The translations under genes and the position numbers were made by a program. From Lophium mytilinum (taxonomy: Eukaryota; Ascomycota; Dothideomycetes; Mytilinidiales; Mytilinidiaceae): DNA of 64,000 bases. The stretch lies in contig MU004187.1 of NCBI GenBank assembly GCA_010093605.1, forward strand, positions 749,383 to 813,382, read 5' to 3'. Positions 1-64,000 of this stretch are shown in pieces. Position 1 is the first letter of the stretch; each line of letters begins with the position of its first letter. Under the pieces are notes generated by a model. The model was not told the origin of the DNA. It made no database searches and worked only from the letters and a program-made list of their open reading frames with translations.

Positions 1-957
1 CTGTAGTTAAGCCTCCTCGGAACCTTGCAGGCCGTCGATTGATGGTGTTCGAGAGAGCAGAGGGAGGTAATGACGTGTGGGATGATCTAGATGAGCAAGG
101 AAAGGTATGTATGCAGCCCTCTTAGTGCATCGATACTATCATACCAACACGCCCCATAGGCTTTCCTCCTCGCTCAGGCAGCGGTCATTCGCGCATCACT
201 CTTCACCTTTGACCCTCCGCTTGAATTTAGTAGCGCGTGGCTGCTCGATCGCCTTCTTGAGCCAAAACCCACGTCATTCAGTACACCAGTCGCTCCCACC
301 CGCGAGTCTTGCATACATCTCTTTGAGTCCAAAATCCAAGCAACCATCAAAGACTTAGGCGACGCGATAGGGTGGCCCAGCGACAACCACACAGTCGGCC
401 CCAAAGCTTTAGCAGCCAAACAATCCCTTTTACGCCTTCTTCCACGCATCATGCCGACAGGCAGGGACGAGGCTTGCTTTTATAGACTTGTTCTTGAGCA
501 TGGCGACTTCGGTATTCACAACATGTCCATTACAACGGACTCGAACGGCACGCCGCGGGTCACATCTCTATATGACTGGGAGACTGGCTGCATTCTCCCG
601 GCTCTTTTGTCAGATCCTTTGATGGCCGTGACGGTCGATCTAATAGCAGACGCGGACGCAAAGGCTGCCGTCACGAGAACGCCGGATGATGCAGACGAAG
701 AGGATTGCATAGAATATACGAAATGGGCTGAATGCTACTTCAAGGTATGTCATAGAGCTGACTTCGGAACATAATGGGAGCAGTATTGACTGTCCAACTA
801 GGTTCTGTTCAACGAAGCACCTGAGTATGAACATGTAATTCAGGCAGGAAAAGATGCGCGATTTGTGTGGTCTGCGTTACGAGACTGGCCAGGTGACGAC
901 CCTGAGGCGTATTTTGGTGATTTGGGTACTTGGGCCGAAAGCAGGATGCGAAGATGA
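1..957 (+). CDS. APH-fold phosphotransferase, 5' partial
   Basis: C-terminal part of an aminoglycoside phosphotransferase/choline-kinase-like protein; the start lies before the window. Exons are read as 3-104, 160-744 and 802-957, joined by introns of 55 and 57 bases with GTATGT donors and phase 0 on both sides. The spliced frame carries the Brenner catalytic motif HGDFGIHN (catalytic Asp and Asn) and, about 20 residues later, the metal-binding DWE in LYDWETG. Enzymes of this fold transfer the ATP gamma-phosphate to small alcohols or amines; fungi have many such genes and the substrate cannot be told from sequence. The end (SRMRR, then TGA) is clear. No membrane segment or signal is visible in this part. 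A second, broken APH gene lies 4 kb downstream on the other strand. Confidence 0.8.
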
Positions 958-984
958 GATCTAAAGCCTCTCGTGAGTGACATA

Positions 985-1071
985 GTAGGCCGTTGATAGT
1001 AGTAACCTCTGGGGGTGTCTCACGTGATCAAGTGAGTCCCCATTCATCACAGAATAGCCTCTCGATATTGA
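985..1071 (+). repeat. dispersed ~86-bp repeat, copy 1
   Basis: An imperfect copy of this block lies at 1945-2030 in the same orientation. Shared stretches include GGTGTCTCACGT, TCCCCA.TCATCAC and ATAGCCTCTCGATAT. The two copies bracket the 108-bp tandem repeat, so the whole 0.98-2.03 kb interval may be one decayed repeat element. Confidence 0.6.
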
Positions 1072-1335
1072 GTGTAGTCATCAACGATTAAAGTTATAAC
1101 ATGAAACTATAGGCAATCACAATCGGTGTGATGACATCGCTACCAACCCAACTTACGGACTTCATGCCACTGAGGCCAGTCGAGCGGCGGTATTAGTCTG
1201 CCAAGGTGTTGTGCTAGTATATCTCATTTCGATCTGAGAAACATTGTGTCGAAGCGGATATCAGAAATTGATAGCGTGTAAATCAAGCCTCTCTAGCTTT
1301 TGACCTTGTTTCTCAAAGAAACATGCGGGTGTGGA

Positions 1336-1551
1336 GCCAGCCATACGGCGGTATCGACCTGGAAAAGACAAGTGTTTTCGCACTCTCTGATATAGGCCCT
1401 GCAGCTTTTGACATCCTACCCCTGGTTTTTATGCATAATCAGGGCCATTCAGACGGCGGTATGAACCTGGAAAAGACAAGTATTTACACGCTCTCTAATA
1501 TAGGTCCCACAGCTTTTGACAATACCCCCCTGGATCTTATGCATGATCAGG
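1336..1551 (+). repeat. 108-bp tandem repeat (two full units)
   Basis: Two adjacent units of 108 bases each start with GCC followed by ACGGCGGTAT and share GACCTGGAAAAGACAAGT, CAGCTTTTGACA and TTATGCAT(A/G)ATCAGGGC. Partial or diverged copies seem to flank them: GTCGAGCGGCGGTATTAGTCTG near 1177 and GCTAGTCAGACAGCG at 1552. The unit is a multiple of three, so a short open frame crosses it, but nothing suggests it is coding. The rest of 958-2383 contains no gene I can support. Confidence 0.7.
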
Positions 1552-1944
1552 GCTAGTCAGACAGCGTTGCCACCAACAATCATCCTTTCGGAGTCACCTG
1601 AAAAGCAGTCACGAAGCAACTACAGAAAAACGCCATTTCAAAATCGCACCGAGAATCGTGTCATATCGCAATTATGTCTGTTTTCGACCCTTCAGTTACA
1701 AGATCGAGCTAATAGATAGGCATGAGACATCTAAGTCCTCCTACCATGCTAACAAGCTCGCCAAAAACTCGCCAAAAACACATCAATGTAGACAGTCTGA
1801 TATAGACCTTTCAGCATATCGCTGGTACGCATGACAAAAAAGAAAAAGACTCGATTGCTCCCAAATACCATAGAAAGCAGTGAGACAACTCACCTAGCAC
1901 CCTTAATTCTAATCAATTTAATCAAAACATCTTGACGTGCGCCA

Positions 1945-2030
1945 GAAGGTCGGTGATGGTGGTAAACTCTAGGGTGTCTCACGTAGCTAGGTAGGTCCCC
2001 AATCATCACGCGATAGCCTCTCGATATGGA
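1945..2030 (+). repeat. dispersed ~86-bp repeat, copy 2
   Basis: Second copy of the block at 985-1071, roughly 80 percent identical by eye and in the same orientation, ending at GATATGGAGT. Confidence 0.6.
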
Positions 2031-2383
2031 GTACTGGGAAATATAGGATGATTGTAAGACCGCCCCATCGCAGTGGTGAATGTGCGACGGATTGGACATA
2101 ACAATGTACATTCACCAAGGATAGTAGCCGTTCTCGAAGCCTGAAAGCAGCTTGCCACATTCACCAGTGAATCCGCCCTCATTTCAGCTTTTTCTGCCAA
2201 GCGCTGCGATTCAGTCAGTCATTTCCATTCACCAACAATAGCACGCCGCCTTTTTAATTGATTCTCTATTCAGCGACTCTGTTTATATCATCGAGGTCCA
2301 CTTGCTGCCCTTCGTCTTCTCAAGACCACCACCTCCACCTCCAACCACAACGATAACTCAACCCCAATCGCAGTTGCTGGACA

Positions 2384-4219
2384 ATGGAACTTCTTCCTTG
2401 GCTCCTTATTGTCATCCTCGGCCTCGTTGTCTTCAGAGTAGAGGCCACGATGTTCCTCTTTATCTTGATCCTCGCCATCGCGGCTTGGTTCGCCTGGTTC
2501 CCCCTTCCGGACAATGCGACTGTGTCCGAAGCTGAGTCAAGGCTTGCGGCAGAGCGTACACCAAAGCCTGCGCGAGAGCCTACAACAAATCCTGAGGCAC
2601 AGCAGCATACACCAAAACCTAGGCTAAAATCAACGCTCAAGCGGGTCCCTACTCCACCTCCTCGAAAGCCGTACGTCGCTACACCTTCACCGTCGGCCCA
2701 AGAGCTAGCTAGGCTGGAAGCTGCCGAGCAGACGAAGGTCCATCCATTCACTCACCCGGAACTGTTCGATATGAACCGTCAGTTCCCTGGCATTGGAGAT
2801 AAACGCCCCTTTATCACCTCCCAAAACAAGATCCGTTTCTGGGCTGGCTCTGAATGGTTCGATGAAGACTTCGGCTTCGTTACGGCAGGATACAGCACGA
2901 CCGCTGACGGTTACTTTGGCCAATGGGTCCCATACCTGGAGGGTAGCGATAGGGTTGGTTGGAGTGGCGGAGTACGCTTCCAATTTCGCTCCAAGCCGAG
3001 GCCTCGTCCAACTACCATCGTCAAGCGGGCCGCGATGCCGCTTCCACAATCGCCAAAACTCGTTGCCAATGAGCCTAGTTTGGAGCCTGCTTAAAAGCGC
3101 TCCAAAGCCTCTACCCCAATCACAGATACATTCTCGCTACCGCGCCCAGCGCCTTATCCACAATCCTCGCTAAAAGCAACACAAAATACACTCAAAATCA
3201 CGCTGGAACCATCATCGGGTTTTCAGCAACCTCATCCACCTTGCCACGAAGCCGCCACTGCAGGCTCGATTCACACAGCCTGCCCGCCCCAGCAGCCGCA
3301 TCCAGCCTTCCAAGGGGCAGCGTCTCCGGGCCCGATATATGCCCCCTTACAACCTCCGAAGCTACAACTACCCAATCTAGGGGCAGCGGGCACAGGCTTA
3401 GTTCGCCCATCTTTCAATCCCCGATAGTTTCAAACAGCATTCCAGCAGGCTGACACTATCGGGGCCATTCGAGATGCCTTGCGGTCGGTACCACCGCCGC
3501 CGACAGTCGTATCCGTGGATTTGGGTGATCTTCCGGACGCTGAGCTATGGTCGACGGTATTCCACGCGTCATGGGCTCCATACACAATTGGTCTGAACCC
3601 CCAAATGGCGCGATATTACTACCTTGGCGAGAAGTGCCGCCGTTTGGCCGCGGAGGCTGCCCAGTTAATCTCTGACGAGCTGGAGACCAAGGCGAAGAAG
3701 CAGAAGAAGGACCAGAAGAGGCGTAGAGAGCTTGACGAGAGGTGCCGTCGCCTGGCCGAGGATGCTGCGCGTTACGTCGCCGACGAACGGGAGATTAGGG
3801 AGAAGAAGGCGAAGAATGACGAGAAGAAGCGGAGGGATACGGCCATGCAGAAGGCGAGGAAGGCTAGGAAGGCTTTGAGGCGAGCTGGCCCTACATTCGG
3901 TGCCTCGACGTCTACTTCGGGGGCTTCTTACCCTCCGCCGGCTGGTGCAACTAGCACTGATACCCTCCGTGCGGGTAGCCTTTCCGGGACTTCTTCCCGA
4001 TCTTCTAGCACTGTGGCCGCTGCGATCGCTTTTGGCTCCAAGCCTCAACCTACGCGTACTTCACCCTCCACTACGGCCCCATCAGGTGCTGCTTTTACCA
4101 ACAAACCTCCACATACACCCGCTGTCGCTCGGCCCTCGGAAGAGGAGCAGTGGCGCCAAATGGAAGAGCTTTCAAAGATCCCTCTTCCCGACGATGACGA
4201 CCCGTTCTTTGATGATTAA
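2384..4219 (+). pseudogene. membrane/coiled-coil protein gene with two in-frame stops
   Basis: One frame runs from ATG 2384 to TAA 4219 (612 codons) and is broken by only two stops, TAA at 3092-3094 and TAG at 3425-3427. Between and after the stops the frame stays protein-like. The N terminus has two hydrophobic stretches (residues about 3-18 and 23-40). A Pro/Thr-rich region follows. After the second stop comes a charged region with two copies of a CRRLAE-type repeat (GEKCRRLAAEAAQ and DERCRRLAEDAAR) that predicts a coiled coil, then a Ser/Thr/Pro tail ending in an acidic patch. Both stops become glutamine (CAA, CAG) if one T is read as C, a CpA-to-TpA change. No good GT-AG intron that removes either stop was seen, but one cannot be excluded. 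Family not recognised. If only the first piece is used, the product is a 236-residue membrane protein. Confidence 0.55.
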
Positions 4220-4923
4220 GCAACAGAGGCTATATCGGGCTTGTTTGAAGGTCATTTTGGCGGGTGTTTACCGGCGTTTGTGGGGCCTGCTATGTAGCTC
4301 ATGAGGCGCGCAATATAGATATTAGAGAAAGACCATGTGCTGACTGAGAGACCCGCATTGCCGCTCGGAGGTTCTCGAGCACGTGTGACTGACCGCGAAG
4401 TGATGTTCCTAGCTGGAAAGGGGTATCAGAGTGCGTAGAATTGCGGGGTTTTCCAAGAAGTATACCACTGCTTGACAGGCTTCATGCACGCATGGCTGAT
4501 CGGGAAGTGATATCAAGAGCCTAAAGATGTAAGCTAAGCTTGAGAGCTTTCGGTTTCAATTTCTAACACCGTTTCTGACCCTAGTGCGCGAACACTGGAA
4601 TGAGAACAGATCTACAAGCCGAATGGAAGGCTCCAAGTGTTATATGACTAACTTCAAGCTCCTGCAAACGATCGGCAAGTGATGGTCTAGGAAAAATGAA
4701 TGTGTGTCGAATTACAGCCCCGGAAATACATTACCCAAATACTCCATGTCATTAGTGAGAACCTTCTCCAAGATTTTGTACCCGTGCTCAACAACCTGTG
4801 CCATCTCTTCTTTCTTTCTAGGCTCTGCTTTTGTAGACGTAAAGGTCAAATCTACCTTCGATTAGCACGATACCGATAAAGGGGTGTCTTAGGCTTACGC
4901 GTCGCAAAATGCGCCGCAAACTT
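4220..4923. other. intergenic, no feature seen
   Basis: About 700 bases between two converging genes. AT-richer than its neighbours, with no supported gene, RNA or clear repeat. Confidence 0.5.
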
Positions 4924-5771
4924 CTATGTAAATAGACCCTCGACGTTTCCGCCATCCTCTCTTACACCTTCCCCATAATCTCTTAAGAAATTCCCAAAAA
5001 GCTCTCGTCCGCCCCTGAACCGATCCAGTAACCATGCCTCCGCGGCGAACTGTGCAACATCTGACGAGCCACAACCGTCATGCACCATCTCCCAATCCAC
5101 AGCTGTCAGTTTGTGATTACTGAAGCCATACGCGACTGCGGATTGCGCCACAATATTCTCTGGTGAGAAGTCGCCATGACATACACACGTCGGTTCAGAT
5201 TGGCCAAAAGCACCATATTTCGCATTGATGCTTTCCGCAACTGTGGCATCATAGCCCCATTCGGAGAAGATACCTGGGACGACATCATATACTTTCCGAT
5301 ACGTCTTCTTTGCCGTCTCGTTCAAGAACGCATTCCGCGTTTCTTGCCCGCGCGTCGTCGTGTGCAAGCGGGCGAGCCATTTGCCTATCCGGCGGCCAAA
5401 GACGGACATATTCAGCATTTGATTTCCGTATACCTCATCAAGCGTACGCAGACCCGCGTCGCTACTTTGCAAGAGCTTATCGTCTATGGCGTAGAAGCGG
5501 AGCGTGGCGAGGCGTAAGATATCATCCTGAGGAATTATTTTGGGGAGGATTTCTAGCGCTTTCTTTTCAAATTCTAGGCGATCTGTGGAGATTGGAACAT
5601 CTGAATCGTGCTTTGAATAGGGCTCCGCATGTTTGATGATGGTGTTTGAGCTATCTAGAGCCTGAACGCGCCAGACGAAGTTCGTCGAGGAGTTGAGGGG
5701 GGTAATTTACGTGTAAGGTATACTGTGGGCTTTTAGGGTTGCTCCAATTCTTCGGTAGTCATGATAGCCAT
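4924..5771 (-). pseudogene. APH-fold kinase gene, broken near the 5' end
   Basis: The minus strand encodes a second aminoglycoside phosphotransferase-type kinase. It has an N-lobe start of the family (LNSSTNFVWRV), the catalytic motif CHGDFSPENI and the metal-binding VDWEMV, and ends LFT-TGA at 4924. Upstream of LNSSTN this frame hits TAA within four codons and has no ATG. The plausible N terminus (ATG at 5771 or 5762, MTTEELEQP) is in another frame, ends in TAA after EQP, and would rejoin the kinase frame only with one extra base in a run of six Cs near 5697-5702. So one nonsense and one frameshift change are needed. No AG acceptor lies between the stop and LNSSTN, so an intron does not explain it. 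Without repair the first ATG in frame lies inside the domain. A sequencing error in the C run would explain only half of the damage. Confidence 0.6.
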
Positions 5772-6813
5772 TGCTATGTATTTGAAGATACTGTGACAGC
5801 TTCTGTCTAAAGATGTTCGGGTGCAGGGAAGATAGAGTCGGGGGACAGGACGGTCTAGTCATAACGGGACGTATTGCAGGTGATGACTATAGCGTAATGT
5901 ATCGCCTTTTTGGGCATACATCAACTACATCGTGGTTGGGTAATCATATCTGATCGTGAGTATCTCAAAATGGCTATGGCATTCCCAGATGCGTATATAT
6001 GGATACAAGGGAACACCAAAATTAATACCAATTTGAGACTACACGAGAGTTTCTGAGTTCACGTGATATAGAGATCTATCACGTGCTCAAAGCGATGAAC
6101 AGTTCTTATTTACTTCTAGTCCCATGCATTTAGAAACACTCCACGTGACATTAACATCAATCGTCAGATTTAGGGCGTCTAACTTATTATACTTGACCTG
6201 AAATTGTCAGGATTTCTACACGCCGGTATGAATCATTCAAAGCTTCACTTTGTCTTGTCCATTTCCAGCCACGTCAACCCTCAAGCGCTCCTTCAAGATT
6301 AGAAACCACTGTCAGCTTCTAAACGTTTTGGATAGTACTTCGAATTCCGTTCTACTCAAACTTTCTAGGGCATCCTCGAGGCTCTAAACACGTTGGATGT
6401 AGAACAGTTATATCCTATCAATTTTATATCACACAAGATGTGATATAAAATTGGAGTCTTGATAAGTCAGTCTACCACACGGCCTATCGCTTTGACACCA
6501 AGTAAGTTCGCACTTTCAGATCTCGCCCGTATAATTTGAAAGTGCTATGATGACCGATGATCAATGAAGAAAAACCGTCAAGTCACCTTTGCTAGTTATC
6601 TGGTAGGTATGCGGTGCGATTCCACGACTTGAAGACATTGCCCCTACCCCTCTCCATATCTGTCTCGAAATCCGTGACTATTGACCTTAATACCAGAAGC
6701 CTCGCCCCCAAGAGTCCATACTGCTATATTGATCTGTCGCTCCCATTGTCTTGCTATGGCGCGCCTCCTTTCCTCGCTAGTAATCTAGCTGCACGGGCGT
6801 TACTTCGTCCAGT
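5772..6813. other. intergenic with short hairpin
   Basis: No supported gene. It holds the perfect inverted repeat listed at 6419-6453 and several CACGTG/TCACGTG-like words near 6060-6150. It lies upstream of the broken APH gene and downstream of the first kinase-like gene. Confidence 0.5.
6419..6453. repeat. perfect 15-bp inverted repeat, 5-nt loop
   Basis: CAATTTTATATCACA is followed by CAAGA and then its exact reverse complement TGTGATATAAAATTG. The arms contain no mismatch. It does not sit next to a T-run and is 360 bases from the nearest coding end, so it is not an obvious terminator; a relic of a small inverted-repeat transposon or a palindromic binding site is possible. Confidence 0.8.
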
Positions 6814-9223
6814 TCACTCTCCACTCCAGTCTCCAGATTGAGCTGGCAATCGTTCCCCAGCATGCCGTTTGGATGGCCGCTGGCCTTCTAATTCCGTTCG
6901 TCGTTTCGGCCGATTTCCACCCCCATCGTCGTCGTCGTTGCCGCTGTCGTCGCCGCTGCTGTCGTCGCCGCTACTGTCGTCGCCACTGTTGTCGCCGCTG
7001 CTTGGTTTGCGAGGAAGAGGCGGCCGGCCTATAGGAAATTGATCGAAATCCTGTAAAATCTTAAGGTTGGGTGGCAAGCGTTCGTGGCCGTCTGTCTGTT
7101 CCCAATTCTCCCAGTGCAGGCCATAGCGCAGAAAACAGAGTTCAAGTCCCTTCTTGGTGTCTTGTTTGAGAAGATGAAGACGCGGCCTCTTCATACTATC
7201 ATCGACGGTCGCCTTACTCTGGTGCCAATTCAAGCATTTCTGGACGAGTTTCTCGAGCCTGCTGCTGTACATTTCTTTATATCGTGGGCGTTTGCGTGGC
7301 CGTCGATCTTCTAGCTTTAAGGCTTGCATGTCATACAAACCTCGTTCCCCCACAACCGAATTTTCATCATGTCCATCCAGAACTCGTTCGTTCTCGGTAT
7401 CGCAATGCATGAGAGCCCAAACGATTTGGCCAATGACCCACACGTCGGACTCCTCGTTTGGGATGACTGTTCTGTGCGCTTTAGCTTCTTTAAGATCCTT
7501 ATATACGAGAGGCGTTCTTTCCTAGACCTGGTCAGTAAAAGGCTTTCATCGTGGAGCTTCTGTAACACACTGGAGCTTTCCATCCCTTGGTTCCACAAAA
7601 TCTCCTGTTCTGTGCAGTTGTTGTATCCTCTGGATCCCAATTATCCGGATTGTCTTCCTGACCTAGCGGCACCTCGTACGCGAAGTCGAAGTCCGCGATC
7701 TGAGCGACTTGATAGGCCCTAAAGTCAGAGAACGGGTCTCCGAGGAAGACATTGTCTGGCTTGAGGTCCAAATGAAGAATATGCTCCCAGCCGTCGTCGC
7801 CGCCTTGAAAGAGCTCGGATGGTTTGGGCCTCCTTCCCTCCGGAATATCGTTCTTTGCTAAGGTTTCGTAGTTCTCCAGGTCCCTGAAACAGGCCCCGTA
7901 ATTCATCGTCCACAGACCGTCAACCATAGAGTCGAATGCGTGCCAGATGAACGGCTCCGGGATCGGCCTGTGCTAGCTGTCAGTTCACTGTCGAGGCGGG
8001 ATGGGAATATATTGCGGAGAACTTGCTTTTTCGCGTCCATATGCCGAAAGATAAGCTCACGCAGATCTCCCCCAGGAGCAAATTTCAGGTAAGTAACTAC
8101 TTTCCACGGGTTATCCTCCGTGGTTTCGGCTGGGACTCTACCCTCGGGCTCCTCGTCCAGCGGAGCTCTACCCTCAGGCTCCTCGTCCGACGGAGCTCTA
8201 CCCTCAGTATTGCGGTACCGAGTGGAGCGGGCGCGAAAGGGAATTATGCTTTCATCAGGCTCCTCGTCCAGCGGAGCTCCACCCTCGGGCTCCTCGTCCA
8301 TCGGAGCATGGATTGCGTAGCCCCAGAAAGGTACAATGCTCTTGCAACCTGTCTCTGTCAATTTGGTATGTATGCGTATTTCTTTCTGATAGACTGATTT
8401 CCAATACTCCTCGTTCCATAGGCCCATTCTCACAATCACTCGCTACAGCAGTCAGTTCCCACTCATGATAGTACCCGCCAAAACGTTATGCAAAAGGACG
8501 TACCTGCTGTGTGTTGCCATGCTCGTCTGTTTGAGCATATAGATGTACTTCTGTTTTTTTATTCTTGAATACATCCTTCACCTTTTTCCACGAACGTTCT
8601 ACGCCCAGCTGCAGATTATGAAAGTCGTCTATATCCTCCCCAGGTATGGTGACTGTTTTTGCAGTCCTCATGATCTCTTCTACAGGTATATCCTCCTTAG
8701 AAATTCTCGGAAAACGCGTTGCCCTTGGTGATTCCACCGGAACGAAAGATGAATCAGAAGATGACTGTTGAGGCGGAGGCAGCGGAGCTGCTGGTGCTGC
8801 TGGTGCTGCTGGAGCTGCTGGTGGCGCTGGAGCTGCTGGAGCTGCTGGTGCTGTTGGTGCTGCTGGTGCTGCTGGTGCTGCCCAACTCCTATATATGTCT
8901 TGTTCCGTACCAAGAGCAAGCAGTTTGTTCCATTTATTGACCAGAAGCCTCCAATTTCCGCCTTCAAAGGATCTCCTCATCAGCGTTGTCAGTTAGAGCG
9001 GCGCGATCGCTGGGTACATACCTTTGTAATAGGTGGCATTGGGGGCATTGCGTTTGAACCAAGCAACGTACCACAAAAACGCTGGTTGATCGGCAGTTGC
9101 AATGCGATTGTAATAGGGCACGGCTTTGGCATTAACTGAACCGACAGTTGGCGCGGTTTCTGGGGTCAGTGTGGCTGGTGGTGCTGTCGGGGGTGCTGGG
9201 GCGGTCGCTGGGGCGGTCGCCAT
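6814..9223 (-). CDS. protein-kinase-like protein with N-terminal HMG-like module
   Basis: Five exons (9223-9022, 8961-8504, 8442-8027, 7967-7571, 7521-6814) give 726 residues. Residues about 50-105 form a Trp-rich module (FLWY, YYKGG, LVNKWNKL, IYRSW) that the two paralogues carry at their C termini. An Ala/Pro run follows, then a kinase-like domain. The beta-3 motif reads VIVRM near 221-226, with Arg where Lys is expected. The hinge is FAPGGDL, the catalytic loop HLDLKPDN (Asp about 426), DFG is replaced by DFD, and the activation segment ends GWKAPE. No glycine-rich loop is seen. Exon 3 has coding repeats of DEEPEG(R/G)AP. The C terminus has an Asp/Ser run and an RPKRR basic patch, suggesting a nuclear site. 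Intron 3 is GC-AG (GCAAGT donor). Introns inside the HMG-like module and before APE match those in both paralogues. Activity is doubtful; it may be a pseudokinase. Confidence 0.8.
8130..8330 (-). repeat. coding minisatellite (DEEPEG units)
   Basis: Inside exon 3 of the kinase-like gene a 30-base unit (GGCTCCTCGTCC..CGGAGCTC on the plus strand) occurs about five times, in two groups split by a non-repeat stretch. It inserts acidic DEEPEG(R/G)(A/V)P units between two beta strands of the kinase N-lobe, a place where folded kinases do not usually carry long insertions. Confidence 0.7.
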
Positions 9224-9639
9224 GGTGATGTCGAGTGGAAATTGTTGGATTGTTGCAGATGCGCAAATCAGACATGGAGGGCATGTATCTAGCCGAAGGA
9301 CAAAGAGGGGGTACTTGGTTTCGAGTATCTTTGTTCGTCGTGTTGCTCGTCCGCAAACGGAATTGGGATGTTGTTGGCCTTTGTCCCTTGTGGTAACGAT
9401 GGTTCAGTCCAAGTGTAAAAGACTATGATTTATCTCATCAATGGACAGATATGATCAGTCGCCACATGATTACCTGATGAGAGAACCGCACTCGATTAAA
9501 ATTATCAAGGGTCTAGACGAAAACAATGCTTCAAGATGTAGATGTCGCCAAATGCTGTACCCAATGGGTTCAAGATCGTGAGACCCAGTCAGTAATACCT
9601 AGAAGGATATCATGAAGATGCTACAAGTACCGGCCCCTA
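9224..9639. other. spacer between tandem kinase-like genes
   Basis: 416 bases between the end of the upstream paralogue and the start of the downstream one, both on the minus strand. It must hold the terminator of one gene and the promoter of the other. No other feature seen. Confidence 0.5.
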
Positions 9640-11753
9640 CTATCCCCAGCTCTCATACATTGTTTTCTGGGCCGGAGACAAGGCGTCCCACTTCTTCTTA
9701 AGATGCCTGTAGTTTTTCCCTTCACCGCGTCCATCAGTCAGCCTATCTTACAATGAAGTGAGTGCTCTCAATACGATGTACTTACCTACGTACCAAGTTG
9801 GCCTCCGGTTATCCGCAATTCTGCCAGCTCTATACCCCCCCAACCACCACAAGAATCCCGTTCTTTCGGCGGCGGGAACTCCATCGCGTTTTCTAGAGTA
9901 GAACGTCCGTTCGTCTCTGTTAGTCGGCGGCGCAGCTTTTGGCCAACTAGCTGGCGGTCCTGGTGGAGGCGCTGGCGGAGGTGCCAGTGGGGCCGGTGCT
10001 GGTGCTGGGGGAGCTGCTGGAGCAGCTGCTATGGAGACTGTTTTAGGCTCTTCTGCGGGCACCCCAACGTGCTCTCCCACGACGTCTGCGGAACCGACAC
10101 CGCCTGTCAGCCTCCTCCTCTTCCTCGGCGGCCCCTGTACACCCACCCCAAAAGCATCATCTCGAAACCTCACCTTCAGATGCTGCATCAATAGCTCCGG
10201 ATCCGCAACCCCAGGATCCCCGAAGATCCCCTTCGCCCTAATCAGCTCCACCCGCACCTCTCTCCTCAACCTACTGATATCCGGCCGGTTCTCTTGCCGT
10301 GCTTCAACACACATCCTTACCTGCCGCTCCAAAGTCGTCGAATACATTTCGCGATGATTCTGTAGATGGTCGTCCACTATCTCTTTTGCGTACGGACTCT
10401 CAAGCTCGGGCGTAGCAAAGTCCAAGTGTTCCTCTCGAATGGCTTGAAGGTGTTCGGCAGGATAGGAGCTACTTCGCATCAGCTGCCACATGACGAGTCC
10501 GAGGGCCCAGATGTCGGTTTTGTCCCTGATCGCGACGGCATCCTGCTCGATTGTTGGCTTCTCCAGTAACTCCTCTTGGGAAATCTGTAGTTCCTTTGTT
10601 GCCATTAGCATTCGTATAGTAATCGTTAACTGTAGGGAAGGCCGTCTCACAGGAGCCATCCACCCCCGCGTTCCCGCTCCTCCTTTGAATTCCTCGTCGT
10701 CCGTCGATTCGACCGCAAGGCCGAAGTCGCCTAACATTGGGGTGAGGTAGCCCATGTAAGGCGGTTTCACGTCACCAAGGAAGATATTCCCAGGTTTGAT
10801 GTCACGGTGGACAATACTGTCCCAGCCCGGCTCAGGCTCTTGTGGTATGAATGCCCCATTCGCGTCAAATTGTGCCGAATGGCCGTTTTGGAGTACATAA
10901 AGGGCTTCGGCGAGCGCGTCGAATATGATCCACAAGTACATCTCTGGTATCTGTCTGTAGACTAAGTAAGCACTACCGCATAATGAAGCAAGCTTGAAGC
11001 GACATACTTGCTGTTACTCCTAGCCCTCTTTTCAATCTGCCATAGATCTCCACCAGGAGCGTAGTCCATGTATAGAAGGAACGTATTTTGGTGTACCTTA
11101 TCCCCCGAACTCCGCAAGCCGATAATGTGTGCACAGCCTAGGTCTGACAGCTTTTTATGCAATCTTGCCTCATCTTGCAAATGTTCTCTTGTATCAGTGG
11201 AACCTTCACTATCGGAATACACCACTCTTTTGATCGCCGCCCGCTATCACCCCACGCCGTCAGAGAAAGCACACCTTAGGGGCCCCTAAGAGGGTGTGAA
11301 CTCACGTCAATGATGTTGTAGTCGGTGTCGACGTTGATATAGAGATATACTGTCCGATCAGGAGGCCACTTGTACTCCCATTTCTCGGCATAATGCGCGA
11401 AGCTGGGGTCCAGTACGCGAGCATACACCCACTCCCCGGAGGCCAAGAACTCGTTGATATATCGTTGTTCGCTCGCGGTCGGAGAAGGTGGCTCGACTTC
11501 CTGGTTCGCGATCAAGTCGATTTTTCCCTGCTCGTCAAGGTCGATCCATTTTTCGAGTGCACGTATCCGCCCTCGGGGTGCTGCGATCGCGTTAAGATCA
11601 GTCATCAACGGAGTGGGAGCTTCAAGACTTACTTCTCCAAAACGGGAATCTCCGGATCCGTCCAAAGTGTTCGTCGAACTTTATCCTGTCGCTCAAATCT
11701 AGCTCGCCTAGCAGAAATTCCGTTCGATCCGCGTCCGCCTGCGTTATTGCCAT
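9640..11753 (-). CDS. protein kinase with C-terminal HMG-like module
   Basis: Six exons (11753-11633, 11580-11306, 11243-11008, 10954-10651, 10593-9786, 9719-9640) give 607 residues. A family-specific N-terminal region (residues 1-130) leads into a kinase domain with AAIKR (Lys about 137), hinge YAPGGDL, catalytic loop HRDIKPGN (Asp about 262), GDFG (Asp about 287) and GWMAPE. This is the most canonical of the three paralogues. A glycine-rich loop is not apparent; the expected place reads YINVDTDYN. After the C-lobe come a KRRRL basic patch, an Ala/Pro-rich linker and a Trp-rich module (FLWW, WYVGK, LKKKWDAL, MYESW). The intron before APE was placed at CAAAG/GAA because it restores the motif as in both paralogues; it is 57 bases, so the unspliced frame is also open. 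Likely a nuclear Ser/Thr kinase; substrate unknown. Confidence 0.85.
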
Positions 11754-12021
11754 GGTGGAATCCGAATTTTGGAGTCGCAGGCCACGACAGACTGCTCGTC
11801 CAATCGAATGCTAGAAAGCCTAGTTGGAGAGAATAGGGAAGTGTATTGACATTGACGTGGTACCAAAGACCGCACAAAAAGATCTAGAACATAGAAGGAT
11901 CGGAACTCCGACAAACACCTCCCAAATCACCTTCTCTTTGTCTTCCGCAAACGGCTGAGCATCCTGCAAATTACCAGCCCGATACGCTTGACCGCATGTG
12001 TCTTCGCGACTCTATTTCCAT

Positions 12022-12170
12022 ATTTTCAAGCTTTGAGCTTGGCGTTCTCTTGCTAAAAGCCTCAATACTTTCATGCTTTGAACGTTGAGAATTCTTGTCA
12101 AACCCCCGAATTTTCATACTTTGAACTTTGTGAATTCAAACCAACAGCGTCCATACCTCCATGCTTTCAG
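12022..12170 (+). repeat. degenerate ~45-bp tandem repeat
   Basis: Three to four units based on TTTCAT.CTTTGAAC.TTG(T/A)GAATTC spaced about 45-55 bases apart, increasingly diverged toward the right. Confidence 0.5.
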
Positions 12171-12239
12171 CTTCGCATCTACACACCGAAACGACCTGTG
12201 AGCCTAAGCCGAGATACTGTCTCCTACCCGAACTGCCTC

Positions 12240-12610
12240 TTTCTCCTACTCTTTTCAATGGCCTTCGCTTCCCCAAAACCCGAACGCCCTCCTACTCTCT
12301 CTCTTGCCTATAATATCTACCTTCACCTCGAATGCACAGCCTCCCCGTTGGCCTTTGCTTCCTCAATCTCCAAATCCTAGCATTAGCAGAACCTAGAGCC
12401 CTATAGCATCTAGCTTCTCGCTACTATTCTTCCTCCTCTTCTGCCCTCTCTCTCGCCTTTAGTAGCTACCTTTCCCGGACAATGCATACCCTTCCCACTG
12501 CCTTTTGCTTCCTGAAACTTCGAATGCTGGCAGCAGTAGAACTAAGAGTCTCTTGGATTTCAGACACTCTCTGCTATTCCTCCTCCCTTCCGGCATTCTT
12601 CTGTTCCTCA
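12240..12610 (+). repeat. degenerate ~150-bp tandem repeat
   Basis: Words such as TGCCTTTTGCTTCCT / TGGCCTTTGCTTCCT, CTCTCTCTCGCCTTTAGTAGCTACCT / CTCTCTCTTGCCTATAATATCTACCT and TAGCAGAACCTAGAG / TAGTAGAACTAAGAG recur about 150 bases apart, giving at least two full units and a partial third. Heavy divergence suggests an old duplication. Confidence 0.5.
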
Positions 12611-12783
12611 TAGAATCGTAATTAGGCAGCACCTGAGCGCCTCTTCCACTGCCTACTCCTCTCATCAGCCCATCACACCACTTACCCTACAAATTATAAG
12701 TCATCAAACCGCCCAACTCACAAAAATCACTCACAATCTCCACTTATGAAAAGAACCCAACAAACGCATCAAATTAAAACCAA

Positions 12784-15004
12784 CTACTTCTCCCCCTCCC
12801 CCCCTCTCCCCGCAGCAGCGGCCACCCTCTTCGCCTCCGCCTCCCTCGCCTTCTTAATCTCCTTCCTCTCCTTCTTCCCCACCTTGACCCCCTTAACCTT
12901 CAACCCCCTCTCCCTCCTCAACTTCCTTAGCGCCTCCTCCGTCAACCCCTGCCGAAACATCTGCTCCACCACCATCTTCTTCCTGCTCCTCCGATCGCCC
13001 ACGGTAATCGTAATCCCCGCACTAATATTACAGCAAATCGAGCACGTCAAAATCACCGCCGTGAGCGCCTTCGGCCGATCTTTATAGTAAATCCCCCACG
13101 TCGTCCCGCCCAGCGCCATCTGGAAGCACGAATGGCAATCCAGCAACACAACGATGGTGATCAGCAGTCTCAGCGAGAACGCGCGATGCGTGAACGTCTC
13201 GTGGGGTTTGTAGAAGGTGTGCGATTTCGCGAATTTCGCTTGGTGGTATTCGAGTTTGCGTTGCTGTTCTTCGGTCAGCACGATGCCCTCCGGGTCTTCG
13301 TCGGATTTGTCGATGACGGATTGGTTTTCGATGTCGCGGTTGCTGTCGGGCAGCGTGGGGAGCTCGTTGTGGTCGCGCAGGTCGGGGAGGGCGCGCTGTT
13401 TGCGCAGTTTCCAGGTCAGGTGGGCGTAGTGCGCGATGAAGATCATGTGGTAGGTGTCGACGGCGCGGAAGGGCGCGAAGCCGATGCCGACGACGCAGAA
13501 GAGGGCTGTGAGGATTTGGTCGCAGATTTCGATGAAGTAGGCTTGGCGGTCGCCGACGGAGATCCAGCCTAGAGGTGGTGTTAGAGCTAATGGATTTGTA
13601 GGCGGCGGGGGTTGATGGGCTAACCGATGATGAAGAGGACCCAGGCGGCGCCCCAGAATGTGAGTAGGAATGCGTAGAGCGTGACAAGGAATCCAACAGC
13701 TGGGGTAGAGTTAGCTATGCTACGTCGTATTTTGAGTAGTCGCAGGGGCACTCACGCTTTCGAACGTATTTTCCAAATCCCCGCATCCCTCGCTTGAACG
13801 CGGCTCGTCGCGAGTGTAAAAGATGCCTGACGTGGTCGTTCAATTCGGCTTTGTCCTCCGCACTCCATCCCTCTAGCGAAGCGCCATGGGGCAGAACAGC
13901 GTAGTTGTGCCCCTCTTCCAGGCTAGTCAACACAGAAGATATGGTCGCCGTGCTTTCATATCGATTTAGAGGCGGCCGTTGACTCTTCTCCTCGTCGAAG
14001 CCCTGCTCCTGTGCCGCGACTCCTTCGAGCCCTTGTAGGAAGTTGTGCGGTGGCTCTCCATGCGCAACGCCAATGTCTTCGTCCGTGGAAGAGTCAGAGT
14101 CGGTGGAATGTCGTGAGAGGTCGTACGTAGGTTGTCTGCGGTAGAAACTACCGAGGTTGGGGATAAACAGGGAGTTTTGAACGTTGTTTAGGGTCGTGAG
14201 GGTGGCCACTTCGGGATCTGACAGATGAGTTTAATTAGCTTTGAGCACTGTATAGAGGCGATCAAATGTCTTACCAATAACATCGAGCATGTCAATGATA
14301 TTTGAATCATATTCATGACCATCCTGCCCAGACGCTGCAAGTATATTGGTGCCGGAAGGTAGCCTATGCAGCATATTTCTTGCCGAAGTACTCGCTCTTC
14401 GGCGCGAACCCGACGGAGCGATGGGAGGCACCGAGAGAGTGTTGTAGGGACTTGGATGTGGGGACGCATCTTCTTGGACGGGCGAGAGGTAGTTTGATTG
14501 TGCTGTCATCTGCCTCCGAATGGCAAGGTCGTCGGTCAGGGCAGACAGTTGCGGCCGTTGAGGCTCAGAGCTGCTACGCCGCCGGTTCGAGGGCCCATCG
14601 TTCGTTTCGACTGGTGGAGGTTGAGGCACATTTGAGGTCGATCGGATTGATTGCTGGTATAGAGAGTTCGAAGAGGGAAGTCTGCGCAGACGGATTCCCG
14701 AACCCGCCCGCGAAGCCGTCGGGCGTTGTGGAGTTGAGGACAAGGATGGCAGCGGTGGCGCGGGTCTCCTGGGCACGATGGAGGTGAATGTGGGTCCTGT
14801 CGTGGTGGTGGTGGTGCTCAGCCCGTTGCTGGAAGTAGTTGTGCTTCTAGGCCCCGAGGTCGTCGTGACTGTGTTCGAGGATCGCGGTCCGGAGGTGGTA
14901 GTTGTCGTGGTTGTCGTCGTGGAAGAGGGCGGATGGACAGAAATTGAGGGTGCATGGTCGCGTCGCGAAGGCTCGCCTTGGCTGCTAGGGCGGCGGTCTG
15001 CCAT
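12784..15004 (-). CDS. DUF2985-type fungal integral membrane protein
   Basis: Four exons (15004-14275, 14217-13756, 13699-13625, 13568-12784) give 683 residues. The ATG at 15004 is the first in frame. Residues 1-240 are low-complexity (Thr runs, Ser/Pro/Arg-rich). The second exon holds the motif GWSAEDKAELNDHVRHL typical of this family, followed by a hydrophobic stretch (FLVTLYAFLLTFWG), GWISVGDRQAY and CDQILTALFCVVG. Further transmembrane segments lie in LLITIVVLLDCHSCFQMA and AVILTCSICCNISAG. The C terminus is a basic tail of about 60 Lys/Arg-rich residues. Introns are 56-57 bases, and all split codons in phase 1. The family is widespread in Pezizomycotina and its role is unknown; sequence suggests a multi-pass membrane protein with cytosolic tails. 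Confidence 0.85.
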
Positions 15005-16083
15005 CTGGGAAAGGGGCCTTCCAAAGGGCAATGGTTGAGGATGGCGATGTTATCGAGCGGGTATCTAATCCATCTTCTTAGACGCAAAAGCTTGGTGAAA
15101 CGGTGGAACGCCTGGACTTGCTTACCCACAGCCACTAAGGCCGACACATCCGCACGTCCCCGTCTTTGTGATATGACGTACTAGCCGATGATTCGACACG
15201 TTCAAGCTCGCATATGCACAATTGCCCAGGGTAGATTTTGAATAAGCAGAGGTTCGAGGGAGAGACAGTTGACAGTCGGGCACGTAGGTAGAGCAGTGGT
15301 CTTGGAACAATGGAAAGACAGTGACACCACGGCGGCATCGCTTCAAAGCAAATCGGATTTCTGCCTCTTCCGGACGTGGAAGGCGCCAGAGGCTGTCATA
15401 AATCGAGAGACCGCGAATTGGCGCTTCCGGCTTCCCGTCCGGTGGATGCATGCGACTGGCCAGGGTCCAGCTTTGTTTCTTTCTCCAACATTCACTAAAG
15501 CAGTGGAAATCTCTTCGCCATATAGGAAATGCTCTATCGAATTTGTCGATCTGAATCTTGTTACTTTCAAAGGCCCGACTTAAGTGTGAATTTTGTGGAA
15601 AGGTCAATGCATTAGAGGGCTTTTGGGTGGGCAACGATGGTCAGGGCGCCCCATCTCTCAGTCAGCTTTTTCTCTTAGATCGCCGCTGCTGAGTGGGGAA
15701 AATCGCATCGATGACTGATCCAGCTGACCAGTATTGTTCTCCAAGAACGGATCGTGATCCATTTATACTATACAAAAGTCGACGAATGCCGTTAATGAGT
15801 CTCTCTGTAGCGCCGTCCCCCTCTCAACGCTAGAAGACTGAATCAAAACTCTATCCAACACCCCAGTGAGCGTGTCCCAAAACGCCGTCGCTCTGCCGGG
15901 GAATCAGTATTCACAAGGTAGCGACAGGCCTAAGCCAAGCGCCCTTTCCAAATCAGCAAAGCCTTGTACCAACTATCCCAATTTTGACGTCGTTTGTCCA
16001 AGCACATATCCTTGAGGATGTTGACATTCTATTTGAAGAAAACGTTAGCCAGATAAGCAAGTGACGAGTATGAGAGCAAGTGA
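15005..16083. other. intergenic, no gene supported
   Basis: About 1.1 kb between two minus-strand genes. A minus-strand frame of 170 codons (15122-15634) has no family resemblance and no splice context, and may be part of the 5' leader of the DUF2985 gene. Nothing else seen. Confidence 0.45.
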
Positions 16084-18576
16084 TCATAGTGTCGGTGCCC
16101 TCTTCAAACCCACGCAATATCGGACATACAGTGCATCTTTGAAATGCTCGTGTCTGATTCCTGGCGGCCGTGCTGTCTCGAATTCTTGGATGGCAGCAGG
16201 CAGACTGTAGCCTAAGCGCTCGACGAGGTAGCACACGAGGAAGAAGCCGGTGCGATTAAAGCCGTAGTGGCAGTGCACTCCTATCAGGCCTTGCCGTCCC
16301 GAGGCAAAGACTGAATCTCTTGGAGGAGATGCAGAAAGCGACGCGGCCTTTGCGTCGATAAGTGGTGCTGTTGAAGTAGCTCGAGAAGTACTAGAGACTG
16401 CGGCTGTAGAGAGAGGAGTGGATGAAGATGCAGCCTGTGCTTCAGCAACCGCAGATTCTACGCCGGCAGTCGCAGGCTCAGAGCGAAGCTGGTCAATGAG
16501 TGCAATGAAAGCATTGACTTCGTCCACGGTGGGTGGAAGTTTGGACACAGTGGGGAATTTGCGGTACATAATCCCCCCAGCCTCGAGACCTGCCGGATCA
16601 TATACCGGGCTCTCATGGCTAATGTCTACAACCACCCCAATCTTTGATTTCCATTCATCAACAAACACCTTTGGGCAATGCTGGTCGTCGACTTCACGCA
16701 GGGTCTTCATGGCGCGGAAAACGCCGCCAATTGGATCCGAGACTGGCTTCACTGCCTGCCATTTAGCTAGATTCTTGACATCCCACTTGCCTTCGGTCGT
16801 CAAATACTGCAGTTGCCATCCGAGCGACAGACGGGCATCGACGTGGGTTGATAAGAAGGTCCCAATGAGGCCAGCAAGAGTACGTGAAGTAGTGGGCGCA
16901 TACAAGAGGGCATGTGATGCAGGGTGGGGAAGAATGGTCGTCTTGAGCACAAGCTTACGAGGAAGAGGCTCCGGGATATGGGCCTTCGACGTTGGATTGA
17001 TCGTATTGGACCAATCAGAGTTCGTGTCAGAGTCTCCATTGGACGATAATGTCAAAGACGTCGTCAAGTCGGGTAAATCTGCAGAGTCCACACCAGAGTC
17101 TTGTTTGGCCTCGCGTTGGGGCGGAGCTTTGGCCGCGAAGTCGATGGGCGCAGCGGAATCTGGCACTACTTGAGCTTTAGATTTAGTAGATGGACTACCA
17201 TCAGAGCCGTCTTTGCCAAGAAAAGAGACGATATCCTTCAATTCACTGGCAGGAGTGACATGATCGGCTTCACCGGCTGCTAGAAAGACGGGTATCTCAA
17301 GCCCGGACCAGGTTTCCTTTCCGGGTAAGCCTCCTTTCGCGGTTCCAGAAGAGTAATCCGGAAGCATGCCTCGTGCCATGCGTCTCCATACCGGGGTCTT
17401 GCTTTGCATATTGAAGCGCACTTGTAGCTTTTTTGCCTCCTCTTCTGCACCTGGACCGACGAATCTAGCAACGCTTTTGCTCTCGGTGCCACCTCGGCGA
17501 TCCCACCATCGCATAGCATCAAAAATAGGGTTGGGAATAGCAAGGAGCATTTTGAAATTTTTGGCTTGGTCCTGCGTTGGAGGGGTAGCTTTCGGGCACA
17601 CTGCTACGAGCCCCACTACGTGTCGCGATATCGCATCAGCATATGGCGACGATGACGAAGCTAAAAGCGCGGCTAAAGAGCAACCCATGCTGTGGCCGAT
17701 AAGAACAACGCCTTGGTCGTTTTCTTTGTCGCGATACGACTCAATGACCACAGCGAGAAGGCGGACCAGAGCATCGGTTGTGTATGCATCCCAGGCAGTC
17801 GGGGCGAATTGGGATACGCCACAGCCGGGGAGGTCAATGCTCAGACATGGAGCAAGGTTGATGAAGCTCACGAGCAGCGGATGGAATTGGGCCACGGATC
17901 CGCCAAGACCATGGATGAAAACCAACAGTGGCACTGGTCGCGGCGTCTGAGGAAGCTTGTCCCCTTGGGAGTGGGGCCGGTAAAAAGTGCGGATTGCCGG
18001 ATAGGTTAGATTGGTGATTGGCACAGTGTACGACCTTATGGTGGAGTGTTTCTTGAGCAGGCCGGGATCGGTACTGACGGCACCTGTCATGTGTCAGCAG
18101 CAGACCCACAGGCGCAACGATGCAGCGTAAGGACGAGGGGAAGCGGGAAGTTATGCAAGATGCAGGCGGGAGGGGTGCAGCGCTGAGGTCGTGATAAGGT
18201 CACATATCGTGGCAGGGTGCATGTCGATCCTAAGGAAAAGAGGCCTACCAGTTCCACTAGAGTCGGGAGAGTCGCTGATGGAGCCGCTGGAGGCCGGTCG
18301 CTTCTGGCGATGCCATAGCCAGAGGGCGGGAAGGAAGCCACAGACTGCCGCAACTTTGACCATGCCCACGAACGTCACTGGACAGAGAGAAGTCGGAATT
18401 GAAAAGGAGAGAGAATGAAAAGCTGAGGATATTGACTTTCTTATAGCCGCGAGAGATGCCGCGAGAGAGGGATCGGTGAGGGCTGGGGAGGCCTCTGCTC
18501 GGCCGGATGCCAGCAACAGGAGGAGCAGGGCGTGCGGCAGTCTCAGCAGCGCATGGCCGTGCGAATGGTCGTCCAT
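16084..18576 (-). CDS. alpha/beta-hydrolase fused to dual-specificity phosphatase
   Basis: Two exons (18576-18249 and 18083-16084) split by a 165-base phase-1 intron give 775 residues. The first exon encodes a hydrophobic N terminus (ALLLLLLASG, near residue 15) and a second hydrophobic stretch (FVGMVKVAAVCGFLPALWLW, near 70-90), so the protein is probably membrane anchored. The hydrolase domain has the oxyanion motif FIHGLGG, the nucleophile elbow GHSMG (Ser about 241) and a later GEADHVTP that supplies Asp/His candidates. A disordered linker follows, then a cysteine-phosphatase domain with the loop HCHYGFNRTG (Cys about 714, Arg about 720) near the C terminus. This two-enzyme arrangement occurs in other moulds as one conserved protein. 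Substrates are unknown. The exon 1 link rests on the phase match and the TGACAG acceptor; without it a start at 18090 would give 668 residues. Confidence 0.8.
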
Positions 18577-20308
18577 TGCGCGGGCCGTGGGAGGAGCTGC
18601 AATATATGATTTGGACGGGCAGAGAGGCTGGACAGGCTGTGGTGAGCGAGGAACACAGGCTGGCGGGTTGGGCCAATGGCTATCAGGCGTCGTGAATCGT
18701 GCCCTCGGGTTTGGTTTTGGGTCGTTGGTGCCTGACTGCTCGGGGCGATCCGCAGTGGCAGCCCTGGCTCCCGCGGAGAGAGACGATTCAGCGGGACGTA
18801 GACAGTGCTTGGGGGCTGGTGTAGATGCGCCGCAGCCTCATTCTGGTGTCAACGGCTACTGGCGGCGGCCGTGGTGGGAGACGGTGTTTAGGTTGCTGGC
18901 GTGGAGGAACGAGGGCGTGGGGTCGTCTGCAGGCTTCATGCGTGGCGAGGCGGGGCGACATGCATGAATTGGGGGTTTCATGGGGGGCACCCTACGTCGA
19001 GGGACATCAATGTCGCGATGTTCGATGGCGTTGATGACATCAAGGCCGGCGGCTGTCGTGAGTGCTGCGCTGTGCTCCATGGTGTAGTGTCGCTGGACAC
19101 GGCATAATATGATAGGCGCACTCCTAGGGATACCAGGAAGAATAGGGCACAAAACAGCTAGAGCTCCCGGAGTCCCAGGCGCGGGTGCAGCCGATCGCAT
19201 CAGGCAGTGATGCGTGGAGGCGATATGTAGGTGGACCTCGTAGGTGGGTAGGTGGGTATGTCTTCGCGCATCCTATGGTTAGCGTGGGTGGCTGCAAGAG
19301 TGAATTGCGGCACTGCAGGTTGATGAGAAACGGTTGATTGGTTGCAGCAGCCTCTGTTACGCAGCATTTACGAGACACCCTAACCACAGCTGTGTAAAGG
19401 TGCTGTGGGTAGGTAGGTGGTAGGGGGCACGTAGAAGAAACGTTCTTTCAGCCCTGTGACCTCGTGCATTTCCACTCGCATCATCTTCGCTCTCCCTCCC
19501 CCTCCCCCTCTAGCTCCCCGACTACAGCGCGGCCCTTACTCGGCGTTCTCACCGGATCCGTGGCACCAGCTGCCGGCAGAGATGTGCATACGCTTCATGC
19601 CACTCGGCGTGCCTCTTTTGCGCCCGTTTGTGCGACTATCGTGTGCCCGGGACCTGCACCGGTAGCTTGTATTGGTACTATTGGTACTTAGACGCTCCCT
19701 AGCTCTCTGCGCTGCTCTATTCGCCCTCGTCTCTTCTATCGTCCACTTCTAACCATTACCGGCGGGGAGAGGCTAGCATGCCGTCGCCGCCGTTAGGCCA
19801 GGGCCCCGAGGCAAACCACAGCTGCTATCCACACGCGTCCGAAGGGTGGGGCAAAACAGCACATCTGGCCCACGATGGTGGCAGAGGGACGCCTCCGTGG
19901 AACCCTGTCCCCGAGTCCAGTAACCCGGTGCGAGAACCCATATCACCCTGACGGCTGCACCTGCGAGCACTCGACTCATAACCCCTCGAGCTCCCAGATA
20001 GCCCGAGATCTACTTGACGCCGGCGCTTGAGAGCTGATTGAATACTGATCGTAAAGCCCTGCCTTCTTTCACTTCTCCTCCTACCTCGTCTTCTGCAACT
20101 GCCGGACTGCCTCAACTTTGTTCACTGTCCTTCTACATTCCAGATTAGGCTCTGCTCACCTTCTTACAAGTCAATTGACCTTCCTCTCTTGCTGCTCACG
20201 TCTTCTACTCTGTTCTACCACTCCTCAGGCCACGCTATACCCTACACTCAACTATCCACATTTCCCAGTTCTTGTTTCTTTGCACAAGTCCTCACGCCAT
20301 CAGCAACC
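18577..20308. other. divergent promoter region
   Basis: 1.7 kb between the start of the hydrolase-phosphatase gene (minus) and the dehydratase gene (plus). It includes long pyrimidine-rich tracts near 19490-19520 and 20100-20260 just before the dehydratase start, typical of strongly expressed fungal genes, and GGTAGGT/GTGGGTAGG runs near 19230-19430. No gene supported. Confidence 0.5.
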
Positions 20309-22410
20309 ATGGAGCCATCCGATTCGCCAAAACAGAGCCATTCTGACCCTCGATACGCCGAGTTCCGCTCGCTGCCAGATGGCACTATGAGAGACGGGAA
20401 GCTTGCTTTGAACAAGTACTCGAGCGTGCTAACCAACGACCATGATTTCCCCGGCGCACAGGTGAGACTGACCCGTCCGTCCGATCGCGCCACTTCAATT
20501 AATGCGCGTGACACAGGCAATGCTCTATGCTGCCGGCGTGCCCGATCGCCAGGCCATGAAGACAAGTCCTCACGTTGGAGTCGCAAGTGTGTGGTGGGAA
20601 GGAAATCCTTGCAAGTTCGTACAAAACATTCCCCGAGACCGAGCTCCACTTTACTGACTACCAACAGCATGCACTGTAGGTAAATACCAACATCAACTCC
20701 CCCTTCTCTCCAGGAGGCTCCTTCCATCGCATCCTAGCGTCCAGTTTACCCCGCAAGGATTTGTCTGACATCGACCGTGACCGACAGTGCTGGACCTCGG
20801 AAAGGCCGTCAAAGATGCAGTTCAGAAGCAGGGCATGCTGGCCTGGCAATACAACACAATTGGCGTCTCCGATGGTCTCACAATGGGCGGTGAAGGTAAG
20901 CTACTGTGCCCCTGCGGGATCTGTAAGATCGCGTGGCATCCCCCAGGATACTGAGTCGTGCACAGGCATGCGTTTCTCGCTTCAAACTCGCGAAATTATT
21001 GCCGACAGCATCGAGACCGTCACCTGCGCCCAGCATCATGACGCCTGCATTGCTATTCCCGGATGCGATAAGAACATGCCCGGTGTTATCATGGCATTTG
21101 CGAGACACAACCGACCCTCGGTCATGGTTTATGGCGGCACAATTATGCCCGGCTACAGTGAGACACTTCGCAAGCGGATCAACATCAGCTCGTGCTACGA
21201 GGCGCAAGGTGCCTATGTCTACAAGACCCTAACCAGCCCTCATGATCCTAAGATCACTCCCGATGAGATCATGGAAGACTTTGAGAAGCACGCCTGCCCT
21301 ACGGCTGGAGCTTGTGGGGGCATGTATACCGCGAACACCATGTCGACGTGCATCGAAGCCATGGGCTTCTGTCTTCCGAACTCGTCTTGCACTCCCGCTG
21401 CAGCGCCCGCCAAGATGCGGGAGTGCGCGAAAGCGGCTGCCGCAGTCCAGGTATGCATGGAGAGGAACATCCGCCCAAGGGACCTACTCACGAAAGCTTC
21501 GTTTGAGAACGCGCTGATCATGATGATGATCCTTGGAGGCTCCACCAACGCTGTCTTACATCTCCTTGCTATGGCCGGCACAGCAGAAGTGCCACTGTCC
21601 CTCGACGACTTCCAGCGTGTGTCCAACAAGATCCCTTTCCTTGCGGATCTAGCGCCCAGTGGCAAGTTCTTCGTTGCTGACCTATACGACATTGGTGGTA
21701 TTCCATCCGTCATGAAGCTCCTTTGTGCAGCTGGCCTGATGAACGGCGACATCATGACCGTCACTGGTAAGACTTTGGCCGAAAACATCGAATCTTTCCC
21801 ATCCCTGCCACAAGGCCAGGAAATCATCCGATCACTAGACAACCCCATCAAATCTACTGGCCACATCGAGATTCTGCGAGGCAATCTCGCGCCCGCTGGT
21901 GCTGTCGCGAAAATTACTGGTAAAGAAGGCACCAAGTTTGTTGGCAAGGCGCGCGTCTTCGACAAAGAGGTAGAGCTCGACGAAGCCCTCAACGAGGGCA
22001 AGATTCCACGCGGGGAGAATCTCGTTCTCGTTGTTCGATATGAGGGACCCAAGGGTGGCCCTGGTATGCCGGAACAGCTGAAGGCATCTGCCGCACTTAT
22101 GGGTGCAAAGCTCACCAACGTTGCGCTCATCACCGATGGTCGATATAGCGGTGCTAGCCATGGTTTCATCGTCGGTCATATCTGCCCTGAGGCTGCTGTT
22201 GGAGGACCGATCGCCGTCGTACGCGATGGAGATATTATCACCATTGACTCGGAAAAGAACTTGATCAACATGAACGTGTCGGATGAGGAGATCAAGAAGC
22301 GCCTCGCCGATTGGACCCCGCCCAAACCAAAAATCACCCGCGGTGTCTTGGCCAAGTACGCCGCTCTGGTCGGAGATGCATCTCACGGAGCCATGACCGA
22401 TCTCTTCTGA
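20309..22410 (+). CDS. ILV3: dihydroxy-acid dehydratase
   Basis: Dehydrates 2,3-dihydroxy-isovalerate and 2,3-dihydroxy-3-methylvalerate in valine/isoleucine synthesis; IlvD/Edd family, Fe-S enzyme. Exons 20309-20461, 20517-20614, 20668-20675, 20788-20895 and 20966-22410 give 603 residues, close to the family length. Family cysteines are at NPCN (about 83), PGCDKNMPG (about 156) and ACGGMYTANTM (about 239). The C-terminal swivelling domain has GRYSGASHGF and GHICPEAA. Exon 3 is only 8 bases (CATGCACT): it is needed to read CNMHLLDL, the conserved sequence. The N terminus (MEPSDSPKQS) is acidic/polar and lacks an obvious mitochondrial presequence, so this may be a cytosolic or peroxisomal paralogue rather than the main mitochondrial enzyme. 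Moulds often carry several paralogues, so the symbol is tentative. Confidence 0.93.
20668..20675 (+). other. 8-nt microexon
   Basis: CATGCACT sits between a CCAACAG acceptor and a GTAGGT donor. It completes a split Asn codon, encodes Met-His and gives the first base of Leu, restoring the NPCNMHLLDL sequence of the family. Confidence 0.8.
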
Positions 22411-23267
22411 GTCTCGACCGACGCACACGGCATGGAGTCTTGACCAAATCTGGGTTCCAGACCCCCTTGGATTTTACTTTTGCTACATTACACTTTTTCT
22501 TTACGAGGGACCGCATCCCTCCAAAAAAATTCCATTTAAGACTGGTTCAATCCATATACTCTACTCCCAAACCCCATTTTTCACCATTGCCATTTCGGAT
22601 TTTTTGCTTCTCGCAGTGGGACGGGGATAGGAAAGACACATGGGGGCGCTAGGTCGGGGTCATGCATGCGAAGCCTGGAGTAGGGGCGTAGGGCACTTAG
22701 ACAAAAAGCATTAGGGAGAATATGAATCTTGGATACTCACACTAAAGCCAGAGACACACTTTACACATCTATTTTAGTCTTTAGCGTTTGGGGATCGATC
22801 ATGTTGATAACTCAAACACGTGCATAGGCGCCGAGATCGGTAAGCGTGGGCGCTCGGACCACATGGGCTACAGCATTCCAAGAAATTCTTGATGTGCTCC
22901 TTTCCTCCTACTCGTCGCAGCTACACACTTACCTTTATAGGGACTGGCGAATCGCTCTTTCGCTTACACTACCATCCTTCGCAGATTCAAGATCGTATAT
23001 GGGTCGGCCACACGCCTTTCACCGACGAGGTCGATGATGGGCGGGGGTTTATGATAGCAGCCGTTTGCGTACAACAAAGACAAAAGACGTCGGGCGAATT
23101 CTGAAGCCTCATTTGTGCGGACGAAGCAATCCATTCTCTCAAACTCTTTGTTTACTTAATAGCAGGACGTCAATTTGTTCCATATCTGCTTGATTCACGA
23201 TTTTGAAAATTCGCTAGACGGCCAATCTTCCTTCCCTGTTTTGTCGCTCACAGTTCCTGATCCCACC
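22411..23267. other. intergenic
   Basis: 3' region of the dehydratase gene (T-rich stretches at 22490-22600) and promoter of the next kinase gene. Short frames here show no family resemblance. Confidence 0.5.
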
Positions 23268-25677
23268 ATGTCGAGCGACGATGACAGAAGACGACGAGAG
23301 AAAAGTGCAGAAGAGGAGTACGACTATTTGTACGAAACTCTAGAACAACAGGACTACGACGCCATAACGAGGTTTCATGAGTACCTCAAGCATTTTCTAA
23401 CGTACGGCGCTTACTGGAAAAGTAACTCTCAACGCTCCACCTCTGCGTTGTACTAGTTCTAACATGCACGTAGCGTGGCGAGGAAGACGGCGATTGATCA
23501 AAAGATGGAGCGAGATGAGCGAGGAAGAACAAATTGCGGCGATCGCTGAACCAGGTCCAAGGTCGCCCTCCCCCAGCAGCAGCGAAGATGGCCGGATCAC
23601 TAAGGACATCATCGCAAATGGGGAATGGGTGTACGTAAGCTCACGATGAAGATGAAAACTTTCCCAGCAATTCGTTTGTTTGAAAAACTACTTAGGGAGT
23701 ATTCCGAGACGACCATGCTGGTGTCTTGGAATCCCCCGAAGAAGTGTCTCACGCAACAATTGTTCCAAGATGTCGACATCATTTTCCATATTCTGGTTCT
23801 GAAAGATTTGCTAACTTTATTGCCACCTTAAGGTACGCTAAAGCTGTTTACCCCCGTTATGAGCATTACCGCAAGAGTTATTGGCCTCCTAGAAGACTTG
23901 TCTCCCTGTATGTCGATGTCGACGACCAATACAATGTCATCGATGTGGGTATATGCCGTTGTGTCTCACTCTATACATGCTTCAGCTAACGGCCTCACGT
24001 GACAGCGCATGATTGTTAAACGGCAAGATTATGCATACGATGATGATCTGGCAGAACTTCAGAATGAGATAAAGTTCCACAAAAAAGCGTCTCTTACGGG
24101 CTCCAATCAAATAGTACACCTACGAGATGCGACCCGCCGCGAAGAGTTAAGCATGGTGTACATATATATGGACTATTCCCCAGGCGGAGATTTGTACACA
24201 CTCGCGTGGAAAGCTGAGAACGAGAAGAAGTAAACCAATTCCAGCACCCACAAGAACCCCTTTACTGACGAGAATCACAGACAAATACCGGAGATATACC
24301 TCTGGATCATATTCGACGCCATTTCTGAAGCGCTCCACATTCTCAAAACCGGCCAGGCCGCCGTCTTCGATGACGTCGGGGAAGCCATAGAAGTAGAGAA
24401 CAGCAGTGGCTGGGGCCATCCACTCGTGCATCTAGATATCAAACCCGACAATATCTTCCTCGGCGCACCAACCGCGCCATACATGGGCTACCTCACCCCG
24501 CAGCTCGGCGACTTCGGCCAGGTGGCAGAATACTACGAAGGGGTCGATTACGACGATCTTAGGGGGGGTGGGACACCTGGATGGGGTCCACCTGTGAGAT
24601 CGCCTTTTCGTCATCTTCATTACTACATTGACGCTGACAGTGGCAAAGGAACAACGCGACCCACCCGAAGACATGTGGGAGGTGCCTTACACAGACTGGG
24701 CCGACGGTGCTCTCACAGAACCCCTTGACGACAAGTCTGACATCTGGACTCTCGGGCTCGTCATTTGGACTCTGATGCGCAGTAGCAGCTTTAACCACGA
24801 CGAGATGGAAGCAGCTCGCGACGAGCTTCGCTTCGACGACGAGGAGAGGGAGAGTGTCTTCGCAGCGGACATTGTGGCCAAACTACCTAGATACGACGGC
24901 ATGTACTCGACCAAACTGGAGGATCTGGTCAAGAAGTGTCTCGAGGTCAAGCGAGTTAGACGGCCAGATATTCTAGAACTGAGAGGGGAGACGTGTAAGG
25001 GGTTGCTCAAGGCACAGGAGGTCTTTGGGAACCCGGCTGTTGCGCGAAAAGAGGACTTGATGGAGCATTTGAGGTTGTCGTTCAGGGAGGAGATCTTCAA
25101 GATCGGAGGGCCGGGGCCAGAGAGGTGGAAGAATAGGAAGAAGAGGAAGGCGCCCGCTAGAGTCGATTCTCCAGTGACGGCTTATGGTGATTCTGATGGT
25201 GATGGCTCTGGGAGTAAGAGGAGGAAGACTCGTAGTGTTCATGGGGATGGAGAGCAGCGTGTCCAAGGCGATGACGATAACTCAGGCAACGTCATACGGC
25301 CATCGAACGATGAGGAGGATGATAATAACGTCCCTGAAGCCCAGGGCCCCCAAATTGAGGACCCCAATATAGACCGCCCAGCAGGTCTAGTCCAGGTTGC
25401 CGCACCGACGGATCCGATTCGATTAGGACTCCTCGACGCAGCTTTCAGCGGCGATCCAACAGGGAGATCCGGATTTCTGTGGTATAACGCTGTTTTGAGC
25501 GCTAGGGCTAAAGACGAATTGAAATGGTACCTCGGTAAGTTCTTCCTGAAAAGTGGTAGAAAACGAGCTGTACTGACTGAGTGACCCTTTGAAGGTAAGG
25601 GCCGTTACCCAAGCCTAATCAAGAAGTGGGACAAGTTGAACAATGACGATAAGGCGATGTACCGGCGCTGGACGTAG
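23268..25677 (+). CDS. protein-kinase-like protein with C-terminal HMG-like module
   Basis: Seven exons (23268-23421, 23474-23634, 23696-23944, 24006-24229, 24281-24593, 24649-25534, 25595-25677) give 689 residues. It is a paralogue of the two genes at 6.8-11.8 kb and shares matching intron positions, including those after YNVID, before QIPE, before the APE-equivalent PPE, and within the C-terminal module. Kinase motifs: MIVKR (Lys about 193), hinge YSPGGDL, HLDIKPDN (Asp about 315), GDFGQVAE, and GWGPPE in place of APE. No glycine-rich loop is seen. The C-lobe (SDIWTLGLVIWTLM) is followed by KNRKKRK and SKRRK basic patches, an acidic linker and the Trp-rich module (FLWY, WYLGKG, LIKKWDKL, MYRRW). 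Probably nuclear. Whether it is active is uncertain: Lys, catalytic Asp and DFG are present, but the phosphate-binding loop is not. Confidence 0.85.
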
Positions 25678-26095
25678 GACTTGATACCGCCGGTTCTTGT
25701 TGAATATTTGACGCTCGAGTGGTTTCCCGGGTTAAGTTTAGTCAGCTACTCGGCCTATACTATTGATGTCTCCACTATATCTACGGAAAGTAGTTTCATC
25801 TCTCCATCTTATTCGTTGTAAGATAGAACAGACGTACATCATGCCCTCAAACCTGGTCATTTTCTACAGCTGCTCTTCGGGTAAATCACGTGAGCTAAAT
25901 TCACTTTTGAAGTGTAAGTGAATATGGAATGCAGAAGCCAACTGTCATCTTTGACGATGGACTACAAGCCGTGCTCTCCAAAACGCCCCGTTCTTCATTC
26001 TCTGTCATTTCTCTACGTCTGTCCAAACCTACTTGGCACCGCCTTGCCTCGTCTCGAATCCTTTGCATGTCTTGGCGGCATCTACAGCATACGTC
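25678..26095. other. converging-gene spacer
   Basis: 418 bases between the 3' ends of the kinase and sirtuin genes. No feature beyond expected 3' signals. Confidence 0.5.
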
Positions 26096-27084
26096 TCATT
26101 GCCCAATTGAATTCAAAAAAGGCTCCAAGGCCTGCGGCACAAGAACCGTCGCGTCTCCAACGAACGACCAATCCCCAGCTTCCGGCCTCGCAATCCCCGC
26201 ACTCTTAACCTCCATATTGAAAAACGCCACCCGAGCCCCCCTCTCTCTCGCCTTCGCTATATAAACAACAGCAGGGTACACCACAGCCGAAGTCCCAACC
26301 ACCAGCATCAAGTCTACATCCGTCACTCTGTCCTCCGTCGCCGCCGTCTCCTCCGTCTCGAAGTCAATCAGTTTCCCCTGAAGCCACTTCTCCACCTTCT
26401 CCTCGCGGTCCTCCGGCACCCCCTCTCCAAACCAGAGCACAGCCGGCCTCAGCAGATTGCTTTCACATTTCGGACAATGTGGGAGCTCATCAACGCCAAT
26501 ATCCGGCAGCGGAACGCTAGCACCCGCAACATCAACACCACTCGGAAGCGCGAGCGCCGGCGTAATCGGACAAGTGAAATCCTCCACCTCATACCCACAC
26601 ACATCATCAACACATCTCACGCGGAAGAGCAAGCCATGAAAATCCACAATCTGCGTCGCCGGATGCCCAGCACGTTTGCAAAGTCCTGCACCAATTCATC
26701 AGCACCGGACCACGACCCCACATACTCACTCTTCCACAGTGAATTTGAAGGAGCATAAGCATACACCCACCATCCCGCATTCTGATTCACAGCCACTAAC
26801 CCCCCATTCACCCGCGCCAGCCTCGCTAACGCAACATGCGCCTCATTCGGCGCCGCCGCGAGCGCCTTTGCCCGGCTCCACTCGTAGTACCGCCACACGA
26901 GCGCCGGGCCGCCGCTGAATTTCTGGAATGTGGCGAGTTGCGCCCCGGAATAGGCGCGCCAGAAGCTGGAGGGGCTGCGGTAGGTTGGGAGGCCGGAGGC
27001 GGCGGATAGACCGGCTCCGAAGAGGGCGAGGATGCGGGTTGAGGAGTCGAGCAGTTCTTGGGAGGGGGGTGTGGGTGGTTGCAT
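26096..27084 (-). CDS. SIRT5-like NAD-dependent protein deacylase, apparent frameshift
   Basis: Sirtuin gene read as exons 27084-26771 and 26685-26096 with an 85-base intron (GTGGGT donor). The N-terminal NAD motif is GAGLSAASGLPTYR. VWRYYEWSR carries the Tyr-x-x-Arg pair that marks SIRT5-type desuccinylases. The second exon has RAGHP, the catalytic His in VDFHG, zinc Cys pairs (RC..VC and CPKC), a GTSA Rossmann motif, and FNME. At the exon junction the family expects QN-V-D-G. Here the bases AATGCGGGATG give QNAG and leave the frame one base out relative to the downstream exon. One base fewer (as in AATGTGGATG) would restore QNVDG and splice in frame. No alternative GT-AG or GC-AG pair that fixes the phase was found. 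So the gene is either freshly broken or carries a sequencing/assembly error. Confidence 0.7.
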
Positions 27085-27877
27085 GTCTGCTTCGTCTTCG
27101 AGGCGCTGGAGGTGGCGTTGGAGGCTTTTGTTGGCTCGGGTTCGGAGCTCGGTTTTTAGGGAGGGGGGAGGGGTGGGGGAGGCATTGGGGTGGAAGCTGG
27201 GGGGTTGGTAGAGGCGATGGGTGGAGGGTTTGGGGAAGGGTCAAGTGGCTAGAGGGAGATAAGTGGGAGGGGACTTCAAGGTTGAAACTGTGTGTATGTG
27301 CGAGACGACTTATTATATATATATAATAAGCTGTTGCCTAATGGGCAACCCTGGCGCTTATAGCGTATTTTCTGCGTCTCTTACACTATAGGTTCCCCTA
27401 AGCCATTGTCTTTCGGTTTAGCTGCAAATATTGTAATTGGGTACCCTCGCGTATTTCTCAGACGCCATGATCTAAAGGGATCTAGATGCTAGTAACTGGC
27501 TTCTCTTATTCTTCTTGTTCTTCTCATTCTTCTCACATCTCTACTAAATAGCAGTTGCGTTCAAGAACTTAATGGGCTTTACCAGATCTGCAATGGATTC
27601 ACATTAAGAAACATGCTAGTGCTGATAGATGCTGTCAAGGTGTAGTCCTTACCTGGTTCTTGCGCCTTTAGGTAGTCTAAGAGGTCACAACTAAAAGTAA
27701 AGTACTATTTGAATGCGACCTTCATTTCCACGAGGGAGATATTAGTTCAATAGCCGGATGTGGCGGAGTCAATCAGCAAGAGAAGAGGAATACTGGACCA
27801 ATGCTCTCCATTCTGAATTAGATTGAAACTGACTTTGAGAGATAGATACTATCAAACTCAATCACAAAGCCCCACCA
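27085..27877. other. intergenic
   Basis: Promoter side of the sirtuin gene and 3' side of the oxygenase gene. G-rich near 27100-27240, then AT-rich with a short (TA)n run at 27313-27328. No gene supported. Confidence 0.5.
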
Positions 27878-29151
27878 CTACCCATACAAACACTCATACC
27901 GCCACTCACTCTCCGGCACATCCCGATACTTAATACTAGTCGGATGCTTCGGCCTCGCGGGCAGCACCCTCCTAATATACAACTCCCCCACATCCACCGC
28001 CTCCCCCCTCTCCTCGCCCTCCCCCACACAACACTCCAACACCTCCAACCGCGCCCCCGGATCCGGCGTCAAGAAAAACGGCAACGAATACCTCTCCGCC
28101 CCCGTCTTATTCCTCACCCGATGCACCGTCGCCACAAACCGCCCCGCCGTCTGCCGCTCCAGATACTGGCCCACATTGCACACAAACGTCCCCGGTACCG
28201 GCGGTGCATCCACCCACACCCCATCCTTATTCAGCACCTCAAGCGCCGACACCTCGTCCTGCAACACCATCGTCAACCAACTAAAATCCGAATGCGCCCC
28301 CAAACTAACCGCCGCCGCCTCCTCCCCTTTCGTCGTCGTCGGCGGCAACGGCGGATAATGCAGCGCACGCATGCCCCAGATCGGAAACTTAAACAACCCA
28401 TCAAACGCCGTCTCCGGCAGCTCAAACGCTAGCGCGAAGATCTGGATCAGTTTCGCGGCCAGCGGCGTAACCGCGGCATAGTACGCGTACATCGCGTCGC
28501 GGAACCAGGCCTCGCCCTCCGGCCAGATGTTCTGCGGCCGCGTGATGTTCGAGGGGGGCTGAGCTCCTGTCTTGGAAACATAGTTCTGCTCGGGCTCGAG
28601 CGGGCAGTCGCCCATGGTGAAGGCTTCCTTGGTGTCGCCTTGTGTGCGCGGGTCGAGGCGGGTTTCGAACATGGGCTCGAAGCCGCGGATGGCGGGGTTT
28701 TTTTGTACGTGGGCGGTCATTTTGGTGGCGTGGGGGAGGGCGAAGAAGCGGGTCATTGCAGCGAAGGTGGAGGCCTGGAGGGAGGCGGGGAGGCCGTGGT
28801 TGGAGAGGTAGAAGAAGCCGGAGACGGTGCAGGCGGCGTGGATCTGGGCGGCGATGTCTTTGCGGGCGGCGAGAGAGGGGGAGGGGGAGTTGAGGGCGGA
28901 GATGTCGATGGTGGGGATGGTCGTGAAGGAGCCGGGGGTTTTGGTGATTTTACGGTAGGTGGGCGTGGTGCCGGAGTGGAAGAAGACGTACTGGGGTTGA
29001 AGTCAGAGGGAGTGTTCTTGAGTGTAGTTGAGAGTGTAATTGAGATATAATTAAGAGTGTAATTGATTATGAGTCTAGGAATGCTATGGAGTATGAAAAT
29101 GCCTACCTCGTCGTCCCCCGCTGGTGGTGGTTCTGTCAATGTTTCTGACAT
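27878..29151 (-). CDS. 2-oxoglutarate/Fe(II) dioxygenase, isopenicillin N synthase-like
   Basis: Two exons (29151-29107 and 28990-27878; intron of 116 bases, phase 0) give 385 residues. The N-terminal half has the non-haem dioxygenase signature (IPTIDISAL, CTVSGFFYLSNHG). The jelly-roll core has the iron ligands HSD in LGAHSDFSWLTM and the distal His in TVHRV, followed by the 2-oxoglutarate-binding RYSLPFF. Such enzymes hydroxylate or oxidise small molecules in the cytosol, including in secondary metabolism and nutrient breakdown; the substrate is unknown. It is divergent from a Dal5-type transporter 506 bases away, which suggests joint control and a shared substrate route (inference). Confidence 0.88.
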
Positions 29152-29657
29152 CTTTAGATGAATTGTCCAGATTCTAAATTCACTCTACTATTCACTGGTC
29201 TACGAACAGTTCGAAAACCCCTGGGGAGTTTCAATGTGTTTCTGAAGTTCGACGATATGCCGCTGCCGAAGTAGGTACTCACGACGGCGTATAGGATAAG
29301 GATACGCCGCTGGCGCTAGGGATGTAAGCTCCCGAAGGTGGGGAGACAGCCCCACCAAAGCCCCCCTGTATGTTGTTTATCATTCCCTCTTTCGCCGAAC
29401 GGTGTCCAGTATAGTGCTATCTGCAGCTATACCTCGATCATATCCATCGGACTTGTCCGTTCCGTCGGGTTCGCACCGAGTGACCGATTCTTCGTATCTC
29501 TACCTGGCTGTCGAGTCTCCAGGATGAATAGAAAAGATGCTGGGATCCAGAAGCTTTGCTACTGGAAACACTCTGTCCCATTTCTTCTCAATTGAACGAA
29601 TTAGAGAGGTGAAGAGGCTGTACTACAACCCAGTTCCAGCTTTCATACTCGTTAAAG
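29152..29657. promoter_or_regulatory. divergent promoter of oxygenase and transporter
   Basis: 506 bases lie between the two starts. It contains CCGAACGG and CCGTCGGGTTC near 29395-29470, CGG-type words such as Zn2Cys6 regulators bind, but no site can be assigned by eye. Confidence 0.4.
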
Positions 29658-31418
29658 ATGGGCTACTGGAACGAGGTCTTCTCCTCCTCGTACGGCAAAG
29701 ACAAGCCCAAGTTCTTCTGGTGGTATCCCGCCGACACCTCCAAAGCCGAGAAGAAACTTCTCACGAAGGTCGATTTCTTCATCCTCAGCTATGCATGTCT
29801 GGGATACTTCTGCAAATGGCTGGATCGTGCGTGACCACCCCATCCCCAACTTGTCAAAATCAGACTAACAAAGACACGACTTATAGAAGCCAATCTAAGC
29901 AACGCCTTCGTCAGCGGCATGAAAGAGGACTTGCACATGTACCACAACGAATTCAACCTTGCAAACACGTGCTTCCAAGTCGGCGTTATCCTGGGCGGAA
30001 TCCCCTCCAATTTGCTGTTGACTTGGGTACCGCCGCGGTACTGGCTCCCTGGGTGCGAACTCGCGTGGGGACTGATCACTATTGGCACGTACAAGGTTAC
30101 GTCGTACAACCAACTGTACCCACTCCGCTTCTTCCTCGGCCTCCTCGAGGGTACCAGCTTCGTGGGCGTCCAGTACGTCCTCGGGAGCTGGTACAAGCGC
30201 ACTGAGCTCGGCAAACGCACCGCCATCTTCGCTTGCGCGCCGTATGCGGGGACGGCGTTTGGCGGGTACATCTTCAGCGGCGTGAAGGCGACGATGGATG
30301 GGAAGAATGGGCTTGCGGCGTGGCGATGGGTGTTTATTATTGATGGCGTGATCACGAGTAAGTCTTCCGATCCCTCTAGTACTCCTCTCAGGAGATGGAC
30401 GAGATGGAATCCTGACGGGTACAGTTGCCGTGGGGATCTACGGCTTCATCTTCTTCCCCGACACCCCAGAGGCAACAACGGCGTTCTACCTCAACGCGGA
30501 GGAGAAGCAGCGGTGCATCGATCGCTTGGTGGAGGATGACCGTGAGCCGATTGGGGATTTTTCGTGGGGGCTGTTTTTGAGGGTTGTGAAAAGTTGGCAG
30601 TTTTATATCTTGACGGTGTTGTGGATGTGAGTACTCCAATGAGAAAGCCCTAGGGGTGGCGGCGATGCTGATGATGCACCCAGGTTCTGGAACACGACTG
30701 TTGGCAAAGTCGCGAATACGGTATTCCAGCTCTTCCTGAAAAAGGATACAGAACACACGTGGTCCATCTACCAGGTAAATAACATACCGACTTCCATCAA
30801 CGGTTTCAATATCGTCATGGTCATGGCCGCGAATATTTACGCCGACGCGACGGGGAGGCGGATGGTGATGATTATGATAAACCTGGTAAGCTGTGTTTTC
30901 TCTTTATCCTGACAACCTTTTTCGAATATTAGCTGACGCTTCCAATCTAGGGCATCCTACTCTTCGGCACCATCTGCCTCGTTGTCTGGGAAATACCCCT
31001 CGGGCTGCGCATCGCTTCCTACCTCTTCGCCGGCTGCGACGGTCCGCTCTCTCCCATGTTCATGGCCTGGGCCAACATCCTCTGCGGGAATGACAAACAA
31101 GTCCGCGCTTTAACCATCGCAGTCATGAACTCGTTCGGAAACGCCCTTACAACCATCATCCAGCAGTTCCTGTATCCCGTGACGGATGCGCCGAAGTATA
31201 AGAAAGGATTTCCAGCGAGCTTGGGCTTCATCTGCGGAATGGCGGGCTGGGTATTCGTAGTAAGGTATTTTGAGCTGAGGACGCTGAAAAGGAAGGAGCT
31301 GGATGGGGAAGAGGTCGGCGAGGTGGACAGTCAGGGGGAGGGGTGGACGGGAGAGGAGAAAGGGAAGGCTGGGCCAGTTGGTGTAAAGGTGGGGGCCGTG
31401 AAGGAGCTAGAGGGTTAG
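29658..31418 (+). CDS. MFS transporter, anion:cation symporter (Dal5/allantoate permease-type)
   Basis: Five exons (29658-29826, 29887-30357, 30425-30626, 30684-30885, 30951-31418) give 503 residues, normal for the family. Family features are KKLLTKVDFFILSY before the first helix, KWLDQANLSNAFVSGMKEDL at the first loop, LRFFLGLLEGTSFVG in the helix 4-5 region, WRWVFIIDGVIT before the central loop, and FFPDTPE with a charged central loop. Later helices are YILTVLWMFWN, FGTICLVVW and GMAGWVFVV. About twelve transmembrane segments are expected; plasma-membrane uptake of a small organic anion driven by protons is the likely role. The tail is Gly/Glu/Lys-rich and cytosolic. Introns are 57-67 bases. 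Confidence 0.9.
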
Positions 31419-32455
31419 AGATAAGATGAGTTTACGAAATTTGATGGCTATAACGAAGCGATAGTAGCAATGAAATAGACCTACTGAAACAGCTTCTCCG
31501 CGCTCACGCAATCTTCCCAGAAATATCAAAAGGACGCTGAAGACCTTCGAAGACGAGTTTGGTTGCTGTGGTTTTACCTAACGCCAAACACACTCCATCT
31601 TCTCAGTTTCTACGGAACTCAACTGCGTCGCTTTATCCCGCAGTCGGTTTGCCCCCTTAGATTCAACCCAATGCACAGAATGAAGAGTGTAAAGTACGTG
31701 ATGAGCAACGTTCTCGAGATTTAGCGTCTCTAGGTTGTCATCCTTGGCCTAGGTTGAGTGCTAGATAGTTTCCACGTGAGATCGGCTATTCTGTTGAGTG
31801 GAAACTGTGTGATGATCTGGACATTGATGCTCACAACTTGACTGTGGGAAAACACGCGCGGCCTGTCATCGTGTCACCGTGCGATAGGGAGGGTGAGTGG
31901 CCTCTAGCATGTTGAACCATTGGTTTGTATGGAATCGAGCAGAGGAGACTTTAGGAAAGACTAGAACGAACCTGTCACTATCCAAGTTCCCGCTGCTGTG
32001 TATTGTTAGGAGGCCTGCATGTTTTGAGAAAGACGTGCTGAGTGAGATGTGGGTGGATACCGGCCCGAGCGGAATACGAGTATGCTAAAGAATAGTGGAC
32101 CGGCGAAGCCCGAATAGGTGGTGCCGTGATAGACTCGGCAAAAGCTGAAGTGAATCTCATGCTGTTACTGCTCGGCTTGGAGATAGAAGAAGTGCAATTG
32201 AATATGCTACGAAGTATGCAGGGCGGTGTCAGGGGTCTGTCATTCACTCGGTATAGTAGGGCCGAACAAGACGCACCAAGCACCCCTCTGGAGGGAGCGG
32301 TCAGTTATTTTGTGCAGCGCTACAGGGTAGATAGCTCAATTCGGCAAGCGCGGCTGAGTCAGTCTGCAACTCCTCTTCTCCGCCACGTCGCCCATATCTT
32401 ACAGTCTTACTGCCCGACGATAATTACAGTAACATACAACTGCATCGCGACCACC
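31419..32455. other. intergenic
   Basis: About 1 kb between two plus-strand genes, with no supported gene. A TCACGTG-like word is absent, but CACGTGAG occurs near 31772. Confidence 0.45.
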
Positions 32456-34368
32456 ATGGGCAGGCACGCCAATCCCGATATTCGTCGCGCCTTTGCCGAA
32501 TTCCAGGACGAGAGCACCCCCTCCAAGGTGAATACCAACCCCCCAAGAGCCAATGCTTCCACCCGGTGCGATCGCGTCAAGATGCCACTGCAAGGCTGCG
32601 ACGCGGTGCGCTTCCTATCCGAGCTCCTGACTGATGATCGCAGTGCAACAAAGTACGATGCCTCCATTGTGGCTTCGTTCGCGCGAAGAACACGACGCGC
32701 CAGATTGAGCACTTGCAGGAGTGCCAGGCCTACCTCAGCTCCGCCGAAGCGCAGGCTCACATGAGGGAGAACCCCGAAGGCACCACCCCCATCGACCCCA
32801 GCATGCCCGACCCCAATACGCGTGCTATTCTCAACGGCACCCATCCCAATCCAAACCTCCAAGTCCATCGTCGTGGCCCGAATTCGAAGCGCAACCGCGA
32901 AGGCCTCCCCATAATGCCGCATATGCCTCAGAACGTCGCGCCCTCGCCGCTTGTGCCGTCCTTGACAGCCCATCTCCTCACTGTCTGCGGCCCGTCCTTC
33001 CAGGCGGCGACACAGACGCCTTTCCTCTCGCACGCTGGCTGTGGCACGCTCGCTGCTGCTCCACTGTCGCAGTGGCTGGTCCAGGACGGACACTATGCGC
33101 GTGGATACATCCGCTTCATCGGGCAGCTGCTGGCCAAGATTCGTCTCCCCCAGACCACCAATTCGCAGTTCCACATCTCGTATCGGACCATGGACTTGCT
33201 GATATCGGCCCTGAACAACATTCGTCGCGAGATCACCTTCTTTGAGATCAATGTGACCAAGTACGGCCTGGCACTCAACAACGATCCACCGAGCCCCATC
33301 ACTCGTGCCTATCTTGATCTGTTCTTGAGCGCGAGCAGCTCCAGTGCATCTATGCTGGAGGGTATGGTGGTTCTGTGGGGCACTGAGCATGTAAGTATTC
33401 TATTCCTTCCAAAGGAATCTGTCCAGAGCGCCTCCAGCATGTTAAAAGTCACTTTAATATAATACGCATTCACTAATACCTCTGCAGTGCTACCGTTCCG
33501 CGTGGACCTATGCTGCCACTTTCAGCGGTACCCTTTCCACCCCTTCCACTGATGCCCACATCGTTGCCCTCCACCAATCTCTCATCCCCAACTGGACCTC
33601 TCCAGCTTTCTCCAAGTTCGTCGACGCCACGCGTGCCCTTGTGGACGAGCTCGCCAACACAACCACCTCTCCTAATGGAAAAGAGGAGATGCTGCGTTGC
33701 GAGGAGGTCTTCCGCCAGATCTGTTGGCTCGAGGAGCGCTTCTGGCCCGATGTCGACGGTATGGGTCAAGAGGACGAGAGTGCTCGCTTGGCCTCAGGTG
33801 GAGGCCTGGGCAGCTTGAGTGGAAACGGCCTGAGCGGTAGTGTTGGACCCCTTGGTGCCGGGATTGGCGGCCAGAGTGACACTGAGACTCCTGGCGCCAA
33901 TGGCCAGGTCGCATTCAGTGGCCTGAATGGCATCGAGAACCAGGAGGCATAGTAAGTTTCGTATCGACGGTTGTACGCAAAATCATTATTCTGGGTCACA
34001 AATACTAATCTCGTTTCCTTTTTCGAAGTCCAGAAGTCGTGGAACATTGGTTGGAGAAGTTTCTTCCGTCTATGTTAGAGCTCCTTAAGCCAAAGAAGGC
34101 TCCAGTAATCATCACCACAACTGAAGCAGTCTTTGTTGGTAAAGGACAAGCTTCTTCTGTTTTTGGAAAAGGACAAGCTTCTTCTGCTTTTGGAAAAGAA
34201 CAAGCTTCTCTTGGTTTTGGCAAAGGACATCCTTCTCCTGGTCTTGGTAACGGACATGCTTCTCTTGGTCTCAGTCCAGGAGAAGCTTCTCTTGCTCTTG
34301 CTGAACGACATGATTCCCTTGATCTTGGTCTAGGACAAGCTTCTGTTGTTAAAGGACAAGAGGTTTAG
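32456..34368 (+). CDS. BED zinc finger + TENA/THI-4-like protein with 9-residue tail repeats
   Basis: Four exons (32456-32527, 32644-33390, 33488-33951, 34029-34368) give 540 residues. Exon 1 plus exon 2 start form a BED-type zinc finger: FAEFQD, CLHC and HLQEC supply the Cys2-His-Cys ligands. A linker with RRGPNSKRNR follows, then an all-helical domain resembling TENA/THI-4 (haem-oxygenase-like fold) with FFEINVTKYGLAL, LWGTEH, CYRSAWTYA and CWLEERFW. The last intron is inferred from a GTAAGT donor that overlaps a TAG (ATAG/TAAGT at 33950-33956), a CTAAT branch point, a T-rich tract and a CGAAG acceptor. Without it the protein ends at 33952 with 427 residues. With it, a Leu-rich segment and eight GQASSVFGK-type repeats are added. 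Possibly a DNA-binding regulator; enzymatic activity is unproven. Confidence 0.78.
34144..34359 (+). repeat. 27-bp tandem repeat, eight units (coding)
   Basis: Units begin GGACAAGCTTCT and code for nine residues, based on G-Q-A-S-S-x-F-G-K. Identity is highest in units 1-2 and decays to the right, while the 27-base register is kept in all eight, as expected if the frame is translated. Confidence 0.85.
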
Positions 34369-34447
34369 GGCTTTGGACCCGCCTTCACTCTTCTCATTTC
34401 TCCTTCAAGGGTTTTGGAGGAGTTATTGGGTGGCTTCTTTACTGTTC

Positions 34448-34549
34448 TAGGTGTATTGGGTCCAAGGTTGGGAGAGTGTTATTAGGTGTATTGGGTCCAC
34501 GGTTGGGAAAGTCACTAGGTGTATTGGGTTTCGAGGTTGGGAGAGTGAT
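34448..34549 (+). repeat. ~34-bp tandem repeat, three units (3' region)
   Basis: Three units of TAGGTGTATTGGGTyC.AGGTTGGGAGAGT, 33-35 bases each, lie about 80 bases after the stop codon of the BED/TENA-like gene. Confidence 0.8.
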
Positions 34550-37500
34550 ACCACATCCTGTGATGCGTCTCGGGCTTTCTCTTCACACCTGTTTTACCGA
34601 TACCTGTCCTTTTCCTTCTACTCTCACGGCGGTGTCATGACGGTGTACACATGTACATACGTAGGTTCTAATGCCCTATCGGTCTGTGACTGATTGGGGA
34701 CAAAATACCTTTCATCTTCGATTTTTGGTTCCTAGTGTCTGATGTCGTGAACCCTCTTTCACTTCTACCTTTCTGTACTCGTGAATTCTATCGCGCTTCT
34801 TGGTTGTGAGGCTTCAGTCATTGGTTTACTTTGACACTATGCCACGAGATTCCCAATTGCTTACAATGAATTAGGCCCCGTGCTCGAAAAAGAATTCTTC
34901 GGTCACTCTTTGCTTTCTAATTTCGCCCACTATTCACTTGATCGCTCTCCGAGGATTGCGAAACTCCATATACTCATCGGCAGAATCCTACTCGCCTGAC
35001 AGCCTATGGGGGCGGCACCTTGTGCGTTGATAAACAATCGAACATCTCGCGGAGCATTGATTCCCATAACCCGCCGTGGATCCACTCACTCTCCCATTCC
35101 GAATTGCAACCAGGGGATTTTTTGTTCGTGAATGTTAGTATGAAGGTGTAAAGAGACTGCGTTGCTATTGCCTGTCGGTGTGGGACTCTCCTCTTACTAT
35201 GGCTAGAGACGCACGAGACGGCTCGTAGAACTGCATGTAGGACTCGGACATCGACGACAATTATTCCTGGGATACCGACAAAGCGAACCGGCGGTCCGGC
35301 GGGCTGGAGACGGATTTCAGCAGTCGCTGGCGTTGGAGTATATATGGGAGGGCCTGGTGGGATGGAAGAGGGGGAAGATGGAGGTGGAGTAGGAGTGGGT
35401 GTGGTGTAGTGTGATTGGCGGATTTGATCAGCTGGGGAAGAACGGTTGTAGAGGAGAGGAGGGTTGAGATGCAGGCAGTACGTCTGCTTAGTACGTCTGC
35501 TTAGAGATGGTGGTGTTGGAGGAGAAGATACGCTCAGCTTATGATTTACAGAGTCGAAAATGAGACACTTTGGATATTCCAATAGATGGGTCATGGTAAT
35601 TTGGCTTCTGGCATTTGGGGTGGGCTGGAGGATGGAAGAGGTTGGAGGGGGGGCAACGAGGGAGGAGTTCGTAGGCAAAGAGGAGCAGGGCGGTGCTGCA
35701 GGCAAGGTAGACTTGCCGAGCGTCTGCGGTCTATGATACGGAATGTTTGGACGGGTTGATAGTACTACTATGTGACAGGTGGAGTGGGTTGTAAGAAGAA
35801 GGGTGGCTTTGGGGAGATCGCCACGTCACGGCTCGACGATTTAGTTGCTAGGCAATGATTGAGTCATAAGTGATAGTCGATGATGCGACTTGGCGATGAA
35901 CGTGATCGTTTAACGTTCCACGAGGAATGCGGACAGGTACCTCTAGGTGTGTCCTTGAACTCTCTTTTGACCTCGACTGGAGCTTAGAGGGCAGAATCAA
36001 GTGATTATGGAATCGCAGCTAGCGGATGAGGAGGATGATAGATAAGGGTATGGACACCATGAGCATTGATACCTTTAAATTCACTTTTAAGCGAGGTGTT
36101 TCTTGGACCTTGAGTCAGTGCACAATAAGCACGTGACTCACTATGATCACGTGGTAGGCTTATTGGATAAGGGAATGTCAAAGATGCTTCTGTTTAGGTC
36201 GAAGTCGGGAAGTGAAGTGGATTGTAAGGGTCCGATCGTAGGACGCCCTAGAATTCTTAGACAAGTGTTGAAAAGAGGCAGTTGCACCTAAGAATCGAAT
36301 AGGCATCAGGGGTTCTCTTCAAGGGCGGGTTTTCACACCTATTCGGATAGCTTCTGGGTATAGCTGAGAATTCTCCCTTGCCGATTATTGATAATGTATC
36401 ATTGAAGGGCTTGGCCATTCTAGTGGCTGCAACGCTGGCATCAGATTGGATTGGATTTCCTTTTTCTTTTGCCTTCTTCGAAGTGTGGATTCTGCGTTCA
36501 ATTGCTGGGATAGCGAGCATTTCTTTGACCCTTTCCTGCCATTTTTCAACGTTTGATGCCTTCCAATTGAATCTGGGCCAGTTTCCGAGACTCATGAGCA
36601 CTTTTACGTCTTTTCTGGCTCGGATTGCGCCAAACCGCCGCCATGACCTCTTGAAAAGCTAATTTTGATAAGGTATGCCCCATCAAGTTTCATTGTAAGA
36701 CTCGAAGGCGATGCCTCGTCCTCGAAGTGTGATTTGAGGGCCTGGTCATGAAAAGTGACATAAATAACGTCTCGGACAGCAGCGCTCATGGGCCTACTCA
36801 GCAATTAGACGCTTATGAGATGCCTGTTTCTGGGAGGAGGATGATACACGTAAAGAGCGTAAAAAAGAGGAGAAATAGGTATCGCAGCTTGCAGTAGGTT
36901 CCCATATTTGCGAAGTGAGCTTGAAAATGTGATTTCGTGACATGACCTGAAAGAAAGTCAGAACACCACGGTCTGTGCACATCTTATTCTTTTTGAAGGA
37001 ACTTAGTGAACAGTAGAGCTTCAAACGTTGCTCTATTATAAAATGATGGCGTGATCACCCGATAGAGAGCAATGCCGTTTGCTTGCAAGATTCACTGGGG
37101 TTTATCTCCACTGGGCGGCTTCTACTCGTAAGCTGTGGCCAGTGCTTCCACCCCTCAACGCTATTGACCAGGGTCGGTACACCGGATTGAGCACTATGAG
37201 GATTACTTAATGAACTTGCGAAGACTAATATAAATAAGAGACGGAACATTCGGTTGGCCAAGCTTCAAGTTCTGGATATGGGCACCCTTTGTGTCGATAA
37301 TATACACAGAGTGTGGAAATGCTTCAGACCATTCCCATAGCCGTGTGCGTGACTGTCGTGGTATGAAGTGTTGATGCTTAATGCCCTGATCTTGCAAGTG
37401 ATTATGACAAAAAGAGTTGACTCCTGAATGCCAGTATGCCAGACACCTCTCCCTGATCACACGAGGCCTAGGGCGTATTGTTCCGTGTTGAACAATCGGA

Positions 37501-40500
37501 GCCGCGAATTCAACCACAGTACCTTCAGTTCCGAGTCTTAAGCCGCTGACACAGTGAAAGAGCTCTGTTGACTCGCTGTCTCCCTGACATGGCCCATTCT
37601 GACGAATTTGCAAGCTTTTTCATTCATAGTGAACGTCACTCAATCATACAGCCGTCATGTCTTAGATCAAGTCCACTTGAAAAGTACTAGGTTGACAGTG
37701 AGTCTTCTAGCTCAAGACAGCAGAACCATAGTGCACTACTTCAGTTCTGAGCTCAATAAATGAGCCGCAAAGGAAATTGGTAGAAGCACTTGCTTTGAAG
37801 AGATCTTGCAGGTGGAGATCTAGCTTGAAAGCATTCTGTCATCGAGTTAGAATGCCTTAGGACGGCGGATTTTACGTGCTTTAGCTGTGTGGGCTCTTGA
37901 GACTTCGCTTGAGGGTCTCCTCAAGCCGGAGTCTTTAACATGCCGTGGGAAGACGCAGGGAAGGGGTCCCTAGCTAGGTGCGTTGCTAATGTCCAACGGT
38001 TCTTCGAGTCCTTTTGATGGAAACGGACTAGATGGTCTAGGAGACTACTCAGTCCTATGGAGTGGACGATACGGGTTTGCTGATGGAGTATGTTGCTTGT
38101 GGTAAGGTTGCTCAGGGGGGGATCTTGGAAGCTGGGTTCCGGAGGTCGATTCAGGGGGACACCTACCGTAATCGATCAACGAGAGAACACTTTTCGGAAT
38201 TACTGCTAACCTTTGTCCATTCTTTCATGGGCCAGAGTCGTATTACAACGGTCGTCGAGATGTATCACTTTCATCTCGTCACTCGCTGAGCTTTGGACCC
38301 TATCCTCTACCCAGTCTTCCACAGCGTCAAAGTTGATCGAGGTGGTCTCGAAACTTCATTTCGGAAAAGTTGCATCACAGCGGGTGATCTGGTCCTGGAG
38401 GGGAAGGGAGTCCTCTCCTCATCCGGATGTCTAGCCGTCAAACCAGCGGATGTATCCCATTACAACCCTGAATGTCGCAAGGATAATGGCGGCCGCAAGC
38501 GTGGATACTCCAGACGAAGACGAACCGGCCCAATCGGTGATACAGCTTACCTGGAGAAAAACAAGAGAGCGATCCCAGGAAAGTATGCTCGTTCGGCTGC
38601 CTTGCGGACATCATATAATCATAATAAAGTGGAGGAAACGTACTAGGTGGACGTGCACTAGCGAATCTACGAGTACGCGTTGCTCAGGGGTACGCATGAG
38701 AAATACAGGGCTCTCTACTGCTAAAGCAGGGACTATTTGTAGTTTCTTTGAGTATCGGTGGCATACTAGCTACCCCGCGATCTCTTTCCATCCAAAATGC
38801 CAATGGACGCCGGGTCACCTCTACCCAAAACCTCTGTCTGTTAGGTACAGATGTAAGGGAGCTCTGGGCCGAATGGTGATCAAGATGGCCTGGACACAGT
38901 TCCCAACCGATATTTTTAATCTCGAAATCTTGCTAAGGTTTCTGGATCTTAGGGTTAGCCTTGTTGCGTTGCAAGTGAATTGGTGAACTAGACTCGGATC
39001 TTGAGTCGTATTTGATGTAACCTTGGCATCCCCACATCGCACTCACAAATGCCAATATTCGGGGGTTCTGTTCCTGTTCCCCCTCATTTCGTCTGAAAGG
39101 TTTTGGTCCAATAGTCGAAAAACGATTCAGCCCACTCGGCTGTCGAGAAGTATGAAGGCCGGCAGAATTTTCCCTTACGTGTTATCAATCGTGGCAGGCA
39201 TACGGTTACCCCTCTTTGTCCTCTTTCCCATTTTCCGTTCGCTTTCGTATATCCGTTCTCGTTCTCTTTCACACGTCCGTTCTCTTTCTCATTTTTTCTC
39301 TTCCTGTTCCAGAGTGACAACTGTTTCTTTTCTTGTTTCCGTTTCCTCCTTTCTTTCGTTTGAACGATCCGTCTCTCGAGAGCCAATCTTGGGTGGACAG
39401 TAGTCATTGGAAACCGAACCTTCCAGTGACACAAAGGATTCAGTCAATGAGCTGACTCTCTTTGAGTGTTGTTTCGATTACCTTGGAAGAGCTTGCCATA
39501 CAAAAGTCCATCGGAAAGAGTCCGCGAACATCTGCACTGGGCCGTATGTGGTCTCCTGAAGACCTTGTCTACCTTGTCAAATTGGCTCCGCCATAGTTGT
39601 CTCGACTTGGCCCCTGAACATACCTAGTGTAGCACCATAGAAGTACGGTATCGGTAGCCGAACTGTGGCAACTCTGTTACAAAACGGGTGTCGAGAGCCT
39701 TGAATTTGCGAGTTTCCGTTTCGGAAGGAGGGTGGGTTATCGTCCACGTGTTCACTATCACGTGACTTGTCTGATACGAATTGGTAAGAAACGCGACATC
39801 CGAATTCCTGCCTTTGTCTCACGAAAAGGTGTTCCAAAGTCTTGCGGAGTGCCTTCCATGATGCTACCATCCAGTCTAACAAGGCCGACTGCCAGCGTGG
39901 GAAGGTTTGTGTCTTTGGTAATAATGCAACGTTGTTGAAACTCTCCTACCGGCGCGCAGGAGCGCTCTGGGACCAGCATGTGTAAGAAGACTTTCTTGCA
40001 ATTATGGGCATAATGAACAGTTGAGTGATCTTCTTCAGTGTTCGCGCTTGACGAAGAAATGTGGTGATGAGGTGCTCAGGGGTTCCGACCCTGGAGGAGG
40101 AAAAGGGGCTTGGACATTGATGGACTCGGGGTCTCACCGTGAACGCAATGGCAGAAACCTCTCACATCTATCAGTATAGTACTGACGCCGAGTGGTGGTG
40201 GTGTTGCGGGCTGGTGGTGTTGTGACTAGGTGATGTTGTGGAGTTTGTAGAAGACCGGGGGAAGTGGGCCGGAGAAGAGGCCAGCCCGATGGCGGAACCT
40301 TGGCATTGTCGCAATTCTGGGCGCATCTTGCTGGAACTACTCCAGAAGGAGACGGATTGTCTCGGTGGCTTTCTAAGAAGAAGAGAATATGGGAAAAGAG
40401 GAGGCATTTTCCAAGAATCGCACACTGAGTGGAACACCTGGTCGGGCGATGGGAAGCCGCCACCATCACCGCAAGAAACGAGGATAGAGCGACCCGCGCA

Positions 40501-42648
40501 GCACCTGCCTGACGGAGGATACAGGATATGCGCAAGCCTGTCGAGCGCTCCCATAGAAGTCTAAGGACGGTCTCCAGCGTCGTCGCCGCCTCAACGAGAA
40601 ACGCGACTTGAAAGCGCGACAGCTCCGTGGAGAGGGTTGGGAGGAGGTCCTTCGCTGTGTGGTATCAGCTTGAGTAGTGGGCGCCGTACAGCACTTACTA
40701 GGATTTTTGGAGCGCATTCTATGGTTTGGCGAAGGAAGGGAAAAGGGCGAAGCGCAAACCCACATTGGTCGTCAGCCAAGCTGCCCAGGTGGTAAACACC
40801 GCCCCCCCCCCTCAACCCATACCCCCTGCTGCATACGCGCACGCCTGTGTGATCTAGCGCATGAAACCCTCCCATGGTTCTGGACATAGGGTTGCGACAG
40901 TAGATTCACTGTGCTGGAAGCGCTGCGCAACCTTGCTCAGCCTCTCTCCTGATTGTTTACGACGCCGAAAGGCATCGCAGGTGAGGGGCCTCACCGACGA
41001 ATCATCGACACGAATGACGCTCGTTTACCCGCCACATCCGCTCTCCGAATATAACATGCCTCCCAGTTCATGGCAATATCCCAAGCACTCCCCACGGCAC
41101 AGCCATAATTGCCGTTTCCCCATCCAAGATATTATCGATGCCTTTTCAATAATCATCTCCAATACTTATCAACACCTCAACAAGAGAGCTCACACGCGAT
41201 ATCACAGCTTCTGCGCTTTAAATTAAGCTATTTGAAGAGAAGGACTCGAGGACTATCTCCCTTGATAACTTAACAGAGATCGAGCGCCTTACCGCCTACT
41301 CCTAATTATTACAGCTGAATTGGAGATAAAGCTATCTCTTGCGCAGCTTTGAAGCATCTCCTGTCACCTGCAGTTGAGATGAACTGTCTGGTGATAAGCT
41401 TAATGGTGGTGCTGTCGCAGACGACTAGTACGGTGAAGTCGGGCGCCGATTGCTGAATCTAATGCGGGAGTGTATGTGAGATTGAGACTCCGGTGCGAAG
41501 TGGTTGTGCAGCTTTTAAGCACAATTTCTGACAAGAAAGAGCGCATTAAGCAATAAACCCATTGCATTCAATCAGGCCGTGTAGGATCGTAGCCTAGGCG
41601 GCCGAATCGTGATCCCCTGCGAACCTAGATTGAGACTAGTCTCCCGAGGAAGACGGTATTATACTTATACCTGAAGCCAGCAAGACTACGATGTCAATAT
41701 TTCCACTACAGGCTCACCTGAGCTGGTTCTAGCATTTATTAAGACGGAAGGATGACGCTGTGAGCCCGATGCCCTTGTTTTAGATGGCTCGTCGCCGGTT
41801 TGCCCAATGTCACAAGGCTTCGAATCCGTGTCATCAAGCGATGCTAGGACAGGCAGAGGCATTTTCAGCAGCTTGTAGTCTGTGACGCGCAAGAAGACCT
41901 GTGCCTATACGTGCGATAGGTTTCGCAAACGAAGTGATGTCTTCTAATCGTGGCTTGACAAATATGAGATACTGTACATATAACATGAAGTACGTGTTCT
42001 CGTCGGATTGAAATACTTACGCAGGATCTGATGCAGAGTTTACCCAGCTCCCGTTCTGGAATAGTCTTTCTTCGTCCTGTAGATTTTTGGTAGTATCCTG
42101 ACGATCGTTTCGAGATAATGTTGTGCTTCATGGCCGGGTGCACCTAGGCAGCAGGCTCCAGTCTTAGCTCCTTCTCTTCAACATTACAACAGACTGGGTG
42201 GTGCAATGTGTGTCCACTGCCGTGAAGTGATGGCAGACTGCATCTTTATGCGCGGGAAACCTGGCGGAAATACCTCCCTCTATTTCTAAGACGGAAAGTT
42301 GGCCCTCGCCCTCGGCATTTGTCTCGTTTTCGTACATGTAGAGCTATCCTGTATTTATATTCAATTAACCATGCCACGGTGAACTCCACCAGCTCACAAG
42401 ACTCTACACTATACATTTAGCTGCAGCCCTTCCATTGGCGGGACTGATAATCGCAGTGAGCCGTAATAAAGTTGACGGGAAGGCCCGTGCACCCGAATGT
42501 TTACTTTCAAGACATCACTGGGAGCCTGTCTTTAAACTTAGCACTCCAGCAAGTCAGTCCAACACACAACCCAACCTCTATAACACCACCTGGTCCCATA
42601 ATCTTCCCGTTTGACACAAGCGAACCATCGTCCCGCCGGTTACACACC
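34550..42648. other. gene-poor stretch of ~8 kb
   Basis: No convincing gene, RNA or intact mobile element was found apart from the weak frame at 35004-35594. Short frames (36.2-36.8 kb minus, 37.2-37.6 kb minus, 38.1-39.0 kb plus) lack family motifs and splice context. There is a CT-rich tract of TCTCTTTC type at 39240-39310 and a C10-C12 run near 40800. The stretch may be decayed repeat DNA. Confidence 0.5.
35004..35594 (-). CDS. hypothetical protein, weak
   Basis: An open frame of 197 codons from ATG 35594 (the open frame itself extends upstream to 35705 without ATG). The product is Pro/Ser/Thr-rich in the middle (TPTPTPPPSSPSSIPPGPP) with a hydrophobic stretch FVGIPGIIVVDVRVLHAVL. No domain is recognised, no intron is evident and there is no paralogue here. 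The low-complexity bias can create long open frames by chance. Confidence 0.22.
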   Translation of the reverse strand: MTHLLEYPKCLIFDSVNHKLSVSSPPTPPSLSRRTKQTYCLHLNPPLLYNRSSPADQIRQSHYTTPTPTPPPSSPSSIPPGPPIYTPTPATAEIRLQPAGPPVRFVGIPGIIVVDVRVLHAVLRAVSCVSSHSKRRVPHRQAIATQSLYTFILTFTNKKSPGCNSEWESEWIHGGLWESMLREMFDCLSTHKVPPP

Positions 42649-43496
42649 ATGAACCGATCGTATAGAAAGTACAGGTGTCTAGTACTTGTGGAGGATCACA
42701 CTGGCAGGCATGTCCGCTCGGAAACGGTACGTTGTTATGCCCTGATATTTATTAGGTACTCTAGAGTGTCTCACTAAATCAAGATGTATACAGGGCCAAA
42801 TTCGAGCATACACCGAACCTCGTCCACTTCACTCGAAGGAGTATGAAGACGCTGTACTCCGGCCTGTCCCTCCCTTTACCTCCAAGCCTACAAATTGCCT
42901 AGAACCTGCAATCAACTCCCAAACCAACCACGACGCGCACGCTTCCAATGGTGTCCTTCATGAAAGACCAACGACCACGGGAATTACCAATCGACGCACA
43001 CTTCCTCGTACTACAACTCCCGGAGTTACAGGATTTGCAGAGCCAACTAGCAATCCCCCAAACAATCCTCGCAATGTTACGCCTCATGACGGCCTCAGCC
43101 TGACTTCGCCTGCAAACGTGAACCCATCGAGGGCTGAACAACCCAACACTATGACTACGGGGTCGAGAGGAGGAATTGAGGGACCCATTCAAAAACATAG
43201 ATGGGGAACAAACAGTTGAGGCGATTGAGTATTGGGCTTATTGGCCTCGTGCCTTCTTTCCAATGCTACCCTACGTCAATTTGTCCGCGGAAGGTCAAAT
43301 TCTGTACTACATCGGTGCTAGTTCTACAGAAGATCATGACCTACACTCGTCCACTCCTCTGGTTTCAACTGCATCAGTTACTGAACAGGGCATTTCGACC
43401 CCTTCCACCACCCCAGAGCTCGCTCCCGAGCCGATGTCTGACGCCGAATTCTTTCAAGGACTCCGTGACGCCGTGTACGGTCATTCGCAATACTAG
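42649..43496 (+). CDS. hypothetical protein, small tandem family member 1
   Basis: Three exons (42649-42726, 42794-43117, 43170-43496) give 242 residues. The first splice (GTACGT donor, ACAG acceptor) is good. The second (GTGAAC donor, GAGAG acceptor, 52 bases) is weaker and was chosen because it joins to the frame that matches the neighbour at 44614. The shared part is DPF, then EYW.YWP, P..NL.A.G, and (Y/F)Y(I/L).ASSTE, followed in both by a Ser/Thr/Pro linker and a short helix (AEFFQGLRDAV here). No domain, signal peptide or membrane segment was recognised. Confidence 0.5.
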
Positions 43497-44613
43497 GGAC
43501 CGAAGCAAGTTTGGCGGAAACGGGGTTTCATTCAAAGCAGGTTGTGGGAATGAAACTTTCCTAATAGATCAGTTCCCTAAATACTTCCATATGCAATCAC
43601 AAGTCCAAACCCTTCAACGTGATCATAAAGATATCTTGACACGTCGTGGCACTGATGGATTATAAAAGTCCAGTCCTTATGGCGTTTAGGTAGTATGGTC
43701 TCACCGGGGTGGGGTTGTGCCACTGAGCACCATCCTCTTACTGCCAACATTTAGAAGGATCAGGTTCTACTTGTTCTCTCCCATTACTGCGTTGTACACT
43801 GTGAGAGACTTGCGTGGATATAGTAGTACAAGACAGTAGTTCTCCTCTCCGTGCATGTTAGATTCAGATTAAGACGATGCAGTAGTAGGTATCTACCGTG
43901 CGTGTACTGCTCGCCTGTTTAAGAACCAAATTGTAGAGAATGAGGCCTTTTGCTATGCCCGTGAAACATGAGTAACGTATTTACTGGAACATGCTTCATT
44001 CGTCCTGCCACAAACAGAGTTTCCTGGAACTAGATCCGTTTGCCTGCCGATTCTTCTCAAGATACCAAAGATCACAAGGACAGGCTATAAGTCTTGCACA
44101 TCCGTTCACCGCCGTTTGGGGTGGCCCCAGGTGTTCCGACAGTCTAGGCGCGACGTCAAGTCTCAAGCATTGCAAATTAGAGTGCTTCTTGACTCCTTGG
44201 CTGCTGATTAGCCGGGCTACTCCTGTCATTGGTGTCCAGTGAGCAATATTGGAGCCAAGCAGAGACAGATCCGAGTGCCCAGACTTATGGCCCAATATTG
44301 TAAGGATATTGCCTTTTAACACATCGTAACTAAATGCCTGCATGAGAAACTAAATGCCTCGGAACTTCAAGGTAGTGAATCATTGGGGACCACACAAAGG
44401 TGAAGTTTGCCCCGACGTCATTAGCGAATGAGTTGTTTCTATTCACTCACGTCTCGTAAAGCGAAGCCGATGACTAAGAGGCGTCACAGACGTAGAAATA
44501 TAAGGAAAGCTTCCACACCTCCATTTCTCGAACACCAGCGCGCCCACCCGACCTTTCTCCTCCCCGCCTGTTGTTAGTACACTTACCAACGCGATCCCAA
44601 CACATCCGTACCA
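43497..44613. other. intergenic
   Basis: 1.1 kb between the two related small genes. The words GTGCCCAGACTTATGGCCCA (44274-44293) and GTTCAGACTTATGGCCCA (near 45792) recur after both genes, so part of this spacer may have been duplicated along with the gene. No gene supported. Confidence 0.5.
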
Positions 44614-45402
44614 ATGGCGCACCACACGACACCCTTCCAAGATATCAACGACCGTCTGGCGCACAATCCTACCGGTGCCGAAGCCTCTCCTGAAATGGCC
44701 TATCCACAGCTGTACAGCGCCCCGAACGACGATGATGCGACGCGATACGGAGATCCTGCGGTTGGTGGAGAGGACGACTGGGAGGCTAGAACTCTTGCGG
44801 GATGGTCAGACCCCTATCGTCGAAGCTTTGCAAGCTCGCCAGGAACTCATTCGGTGATGACGGGGGAGAACTTTGGTACCCTGGGCCCGGCATTCCAGGA
44901 GACCCAGCACCGCGGCGGTCCGCCAACTACCTCACCACATGGAAACGCGTACCAACAGACCCATATGAGAGGCTCCCATGAGGCGCAAGGATCTGGCGGA
45001 GCATGGTCTTCGGGACCAACCTACTTCGGGGTGGCTGGACTAGTCGCTGGTCAGCAGATGGTAGCTCCCGAACCACACCTAGCTCAACAAGCGGCGAACT
45101 ATGCCGCGCAGGGAGAAGACCCTTTCCAAGAGGCCGACTTGGAGCTGGTGCTAGGATCGAGGGAATATTGGGTCTATTGGCCTGCCGCTTACTACGTCCC
45201 GATGCCTCACATCAACCTATTCGCAGCCGGTACACTTCGCTTCTATCTTCCCGCAAGCTCCACCGAGCAGCAAGCGCGCTTTCGGCCGAGCCAGCCAACG
45301 ATCTTGAACCCGCCGGCCGTGCCCCAGTACCAGCCACTGCCGCAACCTCCCATCTCTCCCTCCGCGCACGATTCCGTCATCGATCCACAGCTGCTCGAGT
45401 AA
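44614..45402 (+). CDS. hypothetical protein, small tandem family member 2
   Basis: Single exon, 262 residues, polar and Gly/Pro/Gln-rich. Residues about 165-225 match the gene at 42649: EDPF, EYWVYWP, MPHINLFAAGTL and ASSTE. The frame ends at LLE-TAA. Directly behind that stop the same frame reads EFWNRLDSV for 14 codons before a TAG at 45445, and this aligns with the C-terminal EFFQGLRDAV of the sister gene. So the TAA may be a recent nonsense change (from CAA) that removes the last helix. No known domain. Confidence 0.6.
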   Translation: MAHHTTPFQDINDRLAHNPTGAEASPEMAYPQLYSAPNDDDATRYGDPAVGGEDDWEARTLAGWSDPYRRSFASSPGTHSVMTGENFGTLGPAFQETQHRGGPPTTSPHGNAYQQTHMRGSHEAQGSGGAWSSGPTYFGVAGLVAGQQMVAPEPHLAQQAANYAAQGEDPFQEADLELVLGSREYWVYWPAAYYVPMPHINLFAAGTLRFYLPASSTEQQARFRPSQPTILNPPAVPQYQPLPQPPISPSAHDSVIDPQLLE

Positions 45403-47796
45403 GAATTTTGGAACCGTCTGGACAGTGTCAGGAGGACCTCAACGTAGCGGGTGTCATCGGAGCAGAAACGGGTAGTCGGTGTCCTGAATTGGGTGGTGAT
45501 GGAACGGCGAAGTTTTCAGGTTCAGGTTAGATAGGCAAAGGACTACCCAAAGCATCCACAAACCCCCAAATGAGTACCACAAGTGCTAGAGCAATGTATG
45601 AAATAAGTCTGAGCGCCTGGATATCTCACTGCTTTGGCTTCGGTCCTGCTCAATTAACACCACTGTAAGGGATACCGCAGCTAGCAGGTTATTCCTTTGT
45701 CAAAAGGTAGTCTAATAGTCGCTGCATTAGCCTATGTATGATTTTCAGAAAGTCAAAAGATAGTGGAGGCACTTCAAGCAGATGTGGGAGTGTTCAGACT
45801 TATGGCCCATCGCTGTATGAAGGAGACTGTGCTAGAGTTTGATATGTGATTTTTGTGCCCAATTCAACTCGATTTCGACCCCGAATGAAGCATATGCATT
45901 GGTTCTAGAATAGGTTTAAAGTACATATGTTGCCATTACATATCGAAGCTATGCCTTTCATGATATGGTCCCGCTGCTAGGTGCATTGTGAGAAATAGGA
46001 GGATTGAGAGATGATGGAGCGACGAATTGGTCAGTCTTCTCGAGTCTATAGAGATCTCCAAGGTTCATTGTTATTAAATAACTCTAAGGGATACTGCTAG
46101 TCCACGAGGGAACGGTCGCCAGTTTGTGTCAAGGTTTGTGCTAACAAACTTGGCCCAATGGAAAACCGACAAACCGCACTCGATTCCTGTGCAATCAGCT
46201 CTACATACAGTCTATAAAAGGAGGCCGGTCTTTCATTTCAGCTTCTCATTGGACATCATCTCCCCAGTACTGAGCCTAATCCTGGGCCCGCCATCTAGAT
46301 CTATACCTGCAAGGTCTGGCGGAAAAATTGGCGCCCTTCGCGAAAGAGGCGCAACCACTCCGCTTGGACAATCCAGATAGCTGCGAAGGCGAAGCGTCGG
46401 CTAGTGCAGGACCTATGCGACAAAGCAGAATCTATGCCCCGAAACTGTGACCTCCCTCCAGGATGCCTACTCAGAGTCGAATGAACTCAGGCAACACGCA
46501 ATCACAGTCAATCGAGGTGCAAAACCTCATGCAATCTTCACCCCAATGCTATGAATAGCGTAGTCGTGCATTCTCCCGCTGCTACTGTGAAGGTCCGCGG
46601 ACTTTCCTAAAGCATGGACTCCTTTGTTTTAATCACTGCTGTGACATTCTAGATATTCTTTGTATATAATGCGCCACTATTGTCGTTCTCCTTTTCTTGT
46701 AGATGATCTACGGACGATTTGTTCCCTTTCTGAAAGCAGGCAAGCTTTTCCAACATGTGGTCTTGGCCATCCAAGACCTCCTCTTCGCGTATTTTCTCAT
46801 TTGGGGATGCATTGGTATTGCCATAATTGTCATGCCATTTTGTCGCTTGCAGAGACACATGTGCAGATAATCTAGATTATAATTACTACCTCAAGCAGCA
46901 CGTTAAAGGCTTGTTGCCTCCTTTAAGCAAGAAATATATCGCCAACACTACCTCTGGGCCATCCTCCAATTTCTTCGTTGCCCTCTATGTAGTTTGGGGA
47001 CACTGGAAGTTGTCGTGTAAGCCTCAATACGCGTACTGGGAATCGTGGGGAAGTACTATCAGTAGCCTTGTCCTGCCTTTGAAGCTTACTGGTGGCTTGA
47101 AGCTCTCCGGGAGAGCTCAATCTGTCAAAGCATTGAAGTGATGGCGGCATGGTGGCGCGTTGTGAGCGGCTTTCATCTGCGAAAGAGCAAGATTTAGAGG
47201 AACATCTTATGAAAGCTGAGGACACCAAGGCAAAGAAGTTTAAAGACTGTTAGACGCCGGCCTGACAGCAGGAAGGCCGCTCTCGGGGAGCATTCTCGTG
47301 GTCAACTTGGCCTCATCGTCAATATCAGCCTCAGTGATGTTTTATCAATCAGTATCGAGTGTTCGAACGAGTTCAACACATGGAAACAGTCTATAGGGTA
47401 TCAAATACGGTCCGCATAGGGGTGAAGCGGCCAGGAAAGGGGCACACAGACGAAGGCATCCCTGTGAGTTGACGGTCACATGACCTGAAGTCTCATCTGC
47501 GCCACAAGACGCTTTTGTTCCGCTGCCGCAAGCCCTCCTCTCTCAACCGTAGAGCTTTAAACGAGATCCTACAGTGGTCGTTCTCCCCACCGTCAACATT
47601 GCTCCGCCCTGTGTAGCACGGCCTATACCTTTGCACATCCACCCCATCCACTCCTTCTGGTAGAAAAGTCTGCGCCATCCAGCTCATTCAGCGAAATTCA
47701 ATCGGTCAGTCTTCCTGAAATGGCTAGGCGGCCTGCCACCTCTTGCACACGGCTCACTCACTAACCTGCTCCGCGAGATAGACACACCCACGCACA
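45403..47796. other. intergenic, 2.4 kb
   Basis: Between the small-gene pair and the six-gene array. No gene supported; scattered short frames show no family signal. AT-rich in 45.6-46.1 and 46.6-47.0 kb. Confidence 0.5.
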
Positions 47797-49436
47797 ATGT
47801 CCGAACCTTCAACTGGCTTTGGCGGGCGTTTTCGCGATGCTTTGGCTTCTGGTGGAGATTACGAGACGGCTGATCTCTTCGACCGCAATCATATCCTACG
47901 AACGTTCTTAGCACTGAAAGGCTACACTCAAGGCTCCCAGACAACCCACTATCCTTCTCGTGCTTATGATGATCAGTTGTCTGATTCATTCAAAGTACGT
48001 CCTTACTTCAATACGTAATCAAGTACTCTTGAATCGCACGCTTACTGACATCACAACCCTGTAGCTCGGCCGTCGTTCTGAGTACGTCTCAGGCGTCGCA
48101 GATGGCCAGAATCCGGGCGAGGAACAGGGCGACCTGCTTACCAACGACGAACGTGACGATTCCCAACATATAGAGAACATGGACATCAATCGCAAAGCAG
48201 CGGAAGGCCTTGACGGCAAGGGGGACGACGACCTAGACGCTGATCAAGCGCAGCCCACCTGTCAGTGCGGGCACAACATTCGTCGCCGGCACAGGCAGCC
48301 TGAGTCGACTGGCCCTCGAGACGGAAATAATCCATTGTTTGAAGGCACGTCAGTCAACGAGGAGACTGGTCTTTTCTTCCGATCAGCAGAACAAGGACTG
48401 GCCTTATTCAAGAACCAACCACTTTGGCGACCTGCAGAGGAACCATTGCCAGAGGAACATTTCGAGCTCGAGCCATATGTTGTTCTAATTCGAGACGCCG
48501 TCATGTCGGTATCCGCTTCCTCCAATCGTTGCGGTGATAGTACTACGTCCCCAGACCAGCCCGACAGCGACGTCGCGTCTCTCGGTCGAGGCGATGATGG
48601 TATCCTTAGTCAGGAAGTCAAAACTGCTGTTGCCGAATTTGATACCACTGAAGTCAATGAAAGGAGCAGTAGTGAGGTACCTAAGACAACATCTACGAAA
48701 AGCCAAGGGCCTGGTGGAGGGTCGGACCGTTGGGGTCCTACTGCTTCATATTATGAGGATCAAGCGATAGAAATTGCAGCTCGGCTTCTGTTGGTATGTT
48801 CCACTACATCTTTGTCCTACAAATCAACAAGTAACAAGGTCATAGGAAAGGGTGTTAAGCCTACACAAGGAGGGATGGGTGCGTCCAAATTTAGACAAAA
48901 GCCAGCTCAACGTCAGGAAGCTTTACGAGCCAGCACTCTGCTTTGAGGACCGTATTGATGCGATCCTTGACGTTTTGAAGGTAAAGTTGCCTGGCCTTAG
49001 TCACGTAGTCTTGCAGAGTACTGACACAGATTGTAGACACATAAAGCAGCGTGTAAGGCGCTTCTTGACCAGGACGACCTGTATATCGATCAGCTGGTGG
49101 CGGGCCCCAACAAGTACCTAGCGGTGAGTATTGAGGTCCTACAAGTCATACTGAAACCGAGCTGACTCAAACCAGCGCGCAGGGGGTAATAAAACCAACA
49201 ACAAAAAACGGCGAGGGTATTACGCCACTGGACGAGAGGAAGCAAAGCGATCAAATCCCAAGGTGCAGGTCACGTCTCAGGTGCACGATACGAATGGGAG
49301 CAAAAGCCAAGCGACAAGTTTCAAGAAGCGGAATGCGGAATCATCCGCCCGCACAGACGAGGGCGTCGAGACCGGCGGTACCTTAGGTCAAGCCACTCAG
49401 TCGCGCTCCGTAAAGAAGCCACGTTTGGCTCGTTAG
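47797..49436 (+). CDS. array protein 1 (unrecognised family)
   Basis: Exons 47797-47994, 48065-48793, 48846-48980, 49037-49123 and 49176-49436 give 469 residues. Core order: module A (TGLFFRSAEQG, QPLWRPAEEPLP, PYVVLIRDAVM), a variable Ser/Glu-rich linker, then module B (DRWGP, SYYEDQAIEIAA), continued by a 45-codon exon (LHKEGWVRPNLD, LYEPALCFEDRIDAI) and a 29-codon exon (HKAACKALLDQDDL, VAGPNKYL). The C-terminal exon is variable and basic, ending SVKKPRLAR, a likely nuclear signal. All introns are phase 0. A CQCGH motif before module A is unique to this copy. Function unknown. Splice sites agree with those of the five sister genes, which is the main evidence for the model. Confidence 0.85.
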
Positions 49437-50245
49437 AGCGGGAAAAGTAAGCAGTATGGGGAAGTTAGCCTGCGAGGTTTCGGGGCGTTGAGACAAAAAA
49501 CCAGCAATGAAGCATAAAAAATGCAATTATAAATTATCAGGCCAGACTCACTGCATAATACCCGGTTTTCTCCTCCTAGCTTAGAATAAAGATGCTAGAA
49601 GAAGATTCTGATTGAGTGAACCGTGATGTCTTTACTGTGGCGTTCAATGAACGCAAAGCTACTTTTTGTGCGAACTATAGTAAAATGAATTCAAAAGCGC
49701 CATGGCCATTTGAGTGCGTACTCGCTATGTGTTATCTTTGGTATTCTGCGACCCGGTCAGTATTGCTGCGTTAATGGTGTAACTGTGTAGAGTCCCAATT
49801 TTAGTATTACCTATGCGAGCAGAACTTCAGACGGGGACATTAGTAACACGTGACTTGAGCTTATTGCCTGTCGGTAAACAAACGGCCTCCATTTTAGCGG
49901 CTACGGCCACGGACGCTCGGTCCCCAGCTTAATTTGGACACAAATTAGTGTGTTTTTGATCGGATACTGCAAAACAGACCTCGCTCTTTCCCGCCGCAGA
50001 CCAACCTCATGCACCACAAAATCACTTCTGCGCACTGCAATCGCAATATACAGCAGTTTGATCCAACCTTTTCCCAGGCTCGAGTGTCTCAGGAGGTACG
50101 TCGAACCTACTTTGGCCTACGCAATTGCTTGAATTTGCTGGGTTCGGCCAATCTTACTGTCCTAGCGTCTTTTAGCAAGAGCTAGACAGACCTCATACTA
50201 GTCACAAATCTGACGCGCTTAGTGCTATCTAGGCATTGGGATACA
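49437..50245. other. array spacer 1-2
   Basis: About 0.8 kb. T/C-rich leader toward the next gene; no other gene seen. Spacers in the array run about 0.6-1.3 kb. Confidence 0.5.
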
Positions 50246-52052
50246 ATGGCATACGAATGGAACACTAAGCACGACTTGCCCCCGACCCGAGAGTACCTAG
50301 AAGGGCTTCTCTTCAACGACGACGACCGACCATTCTCCGGTCACGATGAGGAGTCATTCCAATTTCACGACGGACTCGGTGCACCAAACCTGGAAGATTC
50401 CTACGGAGCTTTACCGATTGCATCTGGAACTGGGGGCGTCGCTTACACAACAACCTTTCCGACCTACAACATCTTTGATAACAGTGCGTTTCGTGGGCAT
50501 ACCGAGCGGGACCTCCAGCACTCTACAAATGAGGACACGACTTTCGCCTCATATAGCGACGACAATGAGGAGTTCGACTGGAGTCTCGCCAGTGGAGACG
50601 ACGTAGTTGCGAGGCCCACCCTACCGGCACAAGGGGCGAATGCCCATGGAAAGAACGATCTTTATAGAAACATTTCCATCAATCATCATGGCTTGTACTT
50701 CACGTCGGCGAAAGAGAGCTGCGATATCTTTCGGAGGCAACCTCTTTGGAGGCCCGCCAAAGAAGACCTTCCGAACGGGAACGACGCGCGCGTACCCTAC
50801 GTAGTTCGCATTCGAGATGCGATGATGCGTCTCCCCACGCCCAAGAAGATTGGCGGAACGGGAGATCAGATGAATTCTCAAACTACGGTACAGTTTGGTG
50901 ATATCGTCCAGACAGGCAAGAAAGCGGTGGGTCAGACCAACAACAACGCGCACTCAGAGGCCAAAGATGGCGGTGCCGGCCAGCCAGGGACCACCTCCAC
51001 GCAGCGTCAAGCCAACATTGTTCCAAAGAGGGCGAGTCAGAGTACGAAAAACCAGTCTGGCAAGGAAAGCCTTAAGTTACCTACACGAGGACCTACTGGT
51101 GGCATGGCTCGTTGGGGACCGAACAATAGATACTACGAGCCCCAAGCCATCGAGATCGCCGCTCACATATTGGTGGTAAGTGACATCAAACGGTTGGAGT
51201 AAGCAAGCAGGTTGAACAGTAATTTCTAGGGCAAAGTGATCGAGTTGCACACGAACGGCTGGACTCGGCCAAACCTGGACCCGAAGCAGCTGGAGATGGA
51301 GAAGATTTACGAGCCGGAACTCAGCTTCGAGACTCGTATCGTGGCTCTTGAAGAGATCTTCCAGGTAACAAAGGTACTTCCTGGTCATGTTAGTGCAAGA
51401 TACTGACGAAGACTTAGAATCACAAGGCTGCATGCAAGGCTCTGTTAGACATGGACGATTTGTACATCGATCAGGTGGTTGCTGGCCCGAGCAAGTTTCT
51501 GGAGGTTTGTGTTCTTTCCTAAGATTAGCTATATATATCAACTGACACCACCAGCGAACTTTGGGCTACAGAAAGAACAACGAAAAGAGAAAGGAGACCT
51601 ATGCGAAAGGACGGGAGAAGAACACCGAGGGTGCACAGTCAGCATCGCAGCAGCAGGTTGGCACGAAATTGCCAACGCGAGTCAAACGCGAGGCAGACAC
51701 GATGTTTGAAGGGGATGAGGGGGCGAGCAAAGATAACACTTCAGGAGAGGTTGTCCATCCGCGGAAGCCTAAGAAGCCCCGCTCTTCCGGGGGCGAGGTG
51801 GCAAAACTCGCAAAAGCAGAGGGCGACCTTCAGTCTCAAGGAAACACTGGATCGCGTTCGAGCTCCAACGCGGTGGCGGCATCGCCCACGGGTGGTATGA
51901 AAATACGACCGTCTCGCCTTACGGCTCCAGGCACTCCGGCGTCCTATGCAACTACTCCTGGAGACAAGCCGGCTGGCGTACCAGGCGCTTCAACCTCAAA
52001 CCGACGATCAGGCCGCAAGCCCAAGCCGAGGATCAGCAGTTCGACGAAGTAG
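50246..52052 (+). CDS. array protein 2 (unrecognised family)
   Basis: Exons 50246-51175, 51230-51364, 51418-51504 and 51555-52052 give 549 residues. The N-terminal 150 residues are acidic and variable. Module A reads HGLYFTSAKES, QPLWRPAKEDLP, PYVVRIRDAMM. Module B reads ARWGP, RYYEPQAIEIAAHILV. The 45-codon exon has LHTNGWTRPNLDPKQL and YEPELSF; the 29-codon exon has HKAACKALLDMDDL and VAGPSKFLE. The last exon begins R-T and is Lys/Ser/Gly-rich, ending in a basic RRSGRKPKPR tail. Unlike copy 1 the region before module B is one exon. No enzyme motif, signal peptide or membrane segment is visible; a nuclear protein is likely. Confidence 0.87.
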
Positions 52053-53163
52053 GGTTGTGGATCATGACGATGGGTGGCTAGCTGTACGCTCATGACCTAC
52101 CGTAGTCTATGTTCGCAGACAGATCGAGCAAGCTGGGTCTCGGTGTTATGTTCTCTAACTTGCTAAGGGGAAAAAGAGCATGAAGATAGGGAATGAATGT
52201 ACGCAGTAGGCGTGCTTGTCATGATGTAGCTTACTTTCACTACGAAAAGAACATGGAACAGGGTCTTGGTCACTGAGATTTCCCTTTTTAGGTAAAGGCA
52301 AGCGCGACATCGTGTAGATGCTCGTCTAGACGAGTGGTGTCTACTAGATTGCGGTGGGTTCTCAAAGGCTACATAGGCAAAAGTCAATAAAGGACATCTC
52401 GTCCATAAAACTAGAACTTCTGCGTCCCTTGTGAACACGAATGACATGAACATAAACGCTGGCATTGTTTCCTATAAGGCAGGAGCATTTTGCAAGCTGA
52501 CGACACAGTGTAATAAGAGCAGTTCTGGGGACAAGAGCATGTTCCAGTGTCAGAGAGACTCAGGCAATGGGGGCGAGTAACAAGAATGTGAGAGCCAAGA
52601 AGCAAGCAGCATAGAAACGAGATATAGTGGGAGAAAGGAACCACTTGAAATGGAAGGTTGCCTCGATGTCTGAAGCTGATGACACGACAAGTTCGCGACC
52701 AGCAGTATTGGTGGGGTTTAGAGGATATTAGTCATTACAACGAACTCTACAACTTTTTACTGTATGCCTCTCCGGGCACGTGAGAAAGTCTTTAGTCTAG
52801 CCACGCTCCAGCCAATCCCGCATAACCTGTGGCCCGACATAAGCCCCAAGGCCCGACTTAAGCATACGCTAAGCTGCGTCCCGACCAACTGCCACAACGC
52901 AGGTCCGTCTATCCACTGATTGCTCACCGTCAGCGCCACTTCTGTACTCTGCGAACCACAATAGCCCTTGGTAAAGTTCTCTGCTTTTGTTCTTCCCTGA
53001 AAAGTGAGTCTTCTTACACCCTCATTGGACAGCTTTAACTCTGCTTTTGCTCGGCGACGCTGCATTTACCAAGCACACCAGCAAGCTGTTCAGCCCCCTC
53101 CCTCCTATCTGCTCAGTGTCACCCCACTAACCTACTTTCGTACGCTAGAGATACCAGTACGCA
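52053..53163. other. array spacer 2-3
   Basis: 1.1 kb with no supported gene. It starts with the 3' end of array gene 2; a C/T-rich stretch precedes array gene 3. Confidence 0.5.
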
Positions 53164-55189
53164 ATGCCCGACACATGGGGCTCATCCCCTCCATGGGGCG
53201 TACCGCGACAACCAACCGGCGACTTCTGGCCTTCTGATCGGCTGCAAGGGGTGCTGAACGATGTCTTCGGCGCGAGTCACGATTACCTCCAAACCGTGGA
53301 GGGTAGAAACATCGTTGCACCAATGACAAGTGGTCAAGAGGTATTCGGCGATATACTCTCGGATTTCCAGTTCGAGGGTGCGAACAACGTCGACACATTG
53401 GGCGCGTTTCGCACATATCGCTGTGGCGCATCCCCCGCACAAGAGACTCCGAACAGCGATGCTTTCTCGAGTGTATCTGGCCTGGCGAGTAGCAACGAAC
53501 AATTCTTCACTGTGAGTGACTATCTCTAACTGCGCGTTTTTCCTTCTGCATAGAGTAATTATATTAACATCGTGGCTGTTCAGCAGATTCAGTACCCCCA
53601 GAGTTACGAGTGGCCAATTGGACAACGTCAGTCGACCTCTATATACGACCCGAGCCCTTTGCCCATCAAAGCTACCCACCCCCTAATGCCTAGGCAGAGA
53701 TTCAACAAGGGCGGGGAAATCGACCTGTACAAGGACCTGGCTTTGAATGAACATGGGCTCCATTTCAAAACGGGGAAAGAATGTTACGATATCTTCGAGA
53801 ACAACCCGGTGTGGAAGCCAGCGCCAGAATACCTGCCGACCGACGACGAGCGTGCGCCCTACGTAGTGCTTCTCCGTGACGCGATTATCAGCTTGCCAAG
53901 TGCGAGCACAAAGGGCACAGACGAGGCACAAGAGGCTGGTGATACCAGTGAACAAGCTGAGCATGAGCGCTTACTCACTCAAGCGGGCGATGGCAGTGAG
54001 GGTGCGCTCCAGATGCGATCGGAGGATGCCACTCAGACAGGAAACAGTCCTGCGAACAACAAGGCGTGCGAAGCTACTCTCCAACAGGCACACAAGAGTA
54101 CTACGAAGCAGGGGGCTAGGAAACAAGCAAAGTCGGCTAATGCTGCAGGGCCTGCAGGTGGTCTAGGTCGATGGGGACCAGAGGCCACCTACTATGAGCC
54201 TTTGGCTATTGAGATTGCTGCTCAAGTCATGATGGTCAGTAAGAGCACATCTATAACCAACGAAGAGTCTGCTGATCAGTATAGGACAAACTACTGCGTC
54301 TCCATACAATTGGCTGGACTCGTCCTCCTCTCGATCCTAAGCAGCGTGACATTGACAACCTGTACGAGCCAGAGCTCAATTTCCATGACCGGCTCACAGC
54401 TGTAGAAAATGTCCTCAAGGTAATAAGGCAGACACGAACATCGTATTTTGCAAGAAGGCTAACAACATCTTCAGAGTAATAAAAATATGTGCAAGTTCTT
54501 GCTCGACCTGGACGATCTGAAGATGGACAAGCTAGTGGCAGGGCCAAACAAATACTTGAAGGTAGAAGCTACATCCCCAGACATATTCAACTGGCTGACT
54601 CCCCTAGCGCTCGGCGGTCAACAAGAAGATCAATGTCGATAGGCAGACATGCCTTGTGAAGGGACGCGAGGTTGTAGCCGAAGAGGATGAGTCCCAGCAC
54701 AGGGATAACAAGAAGGCCAAAAAAACTAAACGCAAGGCTGTTTCGATCTCTGGAGGCGATGAGACTCAGACCGCTGGGAGTGAGCTAGGATTAGGGCCTA
54801 CTCGCAAGGTAAAGAAGCCACGACCCACCAAAGAGAAAGCACAAGAGTCCTCTAGGGCTGAAGCCAATTCTACTCTCGACGACGATACGCACTTCGCCCA
54901 AGACAACACGGCGCTAGCGGCAGGCTTTCCCACAGCTAGCTCTGGATCTCACATGGCCTTTGCTACAGCCCCGCAAGGTCCTCATGAGGATGTCTTGTCC
55001 CATCCTTACGGAGACAGTCTCATCACATCAACAGCTACGGGATCGGGAATGCCAATCACCACCTCTATGACCGGGGCAAAGGAATGGGACTATCAAGGAG
55101 GAGAGTTAGACACGACTGGTGATGACCATACCCTGGGAGATTTAGGACAGTTTCTTCCAAACACCTGGTCCGACTTCTCGTTCCTATGA
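53164..55189 (+). CDS. array protein 3 (unrecognised family)
   Basis: Exons 53164-53511, 53584-54234, 54285-54419, 54475-54561 and 54608-55189 give 600 residues. The first acceptor could instead be at 53553, which would leave a 42-base intron; 53583 was preferred for length and its TTAAC branch point. Module A reads HGLHFKTGKEC, NPVWKPAPEYLP, PYVVLLRDAII. Module B reads GRWGP, TYYEPLAIEIAA. The 45-codon exon has GWTRPPLDPKQ and YEPELNF, and the 29-codon exon has MCKFLLDLDDL and VAGPNKYLK. The tail is long: a Lys-rich stretch (KKAKKTKRK, RKVKKPRPTK) followed by an acidic/Gly-Ser C terminus ending WSDFSFL. Donor of intron 2 is the less common GTCAGT. Confidence 0.85.
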
Positions 55190-55823
55190 GTCTAGGGAGC
55201 CGTGGAGGAAGGGGGGGAAGGCGGACTACAGGAAATGCAGAGGATGAGATTGTTTCTCCCATGCTTCTTGATACTTCCTTCAACGTAGCTGTCCTTGATA
55301 CAACTTTCAATTTGCATTGTAACTGCTGAGTCTCAAATTGACTGCCAGCTGGTATGACGCATTGGCACGTTAGAGTATCGAAGTGGCGTTGATGTAGCAG
55401 TGTAGATACTAGAAATACTCTCAATAGACGTTTCTAATCAAAATTCTCCTATTCTCGCGTCCCATGAGGATGTGGACATGCATGTAGCAAGCCTGTGCTT
55501 GCTCTAGTGCTCAACTATCAAAGGTGGACATTTCGTGTCGATTTAAGGTTGCATGGCGGGCGGCTAGTCGGGCACCGGCCCTCGGTTAATCTGAAGCCCG
55601 GGCCCGCGCTAACACCGTTCGGGACCATCTATCTACCAAATTTGGGGCTTACCAAATATTGACCACGACAGGCGGAAAAACTCGCAGCTAGCGTGCTCCG
55701 CAGCTGATACCCAACGTTCGCTCGTCTTGAACTCTGTCGGTGCTGCTTAGCGATACTATCTCCTGGTCAGTCGACTCTCTCTCTTCCGCGATACTCCCCG
55801 CCGCCAAGTCCTGGAGGACTTCA
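55190..55823. other. array spacer 3-4
   Basis: 0.63 kb, the shortest spacer of the array. GC-rich around 55560-55620. No other feature seen. Confidence 0.5.
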
Positions 55824-57509
55824 ATGCCGCAAGGGCACACTCAAAACATGAGTGAGAAGGACCCAATCTATACTGTGTGGTTCGGCTACTAACAGAATAC
55901 CCTGTATACAGACAGCGGAAGGATGTCTCGCCTCTTCCATCTTCAGCTCGACGAAGAGGCTACCCATCAACCCGGGGTCAGCAGCGACACTCACGAAGTC
56001 TTCTCCCCCTCTATCAGACAGCTCCGTTCGACGAGACAAGAATCCACACAATCGATGTTTGACGACCCCGAGTTCCACTCCTCGCAGATAGCCGGTCAGC
56101 TTAGTCTTCCTCGCTTAGTCGGACATCAGTACGAACAGCAGGTAAGAATTGCCTTGTGTCTATTGATATTTGAATGTCTCTAACATGAATATAGAGCCTT
56201 GAAGACTCTGACTCAGACGGCGAATATGAATCCGGCCCCAATTCCGAAACTAGTTCTCCCAAGAAACCAAAGCACGCGAAGGCCCAAGGACCGCCCCCAA
56301 AGACGAACGAGCTCTTCAAAAACTTGGTCAAAGATGAAGAAGGCCTATACTTTGGCTCAGCAGAGGACGTGTTCAATGCCTTCGCGGACGATCCCTTGTG
56401 GAAGCCCGCTAAGGAAGAACTGCCATATGGAGAAGAACGACTTCCCTATGTGATGCGGATCAAGGACGCACTTCTACATTTGCCAGCCGCTGAGAGCATG
56501 ACGGCAGTTGCTCTTGACGGCACTACTGGTGATACAGCCGCTGGTTCTCTAGGTACTGCCGTGGGCAGAGGAATGACTACACCGAAGGACGCGAAAAATA
56601 AGTGTGGGCGTGGCGGAGGACTAGCACGCTGGACGGGTGGCTATTATCAGTTACAGGCGATCGAAGCTGCTGCACATCTCCTCGTCGTGAGTAGCAATGC
56701 TGTCCGAGTCTCGATCTATCGACTGATAAATATGTAGGACCGAGTCGTCGCCCTTCACGAGCTTGGGTGGTCTAGGCCAAACTTGGACCCCAAACAGCTG
56801 GATGTAAAGAGACTCTATCAGCCAGAACTCAGTTTCGATGAGCGTATCAACAGTATCGAGAGGGTACTTAAGGTTTGTTACTTGTTGGGTACAGCACAGA
56901 ACATTGCTGACATAGATCATAGTCAAAGAAACACACTTGCAAATGGGTCCTCGATAACGACGACCTCGTGTTGGACAAGCTGGTAGGAGGCCCAGAGAAA
57001 TACGAAGAGGTGCGTCTTGTTCGGTGTTCATTGATCCCAACGCGGAGGTAACTAACACATATCAGCGCTCGAATACCAACAAAGTCCTCAACGACTCGAG
57101 ACAGATCGTCCTGAAATTCGGGCGCAAAGAGGTCAGCAAGTCTGAGGATAGGAGCAAAACACAGCCCACCGCCAAGCCCAAGCGCAAGGCGAGCCAGATC
57201 GCTATTGTGGATAGCTATCAGATTAATGCGGGATCAGGCCCGTCTACACCCAAGCGGCGTCAGATCAGCGCGCTCCCATCTCGTAACGGCGCTATTCACG
57301 GTTATGCCCAAGAAAAGGCGGGCTTTGTTCAGAACGCTTCAGTCACTCGAGCTTACCGAAGCATTGTCAATGGCGTAACAGGTGGCAGTTTACTACACCA
57401 GGACTTGCCGCCGACTAACAACAACAACCGCTTCACTCCAGCGATCGGCTCAAGCAATCTTCGCCGTTCGGAGCGCGTTAGCCGCATGGCGACTAACTTC
57501 GGGAAGTAG
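55824..57509 (+). CDS. array protein 4 (unrecognised family)
   Basis: Exons 55824-55851, 55912-56141, 56195-56686, 56738-56872, 56923-57009 and 57066-57509 give 471 residues. The tiny first exon (nine codons plus one base) is supported by a GTGAGA donor, a TACTAAC branch point and TACAG; without it a start at 55923 is possible. Module A reads EEGLYFGSAEDV, DPLWKPAKEELP, PYVMRIKDALL. Module B is shortened (ARW, GGYYQLQAIEAAAHLLV). The 45-codon exon has GWSRPNLDPKQL and YQPELSFDERI, and the 29-codon exon has HTCKWVLDNDDL and VGGPEKY. The basic tail (KPKRK, TPKRRQ) ends with RRSERVSRMATNFGK. Confidence 0.85.
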
Positions 57510-58498
57510 ATGTGGAGCACAGTTGTTACGAAGGCGGCAAACTGCATCAATGGTGGATCGAGTTTCTAGATGAGGGTGACAGCAAGTGGTCCAGTGGGTA
57601 GAGCTTGAGGAGTGGTGTTTCTCAATTACTCTGACGTTTGTGATGCCAATTGACAAAATGTATTGCAGTTTGATAGTCTATAGATAGATAAATAAGCATG
57701 GGAAGCCGTGCATTTTGGAGACAGCCCAGAATACATCCACGCGATCGATCAAATATCTAGCTCTTATGAAACACACAGTCATCTCGTACCATACTTCATT
57801 GCTTTTGTCTAATCATAAGGAACAGAGACACATCAAATACCATCAAACTCATTCACAGACGAGATGCCCACTGTGGTCGAGGCCATCGTACAGATTGCGA
57901 GGTTATACATGAGTTCGTTCCAGATCGATTCTCGTTCTTCAGCTTTTCGTGGACAATCAAAAACTACGCCCATATCTATATAAACGCCAAATCGGCAGAA
58001 AAAACCTTTCTCCTAAAGCTTCAGGAGAAGAAACTAGACAAACGCCAGAAGATCAGAAACTAGTCAGCGTATCTTGAAACTCTAATTATTTGGGGCTGCG
58101 ATCTGGGTGACGTCAGCAAAGTTGTTAGCTGGTATGGCATAGAAAAAGCATCAGCCGGGTGGGTGCACGGTGCACCGACTGGCCAGTCCCAGCCCGAGGC
58201 TAAAGCTTTCCAAAGGTATTTATTGCTCAACTCGATACAAGCCGCGCACAAGGTAGACATCAAAGCTGTTGTCGTAGTTCTTCTAGACCACACACACAAG
58301 ATCAATACGCATCTTCACCTATTCTGTAAGTGTTTCTCGTCCTAATGCTTGGTGTGAGCCGCGTTTCTCCCCCGCACACCACAGGCGCGAGGGCAGCTTT
58401 TGTCCATCAAGCCAGGTCTTTCGCTCCAGCAGCACTGAATGGCTTCTCGCCTGATCCTTGGCTAACGCTGATGCTCAGCTTGTAGGCACGACGTGGCA
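57510..58498. other. array spacer 4-5
   Basis: About 1 kb, no gene supported. AT-rich near 57650-57850. Confidence 0.5.
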
Positions 58499-59929
58499 AT
58501 GGCGAGACGTCAGCGCAAACAGTCACGTACCGGAGGAAGCGCTGGTGGCGTTCCGCACCCTCAATCATCCAACTCCCATCTTCGTCAACAGCCCGGGTTT
58601 CTCTCAGATGCTAGCACCGGCAACTTCTTCAGCCACGGAGACGTGACTTACCATCATGAAGACTATGAGAATGACCTAGAGGAGACTCATAGCATGCTCA
58701 GTCGCCTCCTCCCTTATAGTCAGAATGAGTCGGTAAGTCATCTTTAACGCCCGACTAACGCTGCTTCTTCATGAATCTATCGCTGACGCGAAGCTATATA
58801 GGATGTCGACCAACCTACAGAAACCAAGAGCCATCGTTCGGGCTGCAATCCTAAGAATAGTCATGTGCTAGCTTCGGGTAGAGCGAATGTCGCCCACAAT
58901 ACCTCGAACATTACAGCAAAGAACCCATTGTTCAACGACATGGAACTGGACGAGGACAACCTCTACTTTTCAGCGATCGAAGATATCCACGACCTATTCC
59001 ACGACGCCCCCCTCTGGAAGCCGAAGGAAGAGGCACTACCCTACGGGCGGGAACGTCATCCATACGTTGTCCGCATCAGAGACGCTGTTATGGATGTACC
59101 GAGCGCGGTCAATAGCTTGAGCCCAGAAACCGCCACTTCCGTCGGTCAGGATTCTCACCGCGCTGATGACCCGTCTGTGGAAGGTCGCGCGGCAAAGACA
59201 AAGAAAGCGAAAAAATCTACCGGCTTTGGGGCGAGGTTCAAACCAGGTGCCGTATACTACCATGCAGCAGCGATTGAAGCTGCCGCTCATATACTGGTCG
59301 TAAGTAGCAGATTATACTCCAGACTAATATCCAAGTAACATTAGTATAGGACAAAGTGGTCGCGTTGCACGAATGTGGTTGGTCTCGTCCGAGTCTGGAC
59401 CCGAAGCAGCTGAATAACACTGCACTGTACCAGCCAGAGCTATCGTTTGACGGGCGGATGGATGCCATTGAGAAGGTTCTCAAGGTAGAAACTGTGACTA
59501 AAATCATAGAAACAATCAGTACTGACCGCTCGTGTAGGAGAACAAGGGAGCGTGCAAATGGGTGCTAGACTGCGACGACCTCAGAGTGGACATGCTTGTC
59601 GCTGGCCCATCGAAATACAATCAGGTGAGTACTATGATGCGCTATGTATAACTTGGATACTAATCAAGCCCCATCAGAGATCCAAAGCGAATTCCAAACT
59701 CAATGGGTACAGACAGCTCTATCTCACCACGGGCCGTAAAAAGGTCAAGAAGAGTCTCCCAGATAGAGACTTCACGGAAGAAGTTGTGGAGAGGATGAGT
59801 CAAGAATCAGCAAATGGCCAGACCCAGAGCGTAAGCACAGGCAAGAAGCGTAAGGTCGACAATGCAGGCACGCCGGACGAGGATGTCACTCATGGCAACT
59901 CGAGACCCAAGAGGTCGAAGAAGCTCTAA
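58499..59929 (+). CDS. array protein 5 (unrecognised family)
   Basis: Exons 58499-58732, 58802-59299, 59350-59484, 59538-59624 and 59678-59929 give 401 residues, the shortest copy. Module A reads EDNLYFSAIEDI, APLWKPKEEALP, PYVVRIRDAVM. The linker is short and ends KTKKAKK. Module B reads ARFKP, VYYHAAAIEAAAHILV. The 45-codon exon has GWSRPSLDPKQL and YQPELSFDGRM, and the 29-codon exon has GACKWVLDCDDL and VAGPSKY. The tail is a compact nuclear-type signal: GKKRK and PKRSKKL at the very end. The start is the first ATG in frame; an upstream exon cannot be excluded. Confidence 0.85.
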
Positions 59930-60011
59930 GCCTCTAGTCTTTGCTCTCTAGAAGGAGGGTACGATGTTACTACTAAGGAAGGCGCTCCGGAAAAAGCAGC
60001 CAGAGTCACTG

Positions 60012-60083
60012 TGTTGGATGAAAAAGCACGCCCCGCCTAAGATTAGGGGGACCGGAAAATAAGCGATATTATATACTCCAACA
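60012..60083 (-). repeat. 72-bp LTR (3' LTR of the TRIM)
   Basis: On the minus strand it begins TGTTGGAGTATATAATATCG and ends TTTTTCATCCAACA. It matches the copy at 60481-60552 at 71 of 72 bases. Confidence 0.92.
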
Positions 60084-60389
60084 CGCCCCGTAATAGAGCT
60101 GTGTGAAGGTAATTAGGATGTAGAAAATAAGAGAATAAAATAGATGTTTTAAGTGGCAAAAACCATTGTGGCTTAATAATTGGGGTGGTTGATTGGTGGA
60201 AAGATGCGAAAGCGCACCGAGAGATGTATAATATTTATGCATAGAGTTATGCTTCCTCCTAGGAGGGTAGGGGGTAGTCCCCTTAGTATTATGTATTTTT
60301 ATATAGGCGGGACGAGTTTCCATGCAGTTGCGGAAAATTGGAAATTAGTCCTGGTAAAAGACTCCCAAGCTGCCTTGTGTGCGTGTCGA

Positions 60390-60463
60390 ACCCGTAAGTT
60401 GGTGTTCGCGCTGGCTAGTCATGGGCGTAGTCTGGTGTGCTAACCAAGTGGACCATCCGGGGG
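60390..60463 (-). other. tRNA-like sequence inside the TRIM
   Basis: On the minus strand GCCCCCGGATGGTCCACTTG resembles a tRNA acceptor/D-arm start with a TGGT/ACCA stem, and GGTTCGACACG farther on resembles a pol III B box. Acceptor and T stems do not pair properly, so this is not a functional tRNA gene; it may be a captured or decayed tRNA fragment. Confidence 0.35.
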
Positions 60464-60480
60464 CAACCGGGCTCATAACC

Positions 60481-60552
60481 TGTTGGATGAAAAAGCACGC
60501 CCCGCCTAAGATTAGGGGGACCGGAAAATAAGCGATATTATATACTCTAACA
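60481..60552 (-). repeat. 72-bp LTR (5' LTR of the TRIM)
   Basis: Differs from the other copy by one base near its minus-strand start (TGTTAGAG against TGTTGGAG). The primer-binding site touches its inner end. Confidence 0.92.
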
Positions 60553-61215
60553 CACTGGCATTAGATTTCTAAAGAAGCATACTTCTAGCTACAAATCATG
60601 GTAGAATAAGTCCAATTAGTTGCTCTAGATAAGTGACAGTCCGTAGACTGGCGTGTACCGGCGGACGAGATCTCGGAAGCTTTGTGTAGCGTAGTGCCCA
60701 AAAATGTTGATCCGTATCTTCAAGAATTTATGCGGTTACAAATGAAGCTAAACGGATGTCACTAGATTGCGAAGAGTATACTTATGGTGCCTGGTTCTTT
60801 TTGTGGGAGAACGCTTAATATAACGATACAACGGCCTTCTTTTGCCCCCATCACGTGGCGTCACGTGGGAGTTGACTCGGGTTGATTAGCTTGGCGACAA
60901 TCGATAAGATCGACCTAGAAATAGCTACTTCAAGCGCGACGCAGTCCCGCACCGTCAACACCAGCACACCACCCGCCTGCTTTGCACAGCACCTTTTGCT
61001 GCTCTTTGACTCAGACAATTTGACTTGTATGCACTCTAAATCCACGTAAGTGCTTCTCGTATTGGTCTTCGTTAGAAGTTGGACCTCTTGTAGCTGGTAG
61101 CTCGCCAGCCCTAGTTCAGCAAGACGGCACCCACCATTTTGCTCTATTCAGACAACACTAGAATGCCCTCCGCTTTTACTGTATGCTGACAGTTACACTA
61201 TAAGACACCGCCAAT
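60553..61215. other. array spacer 5-6 (right of the TRIM)
   Basis: Promoter side of array gene 6; a CACGTGGCGTCACGTGG palindromic pair lies near 60853-60869. No gene seen. Confidence 0.5.
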
Positions 61216-64000
61216 ATGAACGCCGGTGGCAGTGGACATCCAGATGAGAAGTCATCTGATGGCACTCCGCCGCCTGCTAGCTTGTATCCACTTGCCGGAT
61301 TGGAAGAAGGTCCAGGCGATTTCGACGAGGCTCGTATGCCGTACTTCACCAATACTCGTGGCTTAGAGATGAATGTAAGTCTGCACAATGTGTTGTACGA
61401 ACTGTTCTAACATAGTGTGAAGTCTTCCACACAAACCAATCCTCAGATACCTCAACAAGCCGCACCACGGTCTGGTCAAGACATGTTCAATGACGACTAC
61501 CAGTCATACGCACAGATGGACGGGGTGCGACAACGTCACGACTTCGCCGGCTACACGGCCCAAGGCACGCCTAGTGGACACTATTACGATGGGACCTCTA
61601 CAGAGGCGTTTACCCGCGTCCAACACGGTTCTACGCTTGTGACGGTAAGTGCCGTGATCACAGTTTCTTTATTATTCATCATAAGAGTATTCTTTTGACA
61701 TTTTCACGTATAGAACGCCGATCCATTCACTGGTGGAGTGGAACATGGACACGGATCCGGCCAACAAGGTCGGACCCCATTGGGTCAAGTACAGACGCCT
61801 ACTAACGAGCCCGTGGGTTCCACGCTGGAAGAATCGGTATGTCTCTTCATTTTCATCGCCGCTGAGTGGCTTTTTTCTTATGAAGCTGCGCTAACTGTCA
61901 ACCCGCAGGTGGAACCGTCCCGGAAGGTCCCCGAAGAGCCCTACAGCCCTCTCTATCCAATACCTCCCGCGTATGTTATCGCCAGGACCAACTTCGAGGC
62001 TATTAAGCCACAAGAACCCCGAAAGAAGAGAAACACAGGCGCCACATCTGTTGCTCTTACACGCTCTGACCAAGAACGCAACACTGTTCCCTTTCGAGGA
62101 GCTGGCCTTGGTCAAGCTGGCAGGCCGGTGCGTACTAGCGGAAATACAACACGCTCAGTTCGCCTCGATCAACCGTTAGAATCTGGATACGCCGACACAA
62201 TGGGAGGCCCGTACGCACAGGCACGCGATGAACACGCCAACCAGCAGCAGAACCCGTTCTCGATGGCTTTTCCAGGCTACACTCCTGCTGCCGTCCCGAC
62301 ATCGTCGTTGTTTGCCCCAACGTCATCGCCATTTGTTCTGACACAACCCGGCGCTGCCCAACCGGGCAGATCAGGTATGGCTGGCGCGCGCAATGAGTTG
62401 CCCTCTGTGGTAGATGTAGTCGCCGGAGAGCGCTTTGACCCCGATCGTGAAGGTCGAATTCAGGCCACCCAGAACAGATATCGGATGCTTCTGCAGTTAG
62501 ACGACAACGCCGCGCCACAGTTCCTGAGCTGGGGTCACGACGTTCGGGACGCATTTCTGAGTGATTTCCCAGCGTTCCTAGATAGGCATAGGAACGCTCG
62601 GGTATTGCAGGACGCGGGGCGATTGGCAATGTACGAGGACTTTGCCCGATATAGTGCTTGGGCTGGACGTCCGATTGATGAAGAGCAGGTATGGGCTGAC
62701 ATGGAACGCTATAACCTCGTCAACATCCATGTAGAAACACACGGTCCCGTTGAACCTGAGCTAGCTGCTCACCCTGACCCTACGCCTGACCTTGAACAGA
62801 GGCGGAGGAGAGATTACGGTGCACCCGTCCACCCAACATCACCAGACATTGGTGGAATTGAGGGTACAGAGAGCTTCCTTACCCCAATCCCGGGCCCATT
62901 CGAACCCTCGAGCGCTTCGCGCCTTGTTCAAGGCCAGGAACCAACTGAGACCACGCAACAGGCGCCTCAAAAGTCGAAAAAAGACCGTATGGTTATCAGA
63001 AATGATGTTCTCAAAGGGCGTGCTCTCAACGAAGAAGGGATGTATTTCAATTCCGCGGAGGAGGGCAACGCGTTGTTCCGCGAGCGCCCGCTTTGGAGGC
63101 CGAAGGAGGAGACGCTGCCTTCCGGTACGGACAGATTGCGTCTCGTCAGGGCGTTAGAAGACGCCATGTACAATCTTGAGGACATACATGACCGTCCTAC
63201 AAATCGACTTGCGCGTTGGAGGCCCGACAACGCTTATTACGACCCCGCCGCGGTCGAGCTCGCTGCACATAGGCTTCTGGTGAGACCAGTCCCGTGTTTA
63301 GAAAAGGAGCGTACTAACTATAGATCAGGAACGGATCATCAAGTTACACATGGAGGGATGGACTAGGCCCGTGCTTGACCCGACCCAAGAGAATCTCTTC
63401 GAGCCAGAACCATACTTGTCCTTCAAGGAGCGTTTCGAGGCAATTCGACAAAACCTTCAAGTAAGTCATTCTTGTCACCAACATCTCACTCTCTGCTAAT
63501 TGAATGTTTTCAGCATTGGAAAGCCACTGCCAAGATGGTTCTCCAAGGCGACGATTTGAAGATGGACCAGTTCATTGCCGGTCCTAACGAGCGGGCAGAG
63601 GTATGTAATACAAGTCCCCAAGCACAACACGTCTAATTATTTCATCAGAGGAGCGAACGATATAGCCAGGCCAACCTGGCTAAGCAAATTTTCATCAAAG
63701 AAGGCAGACAGGCTGCGAAGGGCAGAAAACGTACTGCGGAAGAAGCATTTTCTTCGGAGGGCCGCGAGCTCAACGAAAGCTCAGCAACTCAGCCACGGAG
63801 AACCCCCCGAGCCAGAGGACGGAGCGTGCCGACCCCGCGCCGTACATCATCCAATACTGTTCAAGGTGGCGATGGTTCCGATCTCAGCGAGGTCGACGAG
63901 GACGCAGCCCCACCTGAGGAAGTGAGGGATCCAAGATCCACTAGAGAATACTTGCCTCGGGAGACTAAGAAAAAGGGAGGGCGAGGAGGGCGAAGCCATT
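61216..64000 (+). CDS. array protein 6 (unrecognised family), 3' partial
   Basis: Exons 61216-61374, 61423-61644, 61714-61836, 61909-63279, 63329-63460, 63514-63600 and 63649 to beyond the window; at least 850 residues, the largest copy. The first acceptor is uncertain (61422 chosen). The N-terminal half is unique: a long polar region, then about 110 residues with helical character (VVDVVAGERFD, FLSWGHDVRDAFLSDFPAF, EEQVWADMERYNLV). Module A reads EEGMYFNSAEEG, RPLWRPKEETLP but loses the PYVV.IRDA end (LVRALEDAMY). Module B reads ARWRP, AYYDPAAVELAAHRLL. The next exon is 44 codons (GWTRPVLDPTQ) rather than 45, and the 29-codon exon has WKATAKMVLQGDDL and IAGPNE. The basic tail (KGRKRTAEE) runs off the window. 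It is the most diverged copy and lies on the far side of the TRIM. Confidence 0.82.

Follow-up and report, generated by a model that had tools for sequence, protein, structure and literature searches.

Local duplication in a Mytilinidiaceae gene family with a candidate TFIIS domain II/Bye1-type core

What kind of protein is encoded by six similar genes that follow one another at the end of a 64,000-nt stretch of the Lophium mytilinum genome? This stretch, hereafter the window, spans C7:749383-813382, C7 being a 2.24-Mb contig of a genome of 43.2 Mb in 24 contigs. From position 47,797 to the window end we modelled six spliced plus-strand genes (g1 to g6), all of which contain a common core, as the first-pass annotation had proposed:

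47797..49436, plus strand: g1, five exons, 469 aa, core at 48326-49253; matches P0001 over its whole length
50246..52052, plus strand: g2, four exons, 549 aa, core at 50651-51632; P0004 has 3 further residues at one splice boundary
53164..55189, plus strand: g3, five exons, 600 aa, core at 53716-54685
55923..57509, plus strand: g4, five exons, 458 aa, core at 56303-57143; matches P0005 over its whole length; the member whose structure was predicted
58499..59929, plus strand: g5, five exons, 401 aa, core at 58919-59755; P0009 has 3 further residues at one boundary
61216..63999, plus strand: g6, seven exons, 807 aa, reaching the window edge, core at 62998-63726; P0006 has 8 further residues at one boundary

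Five of the six models agree with database proteins, g1 and g4 exactly, and g2, g5 and g6 with differences by insertions only. To judge from the sequences, these insertions of 3, 3 and 8 residues represent alternative choices of splice boundary. The counterpart of g1, P0001, is annotated as a hypothetical protein of L. mytilinum, and protein database searches returned no matching protein for g3.

All six genes are laid out alike: module A and module B are separated by a linker of variable length (very short in g6), and after them come the 45-codon and 29-codon exons and the beginning of the final exon. Linker included, the core measures 193-275 residues and is interrupted in each gene by three introns, and the introns of these models are all in phase 0, since every exon length is divisible by three. 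The 29-codon exon is constant (87 bp in all six), while the 45-codon exon described at first keeps its length in g1 to g5 (135 bp) but has 44 codons (132 bp) in g6. The cores of g2 to g6 are 40-46% identical to that of g1, and the columns invariant among the six include the P, W and P of PLWRP, the YY pair, the GW, RP and LD of GWTRPNLD, DDL, and GR.

A second conserved region of ~115 residues lies in the N-terminal arm of g6 (approximately 62390-62745); it is 50% identical to P0008 and has no Pfam match and no PDB sequence match (PDB profile search, E<=1). Upstream of g1, an open frame at 44578-45399 has a composition resembling that of the disordered N-terminal arms, without a core or Pfam match. 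The window also holds an open frame with a TENA/THI-4 match (32638-33459; PF03070, 28.3 bits, over the cut-off), as well as three open frames with long tails that look kinase-like by eye (6817-7521, 9751-11013 and 24598-25581).

The array of six genes that was first reported is cut by the window edge and runs on beyond it, with g7, g8 and g9 extending up to about C7:823.5 kb and bringing the array to nine genes. Downstream of g9, six divergent relatives occupy C7:832-861 kb, making 15 family genes in 64 kb. Seven more loci are found elsewhere on C7 (at 204k, 225k, 230k, 437k, 448k, 1690k and 1699k) and one on C20. The genome thus contains at least 23 family loci, 22 of them on C7, which represents 5% of the genome; these counts come from nine single-protein genome searches and from profile HMMs run on the fetched loci, and should be read as minima.

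Since a profile will match its own input sequences, we judged profile evidence on held-out matches. An HMM of the six cores recovered g7 and g8, along with seven dispersed loci, with no E-value above 2e-4; one built from nine genes matched the 852k gene, and one built from 18 members matched the 437k, 448k, 230k and 1699k loci. The 204k locus is supported by a single-protein genome search (E 1.4e-9). The weakest member is g9, which matches the profile of dispersed members at E 0.013 and is also supported by its intron positions. Array and dispersed profiles align to each other with an hhalign probability of 99.5%. The core match is not due to chance, because none of 2,165 reversed decoys was matched by the six-core HMM at E<=1; no reversed decoy was matched in the searches with the larger profiles either.

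The three core introns are at matching places in 13 loci (the six window genes by script, five by eye, and g7 and g8 from frame changes). The fixed phase-0 introns noted in the array are not, however, a property of the whole family, as the core frame is uninterrupted in 10 of the 23 loci. Among these, the 225k member (L030:3446-5593) has an in-frame TAA inside the core stretch, which may reflect gene decay, an error in the sequence, or an unrecognised intron. The many copies and the uninterrupted frames, one of them with a stop, might be taken to indicate genes derived from a mobile element. We consider this the least probable of the explanations weighed here, given that 22 of the 23 loci are gathered on a single contig instead of being scattered, and that no transposase, reverse transcriptase or gag domain was found in the members scanned. 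A terminal-repeat element does lie between g5 and g6, but it is a separate, genome-wide repeat: a 73-nt direct repeat at 60012-60084 and 60481-60553 (99% identical, 469 nt from start to start), with at least 32 matches in the genome, several of them paired ~450 nt apart, which we take to be a short terminal-repeat, TRIM-like element.

How old is the family? Three members have orthologues in Mytilinidion resinicola, namely g4 (P0007), g6 (P0008) and the dispersed gene at C7:1690k (P0003), and in a tree of 22 cores these pairs are recovered with supports of 100/99, 98/97 and 97/98, respectively. In the same tree, g1 to g8 group with two M. resinicola proteins at 93/100, just under the mark set by the tool, g9 falls outside this group, and several dispersed members are long-branched and of unsure position. 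P0007 and P0008 are probably encoded by linked genes in M. resinicola, because both are reported on a 3,067,355-nt contig. These pairings indicate that g4, g5, g6 and the dispersed gene had already been set apart by duplication when Lophium and Mytilinidion split.

Of the 15 array paralogue pairs, 14 show saturation at synonymous sites (dS 2.98 in the remaining one), with pN at 0.29-0.44. Between orthologues, identity is 72-85% in the core and 35-53% in the arms and linker (gap columns left out), which extends to the sister genus the contrast between fixed core and variable shell first seen in the array. Conserved orthologue cores and saturated synonymous sites at such pN values indicate purifying selection on the core. 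We rejected a recent expansion on account of the saturation and of the retention of orthologues in the sister genus, and the best explanation of the sequence data appears to be an old, locally duplicated family of the Mytilinidiaceae (Lophium, Mytilinidion).

These results do not support the role originally suggested, that of a fast-evolving family for recognition or for control of self and non-self. Such a role would account for the variable arms, and a HET-domain gene (C7:864471-865730, L029:2472-3731; PF06985, E 1.6e-33) is located ~3 kb past the end of the cluster. However, this is a separate gene, the nine full-length family members have no Pfam domain at E<=1, HET included, and the constrained core, the saturated synonymous sites and the orthologues of g4 and g6 all speak against this account, which we regard as very improbable. 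Moreover, a hydropathy scan detected neither signal peptide nor membrane span in any of 10 proteins (the 8-residue mean peaks at 1.14 within the first 32 residues), and by the same scan we rejected secreted effectors.

Concerning the identity of the core, Pfam, NCBIfam and PDB sequence searches gave no family name. Pfam, searched with E limits of 1 or 5, produced only two sub-threshold matches, both in dispersed relatives, to MSP1a (E 1.2) and to a phage tail family (E 0.1), NCBIfam gave no match for the two cores searched, and the six cores had no match among PDB sequence profiles at E<=1. With 14 family rows, five PDB matches appeared at E<=10, the best being a copper regulator (E 0.059); we took this one and the two Pfam matches as chance. 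A sequence pattern picked out 29 stretches in contigs of IMG/VR and 45 in those of GTDB, and by tblastn none of them is a relative. Protein database searches yielded matches for 1 of 8,000, 2 of 1,483 and 7 of 8,000 scored candidates, and all those named are from Lophium or Mytilinidion, although the method needs shared five-letter words and could miss relatives in other fungi. Literature searches listed no paper on this family or on an expansion of TFIIS domains in these fungi. The Pfam, NCBIfam and PDB sequence searches thus leave the core without a family name, in line with the first-pass annotation; its statement that no known domain is visible must nonetheless be qualified in the light of fold comparison, which places the core near TFIIS domain II.

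The predicted structure of g4 consists of a compact all-helical core between long arms of low predicted confidence, with the following correspondence to the gene:

56447..56494, plus strand: helix 1 region of the putative TFIIS-like core (model helix 152-167; approximate place in the window)
56738..56872, plus strand: 45-codon exon, predicted to hold the end of the helix 2 region, a loop, and helix 3, which carries the invariant R and K
56923..57009, plus strand: 29-codon exon, predicted to form two short helices preceding the last long helix

In this predicted helix order, the variable linker is placed after the first core helix and before the second, and its variation would not call for fast evolution. 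When two models were compared with known folds, TFIIS or Bye1 occupied every top row: the Bye1 TFIIS-like domain ranks first and second in Foldseek, run with one model, and both VIA-align lists have it in their top rows. The best profile windows between the core and TFIIS_M are colinear over helices 1-3 (a possible match to the fourth helix appears at window length 30 only and was left out of the count), and the core shares with TFIIS domain II a basic residue at position 0 of helix 3 and a leucine at +8. The predicted sequence of helices also resembles that of TFIIS domain II. That the core has the fold of TFIIS domain II is thus supported, but not proven, by the predicted structures.

The sequences, by contrast, give no significant match between the core and TFIIS domain II by hhalign, HMMER or gapped alignment, and the TFIIS_M family model (PF07500) matches no member in Pfam searches. 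The two also differ at position +2 of helix 3, occupied by an arginine in 7 of 7 TFIIS_M rows which, we assume, contacts Pol II; the family has mostly lost it (R in 1 of 22 members, K in 2, a gap in 1). Both observations would be expected of an unrelated all-helical domain that came to resemble TFIIS domain II by convergence and makes no contact with the polymerase, for example a nucleic-acid-binding module acting via the conserved R...N...N..R/K segment that follows the third core intron, the N...N spacing of which is found again in most members, both in the array and dispersed. Convergence does not readily explain why TFIIS and Bye1 fill every top row for two models, or why the best profile windows are colinear with TFIIS_M, and we find it doubtful, while still a serious alternative.

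If the core is of TFIIS domain II type, its setting is closer to that in Bye1 and the related PHF3 and DIDO, where the domain is likewise embedded in a long protein and not placed ahead of a zinc ribbon. The C4 pattern of the TFIIS zinc ribbon is absent from all 10 family proteins, and the nine full-length members lack any Pfam domain, including the PHD and SPOC domains of Bye1/PHF3/DIDO (E<=1). An ordinary TFIIS gene (TCEA1/Dst1 type) and a Bye1-like gene with a PHD-like stretch (judged by eye) exist separately on C5 and C10, the only contigs with loci matched by PF07500 in the genome. Without the zinc ribbon, PHD and SPOC, stimulation of transcript cleavage or histone reading in the manner of these proteins is therefore not expected, and the polymerase contact surface may be altered or gone, as the usual arginine is missing.

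The reading that we put forward, as one with about even prospects, is that of a Mytilinidiaceae family of nuclear, transcription-associated docking proteins with a TFIIS domain II/Bye1-type core. The TFIIS-like fold would be held between long arms, disordered by prediction, and the proteins would act in the nucleus, where they would dock either to RNA polymerase II or to a different partner in transcription or chromatin, and each paralogue would have partners of its own through its divergent arms. The model for such docking is the Bye1 TFIIS-like domain, which, according to PMC4100922, binds the Rpb1 jaw of Pol II, while the Bye1 PHD reads H3K4me3. The nuclear location and the docking partner are both inferred. 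Basic clusters in the tails, which exceed those of shuffled sequences in two of 10 proteins (g3 and g5), give a weak hint of nuclear location; the tails, initially described as Lys/Arg-rich, contain 10-21% K+R across the six genes, but their net charge varies from +13 to -7. A chromatin or nuclear role would fit the TFIIS-like reading.

More tentatively, a TFIIS/Bye1-type domain may have left its conserved role and may now form the core in a family restricted to this lineage, whose genes, at least 23 in number, would code for docking proteins with their own disordered arms. To our knowledge, TFIIS domain II is otherwise present in a few proteins per genome. If the fold is right, at least 23 loci invisible to Pfam would mean that a core-transcription module has expanded to an unusual degree, and would show that domains of this kind can go unnoticed in 'hypothetical' proteins of fungi. 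This reading makes a clear prediction, that of binding to the Rpb1 jaw or none. If it is true, this conifer-dwelling fungus would possess, mostly on one chromosome-sized contig, a toolkit for polymerase or chromatin docking made of elongation regulators, or of competitors of TFIIS and Bye1.
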